Origin: Pempheris klunzingeri
Lineage: Eukaryota; Chordata; Actinopteri; Acropomatiformes; Pempheridae
Assembly: GCF_042242105.1 (NCBI RefSeq)
Contig: NC_092029.1
Coordinates: 3,095,885 to 3,159,884 of the forward strand
Length of the DNA: 64,000 nucleotides
Reading direction: 5' to 3'
Each line of letters starts with the position of its first letter. Position 1 is the stretch's first letter. Under the pieces are notes generated by a model, which saw nothing but the letters and a program-made list of their open reading frames with translations, was not told where the DNA came from and searched no databases. A program made the translations under genes and the position numbers. Shown here piece by piece: positions 1-64,000 of this stretch.

Positions 1-1665
1 TTGACCACAGACTACAATCCTCTGGCTGGAAATCTCTTCCTCTGCGCCTGGATCTTCCTGGGAATACTGCTCACAGGTTGTTTGTGTGTGTGTGTGTGTA
101 TGTGTGTGTGTGTGTTTGTGTGTGTATGTGTGTGTGTGTGTGTGTGTACATATCAGAACCAAATATTAGAAATGTAATTTTTCCTTGTCTCATGTTTCAG
201 CCTTAATTAAGTCAGAACTGAAGAGACATAATGTCAACATGGGAGCAGACAGCAGCCACATGCAAGCAGTAAGTGCACACACACACACACACACACACAA
301 AAAGACACCCACAGGTTTGCAGCAGATCCTGTTTTTGGCCACTTTGCATGATCAGGATCTTTATGCTGTTTGACACTCAGACGCTTTGAGTCAAAGGGAC
401 TTAACTTTCACGACAATGGCAACAAACTCTATATGTTAAAAGAATACATCAAATCTACCCCAAATCCTCACATTCCCATACATTGCTCGACCATTTTCGG
501 TTCCTTCCCATCCCTGGTGTCCCTGTGGAGCGCCCTTTAGAGAGGACAGCGTTTAGCCTGAGCGTCTTTGTTCGGTATCTTTCCTCCCTCTATGGTCTCA
601 TGAAGTGACCTTATGGTGAGACAGATTCTTGAACCGTCCTCTGCTCTGCCTGAACAGAGTCCCTTGTCCGTTTGGACATTAAGTCTCTTTTGTGTTTCTG
701 CTCTGGCGTACAAACTAAACAGACCCCTCTTCAATCTGACCTCGCCACCAGCTGCTTATCTCTAATGATGTCTGAAGGCGCCCTGCAAATCAGACGTCAG
801 ACGAGCCATTAAATCTGTTCCTGTGTTCTGGACTCTTCAATCAGTCTGTAGTCCATGTTCCCACCGTCCTGCTGAGTCACCGCTGAAGTGCCCCTCAGAG
901 AAGGCAAATCATCGAACCCGTCCTCTCCCTCCTCTTCATCCTTGGCTTAGAGGTTACCATCTTAATCCAAGAGCTCACACAATCTAGTCTGAGGTTTGAA
1001 TTATGAGATAGAAAATAAACATATTGCTGCGGAACTTTTTATTCTCACAGCTGAGTTTTCACATTTTACCTTGTGAACTTTGGCTTTTGAAAATAAATCA
1101 AATAGAATAACTTTTAAGACGAGAAAATCACAATGAACTTGTTTTGCTAGCCTCATACAGGCAGGCTGCACCTCATGAGCTCAGCTTTAGTCTGGAAACA
1201 GACGGAACAGATGAATACCAGGCGAAGGAGTGAAGGTTTAATGATGACATGACTTTGTCACAACGAGGAACTCTCTTCATAGCTAAAACCATGTATTTTA
1301 GATAGAAAATGAAGAACATGGCCTGTTTTGTGTGTCAGATTTATTTATGAAGCGACTTCATCGGAGCATTTAAGAATGATTTGACATTTTCATTCGTCTA
1401 ATAGGGCTCATATTTCATGAATTGTCTCCTTTTTATTTTCATTAAACAGAGACTACTTGTAATTCATCCCTGGTTCCTCTAAAACGCAACGAATGCTTGA
1501 AGAATTCAGATCTTTTTCAGAAAAGATCATGTTTTGCTGATCGCTGTCTACATTTCTCTCTCTTAGCTTCGCACTGAGTGTCCCGGGGACTGCCCTACGG
1601 GAGACAAAACCAACGGAGTCAAGCTGGAGCCCTCGATCAGCTTCTCTCATGAAACCTCGCTGTGA
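1..1665 (+). CDS. flvcr1: FLVCR-family (SLC49) transporter, last three coding exons
   Basis: Partial at the window start. Spliced exons are <1-76, 201-268 and 1567-1665, joined in frame to a TGA at 1663-1665. The first piece encodes the end of the last membrane segment ([19 protein letters not shown] across the junction), followed by the basic motif KSELKRHN and a short cytosolic tail ending [10 protein letters not shown] final TM helix followed by a lysine/arginine-rich stretch is typical of the FLVCR proteins of the major facilitator superfamily, plasma-membrane transporters reported to move choline/ethanolamine and, in older work, heme. I prefer FLVCR1 over FLVCR2 because vash2 lies downstream in the same orientation, as near FLVCR1 in tetrapods. 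The first donor (gttgtt) is weak, and its intron is almost entirely a GT microsatellite. The catalytic body of the transporter lies outside the window. Confidence 0.78.
85..147 (+). repeat. (GT)n microsatellite in flvcr1 intron
   Basis: Interrupted GT repeat filling most of the 124-nt intron between the last two TM-proximal exons. Confidence 0.9.
277..299 (+). repeat. (CA)n microsatellite
   Basis: Pure CA run immediately downstream of the donor site of the second flvcr1 exon. Confidence 0.9.
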
Positions 1666-2827
1666 CCCTGCCAAGGCACGGGATTGCATGACAACAAGGA
1701 CGGTCTCCCTGTTGCCCCGGGGTTACAGCGTTGGCACCACGCCCTCTGTGAGCTACCTAAAGGTGAACTTGATATTAACTGCCAAGCATCATCTCCTCAG
1801 TAACTGAAAAGCTGGAGGCTCTGGTTGTGAGCCAAGTCCAATCAAGCACAGCTACAATATCAAGTGGACTCACGCCAGGCGGGTGTTCAGCACGGAGGGA
1901 GCTGATCAACACGGCTCCCAAACACTTGCACAGAAGAGGCTTTAGCTCCGATTGACAGAACTTCGAGTTTCATCCTGGAAAGGTCATTGTGGCACGAAAT
2001 GTATGCAAGCAATGACCTGCAGAAGAAGCTCCACTGCACTTTATTTGTATTGTTGGTGAAGCATGGCGCTCCTGCTGTGGTTACTATGTGTGTAAGTCCG
2101 CTTTGACCATCACAAGGTTTTGCTGTTGTCGAAACAAAATGCTGCCGTGATTCTTGATGGATCACAACAGCAGGGGAAGTTTTGGGAGCGTCTGGGAGGA
2201 AGAACTAGAGAGCCTTCTGTTTGGTTTTGTACTGCGGCCACTGCCCACCGCACAGGGCCAACATTTCCTGAGTTTACTTGAATTATTCTTTCATGCTCTG
2301 GACTTAAGTCGTAAAACAGACTGTTAATGTTGTTAATATTGAGTTCTTCTTTACATACAACAGTGGTTATGGTAGCTGCTCAGATAAGGATAGCCGGCAT
2401 AAATCATGTTTATGTGGATATGTTTTCGTGGATTGTTTCATATGCATAATAACGGGCAGATGACCGTTCGTCTTAGGAGGACTGGACAGTTACAAAAGTA
2501 CGTAAAAATGAATGCAGCTCACTCAACTGACACTGAAAACACCCAGAAACCTTTTTTTTTTTTGGTGCAGCTTCTTTTTGACACAAGTCTTACATATGAA
2601 TGTTCCTTTTATTTGCTCTGATCCATAAATAGCTGGAGTTAAACCTTCCATGGAGACTGACTGCAGCTCTCTGGTGCAGCAAAAAATCAGTCAGTAAACT
2701 CTGGGATGGCATTTAATTCCAGTCATAACAAATGATTGAGGCAAAAGGGTAAAACATTTAGAAGAATTGCATCCGGTATTCAGATTCCAGGCGTGCGTCT
2801 CCGAGCTGTTTCCCTCTTGTCCTTCCA
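1666..2827 (+). other. flvcr1 3' untranslated/flanking region, no gene seen
   Basis: Non-coding sequence after the flvcr1 stop. I see no long reading frame with protein-like composition and no strong AATAAA close to the stop. The region probably contains the 3'UTR. Confidence 0.5.
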
Positions 2828-3304
2828 TTAAAGGTTCAGTGTGTAGGATTTATTGGCAGAAATGAATATTCATAAATATGTTTTCAGTAGTGTGTAATCA
2901 CCTGAAACAAGAATCGCTGTGTTTTCTTTAGCTTAGAATGAGCTAGAAGTGGATCCTCCTTCGCGGAGTCGGTTATGTTGCACCGCCATGTTTCTACAGT
3001 AGCCCAGAATGGTTAAACACGACTTTTTGCATTGTTACACCGAAGTGGCAGCTTGAATTTGGTAGCACGAATGCACTGGTTGCAAGAAGAAGAAGAAGAA
3101 GAAGAAGAAGAATACCTCTTTGTGTTGTGCAGACAAATGGAGGATCATTCTTAGTATTTGGCACAAGTAAAAGCAAGGCAGCGTGAGTCCTCCTCAGCTG
3201 CCGTAGCTTCTCCTCTACGTTTGGAAAAGTTGGGGGCAAGGGGTGCCCAGCTATCTGCAAACTCAGCGCTAGATGCCACTAAATTCTGCGCACTGGTCCT
3301 TTAA
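2828..3304. mobile_element. MITE-like DNA element with terminal inverted repeats
   Basis: The left end reads TAAAGGTTCAGTGTGTAGGA. The reverse complement of the right end reads TAAAGGACCAGTGCGCAGAA, giving imperfect terminal inverted repeats of about 24 nt around a 0.48-kb non-coding body. This end sequence is familiar from dispersed non-autonomous DNA elements of fish genomes (memory, not searched). An AGA microsatellite (about 3086-3112) lies inside. Confidence 0.7.
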
Positions 3305-6111
3305 GTCATGAGCACAAGGGGACAGAGGGATGGTGTGTTTGCCGTGAAGGGGCCCTGAAATAATTGACACCAAGAATCAAAACACTATGCCTATGACTAA
3401 AAAAATAATTCTGTTTAGGTTTTAAACAGGTTTTTCAAAACCTGAATGTGAAAATGTTCCTATCTTGTTGTGACGACACCTTAATTTGGCTCTGACAGAG
3501 TTAAAGGAGATTATGACATCAGTTAAATGAGTATCTGCAGTAGTAGAAAAGAATATGCACTGTACAGACATAGAAAAACCACAGTGGACCAAACAGAATG
3601 TGAACATGTTCTGAGTTCAGCGCACAAAAAGAAAACACACGCACAACTTAAGGTTTTATACTCAAATGCATGATTTCCAACGTGTTTTTAATGTGGACTC
3701 AGGTCCGTTATGACACTGACAGTTAACTCAAGCTGCTGTTTGGGACATGTGGAGAAATGAAACAAGCAGAGGGAGAAGCACAAAAGTGTTCAGTTCATTC
3801 TGTAACAGAAAAAGATGCTGAATTATCTTCAGATCACTTTGTTTTATTTCTGTTCTAAAAAGGAAATCTGGCTTTTGTATTTTTTTTTTAAGTCTGAATA
3901 AATGTTGCCAACATTTTAAGTTTCAAAATAGATTTAAAATGTGTTTTTAAGTTGTTTATTCAACTTTTATCTGACAGAACAGCTCAAAGTCACAGTTTTT
4001 GTAGCTGGTAGTTTCATTCGATCTAATCTTTGACCCTTTTAGAATAAAGAGGCCATAAACAATCAGAATTGTATATTTAGGGCTCCTTATTTTTTTTCTT
4101 CTGTTTTTCAAATGGGACATCTCCGCCCCAACAAGCTTCGTGTCAGCTAATGTTTTTATTTTCTTTTTATGGAAACTTTAAAATGGGATCCAACAACGTC
4201 AGCTGTTGGCACTCTGGTTTAGCAATATTATGTTATTTCCTGTCAACACTAAAAAGTTTGCAACATTTTAAGATTAATCTTGAAAAAGTCAGTTAAAGGC
4301 ATTTGGCAGAGCCATGCTAAACTATTACGAAGTGAAGCCTCTCTGAAAGTGTCCATGTTTACTGTACAGCATCAGCACAGAGGCTTTTCACATGTTTTGG
4401 TTCATAACACACCTTTTACTTTTCCTTAAGTTACCTTTAACATGGGAGCATGTTTCTCAAACAACCGTTAAATCTTCTGTTTCACTTCTGTTTTGTTGAA
4501 AATATTTATTTGGTTCTATTGTTTTTAAACCTTTCAAAGTATTATATGTGTGTGAAACTTTAGGAAACAGTCCTAATGCTGTCTTCTGTCTTCTGTCTTC
4601 TGAGAAAAGAGCTAATATTACTTTGATAGAGCTCTTGAGTCTTGACATGTGGTCATAATTTATTTGTCATGGTAGGTTATTTATTAATGTCTTAATAAAT
4701 TATAGGAAATGATTTTAGTATGATTATTGAAGGGTTAATAACATATAGTCCTCTGGTCTGAAACATACTCAGAATTCGACATGGTCAATGCAACTTCGAT
4801 GAAACATTTCATATTTCATGACTTACATTTTCATACTTTAAGAAACTTGCTTTTGTAAAAGTGTCTCCGTAAAGATTTCATGTTTAGTTTGTCATATTTC
4901 ATGTTCTCTCCATCCTTAATCATAGATTTCTCTGTATGACCAAAATTGATTTGACAGGCTATGACGTGTTGTGGCACTAAATATGTAGATATACTAATTG
5001 TGATAAACACACAGTACTTGTTAGTTTTGGTCTTTTCATGGGGTTTGATGACAGTAACAAAAGCAGAGAATATCATCAGCCCTACCCTTTAATCTCGGAT
5101 GTATGCTGACCAAAAACCACAGTGGAGATAACTACATTTGTAGTTGTACTTTCTAAATCTATCCCACCATTTAGAAATGTAAACATTTTATGTATCTGTG
5201 AAGCTGCTGTTGGATTTGAAGTCATTTTATAAGGCTTACATAATAACCCAAACATTGTGGGATGTTGGAAAATTTTAAGTCATAAATACTGGAAACAGGT
5301 TATATGCAGATGACATTACTCTTTACATTTCTGTTGAAATTAAAAGACACAGAGTAAAATCGCTTTGATTGTCTTCATGTTTTCTCACACACTGCAAGTA
5401 TCCACTTGAACCTCCTCAACATCACTTTATCCACTTTATCCACCAAAAAAATGTCATGGGAAATCTTCGTATATCCAGTTTCAGTGACAGTTGAAGGATT
5501 ACATGTTTGTCCATAACTACAGCCACATTTTCAACCAATTAATCTCATAAAACATCCCCATAAACTAACCAACCTTTAAAACTTTTGGATATTGCCAAAA
5601 TGTACACTTCTTTGTTCAGTTAAAGCAATAATGTTCTTCAAACTGTTTGGAGATGCAGGCTTTTCTCCTGAGAGTGATATAGTACTCTCAAACATTTCTC
5701 AAGGACTCCTTTGGAGTGACTTAAGAAAAGAGGGAAGGGACAGAAACTTTTGTCTTTTAAAAGCTGTGAAAAGATATCTTAGAGTGGACAGTAAATGTAT
5801 TAGGCCCGATCATATAACTGTGTAGTGTTTCCTTTTCATTCACCAAATACTTTCTCATCTTTACCCGTCTTTCCGCCATTTTCTCCTCTCTTCGCTCTTC
5901 AGTCTATTAAAAGTCTTCCCTCCTACTCCAATAGTTTTTCACCTTAGGGGTTCTTTTAAGGGCTGTATGAATAACTTTTAAGCTTTACTAGGATCTAATC
6001 TTACATTTAAGGGTAAATCTCCAGAAAACATCAAAATTCTAAAGAATTTTCTTAAAATTTTGTCACTAAGATTAACTCATTGCAGAAGGAAGCTTTATCA
6101 ATATTGCCCCA
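3305..6111. other. AT-rich intergenic DNA, no intact gene
   Basis: AT-rich stretch with no convincing exon. The only protein-like trace is a short reverse-transcriptase motif, listed separately. Confidence 0.5.
5297..5368 (+). mobile_element. Reverse-transcriptase fragment of a decayed LINE
   Basis: One frame reads RLYADDITLYISVEIKRH before a stop. YADD is the catalytic aspartate box of reverse transcriptases, and the hydrophobic surroundings fit a LINE RT. Flanks are too decayed to class it (an L1-like origin is a guess). Confidence 0.45.
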
Positions 6112-7239
6112 GATCTGTAACTGACAAACAAACAGCAAATGAAGGAAGTAAAATGCATCTAAATGCTGCTTCATCGTGTTGCTATTAGAAACAGTTGGTT
6201 GCGCAATGACTCTCTGAGAGATTAAGCCTACAGCTTCCTCAAGACACATTTTCCATCCAGCAATTACCTACAGGCAAACGGGTATGAGCGGTGGGGTATA
6301 CCCTGGATCGGATCGACCACTCAGTCACAAAGCTGGCACATGCAATCATTCAAGCTCACAAGTGAGAGTCACCAATGAGCCGAACCTCAAGGAGCTCAGC
6401 ATCCAGAGAGATGGTTTTAACAGGGTCAGCGTGGTGGTTAGCCACAGACACCTACAGAGGTGATATTTGTTGCACTGGGTGGTGGCTGATGCTGTTTTGC
6501 AAATGATAACAAACAGGAAATTTCATCATCACCTACAGTTCTATACCAGAAGCGAAGAGACTGACACATCATCACCCGTTTCCAGAGAACAAGCACAAGC
6601 GGAGAATGGCTCTCCTCGAGTTAATACTCATTTCTGTGCATGTCTTTCTTCAGTTTGGAGGTAATTGCTCTAATTTTATTTTATTCAAGTGTTTTAGTCT
6701 TCACAAAATGTCAGCTTCCATTTAGCCAGTATAAAACCAGCACAGGTTCTATATTATGACCCTTACAATTTCTGTTGGTAATAAAAAAGGTGTTATGTTT
6801 TAGTGTGGCACAGATAACTGTAGCAGTGGGGGGTATTTTCTGCACTGCACTACAACTACAACTCTCTTAAGCTTTTGACTTTTCAGACAGTGCAGCTGGA
6901 AATATAGCCCCCCTATGTCCTCTTGTTTGCTAAAACTGTTTAAGGACATTTTTGTTCTGTGTTTTTAAAGATTTCAGTCTTCACTAGGAACCTCTGGGCA
7001 TGGGGCTGAGAGCCACAGACAGTTTAGGGAACACTGACAGATCACATTTTGAAAAACTAACAGGTCGCCGTTGTTTGACAAACAACAGGTTGGCTATAGG
7101 CAAAGCATGCTTTCTGTCAGTTGCCAATATCCTTGTACTGTTGTGACTTCTCTGATGATGTGCAGATGATGGGAGGAAAACGTCCGCTGGCAACGACTTG
7201 TTGCATAAAAATAGGTTTATTACAAAAAGATCAGTTGTC
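6112..7239 (+). repeat. Tandem segmental duplication, copy 1
   Basis: This 1128-nt unit is repeated directly at 7241-8394. The two differ by a 26-nt insertion in copy 2 (about 7375-7400) and only a handful of substitutions, so the event is recent. Each copy carries a complete leader exon and its upstream region. Confidence 0.95.
6606..6660 (+). CDS. Extra leader exon for receptor gene A (upstream copy)
   Basis: Encodes MALLELILISVHVFLQFG, a classical hydrophobic signal peptide, and ends in phase 1 at a GTAATT donor. It is the same in sequence and phase as the leader at 7761-7815 in the second copy of the duplication. It could be an alternative first exon spliced to the first V exon at 9143, or an orphan exon. 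No V exon lies between the two leaders, so it cannot form a separate gene of the usual layout. Confidence 0.7.
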
Positions 7240-7240
7240 T

Positions 7241-8394
7241 GATCTGTAACTGACAAACAAACAGCAAATGAAGGAAGTAAAATGCATCTAAATGCTGCTT
7301 CATTGTGTTGCTATTAGAAACAGTTGGTTGCGCAATGACTCTCTGAGAGATTAAGCCTACAGCTTCCTCAAGACTTCTGCAACCTAAAATTTCCGTGAAC
7401 ACATTTTCCATCCAGCAATTACCTACAGGCAAACGGGTATGAGCGGTGGGGTATACCCTGGATTGGATCGACCACTCAGTCACAAAGCTGGCACATGCAA
7501 TCATTCAAGCTCACAAGTGAGAGTCACCAATGAGCCGAACCTCAAGGAGCTCAGCATCCAGAGAGATGGTTTTAACAGGGTCAGCGTGGTGGTTAGCCAC
7601 AGACACCTACAGAGGTGATATTTGTTGCACTGGCTGGTGGCTGATGCTGTTTTGCAAATGATAACAAACAGGAAATTTCATCATCACCTACAGTTCTATA
7701 CCAGAAGCGAAGAGACTGACACATCATCACCCGTTTCCAGAGAACAAGCACAAGCGGAGAATGGCTCTCCTCGAGTTAATACTCATTTCTGTGCATGTCT
7801 TTCTTCAGTTTGGAGGTAATTGCTCTAATTTTATTTTATTCAAGTGTTTTAGTCTTCACAAAATGTCAGCTTCCATTTAGCCAGTATAAAACCAGCACAG
7901 GTTCTATATTATGACCCTTACAATTTCTGTTGGTAATAAAAAAGGTGTTATGTTTTAGTGTGGCACAGATAACTGTAGCAGTGGGGGGTATTTTCTGCAC
8001 TGCACTACAACTACAACTCTCTTAAGCGTTTGACTTTTCAGACAGTGCAGCTGGAAATATAGCCCCCCTATGTCCTCTTGTTTGCTAAAACTGTTTAAGG
8101 ACATTTTTGTTCTGTGTTTTTAAAGATTTCAGTCTTCACTAGGAACCTCTGGGCATGGGGCTGAGAGCCACAGACAGTTTAGGGAACACTGACAGATCAC
8201 ATTTTGAAAAACTAACAGGTCGCCGTTGTTTGACAAACAACAGGTTGGCTATAGGCAAAGCATGCTTTCTGTCAGTTGCCAATATCCTTGTACTGTTGTG
8301 ACTTCTCTGATGATGTGCAGATGATGGGAGGAAAACGTCCGCTGGCAACGACTTGTTGCATAAAAATAGGTTTATTACAAAAAGATCAGTTGTC
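7241..8394 (+). repeat. Tandem segmental duplication, copy 2
   Basis: Second copy of the leader-bearing unit (see 6112-7239), 1154 nt with a 26-nt insertion relative to copy 1. The right boundary abuts a GGCGCC-containing sequence at 8395 that is absent after copy 1. Confidence 0.95.
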
Positions 8395-11300
8395 CAACAG
8401 GCGCCACGGTTAACTGGAAAGACGTAACCCAATTATTCGTCTCATACAGACAGAGTACCTAACTTAACGTCTCTCCCCAGCTCCTCTGAATGTCATCTTT
8501 TATACCTTTAAAAAACGCTGGCCTCACCATATGGTTTCCCTCAGTAGCAAGGCCCAAAGAGGTCTTGCCCTAATATGGAGGGATGTATAGAGATTGTCAT
8601 CCTGCAGCACCCTGACCTTATCTGTTAACACATACCATGCATTCTACATACCATACATAACACATCAGATACCACAGTACGCATCTCTTTTCGATGTCCA
8701 TCATTTGATACAACATGCAAAATTAATTCTACAATGAAATTCACCCTCGGGGGAAGTGCAGAGTCTGACGGAGGTGTATTTGTGAACAAAATGGTTCCTG
8801 TCTCCTTGTATGCCTCCTCTCTGAGATCCACTTCTAAATGTACAGTCTGTGCACAGCAGAAGGGACGGAGCCATCTTGTGGCGTCATGGGGAAACTAACA
8901 TTCGCCCTACAGGTATCCTCGAGATATAAATAAAAAAAAAAAAAAAAATTCTCTCTTGTGTAAACACAACCACAGAAGTTCCTTCTTACTGGTTGCAAAC
9001 GCAGAAACCCAATTCAAGAACTGCACAATCTTTTGCCATCGTTTTTGAGAATTAACCCTCAAATAACCTGCTTAGTCCCCATGCAGATGATTTGATATGT
9101 GTTTTGTCTTTTCTTACATAAGGTCTCTTTTCTTTCCGACAGGCATCAGTGGACAAATCTATGTCTACAAAGCACCTGGACATGAAGCCGTTCTGCCCTG
9201 TGGCAGAGCAGCATCCTCTGACCCAACATGCTTCATCATCGAGTGGCTTTACAACAGAAACAGCACTGCTGTCACCATGGCTGTTGGTAATGAAGGAGAT
9301 GTCAGGAGGAGTCTGGGCACTGACTGCTCATTGGTCATTAAGAAGATCACTGCTGAGGATGCTGGACGCTACAACTGTCGGCCGTGGAGGACCATTGATC
9401 AGGATTCACTTGTATTTCTAAATGTTCTGACAAGTGAGTCTCATTTCCATTGACAGTCATCATCAAGAGGGAATCCTACTATTAGCTTTCATTAAACTAA
9501 AAGTCTTTCTTGTTACACACCCTTTTCCTGTCCACTATGATTCACCCAAGCATTATTAGGACAAACCTTTGATTCAAAGATGTTTCTAAGATTTCACATG
9601 GAACTAAATATCTCACCAGTGAGGGATGTTGTGCTTGGTTCTCTGTATATACACTCACCTTGTGTACAATTTAATCAAAACGTGATGAACAGTATCTTGT
9701 GTGGATGCAGTAACATGTTGAGGCTCAGTGTAGTAAAACTGAATTAATTTAACTTATTATTTTAACCCAGACCATAAAGAGAAAACTGATGATAATAAAA
9801 GAAAGCTGGAAATAGTCCACCATAGTGTTTTCTCTCTCTCCACGGTCACTCTGGGGCTCTGTAGTCATCACCTGTTTTCTCTCAGTCTCTCCATCTCCAG
9901 CAGACGCTGATCCAAAGACAGACGGTGAGCTCACGTTAAAGTGCTCTCTGCTGAGATTCAGTGACTTCAGTCCTTGTCCAAAGAAAAGCATGCGCTGGAT
10001 GGATGAGACAGGAGCTGTGCTGCTTGGTAAAGGAGTCGGGTACAAGTTCCTCGGACAGAAGAACTGCGTCTCTGCTCTGAGAGTAAAGCGTCAGGACGAC
10101 CACAACAGGAGATACACCTGCCAGTTTGTTAACAACAACAGAGTAGAGACCCAGGCCGACTACACACCTGTCTTCACAGGTAGGATGTGACATATGTTAT
10201 TGGGTGAGATGGCATGCAGCCCGCCAGATGAAAAAAGCTTTACCTCTTAACATATTGAAGATTAAATATTGTCACAATAGGAATATTGTGAATATCATGG
10301 TTATTTTGTCTGGCAGAGGATTAAATATTTCTCCATGTGACAGAGTGATGACAGCTTTTACATTATTACTTGATGCAGTTCCTCCATACAGTGCACAGAC
10401 TAATAAAGTGCACATAAAACTAAACAATGACATCAGATCTGTAGATTTCATTTGATCTGATCCCACTTTTATTTACTCTGACCGACTGTGTGGTGTTTTT
10501 TGTTGTAGTTTTAAGAGTGGAGACAAGCTGTGTTCCTAAAGGAGCCCACAATTCATTTATTAACTGAGACGTAAATGGAAATTTCTCTCTAATATAAACA
10601 CAACCACCAGATGGTGACACATTCCCTCTCTGGTTGTGTACGCAGAAACTCAATTCAGACCGGCAGGCATCAGTGGACAAATCTCTGTCTACAAAGCACC
10701 TGGACATGAAGCCGTTCTGCCCTGTGGCAGAGCAGCATCCTCTGACCCAACATGCTCCAACATTGAGTGGCTTTACAACAGAAACAGCACTGCTGTCACC
10801 ATGGCTGTTGGTAATGAAGGAGATGTCAGGAGGAGTCTGGGCACTAACTGCTCATTGGTCATTAAGAAGATCACTGCTGAGGATGCTGGACGCTACAACT
10901 GTCGGCTGAGGAGGGACATTGATCAGGATTCACTTGTATTTCTAAAAGTTCTGACAAGTGAGTCTCATTTCCATTGACAGTCATCGTCAAGAGGGAATCC
11001 TACTATTGGCTTATAGTTTTGGTACAAAAGTGTTTAAAGTCATTCCACCTGCACATCAGTTTCCTGTCTTCTATGCTTTTATGTGCTATTTACATACATG
11101 ATTGATGTAGGTATTATTAGGACACCCTTTTTGTTTCAAGGGAAGACAATATCCATAAGCACGCAGTTCACGTGAAACTGAATGGCTCACAGGTTTGGAC
11201 ATGAATTAATCAAAACGTTGGAACAAAATGTGTCTCTCAGTAGCATCTCAAGTGCTCAGTGTTGTGAAACATTCCCTTTTTGGCAGATTGAAAGAGCTTA

Positions 11301-13845
11301 TGTTTACACCCAGGTGTCATTTAGAAGGAATGTATTCTGTTATCCAACCTTTTATATTTGTATTTGACCCAGACCATGATTTTTTCTTAAACCTAATCAA
11401 GTAGTTTTGGTGCCTAAACCAAACTGAAAACTGATATCAAGTCTAACATTTGGTCTCACTAAGGGTTCAAACCCTTATCTCCAGGGTGAACGTCTTATGT
11501 CTGACCCATTATTAGGCTACCAAATTCTTCTTCTTTTCAGATATCTGGCTCTTTTCTCTCTCTCCACGGTCACTCTGGGGCTCTGTAGTCATCACCTGTT
11601 TTCTCTCAGTCTCTCCATCTAAAGCAGACGCTGATCCAAAGACAAACGGTGAGCTCACGTTAGAGTGCTCTCTGCTGAGATTCAATGGCTTCAGTCCTTG
11701 TCCAAAGAACAGCATGCGCTGGATGGATGAGACAGGAGATGTGCTGCTTGGTGAAGGAGTCGGGTACAAGTTCCTCGGACAGAAGAACTGCATCTCTGCT
11801 CTGAGAGTAAAGCGTCAGGACGACCACAACAGGAGATACACCTGCCAGTTTGTTAACAACAACAGAGTAGAGACCCAGGCCGACTACACACCTGTCTTCA
11901 CAGGTAGGATGTGACATGTACTCAGAGAGAAAAGTCAAATTCAGTTTTGATATGTATATATATATATATATATATGCATATAAAGACCACACCACACCAC
12001 AGAAGGCGACACGTTCCTTCTTACTGGTTGCAAACACAGAAACCCAATTCAAGAACTGCACAATCTTTTTCCATCGTTTTTGAGATTTAATCCTCAAATA
12101 ACCTGCTTAGTCCCCATGCAGATGATTTGATATGTGTTTTGTCTTTTCTTACATAAGATGTATTCTTTTCTTTCCGACAGGCATCAGTGGACAAATCTAT
12201 GTCTACAAAGCACCTGGACATGAAGCTGTTCTGCCCTGTGGCAGAGCAGCATCCTCTCACCCAACATGCTCCAACATTGAGTGGCTTCATGATAGAGTTA
12301 ACTCTGCTGTCACCATGACTGTTGGTAATAAAAGAGATGTCAGGAGGAGTCTGGTCACTGACTGCTCATTGGCCATTAAGAATATCACTGCTGAGGATGC
12401 TGGACGCTACATCTGTCGGCTGAAGAGGGACATTGATCAGGATGCATCTGTATATCTAAATGTTCTGACAAGTGAGTCTCATTTCCATTGACAGTCATCA
12501 TCAAGAGGGAATCCTACTATTAGCTTTCATTAAACTAAAAGTCTTTCTTGTTACACACCCTTTTCCTGTCCACTATGATTCACCCAAGCATTATTAGGAC
12601 AAACCTTTGATTCAAAGATGTTTCTAAGATTTCACATGGAACTAAATATCTCACCAGTGAGGGATGTTGTGCTTGGTTCTCTGTATATACACTCACCTTG
12701 TGTACAATTTAATCAAAACATGAGAATGAACAGTATCTTGTGTGGATGCAGTAACATGTTGAGGCTCAGTGTAGTAAAACTGAATTAAAACTATTTTGGT
12801 CGATGTTATTTGCAGCAGGATGCTAGTGGACAATACAAAGGATACATTTTGTAGTTAACTTATTATATTAACCCAAACCATAAAGAGAAAACTGATGATA
12901 ATAAAAGAAAGCTGGAAATAGTCCACCATAGTGTTTTCTCTCTCTCCACAGTCACTCTGGGGCTCTGTAGTCATCACCTGTTTTCTCTCAGTCTCTCCAT
13001 CTAAAGCAGACGCTGATCCAAAGACAGACGGTGAAGTCACGTTAGAGTGCTCTCTGCTGAGATTCAATGGCTTCAGTCCTTGTCCAAAGAACAGTGTGCA
13101 CTGGATGGATGAGACAGGAGCTGTGCTGCTTGGTGAAGGAGTCGGTTACGAGTTCCTCGGACAGAAGAACTGCGTCTCTGCTCTGAGAGTAAAGCGTGAG
13201 GACGACCACAACAGGAGATACACCTGCCAGTTTGTTAACAAGAGCAGAGTAGAGATCGAGGCCGACTACACACCTGTCTTCTTCACAGGTAGGATGTGAC
13301 ATGTACTCAGAGAGAAAAGTCAAATTCAGTTTTGATATGTATATATTATTGTCATGTCAGTTTTTTTTCTAAACTATGTTCAACAGATCCCACAGGATCG
13401 TCTCCTCTGAGCTACTTCATATTGACTCTGAGAATTTCAGGACTGATCCTAATGATTGTGGTCACTGTTGTTGTGGTTGTTGTTGTCATCAGACGCAGAG
13501 GTGAGGAAATTCAGACCATCATTTGGTGCAACTGATTAATAGAAAGTAACCTGTAGAGTTTCAATGCCACTTTTTTATTGCTCTTTTTCTATAATCAGGG
13601 GACGCAAAGGCTCTCGATGAGGACGACACTGTGAGTCAAACAAGATGATTAAAGACGGAGCTTTTTCTTTTGACTTTCATTTAAACGCTCAACAGTTTGT
13701 TTCACTGAAGCTTTCTCGTACTTCACAGGTAAACAATGACGCTGACTACGTCACGTATGAAAATATAGAAGCACGTCCAGCGACCAGCAGACTGCACTTA
13801 TCGACAGCCTCCACACCAACTTCAGTCCATCAGAGTGCCGACTAG
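7761..13845 (+). CDS. Receptor gene A: six-Ig-domain inhibitory-type receptor
   Basis: Exons: leader 7761-7815; V1 9143-9433; C1 9886-10179; V2 10667-10957 (or from 10646); C2 11610-11903; V3 12181-12471; C3 12992-13288; TM 13387-13500; tail 13599-13630 and 13729-13845. All Ig exons are phase 1-1, so any number of V-C pairs stays in frame; the whole model is 691 aa. V exons carry VLPC and DAGRY(N/I)C plus an extra cysteine pair (DPTC, TDCSL). C exons carry the KCSLL/ECSLL cysteine, RYTCQF and two further cysteines. The TM is a valine run followed by RRR. The tail has one clear ITIM-like site, VTYENI. The family is an orphan fish receptor type I know only as uncharacterised. The alternative reading is that each V-C pair is used in different transcripts; only one TM and tail follow them all. 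Confidence 0.75.
8365..8911 (-). mobile_element. Possible LTR-like remnant
   Basis: On the minus strand a TATAAAAG box (near 8500) is followed about 130 nt later by AATAAA (8371-8376), with a TGGCGCC string between them. This is the spacing of an LTR promoter and polyadenylation signal. No coding region or matching second LTR was found, so the call is tentative. Confidence 0.25.
10641..10666 (+). other. Shortened acceptor region of V2 with two in-frame AG sites
   Basis: Before V1 and V3 the exon is preceded by a long pyrimidine tract ending TTTCCGACAG. Before V2 about 117 nt of that region is missing: the distance from the shared CGCAGAAAC motif to the exon is 26 nt, versus 143 nt at V1. The homologous acceptor CCGGCAG remains but lacks a close pyrimidine tract. 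An AG at 10644-10645, preceded by CCCTCTCTGGTTGTGT, would add exactly 21 nt in frame (seven residues, ETQFRPA). Confidence 0.7.
11952..11976 (+). repeat. (TA)n microsatellite
   Basis: TA run in the intron between C2 and V3 of gene A. Confidence 0.85.
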
Positions 13846-14931
13846 CTGTTGTCACAGTCAGTTTACATGAGTGAAGGATTGACCTCATGGTCAGGATACA
13901 CTGCTTGCTCTTCTCACGCCTTATTTGATGTTAAGAGTTTCTGTCAAACTGTTTTTTTTTTCATGCCAACAACGAGCAGCTGTGTCGTTTCAGTCACAGT
14001 TTAATCAGAGCAAAGGAACAAATAACGGCTTGTGCTGTTAAAAAGTCAGATTCACAGTAGTACAGAGAAATATTTTTAGCCTCATTTAGCTGGTAGTTTT
14101 ATTTTTATGGCAGTTTTTTCCTGTTGTTTCACAACTTGAATGGGATGCACTCCTGCTGGGTGTGTGAATACAGAAGGTAACCATTTGCTCTGCTGTGGAT
14201 GGTGTAAATACGTCAGAGCTGTTTGGCAGCTTTTGCAAATGAATTGATAAGCTGAGCATTAAATGACGGCACTGCTGTCGTTCTCCATGTGGTTTCTGTT
14301 GAGTTTCAGTTTCATTGTTCTCACATAAATGTGTTGATGCTTCAAGGATTCAAGGAACTTTATTTGTCATACCAACACACACTTACACATGGGGAGGTAC
14401 GAAATTATGATCTCAGGTCCTGGTTTCAGCCACGATAAATATATAGAATAAAATATAGAGAATATAAAATAGAAGTACTGTATAAAGAGCAGTATGAGAT
14501 AAAATAAAAAGAAATAAATCGACCAGTGTGTCTGATTAACCATCAGTATAATGTTGAGTGGGTCTGTATATTATATTGTATTATCCTGCCAAGCCCTCAG
14601 CTGTTGTTAAAGGTATGACTGAACACTTTAACAATATTTAACATAATTATACCAACATCTCAAACTCCCCGGTGGATTCTCATGACTGCCCGTCAACTCA
14701 GGAGGGTTTAACTACTCCAGGCGAACATGATGCTGATCAGCTTCTGTAAAATGATCCTGTTAGCTCTCGTCCAACGTGGCTCTTTGAGTTCAAGTTAAAT
14801 GGTTGATTTAATTATTTGTTCGTCCCAAATGAGAAATCAGGTTTGGGATGGGAGCATTTAAACTCACAAGCATGTAAGAGATGGGGGTAGATACACCGTT
14901 TATAGACGACAATACAAGTGGGTAGGATGAT
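13846..14931 (+). other. Gene A 3'UTR and flank
   Basis: Non-coding. AT-rich sequence follows the gene A stop; several AATAAA-like strings (about 14448-14520) lie in a repeat and cannot be assigned safely as the gene's polyadenylation signal. Confidence 0.45.
14343..14530 (-). mobile_element. SINE/LINE tail fragment, minus orientation
   Basis: The sequence CAAGGAACTTTATTTGTCAT is the reverse complement of a tail (ATGACAAATAAAGTTCCTTG) that recurs in dispersed fish retroelements. The family is not resolved. Confidence 0.4.
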
Positions 14932-15385
14932 GGAGAGTCTGGGGGGTGAGGGATGAAGGGGGGAGAGTTGAGGGATGATGGAGGGTCTGGGGGGTGAGGG
15001 ATGAAGGAGGGAGAGTTGAGGGATGATGGAGGGTCTGGGGAGTGAGGGATGAAGGGGGGAGAGTTGAGGGATGATGGAGAGTCTGGGGGGTGAGGGATGA
15101 AGGGGGGAGAGTTGAGGGATGATGGAGGGAGAGTTGAGGGATGAAGGAGGGAGAGTTGAGGGATGAAGGAGGGAGAGTTGAGGGATGATGGAGGCTCTGG
15201 GGGTGAGGGATGAAGGGGGGAGAGTTGAGGGATGACGGGGGGGTTGAGGCATGATGGAGGGTCTGGGGGGTGAGGGATGAAGGGGGGAGAGTTGAGGGAT
15301 GATGGAGGGAGAGTTGAGGGATGATGGAGGGTCTGGGGGTGAGGGATGAAGGGGGGGGGGGAGTTGGGGGATGATGGGGGGAGGG
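14932..15385 (+). repeat. G-rich minisatellite
   Basis: Direct repeats built from GAGTTGAGGGATGATGGAGG and GTCTGGGGGGTGAGGGATGA units in varying order, with many GGG-GGGGGG runs on the plus strand. The minus strand reads as a low-complexity proline/serine/histidine frame, which I treat as an artefact. Many closely spaced G-runs make G-quadruplex formation plausible. Confidence 0.95.
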
Positions 15386-15507
15386 AAAGAAGTGAGATCA
15401 TGTCGGCTGACAACACAAAGAGGGGAAGGAACTGGGGTGTTGAGTCTCTTCTACCATCTTGTAGATAAGATCTCCGGTAGTCTCTAAATTCAGAGAGTGA
15501 GAGAGAG

Positions 15508-15541
15508 GGAGGGAGAAAAAGAGGGAGGGAGGGAGGGAGGG
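15508..15541 (+). repeat. (GGGA)n microsatellite
   Basis: Purine-only GGGA/GGAG repeat just downstream of the G-rich minisatellite. Confidence 0.8.
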
Positions 15542-15697
15542 CTGTGAAAACTGAGTCAAAGGGGGGAGGAAGTGGATACGTTAAATGATAGTGGATATGT
15601 TAAATACTTTGATGAGCAGAAATGAGGTGGGTCTGAGGCGTGGTCATTATCCTCAAACCTTATTGGTTATAAAACTTCATTTTTCATGAAAAGCACT

Positions 15698-15776
15698 CAT
15701 GTGACTGACCGAGCACTGATCATGTGACTGACCGAGCACTGATCATGTGACTGACCGAGCACTGATCATGTGACTG
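15698..15776 (+). repeat. 23-bp tandem repeat, 3.4 copies
   Basis: Three perfect 23-nt units (15698, 15721, 15744) of CATGTGACTGACCGAGCACT followed by GAT, plus a partial fourth. Each unit contains CATGTGAC, an E-box-like core (CATGTG). Confidence 0.95.
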
Positions 15777-17250
15777 CCTCTGTGCTTTGCTGACGCAACA
15801 AGCAGCCACAGACCACATTTTAGCTGCAGCTGCACAACAGGAGCTACGTTTAACAAGTGTATTTTCATAAAGCACGCATTATGCAGGTGCATCTCATTCA
15901 GGAGTCCAGGACTAATGAGGTGTAGAAGACCTGGGCGGAGCTACAGACAGGAGGGGAAAAGGGACAGACAGCACAGGGGACACACAGAGCAGGAGAAAGG
16001 CCTCTTATTGTTTCAGGGTTGCAGTGTGAGCTGGAGGAGGGATGCTGAGACAGACAGCAGCATCTTCTACTGAAAAGACTTTGTCCCCCATCTCTGTTAT
16101 AAAGGGACCTCTTCACTGTCTGCACGGACCAAAAGAATGATTACAGCATCCAGAAACTGTCCTAGTGCACATTTGTGCATGTGGGCATCGTGTAAAAGTG
16201 CATAAATAAAGTACATGAAAGTACATAAAGAAATAAAGTATGTGGAGGAATGAGCAGTTTGTCTCTTCACTGTTTGTGTCTATGAAGTATGAAGTCATGC
16301 CGTTTTGTTCAGCGTGAGTTCTCTGCAAACCAAACGTGTGACTAAATTTAGTGTAACGCCAACTGTGTCACATGTGGTCGGCGTGATGACGTCTGTCTGC
16401 CTGTCTGTCTGCCTGTCTGTCTGCCTGTCTGTCTGTCCACCGCTTCGTTTGTGACTGAAATAAGTCAGCGAAGAACTCAGGATGGTTTGAGATGACGAAC
16501 GCTTGTTTTCTCCAGAAGGTCGACCCCACTGTTCCCTTCACTTTCCGTGCGGCGCCATTCATCACATCAGAGCTTTGTCCAGTATTCTGGTTTATGACAG
16601 AAGACTTAAAGATTAATGAAGCTAATCAGACTGATGTCTTTTCTTCTCATCGTTCTCAGGAGTAGTTCTTGTTTCCTGCTAATTACCAGACAAGTCACTT
16701 CTTCTTTTTTTTTTTTTTTTTTACACAAGCGAAATGACAGGATGGAAATCATTAGTCTGCACCGTGAGAAACATTGAGCACAGAAATAAAAGTTCTATTT
16801 CAGTGGAAAACTGTAATGTGTTGTATGAATTACATGTTTTTAACGCCTTGGGTGAGGAGCAGGACAGGCCTACTGTAGGCTGCTGTAATGTTGCTCATAG
16901 TCTGTCTCCTGAATTACAGTAAAAGACAGATCACTACTTCACAGTTTCTCACGTTAAGGTGTATAATATATAGTATCTCTGTATGGACTTGGATCTTGGG
17001 TTAAAAAAAGAATCGTCATGTCTTCCTGCACCATCGGTTTGTGAAACACAACTTCTTTTTTTTTATATTTGTGGCTGATCAGTCTGATAAAAGGGCACAT
17101 AGAAGTGACGTAACCCTGTGCGACTTGCAACATATGTCAGTTTCACCAGTTATTTTCACTCAGTATAACAGCCACAGAGAGGAAACCACACAGTCACACA
17201 CAGACATGTTGCAGAGGAGAGAAGCCTCTCATCACTTCTGCCTGCTCAGA
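15777..17250. other. Intergenic region upstream of receptor gene B
   Basis: No gene recognised. Contains a CTGT/CTGC microsatellite (16389-16437), a poly-T run (about 16705-16722) and, near the right end, the presumed promoter and 5'UTR of gene B. GAGGAAACCACACAG at 17178-17192 holds a RUNX-like AACCACA core, but I see no TATA box. Confidence 0.4.
16389..16437 (+). repeat. CTGT/CTGC tetranucleotide microsatellite
   Basis: Alternating CTGCCTGTCTGT units. Confidence 0.9.
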
Positions 17251-20200
17251 ATGGCTCTACTGGAATTAATCGTCATTATTGTGCTTCAGTTTGAAGGTAA
17301 AACTCTGTTTTTTTCAAGTTTTCCTGTTTAAATGTTGATAGAAAATGACAGAAATGTGACATTTTCATTATTATTAGATAAAAGCTAATGTGGAAAACTT
17401 CCACCAGGAACAGACTTCGTATATCCTGGTTTAAAGGCCACTTTGATAGCTGATTCTGGCCTGTAGAATTCAGCCAAGGACAGCAGCAATGAGTCCGTCA
17501 TTTTTAGGTAAACACTCCCATGTATACAGATATAAGGGCAGTAAAGAAACGATCTAATGCTGTTTCCTCTTTGTTCTCTTTGTGGCAGACTGATGAAGTG
17601 CACATAAAACTAAACATAGACATCAGAACTGTAGATTTTACTTGATCTGATCCCACTTTTATTAATTCTGATCATTTCTTATGTTTCTTAATCAAGATAT
17701 AAATAAAAAAATAAAAAAAATTCTCTCTTGTGTAAACACAACCACAGAAGTTCCTTCTTCCTGGTTGCAAACACAGAAACCCAATTCAAGAACTGCACAA
17801 TCTTTTGCCATCGTTTTTGAGATTTAATCCTCAAATAACCTGCTTAGTCCCCATGCAGATGATTTGATATGTGTTTTGTCTTTTCTTACATAAGATGTAT
17901 TCTTTTCTTTCCGACAGGCATCAGTGGACAAATCTATGTCTACAAAACACCTGGACATGAAGCTGTTCTGCCCTGTGGCAGAGCAGCATCCTATGACCCA
18001 ACATGCACCAACATTGGGTGGCTTCATGATAGAGTTAACTCTGCTGTCACCATGGCTGTTGGTAATGAAGGAGATGTCAGGAGGAGTCTGGTCACTGACT
18101 GCTCATTGTTCATTAAGAATATCACTGCTGAGGATGCTGGACGCTACATCTGTCGGCTGAAGAGGGACATTGATCAGAATGCATTTATATATCTAAATGT
18201 TCTGACAAGTGAGTCTCATTTCCATTGACAGTCATCGTCAAGAGGGAATCCTACTATTGGCATATAGTTTTCATACAAATGTGTTGCACTGTGTTAAACT
18301 CAAAGTCTTTCATGTTACACAGTTCAGTCCACCTTCATGTTTGAACTCAGTAAAGCAATGAACTTGTCAGGTGATGTAGCTGCAGATGTCAGACTAGTTT
18401 TACACAGAGATAACGCTAAACCACAGGGATGACCTGCAGTGTGTATCCTCTGCTGATCAACATGTCCATCCAGCTGGGCTCTAAACACACCTGCTACCAT
18501 TCTGGGTAATGCTCTGAATCAGGTGTACTGTTGTTTGACACGCTGTGGTTCTAATATAGACCAGCAGAGCCAGAACCACCATTGTTTATTTCAGAGTGCT
18601 GTTCATGCCAACACATGAGGGCGAAGAAGCATCAGGCTAAGGACAGACTGTGTTTACACTGTATTGGTCTGTTGTGCTTGGTTCTCTGTATATACACTCA
18701 CCTTGTGTACAATTTAATCAAAACGTGAGAATGAACAGTATCTTGTGTGGATGCAGTAACATGTTGAGGCTCAGTGTAGTAAAACTGAATTAAAACAGTT
18801 ATTTTGGTCGATGTTATTTGCAGCAGGATGCTAGTGGACAATACAAAGGATACATTTTGTATTTAACTTATTATATTAACCCAGACCATAAAGAGAAAAC
18901 TGATGATAATAAAAGAAAGCTGGAAATAGTCCACCATAGTGTTTTCTCTCTCTCCACGGTCACTCTGGGGCTCTGTAGTCATCACCTGTTTTCTCTCAGT
19001 CTCTCCATCTCCAGCAGACGCTGATCCAAAGACAGACAGTGAGCTCACGTTAGAGTGCTCTCTGCTGAGGTACTTCCATCCTTGTCCAAAGAACAGTGTG
19101 CGCTGGGTGAATGAGACAGGAGCTGAGCTGCTTGGTGAAGGAGTCGGGTACGAGTTCCTCGGACAGCAGAACTGCGTCTCTGCTCTGAGAGTAAAGCGTC
19201 AGGACGACCACAACAGGAGATACACCTGCCAGTTTGTTAACAAGAGCAGAGTAGAGATCCAGGCCGACTACACACCTGTCTTCTTCACAGGTAGGATGTG
19301 ACATGTACTCAGAGAGAAAAGTGAATCCTGTAACTCACCTATAATGAAGCAATAAGCGATTAGACTGAGGTCACATGTTGTACTGAAGTTAATTTCTTTG
19401 GCTAACTGCTATCTACAGACCCACAGACGACAGACCTCAAACCTCTTCAGACCTACATCATCGTGGGCACAGTGGTCGGGGGGGTGGCACTCCTGGTCGT
19501 CATTGCTGCTGTTCTCATCAAATACAGGAGGAGAGACAAAGTGACGGAGGGTCAGTAAAACAGAGGAAGTATGAACTGTCATGTGCTGTGGTGTGATATA
19601 AGGACAGCTATTCATTTTTAGATATCAGCGCATCAGTGGTATTTTTCTTTAAACATGGACTAAAAACACGAGTTGACTGACTCCACATCATTATATGAGC
19701 TCTGAATCACGTGTTAATTTAATATAAATAGGTAAATTAGTCCATTAAGTCCGTTATTGTCTACATCAGCCCAGAATTAAGTGAGCATTAAGCACACTGT
19801 GCTTTTTCTATGGTGTGATATACCTTGCAGTACTAATTTAAAGTGTGAATAATAACATTATTAATGTAAATTAACCACATAATGTACAGAATGATAATAC
19901 ATGAAACTAATGTTTGAAATTGTACCTTTTGTTCCAGGTGTTCAGAAATCAGGTCCCAAGTCCCAACATCAGGTGAGTTCAAATCAGCTTTTAATCGACG
20001 CCGTCACTGGAGACACACGAGCTGCTTCCCAAACATGTTCATATGCTGTGTGTTACAGACAGACAGACAGGCAGGCAGGCAGGCAGGTAGACAGGTAGAC
20101 AGACAGAGCCAAAAGAAGTGAACTCATCCCAACAGTCACACTGATGTTGGTGCATGTAAAGTAACACAAAATATACACCAAGAAGTTCAGGTGGTAAAAA

Positions 20201-21299
20201 TACATTCAATCCAGAAAAGTTTGTGTTAAACCAACTGACTCTCACCTGCGCTCAGTGCTGCCACTGCTGGCTGGAAACTGCAGTGCAACTAAACCAGTGT
20301 AGGAGGTTTATTTTAAATTAAACTGCAACTGGTTCAGAATGCTGCAGCCCGGATCATCACCAGGACCCCTTCTATCAGTCACATCACCCCCGTTCTCCAA
20401 CAGCTTCACTGGCTCCCAGTCACATACCGCATCTCATATAAAATCCTCCTCCTAACCTTCAAAGCCCTCCATAACCTCGCCCCTCCATACCTGACTGAAC
20501 TCCTCCACATAAACACACCCAGCCGGACTCTCAGATCATCATCCTCCATCAACCTCACGATCCCTCCTGCCCGTATGACCACCATGGGGTCCAGAGCCTT
20601 CAGCCGCTCTGCCCCCCGCCTCTGGAACTCCCTGTTTAAACAAGCCTACTCACTGTAACATCACTCTGCAGATCTCCCACCCCTTGGTTTTTTTAATTTT
20701 TTGACTTTTTATCTTGCTTTTTCACTGTTTGTTTTTAACTGTGTGTTGTACGGTGTCCTTGAGTGCCTTGAAAGGCGCCTATAAATAAAATGTATTATTA
20801 TTATTATTATTATTATTAAATCAGTTTGTACTTAAGGCTCAGAAACAGCTGCGACAGTGTGCGCTTCATGTCCGTAACCTGTGTGTTGTTTGCACTTGCA
20901 GGACGAGCCGGAGAACAATATGACCTATGTCTCTGTGAACCATGCTCATCAACAGGCCTCTCCTAACATGAGGGTGAGTGACTCCGTACACCTGTGTGTG
21001 CTCTGCTGTGGTTTTCTAATCCTCTGACGGCTTAATCTTGCAGTTCAGTGATGGAATGTATTTTATAATAGATGGGGTATTGTCATTTGGCCCTGAGAAC
21101 TATACACACACTACAAGGTTACCGTAAACGACAACAGTTCTTTGGTTGATGGAGTGAATCGTGTAAAACCTCTGTTTTTTTGTTGTGACAGGTGAAACAG
21201 GAAGAGCAGGTAACTTATTCTACAGTCAGGGCTCCAGGGAGGACAGAGGCAGACAATGATCCCAACAACCTCTACAGCAATGTCCAAATAAGAAAATAA
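17251..21299 (+). CDS. Receptor gene B: two-Ig-domain ITIM receptor
   Basis: Exons: leader 17251-17296 (MALLELIVIIVLQFE), V 17918-18208, C 19000-19290, TM 19419-19550, tail 19938-19972, 20902-20973 and 21192-21299; 324 aa in total. The V exon is a close relative of gene A V3 (DAGRYICRLKRDI), and the C exon keeps ECSLL, GQQNC and RYTCQF. The TM segment (YIIVGTVVGGVALLVVIAAV) lacks a charged residue and is followed by KYRRR. The tail has MTYVSV and VTYSTV, which fit the ITIM consensus, and LYSNV near the C-terminus. This predicts an inhibitory surface receptor recruiting SHP-type phosphatases (inference). The last exon (DPNNLYSNV) resembles the last exons of D1-D4 more than gene A's tail. One tail intron hosts a Rex1-like LINE tail. 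AATAAA at 21560 would end the transcript. Confidence 0.87.
20057..20107 (+). repeat. GACA/GGCA tetranucleotide microsatellite
   Basis: ACAGACAG then GGCAGGCAG then GTAGACAG units in a gene B tail intron. Confidence 0.88.
20323..20818 (+). mobile_element. 5'-truncated Rex1/L2-type LINE 3' end
   Basis: An uninterrupted 112-codon frame (20323-20658) starts LQLVQNAAARIITRT and contains HITPVLQQLHWLPV, LHNLAPPYLTELL and RAFSRSAPRLWNSL, the usual C-terminus of Rex1/L2 LINE reverse-transcriptase proteins. It is followed by a 3'UTR ending GGCGCCTATAAATAAAATG and an ATT microsatellite tail (to 20818), the tail form typical of this LINE group. The intact frame suggests a young insertion. It lies in sense orientation in an intron of gene B. 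Confidence 0.88.
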
Positions 21300-21559
21300 G
21301 AAAATGAGTAAATCATGAATTCTTATTCATTGCTTTGTTGTGGGTGAGCAAACAGAACAGATTCACAATCAGAAAAAGCTGCAGAGCCTCACAGTTTCTT
21401 CTTGTGTTATTAAGATAAAGGGTGGGATGTGAGCCAAACTGAATGTATTAACTTTATTCTGCCAGCTGAAGCTCTCTATTTTGTTGTACATCTCTGTGAT
21501 ATTGCCATGACATCCTATGTTGCTCTGCTTTGTGTGTGTTTAGCTTGTCAGCAAGATGA

Positions 21560-21565
21560 AATAAA
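21560..21565 (+). terminator. Polyadenylation signal of gene B
   Basis: AATAAA about 260 nt after the gene B stop codon, the first good match downstream. Confidence 0.6.
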
Positions 21566-24500
21566 AGTGACTTGAGAGTCTTTTTCCTGCCACTTCATTA
21601 AGATTCAAACGTGAACTTGTCCCATTTTCTCTTCTCTTGCGTCCAAATATGAAATCAAAAGCGATCTGTGCTGTTACACATTACTAATCACAGTTTTCTA
21701 AAAGCATCTAGAGTGATTCACGGGGCAGTTACATGGTTTCTGATCTATAAATCCACTCACAGAGGCGTGAAGTTTGATGGCAGTGCTCTGAGTAAGCAGG
21801 CAATTCCCTTTTCTCTTTCAATCACCGGCCTATTTTTGGTTATCTTACCCTATTTGGCAAGTGAGAACTGGTCACTCTGACACTTGAGAGTCAAAAGCGG
21901 TTTAATATTCAAAAAACACTTCCCGTCTGCTGGAGCTGCTTTAAGCCTCTTTCTGCACTCTACTGTACTTGCTCTTGCCTTCGATGTGTTTGCGGAGGAG
22001 GTCACGTGATCACCAGACCTCCATAAATGGAGCCGGAGGAACAGAGAGAGGTCTTTAGACCTGGGACACATACTTATGCTGGAAAGTGCTTTTTCGCATC
22101 ATTTGGGACCTTTAACAGTTGTGAGAATACTTGCTGAAATACAGATTTAAAGTATATAAGTCAGAAGTTTACAGTGTGTTTATCATCGCCTGGTGAATGG
22201 AGCTGTGCTGCATAGACAAAAACTGTCCCTCTTCAAAGTTTCCACCAGATGCCCCTGGGAAATACTGCATTTTGTTGTTGAAAGACTAAATCACTGATCA
22301 TCAAGAGCAGGTATCAGTCACTGCTGGACATCACGTCACATAAAGGAGACCAGTGCAAATGTAACGGGTGTGTGGATGGGCATCACCAACAGGACCACTC
22401 CATAGACTGTTTCCCAGAATTTATTTAGTACAGCCTGAAGAAGACAAACATAAAAAATGTCTTCTGGGTTTGTTTTCTCCTTTCCTGCTCCTAAACATAT
22501 AAACGACATTACAAACAGTTAACAAGGAAACTAGCTAACACAGGGCGGGCTGCTGTTCGCGCCAAAATAACAACACTAAAAACATCTATAAAACTTATAC
22601 TAACGGCAAAAACAACACAAAACAGCCTGGCAACACAAAAGTATACATCGATAAATAATATACACCGAAGATAATAACTTAAACGACTACATTTACAAAG
22701 AAAACAACACAATTACAACAGCAGCCTTCACTCACGCAACCTAAAAGCGCAATAAAAAGGCAAATCGCTTAAAAGTAATCTCCACAGGAGAAATTATAAA
22801 ATAAAGTATAAACAAAAATAACTCATAAAGATAAAATTCACAATGATTAAATAATAAAATTAACAAACATGAATTGAAAATAAAGTGCATTTTTAACTCC
22901 GTTACACAAACAGGCACGGCGCTGCAGGATGTAAACAATGAACAATGTTTTCCACCATAAATGTTGTCGATCACAACACAGTGAAAGTTGAAACTTGCTT
23001 ATTTATAACTTTCCAGCCATTTGATGTGATAAACCAGGACATTTTCCGCCTTACAGGTGGTGAGCGCTTCATTATCATTAATCTGGGGCGTTTGGAGTCC
23101 GAAGTGTGATGCAGCTATTGCATGTCTTGTGTTGTGGTTTTGACAAATGAAGGAAGACGCAGTTTCGTGTTCCTCCCTGTTGTGTCAGAGCTCTTGAGAC
23201 ATGTTTCCTGTTACTCTCATTGGTGCAAGCAGCTCTAAGACTCTCTGGTTCTCATGGTTTTTACATCTAGCTCATAAAAAAAAAACCCACAAACTCCTAA
23301 ACAAATGTACTCTAAGTTTATTGTGCACACAGTGTTCCAAAATGAATATCTAACATTTATGCTCTTTTGGAGAGTGCTGTATTGGTTTATGAGGATGATC
23401 AGTGGCCTTTGTGTGTACTACTATTATCTACAGTCTTATCAGAGCATCCAGATGGTCTTTGATCGGCGATCAACTTTATGGCTCTTTGATTCTGGTCGCT
23501 GCACTTTGCTTTCTGGATTAGAAACAGCTTGAGACTGTTTTAAACTGTTTGAGAGGGAAGGAGGAAGTGCTTACTTTGCTATATTCCTGTGTCATGAAAG
23601 TGGCAGGAGATGGGTTGTATTATTGCCAGCGCTGGGTAAAAAAATGTAGGCAATATGAAAGTGGGAAGAGCTATCATGCTAGTACTGAATCATTAAGATA
23701 AAAAGACCCAGAGCACTTTGTTTTAGTTCATATTTCAGGCCCTGTAGGCTCTGATAAAGTCCCTGTAGCACCTTATCTGGACAGTAGCGAAATGTCTGGC
23801 ATGGTTAAATGACTTTACAGCAAGCTTATCATGCATGCAGCGTTTCTCTGCTCTGCCAATCTGCCGGCTCACGGTTACAGATGCTGTTGCACCATTAAAC
23901 CTCATGATGGAGGCAGAACATTCACAACACATCTCATCAGGATCGCCACACCCACCCGAGCAGCGTGAGCCAGCCAAACAGGAGACTGAACCCAGTCTAA
24001 CTGTCACACATTGCGACACTGTATGAGCAAGAGGCCATTTGTTTAAGTCATGTTTTCATGTTTTCATGTTTTCATTGCCGTTTCGTTTCATGACTGAGTC
24101 TCTAATGATGACAATAATCAACAAAGGTTTGCCACAGCCAAGCACCTCATCTCTTTTAATGATTGATGCTGCAGAGGTCGAGATGTCCTGACTTTCGGTC
24201 CTAGCTATGACGACAGACATTTTATGGACTTTTCATTTTTACCACAACAAGTGTAGCAGAACAAGTCTGATCCAAAACAACGGGGACAAAATTGCGGTGG
24301 TCTTTTTATTCATCGTGTATCATATATACAACTATTTATCAGTTATCATACATGCACAGAGTGTGGAGATGCAAGGGAAGGACGAGCAAGAACAAATGGT
24401 TCTGACAAGGTGGGCCCTTTTCCCATTAGGCACTAATTCCCTACTCACTTCAGACACGTCTATTCATGACTTCTTCTCTTCTGCCTGCAGTGTAGTGACC

Positions 24501-25207
24501 ATGTGGATCATGTTATCCCCCACAGTAACATGTGACTCCAGTGCACTGACAGGGAGGGCAATAACCCTCATATGTTTGATAAGTTGGATCAGCTGGTTGG
24601 GTAGAATTCCTGACAGACCAGGCAAACTCAAACATTTAGCAAGCTTGAACTGGGAGAACATGGCTGTAACCCTTGTTCTAAACCCTCCGTAATAACTTTA
24701 CTGCATGAAACTTTACTTTCATGCATAGCAGAGGTTGAGGATGTTCGAAGCATCCGCTGCACGGGCGGCTGCCAAGACCCTGATGGACACCAACACTGGA
24801 GGAAGGACAGCAGCTTCTGTGTTTACAGAGCCAACAATTTCAGTGTGGGAGTAGTTTGGGAAGTCTGACCCCAGACAGTAGAAACAACTCAGGTTCTTGC
24901 CCTCAGCTGTTTTCAGCAGGGAAGGAGAACTACTAACTGTGAATGGGGGTGCTTTCAGAAAGTGGGAGGACCACTTTAACATGTTCGGAAACAGGCAACG
25001 CAAGATCGAGTCCAGGAAGAGCCCACACAAAGTGACACAAGGTGACACTCGTGTGTATGTGAGAGATGTCTATGTGTTTTAATCACTGTGGAATGATACA
25101 TGCAGTAGATTTTTCGTATTAATATGGACTTGTGTGTCTAAAATAAAGCTACAATGGTATTAGCTCCTGTAGCTACAATAGCCTTCACTTTCAAGCCTTC
25201 CTCCTCC
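21566..25207. other. Intergenic region between gene B and the P450 pair
   Basis: No gene recognised on either strand. Contains a diverged copy of a GGTCCCA-type MITE (21895-22114). Frames at 24207-24692 (+) and 24719-25048 (-) are open but have no recognisable domain and no splice partners. Confidence 0.45.
21895..22114. mobile_element. Diverged MITE copy of the GGTCCCATAT family
   Basis: The right end GCATCATTTGGGACCTTTAA and the internal GAGGAGGTCACGTGATCA and CATAAATGGAGCC match the elements at 33022-33315 and 39948-40348. The left end is decayed. Confidence 0.5.
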
Positions 25208-28200
25208 TCACATAAGAGAGACAGCGCACAGTTTATGGGGTGAAGGGTTAAGGACGAAGCCCACGCGAGGATTCAGATCCAGCTCATCCTCTGAAACTCC
25301 AGGTGGAGGAGTGAAGCGGAAATGCTGCAGGATGGTGACAAAGAAGATGAAGAGCTCCATCCTGGCCAGACTTTCTCCGAGACAAATCCTGCGACCTGCG
25401 GGAGACAGCAAAAAGCTTCAGGTCATCTGCCGGGTGAGCGGACACGGACGAGAAGCGATGGCTGAGCTCACAAACCTGCAGAAAAGGGCATGAAGGCGTC
25501 TCTCTTGGCAAACTTTCCATCTTTGTCCAGGAAGTGAGCGGGATAAAAGGTGTGTGGGCGCTCCCACTCGCTCTCATCATACAGGACGGATGTCAAGAGA
25601 GGATACACTGTGGTCCCCTGTAGGTCATACAGCAATTAAAAAGCTTTTCTATATGCTAAGCAATGGCATTATTTTCAAACCACACAAGTATCTTAAGGAG
25701 CACAGAACTTATGTTTCTTTGCCACATTTTGATGGAAAACATGAAGAATGTTGTCAAGGACCAAATGCGACAGCGACCAGCGCCACAATCAATCAATCTT
25801 TATTTATATTTCACCAATTTATAACTATTTATATGAATTTATATTAAATTATCTCAAGACGCAGGTCTGGACCCACATGAGACAGCATCAGATATTATAT
25901 CAGGCAAAAACCTCGAACAGAACCAACAAACCTGAATACAATCCACGTTTGATCCAAGATGCTGCACACCTGCATCACCTGCATCACCTGCATCACCTGC
26001 ATGCTTCAGTGAATCTGACCCTGATTATTTGTGATTGAGTTGATTATAAGGACTCAACAAACTATTTCATTCACATTTTGATCCTTTTAAATAATTTTTT
26101 TTTCAAGTCCTACAGTCTAAGTGTTTGCGTCGGTCTGACCTTCTTGATGAAGTGACCCTGGAAAGTGACGTCTTGGCTGGTTTTGTGAGGAAGCGCCATG
26201 GGGACGATGTTGGCCAGTCTCTGAGTCTCGTGGATGACGGCGTCGGTGAAGGGCAGGTTCCTCCGGTCCTCCAGCTGCACCTGACGACTCCCTACCACCC
26301 TGCTCAGCTCCTCCTGGACCCGCTCTGGGAGATGCAACGAGAGTAAGGACAAAGTTACTTGATAAACTCTTATCTTTCCCCCTTTATGTCTATTACTTAA
26401 TGACGTTTATTCTCATATTGTAAACACATTGCTAGTGTGGTGTCCTTATGTTTCATGGCTGTGCTCTTACCCTGTATTTTCGGATACTTGGCCATATACA
26501 GAAGTCCCCATCTCAGCGTAGTCGCTGTCGTATCAGTGCCAGCAGCAAACAGATTCAGGACTGTCACCATGAGATTGTCATCGTGGTAGTGATTGTTAGT
26601 AGTCCCAGATTCCTACATGCACAGTTGTATGAGCACGGTTATTCAAATAAATCTGGTCCAAAACATCAACAAATCACATTACATGACATTTCCACTCTCC
26701 AGTTTTGGAGTTTGTGGTCTGAGGACAAGGACATGATCTTTCACCAGCTTCCAACAGCTTCGTCACATGGCCTTTTTTTCCCTTCCATGACCAAGCATTA
26801 GAAACACAACAACGATATGTTTATATAATATATAATGTGTTAAAAATATTCTCAAAGAGCCAGAAGACATGGGCACAGAAACTTTATAAAGTTATGAATC
26901 CAGTGCAATTTTCAGATTTGTTTGAAACAAATGTGTAGCCTTTAACTAAAAAGATATTGAATAATCTAATCTGAACCATTGTGCACCACACGGTCCAAGA
27001 GAGACTTAAACATTAAGAAATCAATTCAGATATAACACTTTGATAATATCTGCTTGATGAATGATACATTTTCTAACCTCCAGATTTTGCTTTTTGACCA
27101 GAAAGGCGTCCACAAAGCATCTGCACATCTGCGGATTGAGGGTCTCCTTCAGACGACGGAACATCACCAGGTTCTCTTTGACAATGAAGTCGGTAATCTT
27201 TCGGATTTCTGTCCTGTTATCAACCCATTTTCCGATCCACGGGAACAGGTTGTATATCTGTTTAGATATGTACAACAAGCTAGTTGGTTAGTTTTCATCA
27301 AATAGATGAAAAATGAGACGATTCCTCATCTACAATTAGAGCAATATAAAAATAGGTAATGCTACCTGTACTGATGGGGAGCCCGAAAGTTGAATGCGTT
27401 TATTTGTTTGATCTACCATGGATGTAAACTTTGGGTCATCGTAATCAAATCTGTTGCCATAGACCATGGAGCAGATGATGTTCGAGACTGCATAGTTCAT
27501 TGATTGGGTCGTATCAAAGGCTTCTCCTGCAACAAGGGAAAGCAAAGACAAATCAAAATCACAACAAATGTTTAAAAGGTCGTACGTCTGATGAAAAATT
27601 TAAAAAAGTACCTTTGAATTTCTTAAACACTTCAATGAGTTGGTCACATTCCTCAGTGATTTTGTCCTCACACACCCTCTTTCCCATCCCAAAGTCTCTG
27701 AGGTTCGTCAAGGCAAAGCGCCTCATCTCTTTCCAAGAGTCCCCATTGGACCACAAAACCCCTAGAATTAAATGTTTTTTCAGTTTAAATGGTGATTTTT
27801 ATTTATAAATGAATGATACGTGATTAGTTATATACATATTTTACATCATGTAGATTATATAAAGTATATTGCTTACAGATTAGAGGCATGATTTGGTGTG
27901 TGTGCTTACCGTGGCCGTGATTAGTTTCGTCTGCTATCAGCAACGGATCTCTGTCTCCAAACTCATCAGCATGGTTGACAAGTGCCTCCTTCACCGTCTT
28001 GTATCCAGCCAGAACCACCACTTTTGTGGATCCAAAATACACAGTGAACACTGATCCATGTTTCTTGGAAAGCTACAAACAGTAATATAATGTCATGATG
28101 TATTTTTGTATAAAAGAAAGACATGAGAGGACAGAACTACTTATCTTAAAGGAAAAAATACTTAATTCCAGCCACTTCCTTACCTCCACTAATGAGTTGT

Positions 28201-28390
28201 AGGGTTTCTTGAGGTCCAGTAGCAGCAGGTTCCCAAGCAGGGGAAGTGGTTTTGGTCCTGGGGGCTCCTTCCTGTCTGCGCTGGAGCTGAAGCTGGAGGA
28301 AGAGATGAGGTAGACGAGCAGCAGGACCACCAGAGCCCCCAGCAGGGACGCATAACTGCAGGACTGGAGAAGAGCATCAAATATCCCCAT
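25208..28390 (-). CDS. Cytochrome P450, CYP2K-like, gene 1 (downstream of pair)
   Basis: Nine exons, minus strand: 28390-28184, 28072-27910, 27761-27612, 27526-27366, 27257-27078, 26612-26471, 26324-26140, 25617-25476, 25395-25208; 505 aa, all junctions in phase. N-terminal membrane anchor at residues ~14-33, then the proline hinge KEPPGP. I-helix oxygen-activation motif AGTDTT at 311-316, K-helix ETQR at 367-370, PHTFYPAHF region near 417-425 and the heme loop [10 protein letters not shown] at 441-450 with Cys448 as thiolate ligand. Segment [14 protein letters not shown] and overall style match fish CYP2K: ER monooxygenases of xenobiotics and fatty acids. It has the nine-exon CYP2 gene structure. 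The usual glycine before FVDAF is cysteine here. Head-to-tail with the second copy at 31514-34583. Confidence 0.93.
25969..26004 (+). repeat. 9-bp tandem repeat (CTGCATCAC)n
   Basis: Four units of CTGCATCAC in the intron between exons 7 and 8 of the first P450 gene. Confidence 0.85.
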
Positions 28391-31300
28391 GACTTTAAGA
28401 TAAAATATGATTCCTTATGGAGCATTTGGCTCTGTGAGCATTTTAGTAATGATAGGTACCTTTTGTGGGTGTCAGTTGAAGGGGAGGGACAAAATGTGGA
28501 AAAGGTTGTTAGGTATTTTTAGGTCAGGGTTCTTTTTGGTTTACCTTTGCACAAGTGTTATCGTAAACGCCTGGTTAAAGTTCACTTATTTGTTACTTAT
28601 CATTTAATCGAGTCAGAGAGATTTAGTGCCTAAATCTCTAAAGGGGTTAATACATTTGGATAGGCATGACTCAACATTTACAAAGGGCGAATTGGCACCA
28701 AAACAAGCTACTAATGTCTAATCTTTTCCAAAATTCACCACGCCTTTGGTCTGACAACACCTTTAGAGTGCTTGTTTGCACTTTGTTGTGGTGCTTATGT
28801 GACTGTGGGTCTGTGCGTAGTGGCTGAAAAGAGGTGACTGTCTGCTCTGTGGCATCATCATCAATAATTAATTGTCTAAAGGTGCAATGTGTAAAAGTTG
28901 GCCACCTGCTCCAAAAACATGGGGGGGGGGTCAGCATTTCACCTCCTTCTCCCTAAATAAACAATTTATAGCCAGGAATGCACAACCATGGACTCATTTT
29001 ATTCAAGGTTCCTTTAATTTGTAATTAAAGTACACACATATACATACAGTATACAGGTAATTATATTTAGAAGAGGACAGGACTAAACATAAAATATAAT
29101 AATATATACATATATTATATATTATATATAGTTTGCATCTGGGGGAATGTAAACAGCAGAAAACAATATATCAGCACCACATTAAAAGTCGGCCTTCTGG
29201 GAAACACTTTCCATTAACTTTACTGCGTTAGAGCACCAATTCTCATTATTTGGTGAACTACAGGTCGCTGGTGAGCTAACGGCTCACATGAAAGCTGTGA
29301 CTTATAGCCTCAGGAAGCTCCAGGACTTATGTTGTTTCACTGTTGTTCGTTACAAGCCTCTAAAAACAGGCCTGTTTTTCATTTCCTTATCTAGACATAG
29401 TGATGCATGCTGCTGAAGGAGACTGTTTTTGTTATTAGCATTGTCACAAAGGTCAAAGGGTTGTCTTAACTTAACAAGAACAATTACTTTTTGTAGCTCC
29501 AACTATCAGTCCCTGGAACGTGCCACTGTTACTAAGAACAGGTCCAACAGACAATCAGACAGTTTTGCCAGATGAGCACACACCTAATGTTAGTAAAACC
29601 CTGAGTCACTATGGGAAGTAAAATACATCAAGGTTGGACCAAGAAGTCTAACATGACGTGGAGAGAAATCTGGTGGATTACAGACAACAGTTATAATTCA
29701 TATCATGAGGTAATCAACAACCCTGCAGACACAGAGGCCTTATCAATAACCTCATGCATTTACACAAACCTTTCTCTCTGTTGCTCTCTGTTTAGACACA
29801 ACTGACAAAAAAGAACACAATCATAACCAAGAATACACTTATTTTTAGGTACTGTAAAGTAAAATAAAATAGGTGAAGAGTGTGCCCGAGCAAGACGTCG
29901 CACCTGCAAAGACCAACGTGAGCCCAGAGAGCCTGCCTCCGACAACTGAGAGGAAATACAGAGCATCACAGCAGTGAGGCAAACCCCCACGTCTTCGTCC
30001 TGCCCCTCAGCACCGGGGAGCGGTTGCCACCAGCCCGTGGCTCCATCTGCTGGTTACACCTCTCAGCCCCGTCACAAAAAGAGGAAATAAACATGGAAGG
30101 GTGACTCCGTTATCTGCAAGCAGTTTGAGAGAGAGACACACGAACCAGTAATAGTTTACTTCACCATGCTGTGGCTATCGACTCTGACCATACGTAGAGT
30201 TTTTAGTGAAGCAGAGTATCTGGTCCAGGGGTTTAGGGGCCCCTCCCCTGTCCTGTCCTGGTTGGTCCAAATTGGAGCAGCACCAGCACCAGTCTGGCCA
30301 ACTGGATAGTTTGCACACTGTGTTTGTCTGTTGGTTCAGACTGTGATACTTGATCCAGTGGCTGAAGCACTTGTGCCTGTTTTCTCTGCTTCTTGTAGTT
30401 AAAAATCGTTAACAGTCCTTTGTTGTTGTTGTAATTTGTTGATGAGGCGCTCATTTGCTACCTGGGCACTGATGCAGGTACGGCTTAATGCTAGAAACAG
30501 TCTTCAGAAACCCTTTGTGTAGTTACACTGGGTGCAGGGGTGTTGCACTCACAGGCCCTGCTCCTTTGTAGTTATGGTATTCTGCAGCAAACTACTTTCT
30601 TTGTTAATAAATAACTTTTTATCACATCTGGTTTTGTGTTGCCTCTCTTTTACCGTAGAGCGCTGGGTTCAGTGTAACTGCTGATGTTGTTGTTGCTTCT
30701 CGCCAGATCAGACACCCAGAGGCAGAGGAAGGCTCAGGGCACAAGTTACATTTCCAAAGTCTTAGCCAGGCGATCATACAGAGCAGGAAATCCATTTGAA
30801 ACCAGCAAACTAATTCAGGCGTGGGAGAAACCACAGAGACAAACACTCAAAGTAACTCCTGAAAGCAGCGAAAACACTAAGATGAACAAAGATAATCTGG
30901 CAGGAGAACAGAGGAGGTATAGAGTGACATATAGGGAGGAATAGGGAGCTGGTGTGGATTTATTTCAAAATAAAACAGGTCAGGCAATGATTAACGGGAT
31001 GTTACACATCTGTTTCTTCTCACTAACTGTTAATGTTTTATTTCAATCAGAAAAGAGGGTTAAAGGAACATGGGTGTGTGATATGATACTGTGTCTGGGA
31101 AATATCAGTAAGAGAAGAGATGTGAGGTTTTTGTCTGCAAGCAGTAAGAGAAAGCGTCGACATACATATGAAATGTAAGATAAACAAGGAATAGCTGCTG
31201 AAGTAATGATGGTGTAACGATACAGAACATCTCCATAATCAACGGCAGGCATAAAAGACAGACAGTCATAAGTTCTGCATAGAAAGTCTGGTTTGATTTT

Positions 31301-31513
31301 TCATTTTTGGGTCAAATGTTCGACTTTCAGTCTGCTGCTGAGCCGAATTCTTGAATATTTACATGGCTCAATAAGAGTGATATGACCAATTTAATTGGTC
31401 TCATCTGTATTTACATGTTTATGATTAAGAAGTGATAACTGTAAAGTGAACATTTTGTTTGTTAAATCATTGATATTGAACATATTCAGTGCGACACGGT
31501 CACGTCCTCCTGC
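28391..31513. other. Intergenic spacer between the two P450 genes
   Basis: Holds the proximal promoter of the first P450 gene (just above 28390) and the 3' flank of the second. No other gene seen. A (TA)-rich stretch lies near 29098-29130. A moderately GC-rich patch at 29880-30130 and the sequence around 30490-30660 (GTTAATAAATAAC) have the feel of old repeats but could not be classed. Confidence 0.4.
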
Positions 31514-34500
31514 TCACACACAGGAAACAGCACACAGTTTGTGGTGTGACGGGTTGAGGGTGAAGCCCACGCGTGGAGTCAGATCCAGCTCATCCTCTGA
31601 AACTCCGGGTGGAGGAGAGAAACGGAAGTGTTGCAGGAGGGTGGTGAAGAAGACGAAGAGCTCCATCCTGGCCAGACTCTCTCCAAGACAAATCCTGCGA
31701 CCTGCAAGAGAAAACAGAGGAAAACGTTCATGTCACGCCTGCACGAGAGCGAACACGAAGAGGTGATGGTTAAGTTCACCGACCTGCAGAAAAAGGTATG
31801 AAGGCGTCTCTCTTGACAAACTTCCCATCTTTGTCCAGGAAGTGAGCGGGATAAAAGGTGTGTGGCTTCTCCCACTCGCTCTCATCGTACAGGACCGACG
31901 TCAGCAGAGGATATACTGTGGTCCCCTGTGGACCATACACAAACTGAAAAGCTCTCCATGTGCAAAGTCCTAGTATTTTGCAGGACCAAATAGGACGAAA
32001 CAGATGAAATTAGATCATTAATGAATAAGTGAACAAAGAATAAACTGAGATGAATACATTTTGAGAATGCATAATAAAGTTGCAGTAGTATTCACACCCA
32101 CAGTGAGCTGGACTGCTCCTCCTCTGTGTGATTAGGTGTCATTATAAATTGGTAGAACAAGTAATCCAGATTCATGTTGACCCAGAATTAAAGTCTAAAA
32201 TCAACGCAGTAACATTTGCCTGAATAGAGCTGATGTTCAGTTACTTTAATGCAATAAAGATTAATAAAGAAGAACAAACACATTTACAAACATCGGTATT
32301 TCAAAGTGTCATTGTAATTGTTGATTTCTCAGGTTTTTGATTCATTCTTCCATACTAGGCCTTTTGCTCAGTCTGACCTTCTTGATGAAGTGACCCTGGA
32401 AAGTGACGTCTTGGCTGGTTTTGTGAGGAAGCGCCATGGGGACGATGTTGGCCAGTCTCTGAGTCTCGTGGATGACGGCGTCGGTGAAGGGCAGGTTCCT
32501 CCGGTCCTCCAGCTGCACCTGACGGCTCCCTACCACCCTGCCGACCTCCTCCCGGACCCGCTCTGGAAGACGAAACGTTTTTGATTCATTAAGGATGATT
32601 TTTGTGTCGGTATCGTTGCTTGGACTGTTGTGGGCGTCTGAAGCTCCTCACCCTGTATTTTTGGATACTTGGCCATAAGCAGAAGGCCCCATCTCAGTGT
32701 AGTTGCTGTTGTGTCGGTGCCAGCAGCAAACAGATTACCAACTGTCGCCATGAGGTTTTCATTGTGGAAGTGGCTGTTGGTAATCCCAGATTCCTGCAGG
32801 TGAAGATGAATCAATGCAGTTATTAAAACAAATCAATGTTTCTATGCTCCCCACCTGTGGAAGAAGCTTCCTGAACACCTGAGCTCTGCTGAAACTGTCA
32901 GCACATTTAAATCAGGCCTTAAAACATCACTGTTTACTGTGGCTTTCCACCAATAGAGCTTCATAACTTATTTTAATTAGCTTTTTATTGTTTTATTTGT
33001 TTTCTGCCTCTGCCTGAACGCTCCATTTCAGAAGAAATGCTTTTCTCTCGCCTCCGACATCTTCGTGTTAACAATAAAAACAATGGCGGACAGCGAGGTG
33101 GATTCTGGAGGGTTTCAGCACGCAGCCTGCTGAAGGACGGAGGAGGTCACATGATCAGCAGATCCCTTTGTGACATCATAAATGGAGCCAAATCTAAACA
33201 GCGTGTTTTCGTACGGAGAAATGGAGCAGTCTCTCATAGTTTGGGGGTCTCTAGACACAGTGGGGAAACATTTATAGACATTAAAAAGTGCATTTCACAT
33301 AATAATGGACTTTAAATGGTAACTCTGATACACTTCCTAACCTCCAGATTTTGCTTTCGGGCCAGAAAGGCGTCCACAAAGCCTCGGCACATCTGCGGAT
33401 TGAGAGTCTCCTTCAAACGACTGAACAAGCGAAAGTTTTGTTTCTTATTGGCAGTCATGGATTTTTCAAATTCCTTCTTGTCAGCAAACCATTTACCGAT
33501 CCATGGGAACAAGTTGTACACCTGTTAAAAAAATGTGAATAATAATGGTAGGTGAACATTGAAATGATGTCTTGCTTGCTTTATATATTGCATGCATGTT
33601 TTCCCAGACTAATGATACCTGCAGTGAAGGTGAGCCCACAAGTTGAATATTTCTATTTGTCCGATCTACCAGGGATGTAAACTCTGGGTCATCATATTCA
33701 AATCTGCTGCCGTAGACCATGGAGCAGATGATGTTAGAGACTGCATAGTTCATTGGTTGGGTCGTATCAAAAGCTTCTCCTGCAACAAGACAAACAGGAA
33801 TGTTTTTGTGCTTTTTTTTTTTTTAACCCAGGTTGTCGCTCATATTGCGGTTGATTATAATTAGACATTTACCTTTGAATTTCTTAAACACTTCAATGAG
33901 GTGGTCACATTCCTCAGTGATTTTGTCCTCACATGCCTTCTTTCCCATCCCAAAGTCTCTGAGGTTCGTCAAGGCAAAGCGCCTCATCTCTTTCCACGAG
34001 TCCCCATTGGACCACAAAACCCCTTGGAAGTATTTCAACACCAATGATTAACTGTTTATAACTAAACCCAGCGAAAGGTTTTGAGAGAGCTCTGTGTTTT
34101 TTCTTTCCTTACCATGTCCTTTATTGTATTCATACAAAATCTTAAGTGTATCTCTGTCTCCAAACTCGTCAGCATAGTTAACAAGTGCCTCCTTCACCGT
34201 CTTGTATCCTGCCAGGACCACCACTTTCTTGGGTCCCAGATAGACGGTGAACACTGACCCATATTTCTTGGAAAGCTAAAAACAAGGGGCATAACGTTAT
34301 GATATTTTCTTAGACCGCATAAGAAAGACGAGCAGAAGCAACAAACTACAAGAAAGCTGCTGTTATAGCCCTGCCTCACCTCCACTAATGAGTTGTAGGG
34401 TTTCTTGAGGTCCAGCTGCAGCAGGTTCCCAAGCAGGGGAAGTGGTGTCGGTCCTGGGGGCTCCTTCCTGTCCTCGTGGGAGCTGAAGCTGGAGGTGATG

Positions 34501-34583
34501 AAGTAGAAGAGCAGCAGGACCACCAGAGTCCCCAGCAGGGAGGCAGGACTGCAGGACTGGAGAAGAAGCTCTAATATACCCAT
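31514..34583 (-). CDS. Cytochrome P450, CYP2K-like, gene 2 (upstream of pair)
   Basis: Nine exons, minus strand: 34583-34380, 34275-34113, 34022-33873, 33779-33619, 33521-33342, 32793-32652, 32562-32378, 31925-31784, 31701-31514; 504 aa, every junction in phase. Same landmarks as its neighbour: N-terminal anchor, KEPPGP hinge, AGTDTT (310-315), ETQR (366-369), heme loop [10 protein letters not shown] with Cys447. [14 protein letters not shown] has the usual glycine. The C-terminus differs (LCAVSCV versus LCAVSLM). Exon lengths equal those of the first gene except exon 1 (204 versus 207). A tandem duplicate with clear divergence in exons 2, 4 and 5 but a 147-nt identical tract in exon 7. A LINE tail and a MITE sit in intron 5. 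Confidence 0.93.
32843..33020 (+). mobile_element. LINE 3'-end fragment in a P450 intron
   Basis: A 38-codon frame (32843-32956) reads [17 protein letters not shown] and continues to [11 protein letters not shown], the C-terminal WxxLPxxLR...F(K/R)xxLKT block of L2/Rex1-type LINE proteins. It lies antisense to the P450 gene. Confidence 0.7.
33022..33315. mobile_element. MITE copy of the GGTCCCATAT family
   Basis: Shares GGAGGTCACATGATCA, GACATCATAAATGGAGCC and the end AAAAAGTGCATTTCACATAA with the elements at 21895 and 39948. The right terminal repeat has decayed to AATGGACTTTAA. Confidence 0.6.
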
Positions 34584-37532
34584 GACTTTAAATGTATAAC
34601 TGCCCCTTCGCCGTGTGAGTGTGTTTGATCAGGAAGGATGCCTTTTGTAACCGCCAGTGAGGGAAACACTCCTGCCCAAGGGTGGGGATTGCATGAATAA
34701 AATCAACATACAAAGTAGTAAACCACAGCTGTTATCACCTTCCAGTGGTGCTTTGTTTGGAGTTCAGTCTGTACAAAGGTTGGAAGGAGAGATGAGGTAA
34801 AGTTTCACATGAACAGGTTCCTGCTGGTTGTCTTATAGTGGTGGAAAGTAACTAATTATGTTCACACATTTACAAATTTGAGGTACTTGTCCTTGAGTCT
34901 TTTCTTGTCATGACTGTAATTATAATCTTTGATCTCTATAATCTTTGACAGAAATGCTCCTCCCCTCTTTGCCTCCTAACGGCATTAGCAAGAATCTAGG
35001 AGGAATCTCTAACTCAGTCACACACTGCACAACATTTACTTCAGCATGCGACTTTAGGGGGAACTTTGCAAACACAAGGCTGAGAAACAACCACCAGCAG
35101 TGAAAAAACACTTTTAATTTAGCATCTTTAGGATCCTGAACACTTTAGTGACAGTTACCATCAAACTACTACACCAAACTAATGGTGACTCTATGTGCAT
35201 ACACATACTATCTCAGATTTAGCCTTTACCTAGACACTGTTAACCCTGGTGAATGATAAACTTTACTGGATCAAATTTATAGCTGACCTCACACGACTTC
35301 ACATGGAGAAAGTCTTATACTGTACAAACCAAGTTATTCCAGTGGGGTCAAAGATCTTCACAATAAATGTTTTATTCCCAAACGACCCTTCAACTTTGTT
35401 CTCCATCACCTTTCATCCAGCACTGTCTGTAATTTTCTTCTGTCAAAGACGTTTTCTTACACAACTTGGAAATGGAAGGAAAAGTTAGTCACGCCTCTGT
35501 TTAGGGAGCTTAAGCTTTTCTTTTGTTCATTCTCACAGGATTTGTTGCGGAGAAAGTTAAGCCTGGATGGAGCTTCCTGTTAGAGAAAGAAATAAGCACA
35601 AATCATAGATGCAGGGCTTAAAAATCAAACATGAAACCACATGAGGGTTTTAACACCAGCAAACTTTAAACCAGAGCTACAAATCAGCAAATACTCGACC
35701 AAATGGGACTAAAACACGAGTAAATATCAGACTTTGTGTCAGTGTTATTCACAACAAAGCTTCTCAAGTGCTCACACATTGTTGGTGATTCTGCACATAG
35801 TGTTTTTAAATGCATTGTTATGGTCATAATGTGTTTCTGGGTAACTGGTTGCTGTGTTTCCTCCCTGCCTGAGGGTGGTGCTGTTCTGTTTGTCCAGTGT
35901 CCTGAGTTGCAGGTGGTGGCTGCTGATTGGCTGAGGCCCTGATGGCGCCTACTTTAAAATGGCACCTGTTGAGACCAACTCCTTGTCCTTCTCCTTTTCT
36001 TTCTCCTTCTCGGCTCCCAAACTGAATCCTGCTGTGCCATCTTGTGTGTGCTGAGTTGACTTAGAAGTAACTACTGTCAGTGTGGTGATTGTCTCCTGTG
36101 CTTTTTTTTTAAGGAAACCGGTAAGAGCCCTGTATTTTCTGTCATTTTCTTTTCATCAGGTAGGAAATGTAGTTGATGTTTTTCACAAGATGTTTTGTTT
36201 ATCATTTTAGCTCATCCCACCTTGAAACTGAGAGCTACCTGATGATGATAATACATCAATTCTGACTCCGAGAGAAGTCTCTTTGTGTCCCCTATCTAAA
36301 CTATTATGAACCACAAGCCACATAGATAGATAAAATACGTTTTCTAAACCCTTAATACAGCCATCACACATTTAGCCCAAACCTCATCTCTTATTAAATA
36401 CCAACAATGTCACAACTCCAAGTCCAACATCAGCTCTTATTTAGCTGCAGCTCATTTAAAACAGCAGTGTAAGTAAACACTGTAGTAATGAACACAGCAC
36501 ACCTGACACCACCACCACATGTCAGAAAGCCTGTTACACCCTCTTGTGGCTGGGCTGAGACACGTCTTTCAGTTGTGCTCCTCTTGCATGCATGTGCAGG
36601 TTAACCACAGCGACCAGAGCGGTATGTGGTTTAAAAGCTTCCACAGGAGAGGGAAGTGTTAGAGACTCCTCCAGGTGAAGTGGAGCCAAAGGAACCTGAA
36701 GATCTCACTAACTATCTGTCTCATGTACTGCTGCCAGGATACAGCGATAGTTTCAGCAGACATGACAAAAAGCTATTTTAACAAAAAGATACCAACTGCT
36801 GCTTTAAGCTGGAATACCAAATCTTTCTCCTGTGCACAGAAAGTCAGAACACCATGTTTTCAAAACTTGTAAACCACTTTATGAAGAAGTCACAGTTACA
36901 ACCTGGAACCGCAGTGGAACAGGATGTGTGTTGTGGTTTTGGTTGTTTGGTTAGTCAAGACTTTCACCTTCAAGTCCGCCATCTCCGAGTGAGTTTTCTC
37001 TGCCAAAGAAGCTTCTCTTGTCTCACCACATCATCTGTTGGGCAGATAACTCATCTGAAAAGCATCACTGACTCATTTCCTTCATCCTCACACTGAACCA
37101 CAGCATCCTCCCCTGCTGATGCATTTTTTTTTAGAACAATCTCCTCCCCTCTACTTGTTCTCAGCTGATTTCCCAGCATGCCATCTTTAAATATGATAAT
37201 TCCAGGTCCAAAATAACAGACTGCTTCAACATCTGACCTCTTTGCTGCTGGTTGCTTCTCAGATTGCTGATTATTATTGCTGATGGATTACTACTCTACT
37301 TTTGAAACCAGTGTAAATCACTGTGGATGAGGGGTTTAAAAATGAAAAACAAGTCTTCGGCTGTGCAAGTATATCAATTTAAAAAAAAAAAGAGAGAAAC
37401 TCAATGAGGAAGCATGACATTGCTAAGCACAGGAAGTACATGCAGAAAGTACACGGGGAGTTCTTCATTTCTTCAGTGAATGATGGTTAATAGCGGAGAA
37501 CAGGAGCAAGAAAAAAAGACACGGAGAGAAAA
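34584..37532. other. Intergenic region between the P450 pair and receptor D1
   Basis: No gene recognised. Contains the promoter side of the second P450 gene at the left. Near 35930 ATTGGCTGAGG (a CCAAT-box core) precedes a pyrimidine-rich stretch, which may be a decayed promoter or LTR. The promoter of D1 lies at the right end. Confidence 0.4.
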
Positions 37533-40500
37533 ATGATGCTTCAATTCAGATGGATTAAAATGTCTTTACTCCTGATGCTGCTGGCTCAGTTTTCTGGTAA
37601 GGAAACATACAGAAACACCTTTCAGACATTTCAGAACAAACTTCTGTTGGATCTGGAACAGCCACACTGATATTTCATCTTGTTTTCCAGCTGTGACCAG
37701 ACAAAAGCCCTTCCGCTTTATCGTCAGAAATGGAGGTGAAGTGGCTTTGCCTTGTGGAAATGTGATAAATGGTCAAGACAGGTGTGACAAGGCCAGCTGG
37801 ACCTTTGCTGGTTCAGGAAACAGAGCCTCAATATGGCTCTTTACATCTGGGAAGATTGGTGAACACGTCAAAGCTAAAGACAGACTGAGCGTTGCAAAGA
37901 ACTGTTCTTTGGTTATAAGAGAGGTCACAGTTGAGGATTCTGGTTACTACTGCTGCACACAAGAGGGGCATCCTTGTATTGAGGTTTATCTGTATATCAT
38001 CACCAGTGAGTATTTACATCTTAATATTTTTTTTTCAGCTCAAACAATTTACTCAAACTAAGATAATTTACTTTTTCTCATCTTATTCTCACAATATCTC
38101 ATCTTCAACAGTGACTGAACATAAGCACAATGATGATGTGATGCTAAAATGCATCGTGTCAACATATGGAGGGTGTAGATACACCGCGAAGTGGCTGTTT
38201 GAGGGGGGTAAAAATGTTGAAGGAGATGACACACACATGGAGACGTCACAGTATGGCTGTTCAGTTACTCTGACATTTCCTGCTGCTCGGCTCAGCCGGA
38301 GGTATCGTGAGTTGTTGCAGTGTGAAGTGACTGACAGTTACAGTAGAGAAGTGTTTCCCTTCAGCCCTCAGTCCTCAGGTGAGAAACCAGGTAAGTAATC
38401 CCGTTAAATCACACATTATGTGTTTCTCTCCATTTCGTTTACTGCAGACGGTGAATCATCATCGTCATTCCATTCCTGTCTAAAGTGTAAATATCCTATG
38501 GTGTAAATATTTATTTCATTTCATCACAATCCATATATTTATATTTATATTTATATTTATATTTATATTTATATTTATATTTGCTATTTTTTGTCTTTTC
38601 TATTGTTTTGTTTCTTTCACTGTCCCTGTTTATATTGTTGCTGCTGTAACAAGAAAATTTCCCCCTATGGGGGATAAAATAAAGAAGTCTAAGTCTATGA
38701 TGTTTTTTCTCACCACACAGTTTGTCTGATTTTGGTATTTCATTCTGTAGGTGTGACGACGATGACAACAGCAGCAGCGACGACTACAACAACTAAAAAA
38801 CGCAAAAAAACGAGGACCAACTCAACAGGAACTGCAATCAATGACACTCCAACAACACCAGGAAGTGGTGACCCACAGCTTTGTGTATTTCTTTCAAGAA
38901 TCTCTTTGTCTGTCAGTCGTGAGCAGAGCGGAAAGCAGCAGCTGAAGTGTTTTTTAATGTTTTCATTTGCTTCCCAGTTTGGTGGCTGTACGTCATTGCT
39001 TCTGTAGGTTTCGTGGCACTTGTAATAATCATTGTGGTGATCATCAGATGGAAGAGAAGTAAAGGTGAGCACGTTCACACACACACAACTTTCACCTAAA
39101 AAGAAGTTTAGAAGAAGATGGATTTTTGCCGTGGAAGATAAACATGACTCTACTTTCTCCTTTTTTTTTTTAGGCAACAAAGCACAGATGGACGACAAAA
39201 CTGTGAGTTTGAAACTGAATAATTTAACTTTAAAGAGCAAACAAGGCAGCTGTTCTTAGTGTGTTTGTGTGGCTGAGAGAGTGAGAGAGAACAGTCTGTC
39301 CTGTCTGTGATGCTCTGAAGGTCAACAAAGTTTTTTTTTTTTTTTGTGTGGAGATGGAAGAATATTTGTTAAAGGAACGGAGCATCTTGGTTCATTTTCT
39401 TTCTATGTTTAAAAATAACAAATAGCAAAAGAAATACTGCTGCAAACATGTAACTGTGACACATCTGTGCACTATGCAAGGAGCCGGTTATGGGTATCTT
39501 AGCTTAGCTTAGCTTAGCTTAGCAGACACAAGAAGCTCAGCTCAGTCTCAAGTTCAATAACACACCTGTCAGCACCTCTAAAGCTCAGCCACTAACGTGT
39601 GGCATCGTTATTTCTTGATGAACAGCACATGACACAGGAGGGTGCAGTGATGGCTCCAGGGGGTTACTGCATCCAGCTGGTGGTCACCAAGAAATAGTTA
39701 AAACGTACAGTTCCAGCCCGTCCTCATGCAGACAACGACAACAGTGATCCTTTTATCGACAGGGTTAAAATGACCAATGTTCAGGATGGATGGATGAGTG
39801 GATCAAGCACTTTGAAGGACTTCCACCCAGCCTGTTTGTGTCCCATGTGAAATCAAAAGTGAACGTTGAGTTATTATTATGTGTGTGACTTAACTTGTGA
39901 CTTAAATCCACCACTTCCGGCTGTTCTTTGTCTAAGATACTTATCATAAAGGTCCCATATTATGCAAAATGCACTTTTTAATCACTTTTTAACTTTTTTG
40001 AATATAAAATTTGTTCGTACGTTTAGATTTTGCTACCTTTATGATGTCATAAGGACATCTGTTGATCGGGTGACCTCCTCTAGTCCTTCAGCAGGCCGCC
40101 ATTGTTTTTTTTGTTTTCTCACTAACGCCAGCTCCAGGTAACACAAAGATGATTTCGATGGCGAGAGAGAAGCAGCAGATTGTTTCTTTTCTTCTAAAAC
40201 GGAGCGTTCAGACGAAGGCTGAAAACAGCTGCAGCAGCCACATCTGGAGGACAAAAAAAATGCTTTTTTTGAACATTAAACATGTAAACCTGCTCTTGTA
40301 GGACCTCCAAACACAAGTATGAGCTAAATATGCAAATATGGGACCTTTTAGAGTAGTTTTTGTTGCCTAAATCTAACCAAACTGCAACTCTTTAACATTA
40401 AATTGCATACATTATTACTTGGGATCCTATTCTGTCATTTCATAATTTCAGCGTGCGGATTTGTTGCTTAATGTTCTCTCTTTATTTATGGGCGTTTGTG

Positions 40501-41787
40501 AACTGTGTGTCCAGGGATACAGCTTAAACCCTGCAGTGACTGAGTGTGGTCCAGAAACCAGTCAGGACGCGGTGAGATCACACAGCACACCTTGTACACA
40601 GTCACACTCACTGTTACTGTATGTTTGTTCACTGGAATGTAGTTTGTTCTGCAAGACGGAGAAAAGGGAAGGAAGAGAATAGCCCAAATAACAGTCAAAT
40701 TAGTAGCGTAGAAAACATGAAGCAGAACGTCTTGTGTGAGTGTGAAGTGACGAGTGCATCAGTGTGCCATGTCCACAATAATGACTAAGCTGCCATGATT
40801 TTGTCTTCTTTGTGTAGGCTGATCCAGAAGATGGCGTCTCCTACGCCTCCATCAGCTACACCAAGCAAAGCACCAAAAAAGCCTGGGTAAGCTGTCTGAT
40901 TGGTCCCACATGTGATGCTAGTGAACACAGATAAGTTAAATAAAGAGTAGAAATATAATTCTTCAGTGAAAGCAAAAGCAGCTATAATTGATATTTTCAT
41001 AATAACATCAAATGGTGATTAATCTTTATCTGTCCAGCCCATAATTTGACTGTTTTGGTTCACTGGTGGCAGCAGCAGGGAGCTGTTTTCAGGGAGGAAG
41101 CTCCAAAAAAGCCCCTGCACACGACCGGCTCATCACCACACAGCAGGCAGACTCAGTTAGAGAGTAGCTGGAGAGCCAGGTGTTTCAATCAGGAGCATAG
41201 ACTGTACACAAAGATGGACGACACGTCTCCGCTTATTCCCACTGCAGGCAAATGAAGCCAAAACATCCTGGACACGACCTCTTTCATCTTGGGCTGGTGG
41301 GGCACACTTGACCTTGCAGCAGCATGATAAGAAGTAGCAAAAATGCTGGAAAACCATCTTTAGGAAAAGTTTATTTGTGTATTTAGGTTTCATCAAAAGG
41401 ATTTCATGACCTGTGCTGCAGCCAGCCATCAGGGGACGATCCAGAGGTTTTAGGCTTCACTTTTGGGGGCCTGTCATGTCGTCCATCTTTATATAAGAGT
41501 TCATTTATGTATAGTCTACGATCAGGAGCTAAGAAGAGAGTGTACACCACCGGACCAAAACATCAACTCCATCTGTCTCTGTAAGTGTGTAGTTTACTGT
41601 ATATGTGAGGGCGTTTTCCCCCTTTGCTTCTCAGGTGCAGGTTGCAAATGATGATGATGATGAAGGTGATGCAGTGACCTACAGCTCTGTGAAAGCTTCC
41701 TCTTCTTCTGCTGGAGCCTCTGATGATCCCGACAGCGTCTACGCCGTCGTCAGCAAACCAAACAAAATAAGAGATGACAACACCTGA
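37533..41787 (+). CDS. Receptor D1: two-Ig-domain ITIM receptor with Thr-rich stalk
   Basis: Exons: leader 37533-37596, V 37691-38005, C 38112-38390, stalk 38751-38867, TM 38978-39064, tail 39174-39202, 40515-40571, 40818-40886, 41641-41787; 387 aa. V domain: VALPCGN, DRCDKASW, NCSLVIREVTVEDSGYYCC. C domain: LKCIVSTYGGCRYTAKWLF, CSVTLTF, LQCEVTD. A 39-residue stalk rich in Thr/Ala (likely O-glycosylated) then turns basic (TKKRKKTR). TM YVIASVGFVALVIIIVVII has no charge. Tail: VSYASI, VTYSSV and SVYAVV, three ITIM-like sites, plus acidic runs. Predicted inhibitory leukocyte receptor; ligand unknown. A CAGGAAGT ETS core lies about 100 nt before the ATG. The last exon could start six nt earlier (alternative AG), still in frame. 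Introns hold a TTTATA hexamer repeat, a retroelement tail and a MITE. Confidence 0.87.
38530..38582 (+). repeat. (TTTATA)n hexanucleotide microsatellite
   Basis: About eight units of ATTTAT between the C and stalk exons of D1. Confidence 0.93.
38640..38697 (+). mobile_element. Retroelement tail fragment
   Basis: AATTTCCCCCTATGGGGGAT followed by AAAATAAAG is a tail form found on many dispersed fish retroelements. Only the tail is present here. Confidence 0.45.
39498..39523 (+). repeat. (TTAGC)n microsatellite
   Basis: Five units of CTTAG in a D1 tail intron. Confidence 0.85.
39948..40348. mobile_element. MITE with GGTCCCATAT terminal inverted repeats
   Basis: Left end AAAGGTCCCATATTATGCA; right end TGCAAATATGGGACCTTT, its near-perfect reverse complement. 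The 0.4-kb body has no coding capacity. It includes the GTGACCTCCTC/GATGTCATAA blocks seen inverted in the copies at 21895 and 33022. It is the best preserved of three copies in this window. Confidence 0.82.
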
Positions 41788-43228
41788 GAACCATTTTTAC
41801 CAGCTTTGGCATTTTGGATTGAATAATGAAATATTCTCCTGACAGACCAACCAGGAAAATCCTCAAAGATGAGCAATCTAAAAGCCAGTAAAAGTATTTA
41901 TTACTCTTGATATCGTCCATGACTGAGCACCCAAAGATGACCTGGTTAGTTTTTATTTATCACATTTTCCTCAAGAATGTAAAACAACATCCAAAGACTG
42001 AAATCGTTGGGCACCTTAGAAGAAAACTAGGATGTTATTTCCAGGACGTACTGTTGTAAAAAGCTTTTTGTCCAGAAGGTGGGGTAGTGGCTTAACTAGT
42101 ATGTAGACAGTAAAAGTTATAACCAAACCCTTGTACGTCTGGTTGCTGTGCTTAACTAAAACACAAATAAGAATAATACATGACATGTGCTGCTTGCTGT
42201 CACTACGCTGTGCTCGGGGATGAATGTACTACTGTTGGGATTTGTTTTTAATGCTTTTGTATTTGAATTAGTTTTCTGTGTTAAACACTGGAAACACTAT
42301 TAGAAACGCTCACCAACAACAACAACAACATCAGTTCATACAAACAGCATTCGTGCTGTATTTGCTGTATTTGAGACATTCTTTATTTTAGTTATATTTT
42401 AAGGCTCCCAAAGCTTCCTCGTCACATGTGGTTTCCCCTCTGTGTCACCATGTTACACACCGTGGGTATCGGACATCAAACTCTGGGGTCTGACTCACTT
42501 TGTGTGTTGTCAAACATCACCAAGGCTTTTTAAAGTTTATTTAGCTGTATTTTAAGGCTATAGTTGCACAATTACTTCTCAATTCAGCCTCCTCAGTATT
42601 CCTCATCACCTTTTCAGGACGCCGTAAAACATCCACAGCCACAAATTTAAGTACTGAATGACTGAAAACTGTTAAATCTATTCTTCTTTGTCTGTTGTCT
42701 TTACTGCTAAAAGATTGTATCAGCTCATAGCGTACAGTTTGTCTCATGTTTCACACAGTAAGTCAGATAGCCTGTTTATTGAAATGTGAAAAAAATAAAA
42801 TAAATAAGAGTTTGTTACTCAGCTCAACCTGGTGTCCTGAAATTTCTGTTGTAGCTTATTGAGAAATAGTTCTTAAAAAGCAAATATTGTCTCCAATAGG
42901 AACCCATTTCAAAAGGATTACATGAATAGAAGTTATGATTATAGACAGGAAGTGTGTTGTGGTTTTTTGGTTGGTGAAAAATGTTCAACAACCTGTGATT
43001 CTGATTCTGTGAAGACTTCTTCTCTTCATCTAAACACCTAAAGTTTCTCCTCCGTCCCCCGAGAGAGAGAGAGATTCAACATGTGAAAGAAAGAAGGGCG
43101 AACAAAGATTCAAGTCACTATAAGGAAGTGACACTTTACTGATAACAGGAAGTAATCCTGCGTCTCTCTTAAAGAAGGCGAGTTCAGAAAATTTGACAGT
43201 TTAGGGAAGAGAGAGAGAGAGAAGCAAG
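41788..43228 (+). other. D1 3'UTR and D2 promoter region
   Basis: No further gene. AATAAA strings at about 42794-42803 could end the D1 transcript. Near D2, GATAACAGGAAGT (43141-43153) combines a GATA core with an ETS core, and GAGAGA repeats flank it. Confidence 0.45.
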
Positions 43229-46200
43229 ATGGTTCAGTTCGGTTGGATTCACACGTCTCTTCTGGCGATCGTGGTGCTTCTGTTTACAGGTAAGGATACA
43301 CAGAATCAATACATGAATGAAATAAACATTAAAGATGTTATAGTATTTAAGAGACATTCATTAAAGTAAGTCAGCCAGGTTTGCCGTTTGGTTTGTGCTG
43401 AGTAGTTTCCCCTGTTTAAAACCATCCTGACATAACTCTGAACATAAAACTCATGTTCTGATCACAGTGCATTTGTTTACTTCTCTCTTCAACAGCTGTA
43501 ACTGGACAATCCAAACCCTCCCACACCGCCGGAGTTGGAGATAACATCACTTTGCCTTGTGGAAATGTGCTAAAGAATCAGCCCAAATGTGACGGCACTT
43601 CTTGGCTTGTCACTCGTTATAGCGGGAAAGCAGCAGAAGAGCTGGTCACACATGGGAACATTTCAAAAAATGGGATTTCCAGAGCTAAATCCGACAGACT
43701 GAGTATCACGGAAAACTGTGATCTGGTCATAAAAAACATCACCACTGAGGATTACGGTCGATACTCCTGCAGACAGTTCACAACAGGAACACCAGACTCT
43801 CAGGTTCACCTGTCTGTTATTAACAGTGAGTATTTACATCATCAGCTCCCTCTGAAACATACTGGAACATGAACTGATTGTGCTCTTTTTGCCTTTCTCT
43901 CACAACATCTGCATCTTCTCCAGCAGTTGAAGAGCAGCTCAGTGATGGGGCCGTATTGACCTGCTCCGTGCTGGCATATGAAGGCTGTGGGCACACGGTG
44001 AGGTGGCTGTATGAGGGTGATGTGAGCAATGCACGGATAGAAGAGCACTCCTGTTCAGCCACTGTGTTTCTGACTCCTCCCTGTAATCAGAAGTCAAACC
44101 ATTGTGGGCTACTGAGGTGTCGTGTGACAGATACTAAGAGTGGAGAGGAAAAGCTGGTCAGCCCTCAGTCAGGTACATTTGGCTTTGTTTGATGGATTTT
44201 AAGATTCATTCTTTCTCATCCAGTCTCCTCCGATGTTCAGCTGTTGTGTTTTCTTGTTTCATATCGTATTCGACAAAATCAAAGGGAGCACATCGGATGG
44301 GAAAAACCAGGAATCGTCTAAAGGTCAAAGTAGTTAACTTCCATCTTCCATCTCTGTCTCTCTTTCTTTATAAAGTCTGAATGTCAGCAGACACTCAGAA
44401 GTCTCGAGCCTTGCTGTTGCTCACCAGTGTATCCATAAAAAAATCCCATAAAATTGTTAGACAAGGTGGAAATTCTCTTCATGGTGGCTGCTTCACGCCT
44501 CTCTCATGTTGGCATTGTGTTGACTTTGGTGTGGAAAGAGTTTATATTTAAGTTTTTCACTTCCAGGTTGGTGGTTCATCACTGGGACTTTGGGTTCATC
44601 AGCACTTTTAATAATCGTTGTGGCTCTCGTCTTGTGGAAGATAACTAAACGTGAGAGCGTTCACATTCACGGATGAAACCTTTATAAGCTGTTTTGATTT
44701 TCACTGATGTGAAATGTGAAAACCATCTCTCTCTTTTTATCTTTTCAGGGAGCAAAACACAGACGGATGAAAACATTGTGAGTTTCAAACCTTAATTAAT
44801 AATCAAATCTTCATACAGTTGAATCTTAAAAAGAACAGTTTGTGGTAGTTCAATTACGAAAGTGACTCTGGTCATAGAATAAACAGTGTGTACTGTATTG
44901 TATTGACACTACTGTGTTGCAGCTGCAAAGGTGCAAAGGCCGAAAGAATGACTGATATAGAATTTATTTTAGGAGTGATTAGATATGATTAGTGATTACA
45001 TATGCAAATTTACAGCACAGCTCGCATATTTTCTGGAAAACTGTACTCTGATGGTGTTTTTCCAGGGGCAGAGGTTAAACTCAGCAGTGACTCAGCCTGG
45101 CTCAGGGCCCAGTGAGGACATGGTGAGGTCACACACGGCAACCAGTTCAAAGTGACGCTCGCTGTTATCTATATTTGGTCTCCATAACACAGCAGCGTGA
45201 GACAAGAAGAGTCCGACTTCCCTCTGCAAAAAGAGGAAAAAAGAAGTCAAATCATGCTAGTAATCCAGAACGCCCACATGCTACTGAGCAACGGTTATGT
45301 TGTCTTCTCCGTGTAGGTGGATCTTGAAGATGGTTTGTCCTACGCCTCCATCAGCTACACCAAGAAGGCCGACAGTGCAGCCCAGGTAAGCTGTCTGCTT
45401 GGTGATGCCGGTGTTGGTAGTGAATGAGGAAGCAGGACAGTCATGTTAGAGCCTCTGTTTGGCTGCACAGTGGTGTTTTAAACTGTTACCACAGACTGTT
45501 ACCACAGACTTCCCCAGATTTCTAACATGCTGATGCTAAGCAGGTGATGTCAGTAGTAGTTGGGCATCTTACCATGCTAACATTTGTACAGCTGAGGCTG
45601 ATGGGAACAATATTTCCCAAGTATTGGCTCAAACGTATTGTTGAAATTGAACTTTTGACTAAAAGGCGGCACCAGGTGAAGTTAAAGAACAATTGTCATC
45701 ATCTAGAGTGGAACGTGAATTTAAAGGCAATCCATTCATTCATTGTTGTGATGTTTCATTTAAAAGTCGACCCCACGGTGGCCCTACAGAAAAATAAGTC
45801 AGGGGATCACCAAAGTCCTAAAGATTCATCCTCTGGGAGCCATGAACGTCTTTACCAGATTTGTGGCAAGTTTAGCCATAATTTACTAAATGAACATCCT
45901 GCTGTGGTGAAGAAGAGTGTAAACTAGCAACTGAGAACATAAACTGAAATGTTTATGAGCTGATATAGAGAGAAAAGAGAGAAGTAGCGTCATTTTCTCA
46001 TTCACTCAGAATTCTTTTTGCAGGATTAAAGGTGATAACGCACCATTTTTCAGACCCAGAAGCTACATCCACTTCTTTTACACAGTCTGTGATCTGATCA
46101 TCTACATGTAATTAAAGTAGCTGTAGATATTTATGGACAATGAATCTCAAAATACTTTTTCAGACCAGAGTTTCAGTGCCTCCAAGAAGTGGGGAATTCT

Positions 46201-47172
46201 TGCAGCATTTCCACAGCATCCTCTATATATCATAAACATAAGCAAATGAAAAATGGTACATTTTTAGCGCAACTCAGCCGACTCAGACAACTTCAGCGTG
46301 TGTCATATAGTGATTCACCAGGGTCCCTGCCTGATGCTGAAGCCATATGGACATTACTTCATTAACCCTTTCATGCATGAATTATGATCCTTACCTCAGT
46401 CAGGATTTTTTTTACTAAGTGTTTTTATTCATCTTTCTTCTTTTTTTTTTTTCAACCCAAATTTTCTAAAGATATTTTTACATGTCCAGTAGTTGAAATA
46501 TAGCTACTGATGCATGATGTACAATTCAGTGGGCATGTGATCAATCATAATTTCCTCCCAATATAAAATCAATACTTGGAAAATTTAGCAATTGCATGAC
46601 TCCTTAGATGTTACCTGATGTCCCCATATTTTTCTTACCTGCAACAGTCTCTTTTTATAGAAGGTTTGAACAGAAAAAAATGAGTAACTTGGTGTTTCTG
46701 GCTGTCTGTCGGCCATCTTGGCTTCCCACTGGGCAGTGGGCAGTGTATGAGATGATGTAGCAGCTTCACTGTAGCGGCTGATGTGCAACTACGCCATCAA
46801 AACTCATGCATATACAAGAAAACAGCTTTTGAATAGCTGCACACTGCAGTGACCTCTATGCATGAGAGGGTTAAGATGAGACTGCTGGGCTGCATGTGCT
46901 GCTTTGCTCGGTGCAGGATTCTTGTGGCGGAGCACTAACACTGTGTCCTGTATTAATGTATATTTTATTGTGGTTTGTAGTGCTTACGTTGTGTTTATGT
47001 GTTGCTCAGTGAGAGGATGTAACTCATGTGCCACACTGCTTCTCTTTTTTTCTCAAAGGTTGTGGATAAAGAAGACGCTGCTGAAGGTGACGCAGTGACC
47101 TACAGCACTGTGAAAGCCCCCGCCGATGATCCCAGCAGCCTCTACGCTACCGTCAGCAAAGCAAGCAAATAA
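43229..47172 (+). CDS. Receptor D2: two-Ig-domain ITIM receptor without stalk
   Basis: Exons: leader 43229-43289, V 43496-43825, C 43924-44172 (or from 43927, CAGCAG acceptor), TM 44567-44650, tail 44749-44777, 45066-45122, 45317-45385, 47059-47172; 330 aa. V domain: ITLPCGN, KCDGTSW, NCDLVIKNITTEDYGRYSC, with two NIT glycosylation sites. C domain: LTCSVLAYEGCGHTVRWLYEG, CSATVFL, LRCRVTD; it is about ten residues shorter than in D1. No stalk exon is found between C and TM. TM FITGTLGSSALLIIVVALVL. Tail: LSYASI, VTYSTV, SLYATV. Predicted inhibitory receptor as for D1. The last intron is stretched to 1.7 kb by a TTAA-flanked MITE. Polyadenylation signal AATAAA at 47758-47763. Confidence 0.87.
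46362..46874. mobile_element. piggyBac-like MITE with TTAA target duplication
   Basis: TTAA at 46362-46365 is followed by CCCTTTCATGCATGAATTAT. The other end reads TATGCATGAGAGGG followed by TTAA (46871-46874). The ends are inverted repeats, and the TTAA duplication is the hallmark of piggyBac-type insertion. The ~505-nt body has no transposase frame. Confidence 0.82.
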
Positions 47173-47757
47173 AAGGTCACAGTGTAGCTACAGCTCATAT
47201 CAGGACATCGATTTTACACCAATAACTGTTCAGGAAACCAAGTGGTTTTTTACATTTTTTTTATCGTGCCTCGTCTTTACTGATGCTGTTGTACTGAGAC
47301 TTTTATGCAGTCAAAATCCTGGATTTGATATTTATTGATGTTTTTATAAATAACCCAAATGCTCTGACCAGATTAAAGCCTGTTGTTATTGATACACAAA
47401 GGAAAAGGTCAGCGCTTAAAGCTCAACTATATCTGTGTATTATTTCCAATATGGCAATGTTTTAATTCTTACATAAACATATGAACATGTTTTCTCTGTT
47501 ACTATTGTTTTTATGATCAATTTCAGGATTTATTGTGGTTAAAAAAACAACAACAACTTCCTGTCCGAAAGAGGTCATGGTGGTTTTACTCGTAGCACAG
47601 TGGAAAATGTAGAATAATGTGTATAATGTATTATACAGGCTGTATATTCCAGATGTTACTGTTATTTAAATGGGGATCAGTCGTTTGTTATCGAGCTTTT
47701 ATTGTGTCATTGTTTGTGTTCTGTGCCGTTTTGTATGTATGTTCTTGTCCCCATAGA

Positions 47758-47763
47758 AATAAA
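47758..47763 (+). terminator. Polyadenylation signal of D2
   Basis: AATAAA about 590 nt after the D2 stop; a second AATAAA lies about 14 nt further on. Confidence 0.55.
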
Positions 47764-48066
47764 CTTCTAAAATAAACTAGACAAAAGATACTGGCCACCC
47801 GTGGGAGTCTTATTAAACAAGTAAATGAGTGGAAAGACCCAAAGGGACATATTCTCATTTTCCCTCTTCTGCTTCAAACTTAATGTCCCCTGCTGCAACA
47901 GATCTTTGATATGCTCTAAAAGGAAAAAGTAAGTCAGTACGAGGAAGCAACGCCTGTCTTATCACAGGAAGCACACACCATCTATATCCACTATCGATAT
48001 CTAGATCTGTCTTTATGAAGACTTTGACAGTTGAGAGGGTGAGAGTGACAGAGACAGAGAGTCAGG

Positions 48067-50632
48067 ATGGCTGAGTTCAGATGGATGAAAATGTCTTTTT
48101 CACTGATCGCCGTGCTTCAGATTACAGGTATGGACTTTTAAAAGGGACAGAAATGCTCTTATGAGGATGACACACATTTGTTGTATCTAAAAATCATCTT
48201 CAAACTAACTATGAACACTATTTTCTTTTTCGTTTTTTCTCTCTTGTCTCCTCAGCGGCTGGAGCTCGACATCCCCACAACTTCATCGCCAGAGATGGAG
48301 ATGCTGTCACTCTGCCGTGTGGACATGCGAGAAAAAGTGGCTGTGACGGCGCCACCTGGTTCTTCCAGGGCCTGGGAAACGCAGCAAAAGGAGAGCTGAG
48401 TGAATTAAAGACGATTGAACAAAAGTCCAAAGCTGCATCAGACAGACTGAGTGTTACAGCGAACTGTTCTCTGGATATAAAGAAGGTCACAGCCGAGGAT
48501 GTTGGTCTTTACACCTGCAAGAAGCACAAACTGAGCAAACAGCAAGGCCACGGCTCTCAGGTTCATCTGTCTCTTATCAGCAGTGAGTATTTGCATCTTA
48601 ATGTTTTCAGCTCAAACTGGCAGTATACTTTTATATTTTATTTAGTTTGCTCTTATTCTTTTATTCTTTTTATCTCTTCTCCTGCCTTCTCTCTACTGTT
48701 TTTGTCTTTTTCTTCCTGTTTTAAATCTTCATCCTTGCTTCTGTTTGGCCTCACTGTTCGGCTGTTATATTTCTCCCCGAGTATCCTGTTTTTCTTTGTC
48801 TGTCAAAGGTGCATAACACAACAATAATTATACAATTTGACTCCTCTTTCCTCTTTCTCTCGCAACATCTCCCTCTGCACCAGTGACTGAACACAAGGTC
48901 GGTGACAAGGTGACGTTGAACTGCTCTGTGCTGACATGTGGACGGCGCAGACACACAGTGAAGTGGCTGTATGGGGGTGAAGATGTGAGCGAAGAGAACA
49001 AGGAAATCACGATTAGCTGGTCTACCTGCTCAGTCAATGCGACCTTTATGGAGTTAGTGAAGTGTGGCGTGGCAGATACGTACACAGGAAAAGTGCATTC
49101 GTTTCCCTTCAGACCCATTTTGACTGAAAGAGACAGCTTCAGCCAAACTGTGTCATGTTGGTGGGGGTACATCCTTGTGGCTGTGGCTTTAGTAGCACTT
49201 CTGGTGAACGCCGTTGCCGTCCTGAGATGGACGAGAACCACAGGTGAGAATGTACACTGAATTCATCAGCAAGAATTTCCTACTGACGAGGATGCTCACC
49301 GTGGAAGCTGAAGCTGAGTTTCTCTTTTGTCTTTTCAGCAAATGAGGACGCACAGATGGATGACAACACTGTGAGTTTAAAACGTTTAAACAGTTTATAC
49401 AATATCTATGAGATCATTGAGCAAACCAGTGTTTGTGGTGCTTCTTTTTCTCTGAGACTTTAACTGTGATTTCATGCAGTTATTGAAAGAAAATAACTAT
49501 AAACCATGATGCAAAGCCAGCAGCTGGCCCGGGGGAGCAGGGGGTCACTATTAGGATGAGCTGCCCATTAATGAAGATGCATTTCCGCTTCCAAAATGAC
49601 AAGAGAGCAGTGACTTCAGTGCGACAGTATTTATTGTGGTTATTGTGGACTGAATTAGAGCTGGAGATGTTTTCACAGTCACCACCACATGTAGTACCTG
49701 AGACACTGAGACATGCACAGATATGGTATGATGCATACATAGCATTACATTGTGGAGGTGTTGCTCCTCTCTCTAGCAATATCTGCATGAACTGAACTGT
49801 AACCGAGACCAGCGTGTGTTTGTTCTCCAAAATATTACCCTCTTGCAATAGAGAAAAAAAAGGGGAAGGAAAATGGTGCAACTGAACCACACCAGAAACA
49901 AGCCTACGTCATCACTGGGTGCTGTTTACACACACTCGTGTCCTAGTTGTGAAGCAGAACACACATCATGTGCTCAGAAACCTGGAGAAGACCGTACCTG
50001 AGTTGTGAGAAATCTGGATATGTTTTGTATTTGTACTCATGGGTACAAATAATGATAATAAATAAAAGGTTTGACCCATGTAAACATCAGATCCTGAGGG
50101 ACAACATTTCACAGACATAGGATACATATCATGACCTACCTGGCTGAGGTAACAGGAGTTAATTATCTTGACTGTTACAGACTAGAATAAAAACATGAGA
50201 GCGAGTCAGTATAACTCCACAAGTTGCTGAGCAGCCATTCTGCTCTGTTCTCTGTTAGGCTGATCCTGAAGAAGGTGTTTCCTACGCCTCCATCAGCTAC
50301 ACCAAGAAGACCCAGGTAAGCTGTCTGCAATATTATACTGCTGCTGGAGGTGAAGAAAAATGAAAGGAATCAACTATTTCATCGCTGAAAGCTTGTGTAC
50401 TCACTAGGTTAAGGATTTCAGGATGCTCTTTTGCACTGGTGTTATCTTCCATCACGCAGCGTTGCTATGCTACGCTTTATCATATCCTGTTGTGTGACTT
50501 TCGTCATAGGTTCTGGGTAAAGATGATGGTGATGTGGTGACCTACAGCACTGTGAAAGCTTCCTCCTCTTCCGCTGGAGCCTCTGCTGATCCCACCGACC
50601 TCTACGCTACCGTCCGCAAACCAAAGAAATAA
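48067..50632 (+). CDS. Receptor D3: ITIM receptor with fused C-TM exon
   Basis: Exons: leader 48067-48127, V 48256-48582, C plus TM 48884-49243, tail 49339-49370, 50259-50315, 50510-50632; 319 aa. V domain: VTLPCGHARKSGCDGATWFF, NCSLDIKKVTAEDVGLYTC. C domain: LNCSVLTCGRRRHTVKWLY, CSVNATF, VKCGVADTYTGKVH. Unlike D1, D2 and D4, the C domain reads straight into the TM (WWGYILVAVALVALLVNAVAV) in one open 360-nt exon, with no intron and no stalk exon. The small tail exon seen at 40515 (D1), 45066 (D2) and 53541 (D4) is not recognisable. Tail: VSYASI, VTYSTV, DLYATV. Still predicted to be an inhibitory receptor. A CAGGAAGC ETS-like core lies about 100 nt before the ATG; AATAAA at 51060-51065. Confidence 0.85.
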
Positions 50633-51059
50633 GAGACCACAGTGCACATCATTACATAATATATATGTGACATGTTTTACATGATATGTCTGTCTGGTTA
50701 AAGGATCCACCCGTTATGCTGTACTGTGTAAAACATACTGTTCATCTCTGTGGGCAGTTTGTCAATGTAATGCAAATCTTGGTGATGCTTTCATATATTA
50801 TCCTGACAGAGGTGGATGCACATTTGCATCTAGTTATTTACTATGATTTTAACGTGTAACATCTGATTCTTAATGTTTTTTTTCTTGAATTTGATTTCCA
50901 GGATTTATTTCTGTAAACTGCTTTCTCCTCCATCAGCTAACTAACATAATGTAGAAGTTGTGATCAGACATTGCTAAATCTGTTTGCTTAAAACATAAAT
51001 CATCATAATGTGTGAACTTGCTATCAGGCTCTTAATTTTGAGTTTTTCCTGTTTTTTCA

Positions 51060-51065
51060 AATAAA
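51060..51065 (+). terminator. Polyadenylation signal of D3
   Basis: AATAAA (AAATAAAAGC context) about 430 nt after the D3 stop and 330 nt before the D4 leader. Confidence 0.6.
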
Positions 51066-51130
51066 AGCATTCTGTTTTATCTCTTTTGAGCATACATCAC
51101 TTGTAATTGTTTCATAAGCAGTTTGAATAG

Positions 51131-51134
<4 letters not shown>

Positions 51135-51165
<31 letters not shown>

Positions 51166-51166
51166 G

Positions 51167-51198
<32 letters not shown>
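51135..51198 (+). repeat. Compound (TA)n-(CA)n microsatellite
   Basis: TA run (51135-51159) followed by a CA run (51173-51198) between D3 and D4. Confidence 0.93.
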
Positions 51199-51202
<4 letters not shown>

Positions 51203-51393
51203 TACACCTGCAGCTGCAGCTGTTAACATGTGTGAGTGTTGACTGGCTGACAGGAGGAAAGTCAAAACTATCTCCATCAAGAAAAGAGGGAAGCTGCCAC
51301 TTTGAGGAAGTTGTGCACAAGTCTGCTCGCAGGAAGTATGAGCTTTATTGCATGTGCTGTAAGCACAAGTTTCAGCGAAGACAGAGAAGAACG

Positions 51394-54179
51394 ATGGTTC
51401 CATACAGACGGATTAAAATATCTTCATCTCTGATGCTGGTGCTTCAGTTTACAGGTGAGGACACGTACACTTTAAGAAGGTGAACTGTACCAGCGTAGAT
51501 ATTACTGGTACTTGGTAGCTTCGTGTTGTTTGTTTTTAACATGAACGGAACACTTTGAAACGTATGCATCTAAAATGATCGTCACACTAAGTAGGATCAC
51601 ATCATTATGCCTTTATTTTCATCAGATTCTGCTTCTATTTAGCTGCTGTGAATCAGTTTGTGATTGGGTTTTGAAAGGTGCTATGCAAGTTAGATGTATT
51701 TTTATCATTAGCATTACCATTATTATTATTATTAGTAGTAGTAGTAGTAGTAATAGTAGTAGCAGTATATCACACATATTCTGATTTTAGTTTATTTGTG
51801 GCTGTTTCTCTCTCATTTCCTTCACAGCAGCAGCTCTACAACAGACCCCCTCCTTCATTGTCAGAGCTGGAGATGAAGTCACTTTGCTTTGTGAGAATTT
51901 GGTAAATGATCACCACAGATGTAACAGCACCTCCTGGCTTTTCAATCGTTTTGCCTCTTCAGCAGCAGTGGGCCTGTTCGAACATGGACAGTTCAGTAGA
52001 GACGCCAGAGTGAAATCCAACAGACTGAGTGTCACAGAGAACTGTTCTCTGGTTATACAGAAGGTCACAGGTAAAGATGCAGGTCTTTATTTCTGCCAAC
52101 AGTCCAAATCAGGACGAAGACCAGTTGAAGACTATAAGGTTCAGCTGTCTGTTGTTAACAGTGAGTATTTATATTAGAATTTCAGCTCAGACTGAGTTGT
52201 TAGAACATGAACATACTGAAACTCAACAATTATAATTACAGAGATGAAATCAATTTTACTCTTGTGCTCTTTCTCTCAACATCTCCATCTGCACCAGTGA
52301 CTGAACACGAGGGCGCTGATACGGTGACGTTAAAGTGCAACGTGTCGACCCGTGGAAGGTGTATGCACAAAGTGAAGTGGCTCTTTCAGGGTAAAGCCAT
52401 AGATAAAGGCAATGAAGGCTTGAGGACGTCACAGTCGACCTGCTCGGCCACCGTGACCTTTAAGATGTCTCATTTTGTCTACCCATCAAAGAATTACAAG
52501 TTCTTTAAGTGCAACGTGACAGACAGTTACAGTAAAAGAGTGCATCTGTTAACCTTCGGGCCTCAGAACTCAGGTGAGAGAGTGGGTGAGACTATGATGA
52601 GCTGCTCAAAATCACCCCATGATGTGTTCATTTTATGGGTTTTATCTAATGTAGGAGCAACCAAAGCAGCACCTGGAGACGACAACAGTGCAGCAAAGCC
52701 ACACGGTATTTTTCATATCTCACGTTTATGTTTTAAAACATTTGTAAAAGGTGAATTGTCTTTTAGCCGCAGGGTGTCGAACAGAACAGATGGCTGCAAC
52801 TGAACATGCTTTAATTCTGTTTCTAGATCAGTGGTGGCTGTACATCGTCGTGGCTGTGGGTGTAGCAGCGCTCATCATAACTGCTGTGGCGCTCATTAGG
52901 TGGAGGAGAAATAAAGGTGGGAACATTCACAGAGGAAACTTTTACTGACAAAACGTGTTGATACATCTGAATTTCTGCAGTGGAAGCCAAATAAGTCTCT
53001 CTCTTTTTGTCTTTTTAGGGAGCAAAACACAGAGGGGTGAAAGCATGGTGAGTTTTTAAAAAGAATAATCAAATGTTAAAAAACAATTATGACTTTACAG
53101 TGTTTGTGGTAGTTGGTTTTCAGAATTATAACTATGAGACATGAGTAATCAATACTGCCTATATTGTCTTGAAAGAAAGTGGTGGCAGCAGCAAAGGTCA
53201 AATAATTCCTTGTGAAGGAAACTGAGTGAGAATATAAACCAAAACATCAGTTAAATTATTGATACACTTGAGGCCATGTTGTATTCCTACATAGGAATAC
53301 CTGGGTGATCTTTGGATAACTTAAGGCAAGCGAGCCCCTGGACCCCCCCTTGCCTCAAGGCTTCCAGGGTCCACCCACCACAGTCTCAGAAAATCCTGTG
53401 GATGAAGGAAGCCTACACAGTGTTTTATTGCACCACTGTTGCTCATATTGTGTGCTGGAAATATCTGCATTCTTTTCTAACTGGATGCTCGTAAGATGCT
53501 TTGGGGGCAAAATAACTTTAACTAGACCGTGTTTGTTCAGGGACCGAGCTTAAAGCCTGCAGAGACTCAGTGTGGTCCGGAAACCAGTCAGGACTTGGTG
53601 ATATCACACACTCCAAACAGTGCGAACCAGTTACGCCCACTGGTGTTTGTACCCTTTCTTTAATATATAACTGAGCGTGACACACAGTGACTCTTGAGCC
53701 TAGTTTCCGTCTGCAACAAAGAAGAAAGGGGAATAAACAGAGGGTCAAAAATAACAGATGAAAATGCAAAGTCACTCAGCTTATAAAAGCACAGTTTCAC
53801 AACTCTTGAAGTCATCCTATTTACGACATAGAGGCAGAGGAATTAAAAGAAAAAGCAAAGAATAGAACAGAAATCCTTGGTAGTGAGCGGCCATTATGTT
53901 GTCTTCTTTGTGCAGGCTGATCCTGAAGATGGCATTTCCTACGCCTCCATCAGCTACACCCAGAGGACCAACACTGAGGGAAAGGTAGGCTGTCAGTTAA
54001 AATAATGTTGGTAGTGAATATAGAAAATAAACAAATGCTTCATTCCTGAGCTCTGTGCGGTATTTGTCCTGCAGGTTAGGGGTGCTGGTGACGTAGTGAC
54101 CTACAGCGCTGTGAAAGCTCACTCCTCTTCTGCTGGAGCCTCTGCTGATCCAACCAACCTCTACGCCACCGTCAACTAA
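51394..54179 (+). CDS. Receptor D4: two-Ig-domain ITIM receptor with short stalk
   Basis: Exons: leader 51394-51454, V 51828-52160, C 52298-52585, stalk 52655-52705, TM 52827-52916, tail 53019-53047, 53541-53597, 53916-53984, 54075-54179; 360 aa. The V acceptor is CAGCAGCAG, so the mature N-terminus may vary by one or two residues. V domain: VTLLCEN, RCNSTSWLF, NCSLVIQKVTGKDAGLYFC. C domain: LKCNVSTRGRCMHKVKWLF, CSATVTF, FKCNVTDSY. A 17-residue stalk exon replaces the 39-residue Thr-rich one of D1. TM YIVVAVGVAALIITAVALI, then RWRRNK. Tail: ISYASI, VTYSAV, NLYATV. Predicted inhibitory receptor. The C exon could alternatively end at 52573, the junction form seen in D2. CAGGAAGT about 60 nt before the ATG. 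Confidence 0.87.
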
Positions 54180-54899
54180 CTCAAAAGCAGCACAGTGTAG
54201 ATACATTTAATATCATTACATGTATTTTACATTGATAGCTCACAATGAAAACGTCCTGGTGAGTTTATATTAAATTTAAGCAGAGTTCACTCTTTTCACT
54301 TTGCTTTATTGGTCCAAGTCTTCAAAAAAAAAGTATTTTTAATATTTAATCCTCCACATTTAATGCTCTAACTCAGTTATTTATTATGCAGTGCTTATTC
54401 TACTCCACCCAGCTGTTATTTTTCTTGTCTTACAAAGTTGCAGTGCAGTTATTTTTAACATAATGTTCACCTTTCCTCCCTGTTTTGCTGTAAGAAGCTT
54501 TTTGTCCAGAAGGGGGAGATGTAAGTTCAGTTATTAAAAGTGATACCCCAACATTCACAGGTATGATACACAGTGTCTAATTAGCTTGCTATGAGGCACA
54601 TTTTTATGTTTTTGTGTATGCAAGTAACATTATCATTTACACACAAGTTTGGAAATTTTATTAGAACAAATATACTGTCTGCATTTTGTGAGGTGTGTGT
54701 GGATAGACTTTTGCTGCAAGAGTAATTCTATGGTGTTCTACTTCGTCCAGTTATATTCTATTCTGAGAACTGATCCTCACAAGCACCTGAAAGTGAACAA
54801 AATGTGCACAAATCAACAGTTGCAGAGAGGGTCAGGTAGCCCCATTTGTTGCAGATACATCACTTGTTGACGTCTATCAGAAATCCACCAATCAGAGCG
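54180..54899 (+). other. D4 3'UTR and spacer before vash2
   Basis: AT-rich non-coding DNA with no clear AATAAA close to the D4 stop and no other gene. Confidence 0.5.
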
Positions 54900-55100
54900 C
54901 GTCGTCTGTTCCAAATATGGTGAGGCGTACTCTTCGGCCCGCCCCTCTTTGTTGGCTCGACCAATGAGAAGCCGCCGAGCGCTGGCGCTGCCGTGGATAC
55001 GGCAGAGAGATACGGGAGAGCAGTAAGCTACCAGCGCCGCTTTATCCTCACTGATTCAATCATGTGAGGGATTGAAGACGCCTATTTTTTTTTTTTATCA
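54900..55100 (+). promoter_or_regulatory. CpG-rich promoter region of vash2
   Basis: Abrupt rise in GC and CpG content after the AT-rich spacer. A GC-box (CCCGCCCC, 54938-54945) lies about 20 nt before a CCAAT box (54961-54965), and there is no TATA box. This is the usual build of a CpG-island promoter. The transcription start is not determinable from sequence alone. Confidence 0.65.
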
Positions 55101-56538
55101 ACATGAAGTCGGATTTTCTGGGGAGATTGTTGATAGCGAGGCGCCGTGCAGGCTGCTGACGGGAAGGAATGCTCACAGGAGGTCATTTTCCCGGACTGGG
55201 GTGGTGGGAGGCAACGGCCCCCGCAGTGTTGAGTAGCGTCAGCTAGCTAGCAAAATAGAAGGGCTTCCGGATGATATTTTCAAAATAAGGAGACTCGTGA
55301 GAGAACGATTGGTTTGGTCGACGTTTTTTAAAGATAATTCTGCAACCGACACACTCACCACGCTTACACGCGAAGAAGTAGTGGCTTTATGAGTGTGCTG
55401 TAACGATTATTAGGATGTATTCTTGATATCCGCAATATCAACAAACGTGCAGCTTTTATTTTGGTGGAATCTAACGTTAGTGTGTTCCGGTTTAACGGTT
55501 GTTAGCTCCTGCTAGCTTGACGCGCACAAGAAGGGGTGAAGTTACAAAGCCTCGAACCAAAACAAGACTTCACAGCCTGTGGTGGACAACGGCGGCTTGT
55601 TATGAATGGGACCTACCTCTTCTCGCCGTGTGTCTGTCGAGTCAAATGCCTTTTAAACGGCAGGATCCGACGGTTGTGTGAAGCCGGAGCCCCGGTGGAG
55701 AGCACGGCACTGTTGGATTAATAACGGTTGGGTTTTTTTTTTTCGGCGGATGGACTCAAACGACAAAATCCCTGATGTCGAAATGAACTTGTGCCTGTGG
55801 TGAGTTTGGAAAGAGGATTCCTCTCCGTAACAAGACATGTCTTTAATTTTGTGCATGCAATGTAGTATTGTATGATTTAAAAAAAGAAACTAGCATGTGT
55901 TTTTGTGCTCATGGAGGAGTTTATAGAGAGCCTGTCGATCTGCAGGGTCACTGAGGACTAAAACCACCTTGTCATTTGTTGATTTTTATTCTAATATCCT
56001 TAAACTTCATAGTGCATTTAACACCTTTTGCACCCTGCTGATTTTAACAAGCATAATCGGATTTTTTCTATCACCCAGTGAGCAACTTTAGGATGGTATG
56101 TGCGTCATTTTGGACCCATGATTTCTCTGCACATTTATGCTTTTTACAGTAATTGCAGGATTTCTATGAAAGAAATCAGTCTTGGTCGACTGTTGTCACA
56201 CTTGGGAAGATTCTAGCCATGCTGTTTAAGCTTCGCTCCTCTTCCAAAATAGGAAATGCTCAGATCAACCTACCTTATTAAAGCACTACTGGGCCATTTA
56301 TGGAAACATTTCCTCCAGCTGATCCTCGCAGTGCAGAAATTCAGCTGTATTTCAAAAAGCATGTGACATTTCTACCACATTTGAGGAAGTGAAATGTGTT
56401 CTGGTTTGTTTTATCCTGCCAGGTTTGTCCTTTAAGATCAACATGTACCGTCCAACTCTGACAAACAAGAAGAAGCTCTTGTAGCTGGAGGAGGATTTCC
56501 TGCCCCAACTTTTCCTCCTCCTGGCCCTCTTGGGAGCA
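55101..56538 (+). other. vash2 5' untranslated exons with upstream reading frames
   Basis: A likely non-coding first exon ends at 55799 (TGTG before GTGAGT). A second begins at 56423 after TTATCCTGCCAG and runs into the start codon at 56539. Upstream ATGs at 55102 (18 codons), 55602 (40 codons) and 55750 all open short frames before the main start, which would be expected to lower translation. Confidence 0.5.
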
Positions 56539-58965
56539 ATGACAGGACCCAACTCCCCAAGCCGGACCGGCACCTCCCCGGCCAAGCTCAGCAGGCACGG
56601 CCGGTCCAAGAGCACCAGCTCACACTGCCTCCTCCGCTGCAGCACCCAGGAGGAGTCCTCCGCCTCCCCCCCGAACAACAGCTCCAGGTCCCCTGGAGAG
56701 GAAGAGGAGAAGGATGGAGGGGTTCTGTTCTACGTCAACAGGACCGGTTTTCCCATCGAGAGCGTAACCTGGGAGAGGATGTGGTCCCATGTGGCTGCTG
56801 TGCACCCAGAGGGCCAGGAGATGGTGGACAGGATACGAAACGCCGCTTACCTTCCCAAGGTAAGCCAGCTGTGATTGGTTCATTCCTCAGTATTTGGATT
56901 TGTGGACAAACTAACATAATTCATGAGAAAATATTCTAACTTCAACCTCAAACGATGCTGCTTCCCTTGTCTGTTTGTTGCAGTATTGTTGACCAGTGCA
57001 CCAATTAAAGGTTGTCAGCCCTGTTTTATAGCAGAACAAATATTTCCATTCATAGTAATAGATGCCTCATTTGCCCAAATCATCATATTAATATATATTT
57101 CTATGATTTATATCATCTGTATTCATATTTCAAGCAACAATATACATTTTCTAGCACTCAAACCACATCTACTTTGAGTCGTCGGGTAGTTTAAAGACTG
57201 ATAGGATGTAACTATCACCAGTCAGTCTGTAAAAAATACATAAGAAGAAGAACGAGGCCAGTGGGGAAATGTGGCAGGGTTTCTTTGATTGTACTCCCCA
57301 GTGATGAATTATTAAACTCTGGATTAAGACATGAAAAATCCACACAACTGCACATGTGAGGTGTACACACAGCATTAGAGGTTCATGGGAGTGTTATTGG
57401 ACCCTTCGTGAAGGGTGTCCTCCTTGAACCCATATGAGCTTCCTGTGGCTGATCTTATCAACTAATTAATATTTTCAGTGTCAGTTAGTCTGTGGATTAC
57501 TGTTGTGGCGGATAATAGTAAAACAAAAATCACCATCACAGTTCCTAAGAGCCGAGGGTAACATTTTAAACATGTGTACCTGCAAACAAACTGCATCTTT
57601 TAATATTTATACCTCAAGGCGCTCCCTTTTCCCCGCTGTGTTCCTACTGTGCCGACGTCAATAGGGGAATTGCGAGTGAGGGGCTCAGTGTGGCTACGTG
57701 TGCTATGTTGGTGCAAGGGAAAGCGGAGAAATGTGGGGGTGTGTGTTTCTATGTGTTTATGTGTGTTCATAGTTGCATCACCTAAGTGTGAATGTCAACC
57801 TGTTTTCACGAATACACACACACTCTCGGGTGTACACTCATCCTCAGACACACACGGTCACATTGCCATGACAACAAATGTGCTAAATTGGGGTGGCAGA
57901 CCTGTCAAATTATGTTACATCTGCTTTTTGGGTTTTTCACAGTGTGTGTGACTCATTGTGACTCCCAACTCCCACACATGTCAAATACACACACCTTTGC
58001 ACCATCATAGTTTGGCTGTAGCTTAACAGATACTGTATGTATGCTTTAAAACAACCAGGAGCTTAAACAACAAGGATAAACAGGTTAGACAGTGCAGTGA
58101 AAATTCACTACTACCTTTATAAGCGTAAACGGAGGTTCAGACCCCAGTTGCAGTAACTCCCCACTCTGCGCCGTGTCCTTGAGTAAGACATCCTGAAGTA
58201 GAGCTGAAATAACGTGTTCACTAATAGATTAAAAACAATGGCTGACAAATTAATTATCATTAATAACTGATTGAAAAACACCAAACATTTGCTGGGTCCA
58301 GCTTCTTAAATGTGAAGAGTTGCTGCTTTTCCCAGCTTTACATGATTGTAATTTTAATAATTTAGGTTTGGTTGATTGGACAAAAGATATTTTATACACA
58401 TCACCTTCAGCTGAGAGACATCAAACACAGACTAAACTATTACTGGAAAAAAGTAATCAACAGATTAATCAATAAGGAAAATAATCCTAAACTGCTCAGG
58501 CACATTCAGTCAGTAGTAGTAGCAATAGTTGTGATATCATCAGTACTAATAGCAGAACTTGTAGCAGCAGAACACACATAACTCATTGAAAGACAAAAAT
58601 ACGTGCGACTGGTTCTTCGGGGTGAATGAAATGAAATGAAATGGCGCCGCCACGCGCATGACGCCCATCTGTGTCTGCTGCTACCGAGGCCTCTCAGCCC
58701 AGATTTTTCTCATGCTTTTCCCATCAGCGATTTGGATGAATGCTCGTTGTGTTTGGGGCTGTGGAGGAGGGAATCTGCTCGTTGTTTAGCTCTACTAATT
58801 GGCCATGTGGTCATTAGTGACCCGGATGGCCGGCAGTGCCAGAATCCCGTACTGGACAGAAGGACGGCAGGAGGGCGTGTGCACACAAACAAACACACCA
58901 ACGTAGAAAAACTGGACATGTAGAACGCACACACACACACACACACATAAGCCACTTGTCTGTAT

Positions 58966-59003
<38 letters not shown>

Positions 59004-60519
59004 GATCATAATCAGGTTTGGATCTGCTGCTCGTGAATATCTCTGTAAAGTTTGAGCCAACTGTAAAGCCGCTACACTTGGCACAGTACAGGCGCCGTGT
59101 GAGCGCGCCTAAGGTGTCAGTTGGTTTATGCTGCAGTGCTGATGTATTGTTGATATGTAACTTGACCCTGGTGTGTGTTTCTGTGTGGATGTGTGTGTGT
59201 GAGATGGTGTGACAGCAGGTGGTTACCACACTGACCCAGATGGGTTAACGGTGCCTATAGAGAGGGAAGAAGGAAGAAAGGGAGGGAAGAGGAATAACTT
59301 TGGGACAAACTGTCATATGAGATATGCGGCAAAACGTCTATGAATCAGGATAAATCAGGAGACTGTCATTATGAAAAGGCTGGTGTTGGTTTTTGAGGAT
59401 TTTGAAATGCATTTCAGCTGCTGTTTGTCACATTTAACAGTAATAATGAATCATCATAGGCATCTACAGATTTACCACGAACAAATGGTGAGAAGAGTTA
59501 CATTGTCAGCCACCAGGTCAGTGTTGTGGGGTGATGTGATGATTACTGTGGGATACAGATCAGAGAGTACACAGAGTTATAGGATGCTTTCAAATGCAAC
59601 GCGTGGTGCCTCCAGGAAGACTTAACTACAGTCTACATCAGCGTTATTGTCAGTAACTACAGTTCCTGCTGCCACACTTTGTGCCCTCATTAATAGAATT
59701 GAAGTCTTGGCGCAGGGAACAAATAATCCCTCTAACACAATCTGGGTAGTGGATAATCTCTGGATACAAACTGGGCCACCTAAAGGACTTTTAATGGGAA
59801 ACGAAACTGGCTAGAACTCGTCTGGGCTAATGTCTCCCTCAAAGCTCTGTAAACTAAACTAGCCGCTATTCACTTTCCAATTCTTTCTGAGGCTTTCACT
59901 CTTCACTTGTTGAGTGTTTTTAATTTGAAATAAAACATAAAAGGCCCATAAACCACACACGGCGTGCTACATGTACACTGGACACCACAAGGAGAACTAA
60001 CTGTGCAAAAATAGATGCTGTCGCCAAAAAAGTAGGGTAAAAGTTGTTTTTAATTTCCATAATCCATTGTAGTCCCATTGTTCTGGAGTGAAATGTTTTG
60101 GTTCAAGCTGTGACAATAGGCTTTTCTTCTGGATGGCCTCAACAGATTACATCTAAACTAGACATTTTTAACAGTAGAACCAGCTCGACAGCATCAAGTG
60201 CCACAGCAGTGTGACAGGTGGAGCCATGTCACTGTGTTTTCATGGGCTGTCTTAGTGAATATGACACTGCCATTTTGTTCAATTCAGGATACAAATGGCG
60301 TGTTTTGGATTGGACGTGGATATGTATGGACGCCTGCCAGCATGGATTAGTTTAGGCAGATGTGCTCAGTGGCAAAGAAGTAGAGACTACACCAACAGTC
60401 CTCGGGAAAAGGCTGCCATCACTTTCTATATAACCAAATAACCAAATACAAAGGGTGATAGCAAGAAACAGGGAGTCTCATGTCGAGTCTCGTGGATCAT
60501 GCTGGATCATTTGTCTCAC

Positions 60520-60567
<48 letters not shown>

Positions 60568-61795
60568 GCATTCCTCGGGATGTCCCGCTCTAAAGATATC
60601 TTGACAGCAGGAAATACGATCTGTCTGTCTCCCTCTCTCCATCTGGCTCAGTTGTTTCCATTTTTAATGCACACAGAGCAAAAGTGTTTTAAAGGTCACA
60701 GAGGGCGTCTTCACCTCAGAGGTCCTCTCAGAAAAGGAGAAAAGTGTCTGCTGAGCTGTTAGCTTTTAAGTTAAACTGCATAAACTGTTGGCAGCTATAA
60801 AAGGGAAGAAGGGAATATAAAAGGGAACTTCTTTTACTTTGCCTTCATACTTGTGCGACTCCCACTGACCTTTTAGTTTTTCTTTCCCCAGCCACCTTCT
60901 GCTCCCCATCCTCCATTTCCGCTCAACGATTCAAAATTCATAAAAGGAGGGTTATAACCGATACTCCAAGATATCCATCTTTTTTCTGTCTCTATCTGTC
61001 TCTGGTTACAGCCCCCCTGTTTTTTTTTGTCTGTGCTGCTGGGTGGGTCAGGTTGCCAGCCTGCCTCCTTGCTCTGGAGTAGGGAGCTGTTGGGAGAAAT
61101 AGATAGAGCTGGGGAAAAAAGGGATGAGGAGGGAGGATTAAAAAGACTGGATGACATGAGAGAAGAGGGAGAGATGAGAGCGAGGAGGGAGAGGGAAGGA
61201 GAAGGGGAAGGAGGAAAAGGCAGAGGGGAAAGAGAAGAAGGATAGGGGAGAGTTTAGTCATTTAGCTGCTTCTGTCTTCGCAGGTGATTTATGTATGTTC
61301 ACACTGCACCTTAATATCTGAATCCTCATGAAACCTCCCGTCTGTAAGTTCACACACAGGGTGAATATGAAAGTCTGCGACAGCTCTAGGTGCCATCATT
61401 CCCTGACATTTTCAAGCATCATAAAACTTCATCAGGCGTAGTGCTGACTTTCCATAAGAACAGTTTTTGGGGTTGTGGACCGCTGAGATGCAGCATTTTA
61501 CATTTCATGCTTTATTTCTTCATCTTCGCAGTGGTTGTGTTGTCAATGTTGTCCCAAATGTGAAATAGACACACTGAATGGTGAGATGGCTGCTGGTGCT
61601 GACTGAAACTTCGCCGTGCTGCATTTAAAATCGAGCCTTTTTGTATGGAAGTTCTGCACTGCGTGCGACGCCGGGCAGCAGAAGGATGGCAGCCCAAACT
61701 GCTGTTCCTCTGTAGCAGAGAGAGGAGAGGGGGGGATGATAAAAGTGAGAGATCACCAGTCATCTCCCTCCCTGGCCCAGCATAAAGCAGCTTTA

Positions 61796-61839
<44 letters not shown>

Positions 61840-62504
61840 ATGCAGCCAGTATATTACACCCTAGTGAGGATTTCACTACATAGGAGATTATGCGGCAGTA
61901 AAACCTGCTATTTACTGGTCTTGGCTGGCTGGCAGGCTGGTTTATGGACTGAATGACTGGCCTGACAGCTAGAAGAGTGACCAGTTGGCTAATTTCTTTA
62001 CTCGGTCAATGACTGACTGACAGCTTGACAGGTTGATCTACTGTCTACTTGTATTAAATGAGTATCTGAGTGGCTAAATAGCTGCTGTATTGGCTGAGTA
62101 CCATGTTGAATATCTGTGTGAATGGCCGACTGCAGATGAAATTCTGCTTAAGCTTCTCATTGTGAGTTTTGAAGGTCCTTGGGTGCCGTTAAAAGCTTAT
62201 ATGAATGTGTTTTTGTTTGCATGTGTGAGGAATGAGGACGTTTTTTTTTTTTTTTTGTAAAATATCCACAGTGTATGTGTAAGTGTGTGTGTGTGTGTGA
62301 CGATGTATAAACACTTTATTTAAATAAGTGCATTTTAATAGATCGCATGTGCAAGTCACAAGTTTTATACCAGGATCCTAACATGCATCAGGGCCTCCAT
62401 GTTGTCCTCTTGTCTTCCTCCTCAGCTCTCCTTTTATTCTGTAAATAAACAGTGACACAAGAACCCACAGGAAATGATAGGGCTGCTGCTACAGTTCAAC
62501 CTTC

Positions 62505-62563
<59 letters not shown>

Positions 62564-63807
62564 ACAGCGCCTGTGTGTCAGAGGAAGTGTCGGTTTTTGT
62601 TCAACCCTGACTCACTCTGTGCTGCTGTGGTCATGTCCTATAGTGAAGCCGCCTCTGTTTCCTCTCTGAAATGGTTCCTATTGAGGTGAAACGTCTTTAG
62701 AAACAGCCGTGTGTTTTTTTTTTTTTTACTCTCACCACAAACCTGCCTCCTCACAATGTGTGTGTCTGTTTGCCGAGCGGTCTGAGATGGTGCACACCAC
62801 ATAACTCCGACAATCTGGCTTTGAGGCTGGCCTTTGTTATGTGTCATACATCTCTTTATCATGGCTGTGGCTACCCGCTGTCAGATATCATATACAGATT
62901 AAACACATGGGGTTTGTTTGTGGCACAGTAGCAGTGGTGATGGTAGCTGTAGAAATAGCTGTGTTATTGTCTACCTAGCAAGAATAACTGTTGGAGATGG
63001 AAAACAGATTTTACTACATTTCTGCGAAAATTAAATGACCTGCAGTTGTTGAAAATTTAAAGTTATATTGAATATTAAAACCAAATGTTTCCTGTATTGC
63101 CTAATGGCATCTGTATCAGCTGTTAGAAACACAGAGGTCTCAGAAAGCACCTGCTTAGCACCTTTAGCTAGTGAACTAGTTACCAATAACATTCTTTGCT
63201 AACTGAGTTTTAACGTTCTGTAATGTGAGAGCAGTCTAACGACTTGACTAGTGTAGCCAGTGTAAATGTTTTCCAGCTGTGGTGGAACATCAGTGATTGT
63301 CGACAGTAAGAGCTGTAATGAGTCACAGATTTTATAGATGGGGGGGTCTGAATGTTAACACATGTCGATTTGCTGGAAATAATCTCTCTCCCTCTTTCTG
63401 TCTCTCTCTCTGTCTCTCTCTCTCCCTCCCCAGCATCCTGTTCCATCGGTCCCGACCTTCAAACCGTCCATGTCGGTCCCAGACTGGCTTGTGGCCATCC
63501 AGAACTACATGAAGGCTCTGCAGTATCCTTTAGCACAAGCACGACACACAGCAGCACACGCTGCCATGACAACACGTGTCACGGAGAGAGCTACACCTGT
63601 CAGGTGGAGTTAGCCTGGGTCTCACCACACCTGATGTCTCTGCAGACTGTGAAGTATGGAGACACCAACTTCAGGAACACTCTGTCAACAATGGAGGGAC
63701 AGATAAACGACTAAAACTAAAAATCCTGTCATCCTTAACATTTCTATCAGATACAACCACACAGGAACCCAGTTCTTTGAGATCAAGAAGAGTCGTCCAC
63801 TGTGTGG
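56539..63807 (+). CDS. vash2: Vasohibin-2, first three coding exons (partial)
   Basis: Coding exons 56539-56859, 63434-63522 and 63751-63807 join in phase; the gene continues past the window. The start at 56539 gives MTG, as in vertebrate VASH2. The Ser/Pro-rich N-terminus ends in an acidic run, followed by [25 protein letters not shown], then [14 protein letters not shown] and [17 protein letters not shown], the first blocks of the vasohibin transglutaminase-like fold. Vasohibins with partner SVBP remove the C-terminal tyrosine of alpha-tubulin; the catalytic Cys-His-Ser residues lie in later exons. VASH2 rather than VASH1 because of the MTG start, GFPI, IRNAA and DWL-AIQNYMK residues. Intron 1 is 6.6 kb. 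Confidence 0.95.
58928..58999 (+). repeat. (CA)n and (TA)n microsatellites
   Basis: CA run (58928-58949) followed, after about 20 nt, by a TA run (58971-58999). Confidence 0.9.
60522..60562 (+). repeat. (CA)n microsatellite
   Basis: About 20 CA units in vash2 intron 1. Confidence 0.95.
61801..61836 (+). repeat. (GT)n microsatellite
   Basis: 18 TG units in vash2 intron 1. Confidence 0.95.
62508..62562 (+). repeat. (CA)n microsatellite, long
   Basis: About 27 uninterrupted CA units, the longest pure dinucleotide run in the window. Confidence 0.95.
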
Positions 63808-64000
63808 GTAAGTGGGCTGCAGCTTTCTAAAGGACATGCAGTTACAGTGTACTTTGATTATCAGAATCTTAAGGTAAACTATTTACCTTAAAACCATCTC
63901 ATCAAGGTAAAAACCTCAGCAGAAAAGGCTGTATGTCCGTTCTGATGAATAGAGATTTCTTCTGCATGCATGTAGTTGCTGTAACAAAGGGCTGCCTATT

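Follow-up and report, generated by a model that had tools for sequence, protein, structure and literature searches.

Probable stepwise growth of V-C exon pairs in a candidate paired-receptor locus of Pempheris klunzingeri

How did a teleost receptor gene come to carry three pairs of V and C exons, and what might it do with them? We addressed these questions for gene A, which lies in a 64,000-nucleotide window of the Pempheris klunzingeri genome (the whole stretch of DNA that was analyzed; positions below refer to it, and all features given lie on the + strand). A preliminary description had taken gene A for a fresh multiplication of a single V-C gene like its neighbor, gene B, to six Ig domains, giving either a longer ectodomain or a choice of heads through alternative splicing.

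Exon anatomy and copy number

The Ig exons of gene A alternate between V and C, measure 291, 294, 291, 294, 291, and 297 nt, and have AG/GT borders. They are V1 (9143..9433), C1 (9886..10179), V2 (nominally 10667-10957, 291 nt), C2 (11610..11903), V3 (12181..12471), and C3 (12992..13288). Joined with the remaining exons of the gene model, they give an open frame of 692 amino acids with phase 1-1 at every Ig exon. The frame is preserved whichever of the six Ig exons are kept or skipped (64/64 combinations), which would permit the proposed choice of heads by alternative splicing. Exon number, exon lengths, phase, and the presence of one transmembrane (TM) exon and one tail downstream thus agree with the preliminary description. 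The described cassette period of ~1.52 kb holds for the V starts (spaced 1,524 and 1,514 nt) but not for the C starts (1,724 and 1,382 nt).

Separate leader or TM exons for each V-C pair would have pointed to three genes. However, a tblastn search of the five introns from V1 to C3 with the leader, TM, and tail peptides of genes A and B returned no match. Three separate genes are ruled out, as the cassettes have no leader, TM, or tail homolog between them, and gene A is read as one gene. One hydrophobic segment that starts at 10457, within the C1-V2 intron, was set aside because it lacks homology to the TM exons. No RNA element matched Rfam at the gathering score between positions 5500 and 20500 of the window.

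Gene B has a leader exon (17251..17296), one V exon (17918..18208), and one C exon (19000..19290). Across the 646-Mb genome, we found four close V copies and four close C copies, three in gene A and one in gene B. Protein identity to V1 and C1 is 77-92% for the remaining V copies and 82-91% for the remaining C copies of the two genes, more than chance would give; the next-best genome matches show 43% (V) and 30-36% (C) identity or carry less conviction. Each of the other receptor genes of the window (4/4) has one V, one C, and tail exons of its own. The 100-kb section examined of a far cluster contains 12 V hits, which are hits and not gene models; they lie at least 3.4 kb apart, compared with 1.5 kb in gene A. 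A single V-C pair is therefore the ordinary layout, as had been claimed for gene B; gene B as the ancestral form of gene A does not follow, since the two genes differ in TM/tail class.

Intron chimeras and the growth of the cassettes

The introns between cassettes record how the pairs were joined. The C2-V3 intron (11904..12180) is a recent chimera whose two parts meet at a (TA)n run: positions 11904-11961 are identical to the C3-TM intron (58/58 nt), and positions 12013-12180 (168 nt) are 98.8% identical to the leader intron of gene B. An older chimera forms the C1-V2 intron (10180..10666, 487 nt), which bears a deletion upstream of V2 and has a 3' part with 80% and 73% identity to the gene B leader intron. 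Because each inter-cassette intron joins C-TM intron sequence to leader intron sequence, V-C pairs were added by recombination between introns of neighboring single-pair genes. As judged from the sequence, this happened at least twice, at different times.

Exons and introns of the cassettes differ in age. Cassettes 1 and 2 are 96.6% identical in their exons (10/291 differences between V1 and V2, 10/294 between C1 and C2), and their V-C introns differ at 2/53 positions directly downstream of V and at 0/58 directly upstream of C. Between these ends, 107/252 positions differ, and the middle of the V2-C2 intron does not align with cassette 1, a failure that is partly due to insertion because dispersed repeats occupy part of this intron. 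The comparison of cassettes 1 and 3 gives the reverse pattern, with 30/291 differences in V and 5/452 in the V-C intron. Such high identity of V1 with V2 and of C1 with C2 beside a non-aligning intron is the pattern that exon-limited gene conversion would leave, and the exons appear to have been homogenized within gene A independently of the introns.

Aligned as the preliminary description had proposed, the three cassettes are thus alike in exons but carry introns of mixed age, which rules out a single recent triplication. A fresh multiplication in one event does not survive this comparison, since the junctions differ in age and homogenization is exon-limited. The wider reading of gene A as a freshly multiplied B-like gene draws on the single V-C layout as the family rule, on the recent C2-V3 junction and cassette 1-3 V-C intron, and on the in-frame exon combinations. 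Nevertheless, the C1-V2 and V2-C2 introns are far more diverged than the adjoining exons, and genes A and B differ in TM/tail class; we consider this reading quite unlikely.

Could the tandem array instead be an assembly artefact, with haplotypes or paralogous reads falsely stacked? The 5' region of gene A contains a tandem duplication (6112..8394; copies 6112-7239 and 7241-8394) with a 1.15-kb unit, and both copies end in a dispersed repeat. They are 97.4% identical counting the gap, with 4 substitutions and one 26-bp gap over 1,154 columns, and each contains an identical leader exon (6606..6660 and 7761..7815) that reads MALLELILISVHVFLQFG|G with exit phase 1. With only 4 substitutions between its copies, this 5' duplication by itself could be an artefact. 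For the cassettes, such an explanation is very improbable: their exons differ by 3-10%, their introns are distinct, with the 487-nt intron between C1 and V2 being unique, and contain chimeric joins, and their junctions mix intron types in a way that false stacking of whole haplotypes would not produce. Taken jointly, anatomy and stepwise history are in our view very probable: gene A is a single gene for a type-I membrane receptor, in which a leader is followed by three V-C pairs, a TM, and a short tail, and its pairs were added in steps.

Divergence of the heads and splicing of V2

Between cassette 3 and gene B, exons differ at 30/582 positions and flanking noncoding sequence at 9/583 (P = 5.5e-4). 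Parsimony reconstruction over the V and C exons of genes A and B yielded 62 replacement and 9 silent changes (P = 0.0036 at kappa 2; P range 0.015-0.0007 over kappa 1-4); split by domain at kappa 2, P was 0.022 for V alone and 0.064 for C alone. These selection tests assume one tree, though the exons have been converted. P was 0.21 in a smaller first test, which set the difference between the cassette 3 V exon and gene B against that in 190 nt of intron, and the exon divergence between cassettes 1 and 3 is partly conversion. Variable V residues occupy 19/41 positions on the C-C'-F-G face, which was drawn after the model had been viewed, and 10/55 elsewhere (P = 0.003). By themselves, the intact frames are weak evidence of function, because 71 neutral changes would include no nonsense change with a probability of 0.08.

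One head has a damaged splice site. A deletion of ~117 bp upstream of V2 impaired its own acceptor and removed the pyrimidine tract. Among all AG sites between 6 and 20 kb, the nominal site ranks at the 75th percentile, compared with 98.4-99.8 for the remaining V/C acceptors (scores based on an assumed frequency table). V2 might consequently be unspliced or mostly skipped, giving a V1-C1-C2-V3-C3 product with five Ig domains or another shorter form, and the frame would be preserved without it. However, an in-frame acceptor at 10646, 21 nt upstream, reaches the 95th percentile and outranks both TM acceptors (gene A, 91st; gene B, 89th), and V2 is free of stops and keeps its four cysteines. We therefore regard loss of V2 from the product as unlikely. 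Because its own acceptor is damaged and the upstream one scores better, V2 is probably spliced as a 312-nt exon (10646..10957) with seven extra residues (ETQFRPA), and would survive by use of this substitute acceptor.

Relation to known receptors and to gene B

Residues C19, C29, W34, C61, and C78 are common to 18/18 aligned V domains, and the V structure model matches V-set domains in the PDB; V1 matches Pfam V-set and Ig_3, both below the cut-offs. The C domains share C19, W37, C60, and C78 (19/19 aligned). Their model (pLDDT 73.5) resembles nectin-like, PD-L1, and MHC class I chains, with just four matches at E <= 0.001. The C1-set family matches 12/19 C-domain members at E <= 0.1; searched singly, exon C1 gave nothing in Pfam at E <= 1. 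For gene B, the only NCBIfam match was a bacterial model (E = 0.058), taken as chance. With a V-set domain and a second Ig domain of C-type fold, genes A and B are immunoglobulin superfamily V-C receptors of the clustered teleost type.

Clustered two-domain teleost Ig receptors include the zebrafish DICP family, which has inhibitory and activating forms. NITRs are described as clustered teleost receptors with a V and a second Ig domain, a TM with or without arginine, and ITIM tails, in which a J or J-like FGXGTXLXV motif ends V and/or I and the I domain has six conserved cysteines (PMC2442602). Gene A resembles them in its clustered layout and in its combination of V domain, second Ig domain, TM, and tail, and its V model resembles NITR10/NITR11 with a TM-score of 0.71-0.72 by query length, as it does many V-set domains. 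In contrast, gene A has no J-like motif (V ends in ..VFLNVLT or VYLNVLT, C in ..YTPVFT); C1, C2, C3, and the C domain of gene B each have four cysteines rather than six; and gene A has six Ig domains where NITRs have one or two. NITR membership is ruled out by the missing J-like motif and six-cysteine second domain.

The V-C2-V-C2 ectodomain of CD4/LAG-3 is considered to have arisen when a set of V-C2 exons was duplicated in tandem, and an intron lies inside the D1 coding sequence (PMC10768021). Gene A likewise repeats V-C pairs but has three of them; it replaces the strand F WxC motif of C2 domains with YxC (YTC in all three C domains), its V exons are single, undivided, and open, and its tail is different. 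Without WxC and without an intron within V, CD4/LAG-3 membership is also ruled out. As a separate observation, WKC is present in a V-C-V gene of a different contig.

For Xenopus and mammalian CEACAM paired receptors, gene conversion confined to the V-domain exon, diverged flanking introns, few silent changes, and opposite tails are described (PMC5112662; PMC8860441). In gene A, homogenization is also seen between the cassettes of a single gene and extends over V as well as C exons; the likeness to CEACAM is one of pattern. Rodent PSG genes are reported to have grown by Ig-exon duplication to three to eight N domains; unlike gene A, they are secreted, duplicate only N-domain exons, and are generally under negative selection (PMC10440875). 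Tandem V-C duplication and exon-limited conversion are thus already known in other families. A literature search of titles and abstract openings, mostly without subscription papers, found no teleost receptor with three V-C pairs, which does not prove absence.

The heads of genes A and B are very similar, with 13/291 nt differences between V3 and the gene B V exon and 17/291 between C3 and the gene B C exon. Their TM and tail exons differ. The gene A TM exon (13387..13500) carries an arginine within LTLRISGLILM, and its tail exons (13599-13630 and 13729-13845) include VTYENI and read on because the stop of related tails is missing there. The last tail exon matches seven far-cluster exons 270-330 kb away (57% identity, E = 3.6e-5 each), and the TM matches the TM class adjoining them (E = 1.4e-4), with the same arginine in 7/7. 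The gene B TM exon (19419..19550) encodes a hydrophobic stretch without a charged residue, and its probable last tail exon (21192..21299) contains the ITIM-like motifs VTYSTV ... LYSNV; its TM and tail match window genes D and F. Gene A thus resembles a short-tail class with a TM arginine and gene B a long ITIM class, and by sequence comparison the two genes have a common head on different TM/tail classes.

Very similar heads on different tails suggest a receptor pair that exchanges binding parts. As a whole, we favor, with modest confidence, a paired-receptor candidate locus in which gene A is a member with three diversifying heads; paired signaling of the two genes is somewhat more doubtful. 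Gene B would be the inhibitory member, and gene A would probably depend on a partner for its TM arginine, or act in a mixed way. Exon exchange would keep the V faces of A and B matching yet diversifying, and gene A may present three variants of this face on a lengthened stalk with as many as six Ig domains.

Two observations count against the pairing. Far-cluster short tails read VNYENM, but gene A reads VTYENI, which we take to fit the ITIM consensus where VNYENM does not; gene A may therefore also be inhibitory. In addition, its arginine sits at the outer margin of the hydrophobic segment, and the best 19-mer excludes it. Apart from what the NITR work cited above gives, these ITIM, YxxM, and TM-arginine readings follow assumed patterns. 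On the same two grounds, gene A might be a plain inhibitory receptor like gene B with extra domains and not half of a pair. This is less probable than the paired-receptor reading, given the short-class TM/tail with its arginine and the other tails of that class, which depart from the ITIM pattern as we presume it. A bolder and still less likely version of the paired-receptor reading would make gene A an activating-type twin of inhibitory gene B, a germ-line "multi-head decoy" whose three diverging B-like heads cover multiple variants of a ligand that exploits or escapes gene B, with heads refreshed by exon-sized conversion and their number changeable by intron recombination.

This locus offers readable breakpoints for how an immune receptor gains binding heads: V-C pairs through intron-to-intron recombination, likeness through exon-sized conversion, and then spread through replacement changes. 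If the paired reading is true, gene A would be a testable teleost case of a receptor that bears the head of its inhibitory partner in several versions. If it is false, the locus would still be a clean case of stepwise exon-cassette growth that corrects the simple picture of a fresh duplication.

Anatomy of gene A and its relatives

By its content, the window (G000:C18:3095885-3159884) belongs to a teleost. Gene A, a receptor gene at 6606-13845, is composed of two identical leader exons, six Ig exons in the order V1-C1-V2-C2-V3-C3 (three V-C cassettes, c1 to c3), a single TM exon, and two exons for the tail. The preliminary description had reported three V and three C exons in alternation upstream of one TM and one tail, which was confirmed; its exon borders proved exact at single-base level, and joining the exons gives an open frame of 692 residues. 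Whichever of the six Ig exons are kept or skipped, the frame is preserved (64 of 64 combinations), and every copy of the V and C domains contains four cysteines. Across 9143-19290, N-glycosylation sequons vary by copy, with one in V1, two in V2, one each in V3 and C3, and none in C1 or C2. Gene B, the single V-C neighbor at 17251-21299, has one in V and two in C; the sequon of V3 and of B's V is at a different place from that of V1.

Approximately 117 bp net, including the pyrimidine tract, is missing immediately upstream of V2 compared with V1, V3, and gene B. The acceptor left at 10667 falls at the 75th percentile among AG sites in 6-20 kb, whereas the range for the remaining V and C acceptors is 98.4-99.8. 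An alternative acceptor at 10646 (95th percentile) outranks both TM acceptors (A, 91; B, 89) and would lengthen V2 by 21 nt in frame (ETQFRPA). All these ranks are rough.

Close copies found in the 646-Mb genome number four V and four C exons, three of each in gene A and one in gene B. More distant V relatives belong to the four other receptor genes of the window, genes C-F (37500-54200), all four of which have one V, one C, and their own tail exons; the tails are long and contain several ITIM-like tyrosines. Further V relatives are located ~220-290 kb past the window's end. In the 100 kb examined of the far cluster, a group of related receptor genes outside the window on the same contig, we found 12 V matches and 10 C matches plus one 26-residue C fragment; 2 of the 12 V matches had no C match at the threshold used. 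V spacing there is at least 3.4 kb, compared with 1.5 kb in gene A, as measured from match positions.

Two cytochrome P450 genes in tandem lie on the minus strand within the receptor cluster (25000-28500 and 31500-34600), the first recognized by Pfam p450 on two exons and the second as a DNA repeat of the first. A vasohibin gene adjoins the cluster (first exon 56485-56874; Pfam Vasohibin, E 1.7e-16). Between genes A and B are a minisatellite (14925-15383; periods of 22, 48, and 114 bp) and a 23-bp repeat (15697-15776). An open frame at 20317-20655 in gene B's tail region has no Pfam match at E 0.01; we take it to resemble the terminal part of a LINE reverse transcriptase.

Joining of cassettes and exchange between them

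At its 5' end, the C2-V3 intron matches the C3-TM intron without a difference over 58 nt; at its 3' end, 168 nt is 98.8% identical to the leader intron of B and 94.6% to that of A, with a TA run at the join. This composition shows that the cassette was added through recombination of a C-TM intron with a leader intron; the intervening TM, tail, and leader either disappeared or were not copied at all. The C1-V2 intron is built in the same way but is older, with 80% and 73% identity to B's leader intron in its 3' part. Within the C1-V2 intron, 10457-10513 is a strongly hydrophobic stretch that is homologous to neither TM exon (A or B). The proposal that gene A is a fresh multiplication of an ancestral single V-C layout held in part only. 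The anatomy of gene A and its stepwise origin are the firm part of the account.

Exons and introns gave different histories. Cassettes 1 and 2 differ at 10/291 sites in V and 10/294 in C, with 2/53 differences just after V and 0/58 just before C, whereas the central part of the V-C intron has 107 differences in 252 aligned sites and 164 gap columns. Cassettes 1 and 3 show the opposite pattern (30/291 in V, 5/452 in the V-C intron), and the silent divergence of V1 and V3 (dS 0.077) exceeds the divergence of their V-C intron. Conversion in exon-sized units between cassettes 1 and 2 accounts for both patterns. Dispersed repeats occupy part of the V2-C2 intron (matches to 11301-11508), so alignment failure there is partly due to insertion; repeat insertion does not, however, explain the diverged C1-V2 intron.

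Replacement changes and predicted folds

Counted on the tree (c1,c2),(c3,B), V exons have 35 replacement and 5 silent changes and C exons have 27 and 4. The combined selection test gave P = 0.0036 at kappa 2, P = 0.015 at kappa 1, and P = 0.0007 at kappa 4; tested separately at kappa 2, V gave P = 0.022 and C gave P = 0.064. All 13 sites that differ between V3 and B's V are replacements (dS 0). Cassette 3 and gene B differ at 30/582 exon sites compared with 9/583 flanking noncoding sites (P = 5.5e-4); an earlier, smaller test that set the V exon beside 190 nt of intron did not reach significance (P = 0.21).

The predicted model of V3 (18 sequences) is a V-set domain with a mean pLDDT of 80.2 and a pTM of 0.74, close to many V-set chains, including NITR10 and NITR11. 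The C3 model (19 sequences) is weaker (pLDDT 73.5, pTM 0.65) and resembles nectin-like, PD-L1, and MHC class I chains, with four matches at E ≤ 0.001. Variable V residues were enriched in loops whose borders we set ourselves (18/40 vs 11/56 elsewhere, P = 0.007) and on the C-C'-F-G face, chosen after the model (19/41 vs 10/55, P = 0.003); these tests view the same sites twice, both drawn post hoc.

Signaling parts and known systems

The last exon of gene A matches seven far-cluster exons at 57% identity and E 3.6e-5 each; the tails there read VNYENM and terminate at a point past which A continues. Searching the whole genome with A's tail returned the same seven places, each at an E of only 0.18-0.20. 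Seven far-cluster TM exons read LV(I/T)RVAEILLITVITVLL; at an E cutoff of 0.05, A's TM alone matches them within the window (39% identity, E 1.4e-4), with the TM arginine in the same place. B's TM and last exon (VTYSTV, LYSNV) resemble the TMs and tails of genes D and F. The head is thus common to A and B while the class of signaling part differs, which suggests that A and B may be paired receptors. Activating NITRs are distinguished by a charged residue in the TM (PMC2442602). The arginine of A sits at the edge of its hydrophobic stretch. With this position, and with the VTYENI of A, which we take to fit the ITIM pattern, A may be either activating or inhibitory.

A V-C-V gene elsewhere (G000:C8:13774538-13775819, minus strand) has a C domain that matches A's C better than any other outside the locus; strand F of that domain carries WKC, as in CD4/LAG-3, and the gene is probably a CD4/LAG-3 gene. 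Four-domain CD4 and LAG-3 have an accepted origin in tandem duplication of a V-C2 set (excerpt of PMC10768021), but carry a WxC motif and a D1 intron, both absent from gene A. In Xenopus CEACAMs, conversion between receptors of opposite sign is confined to the binding exon and the introns have diverged (excerpt of PMC5112662), and rodent PSGs grew through Ig exon duplication (excerpt of PMC10440875). V-C duplication, exon-limited conversion, and Ig-exon growth are each known; gene A unites them in a single teleost gene.
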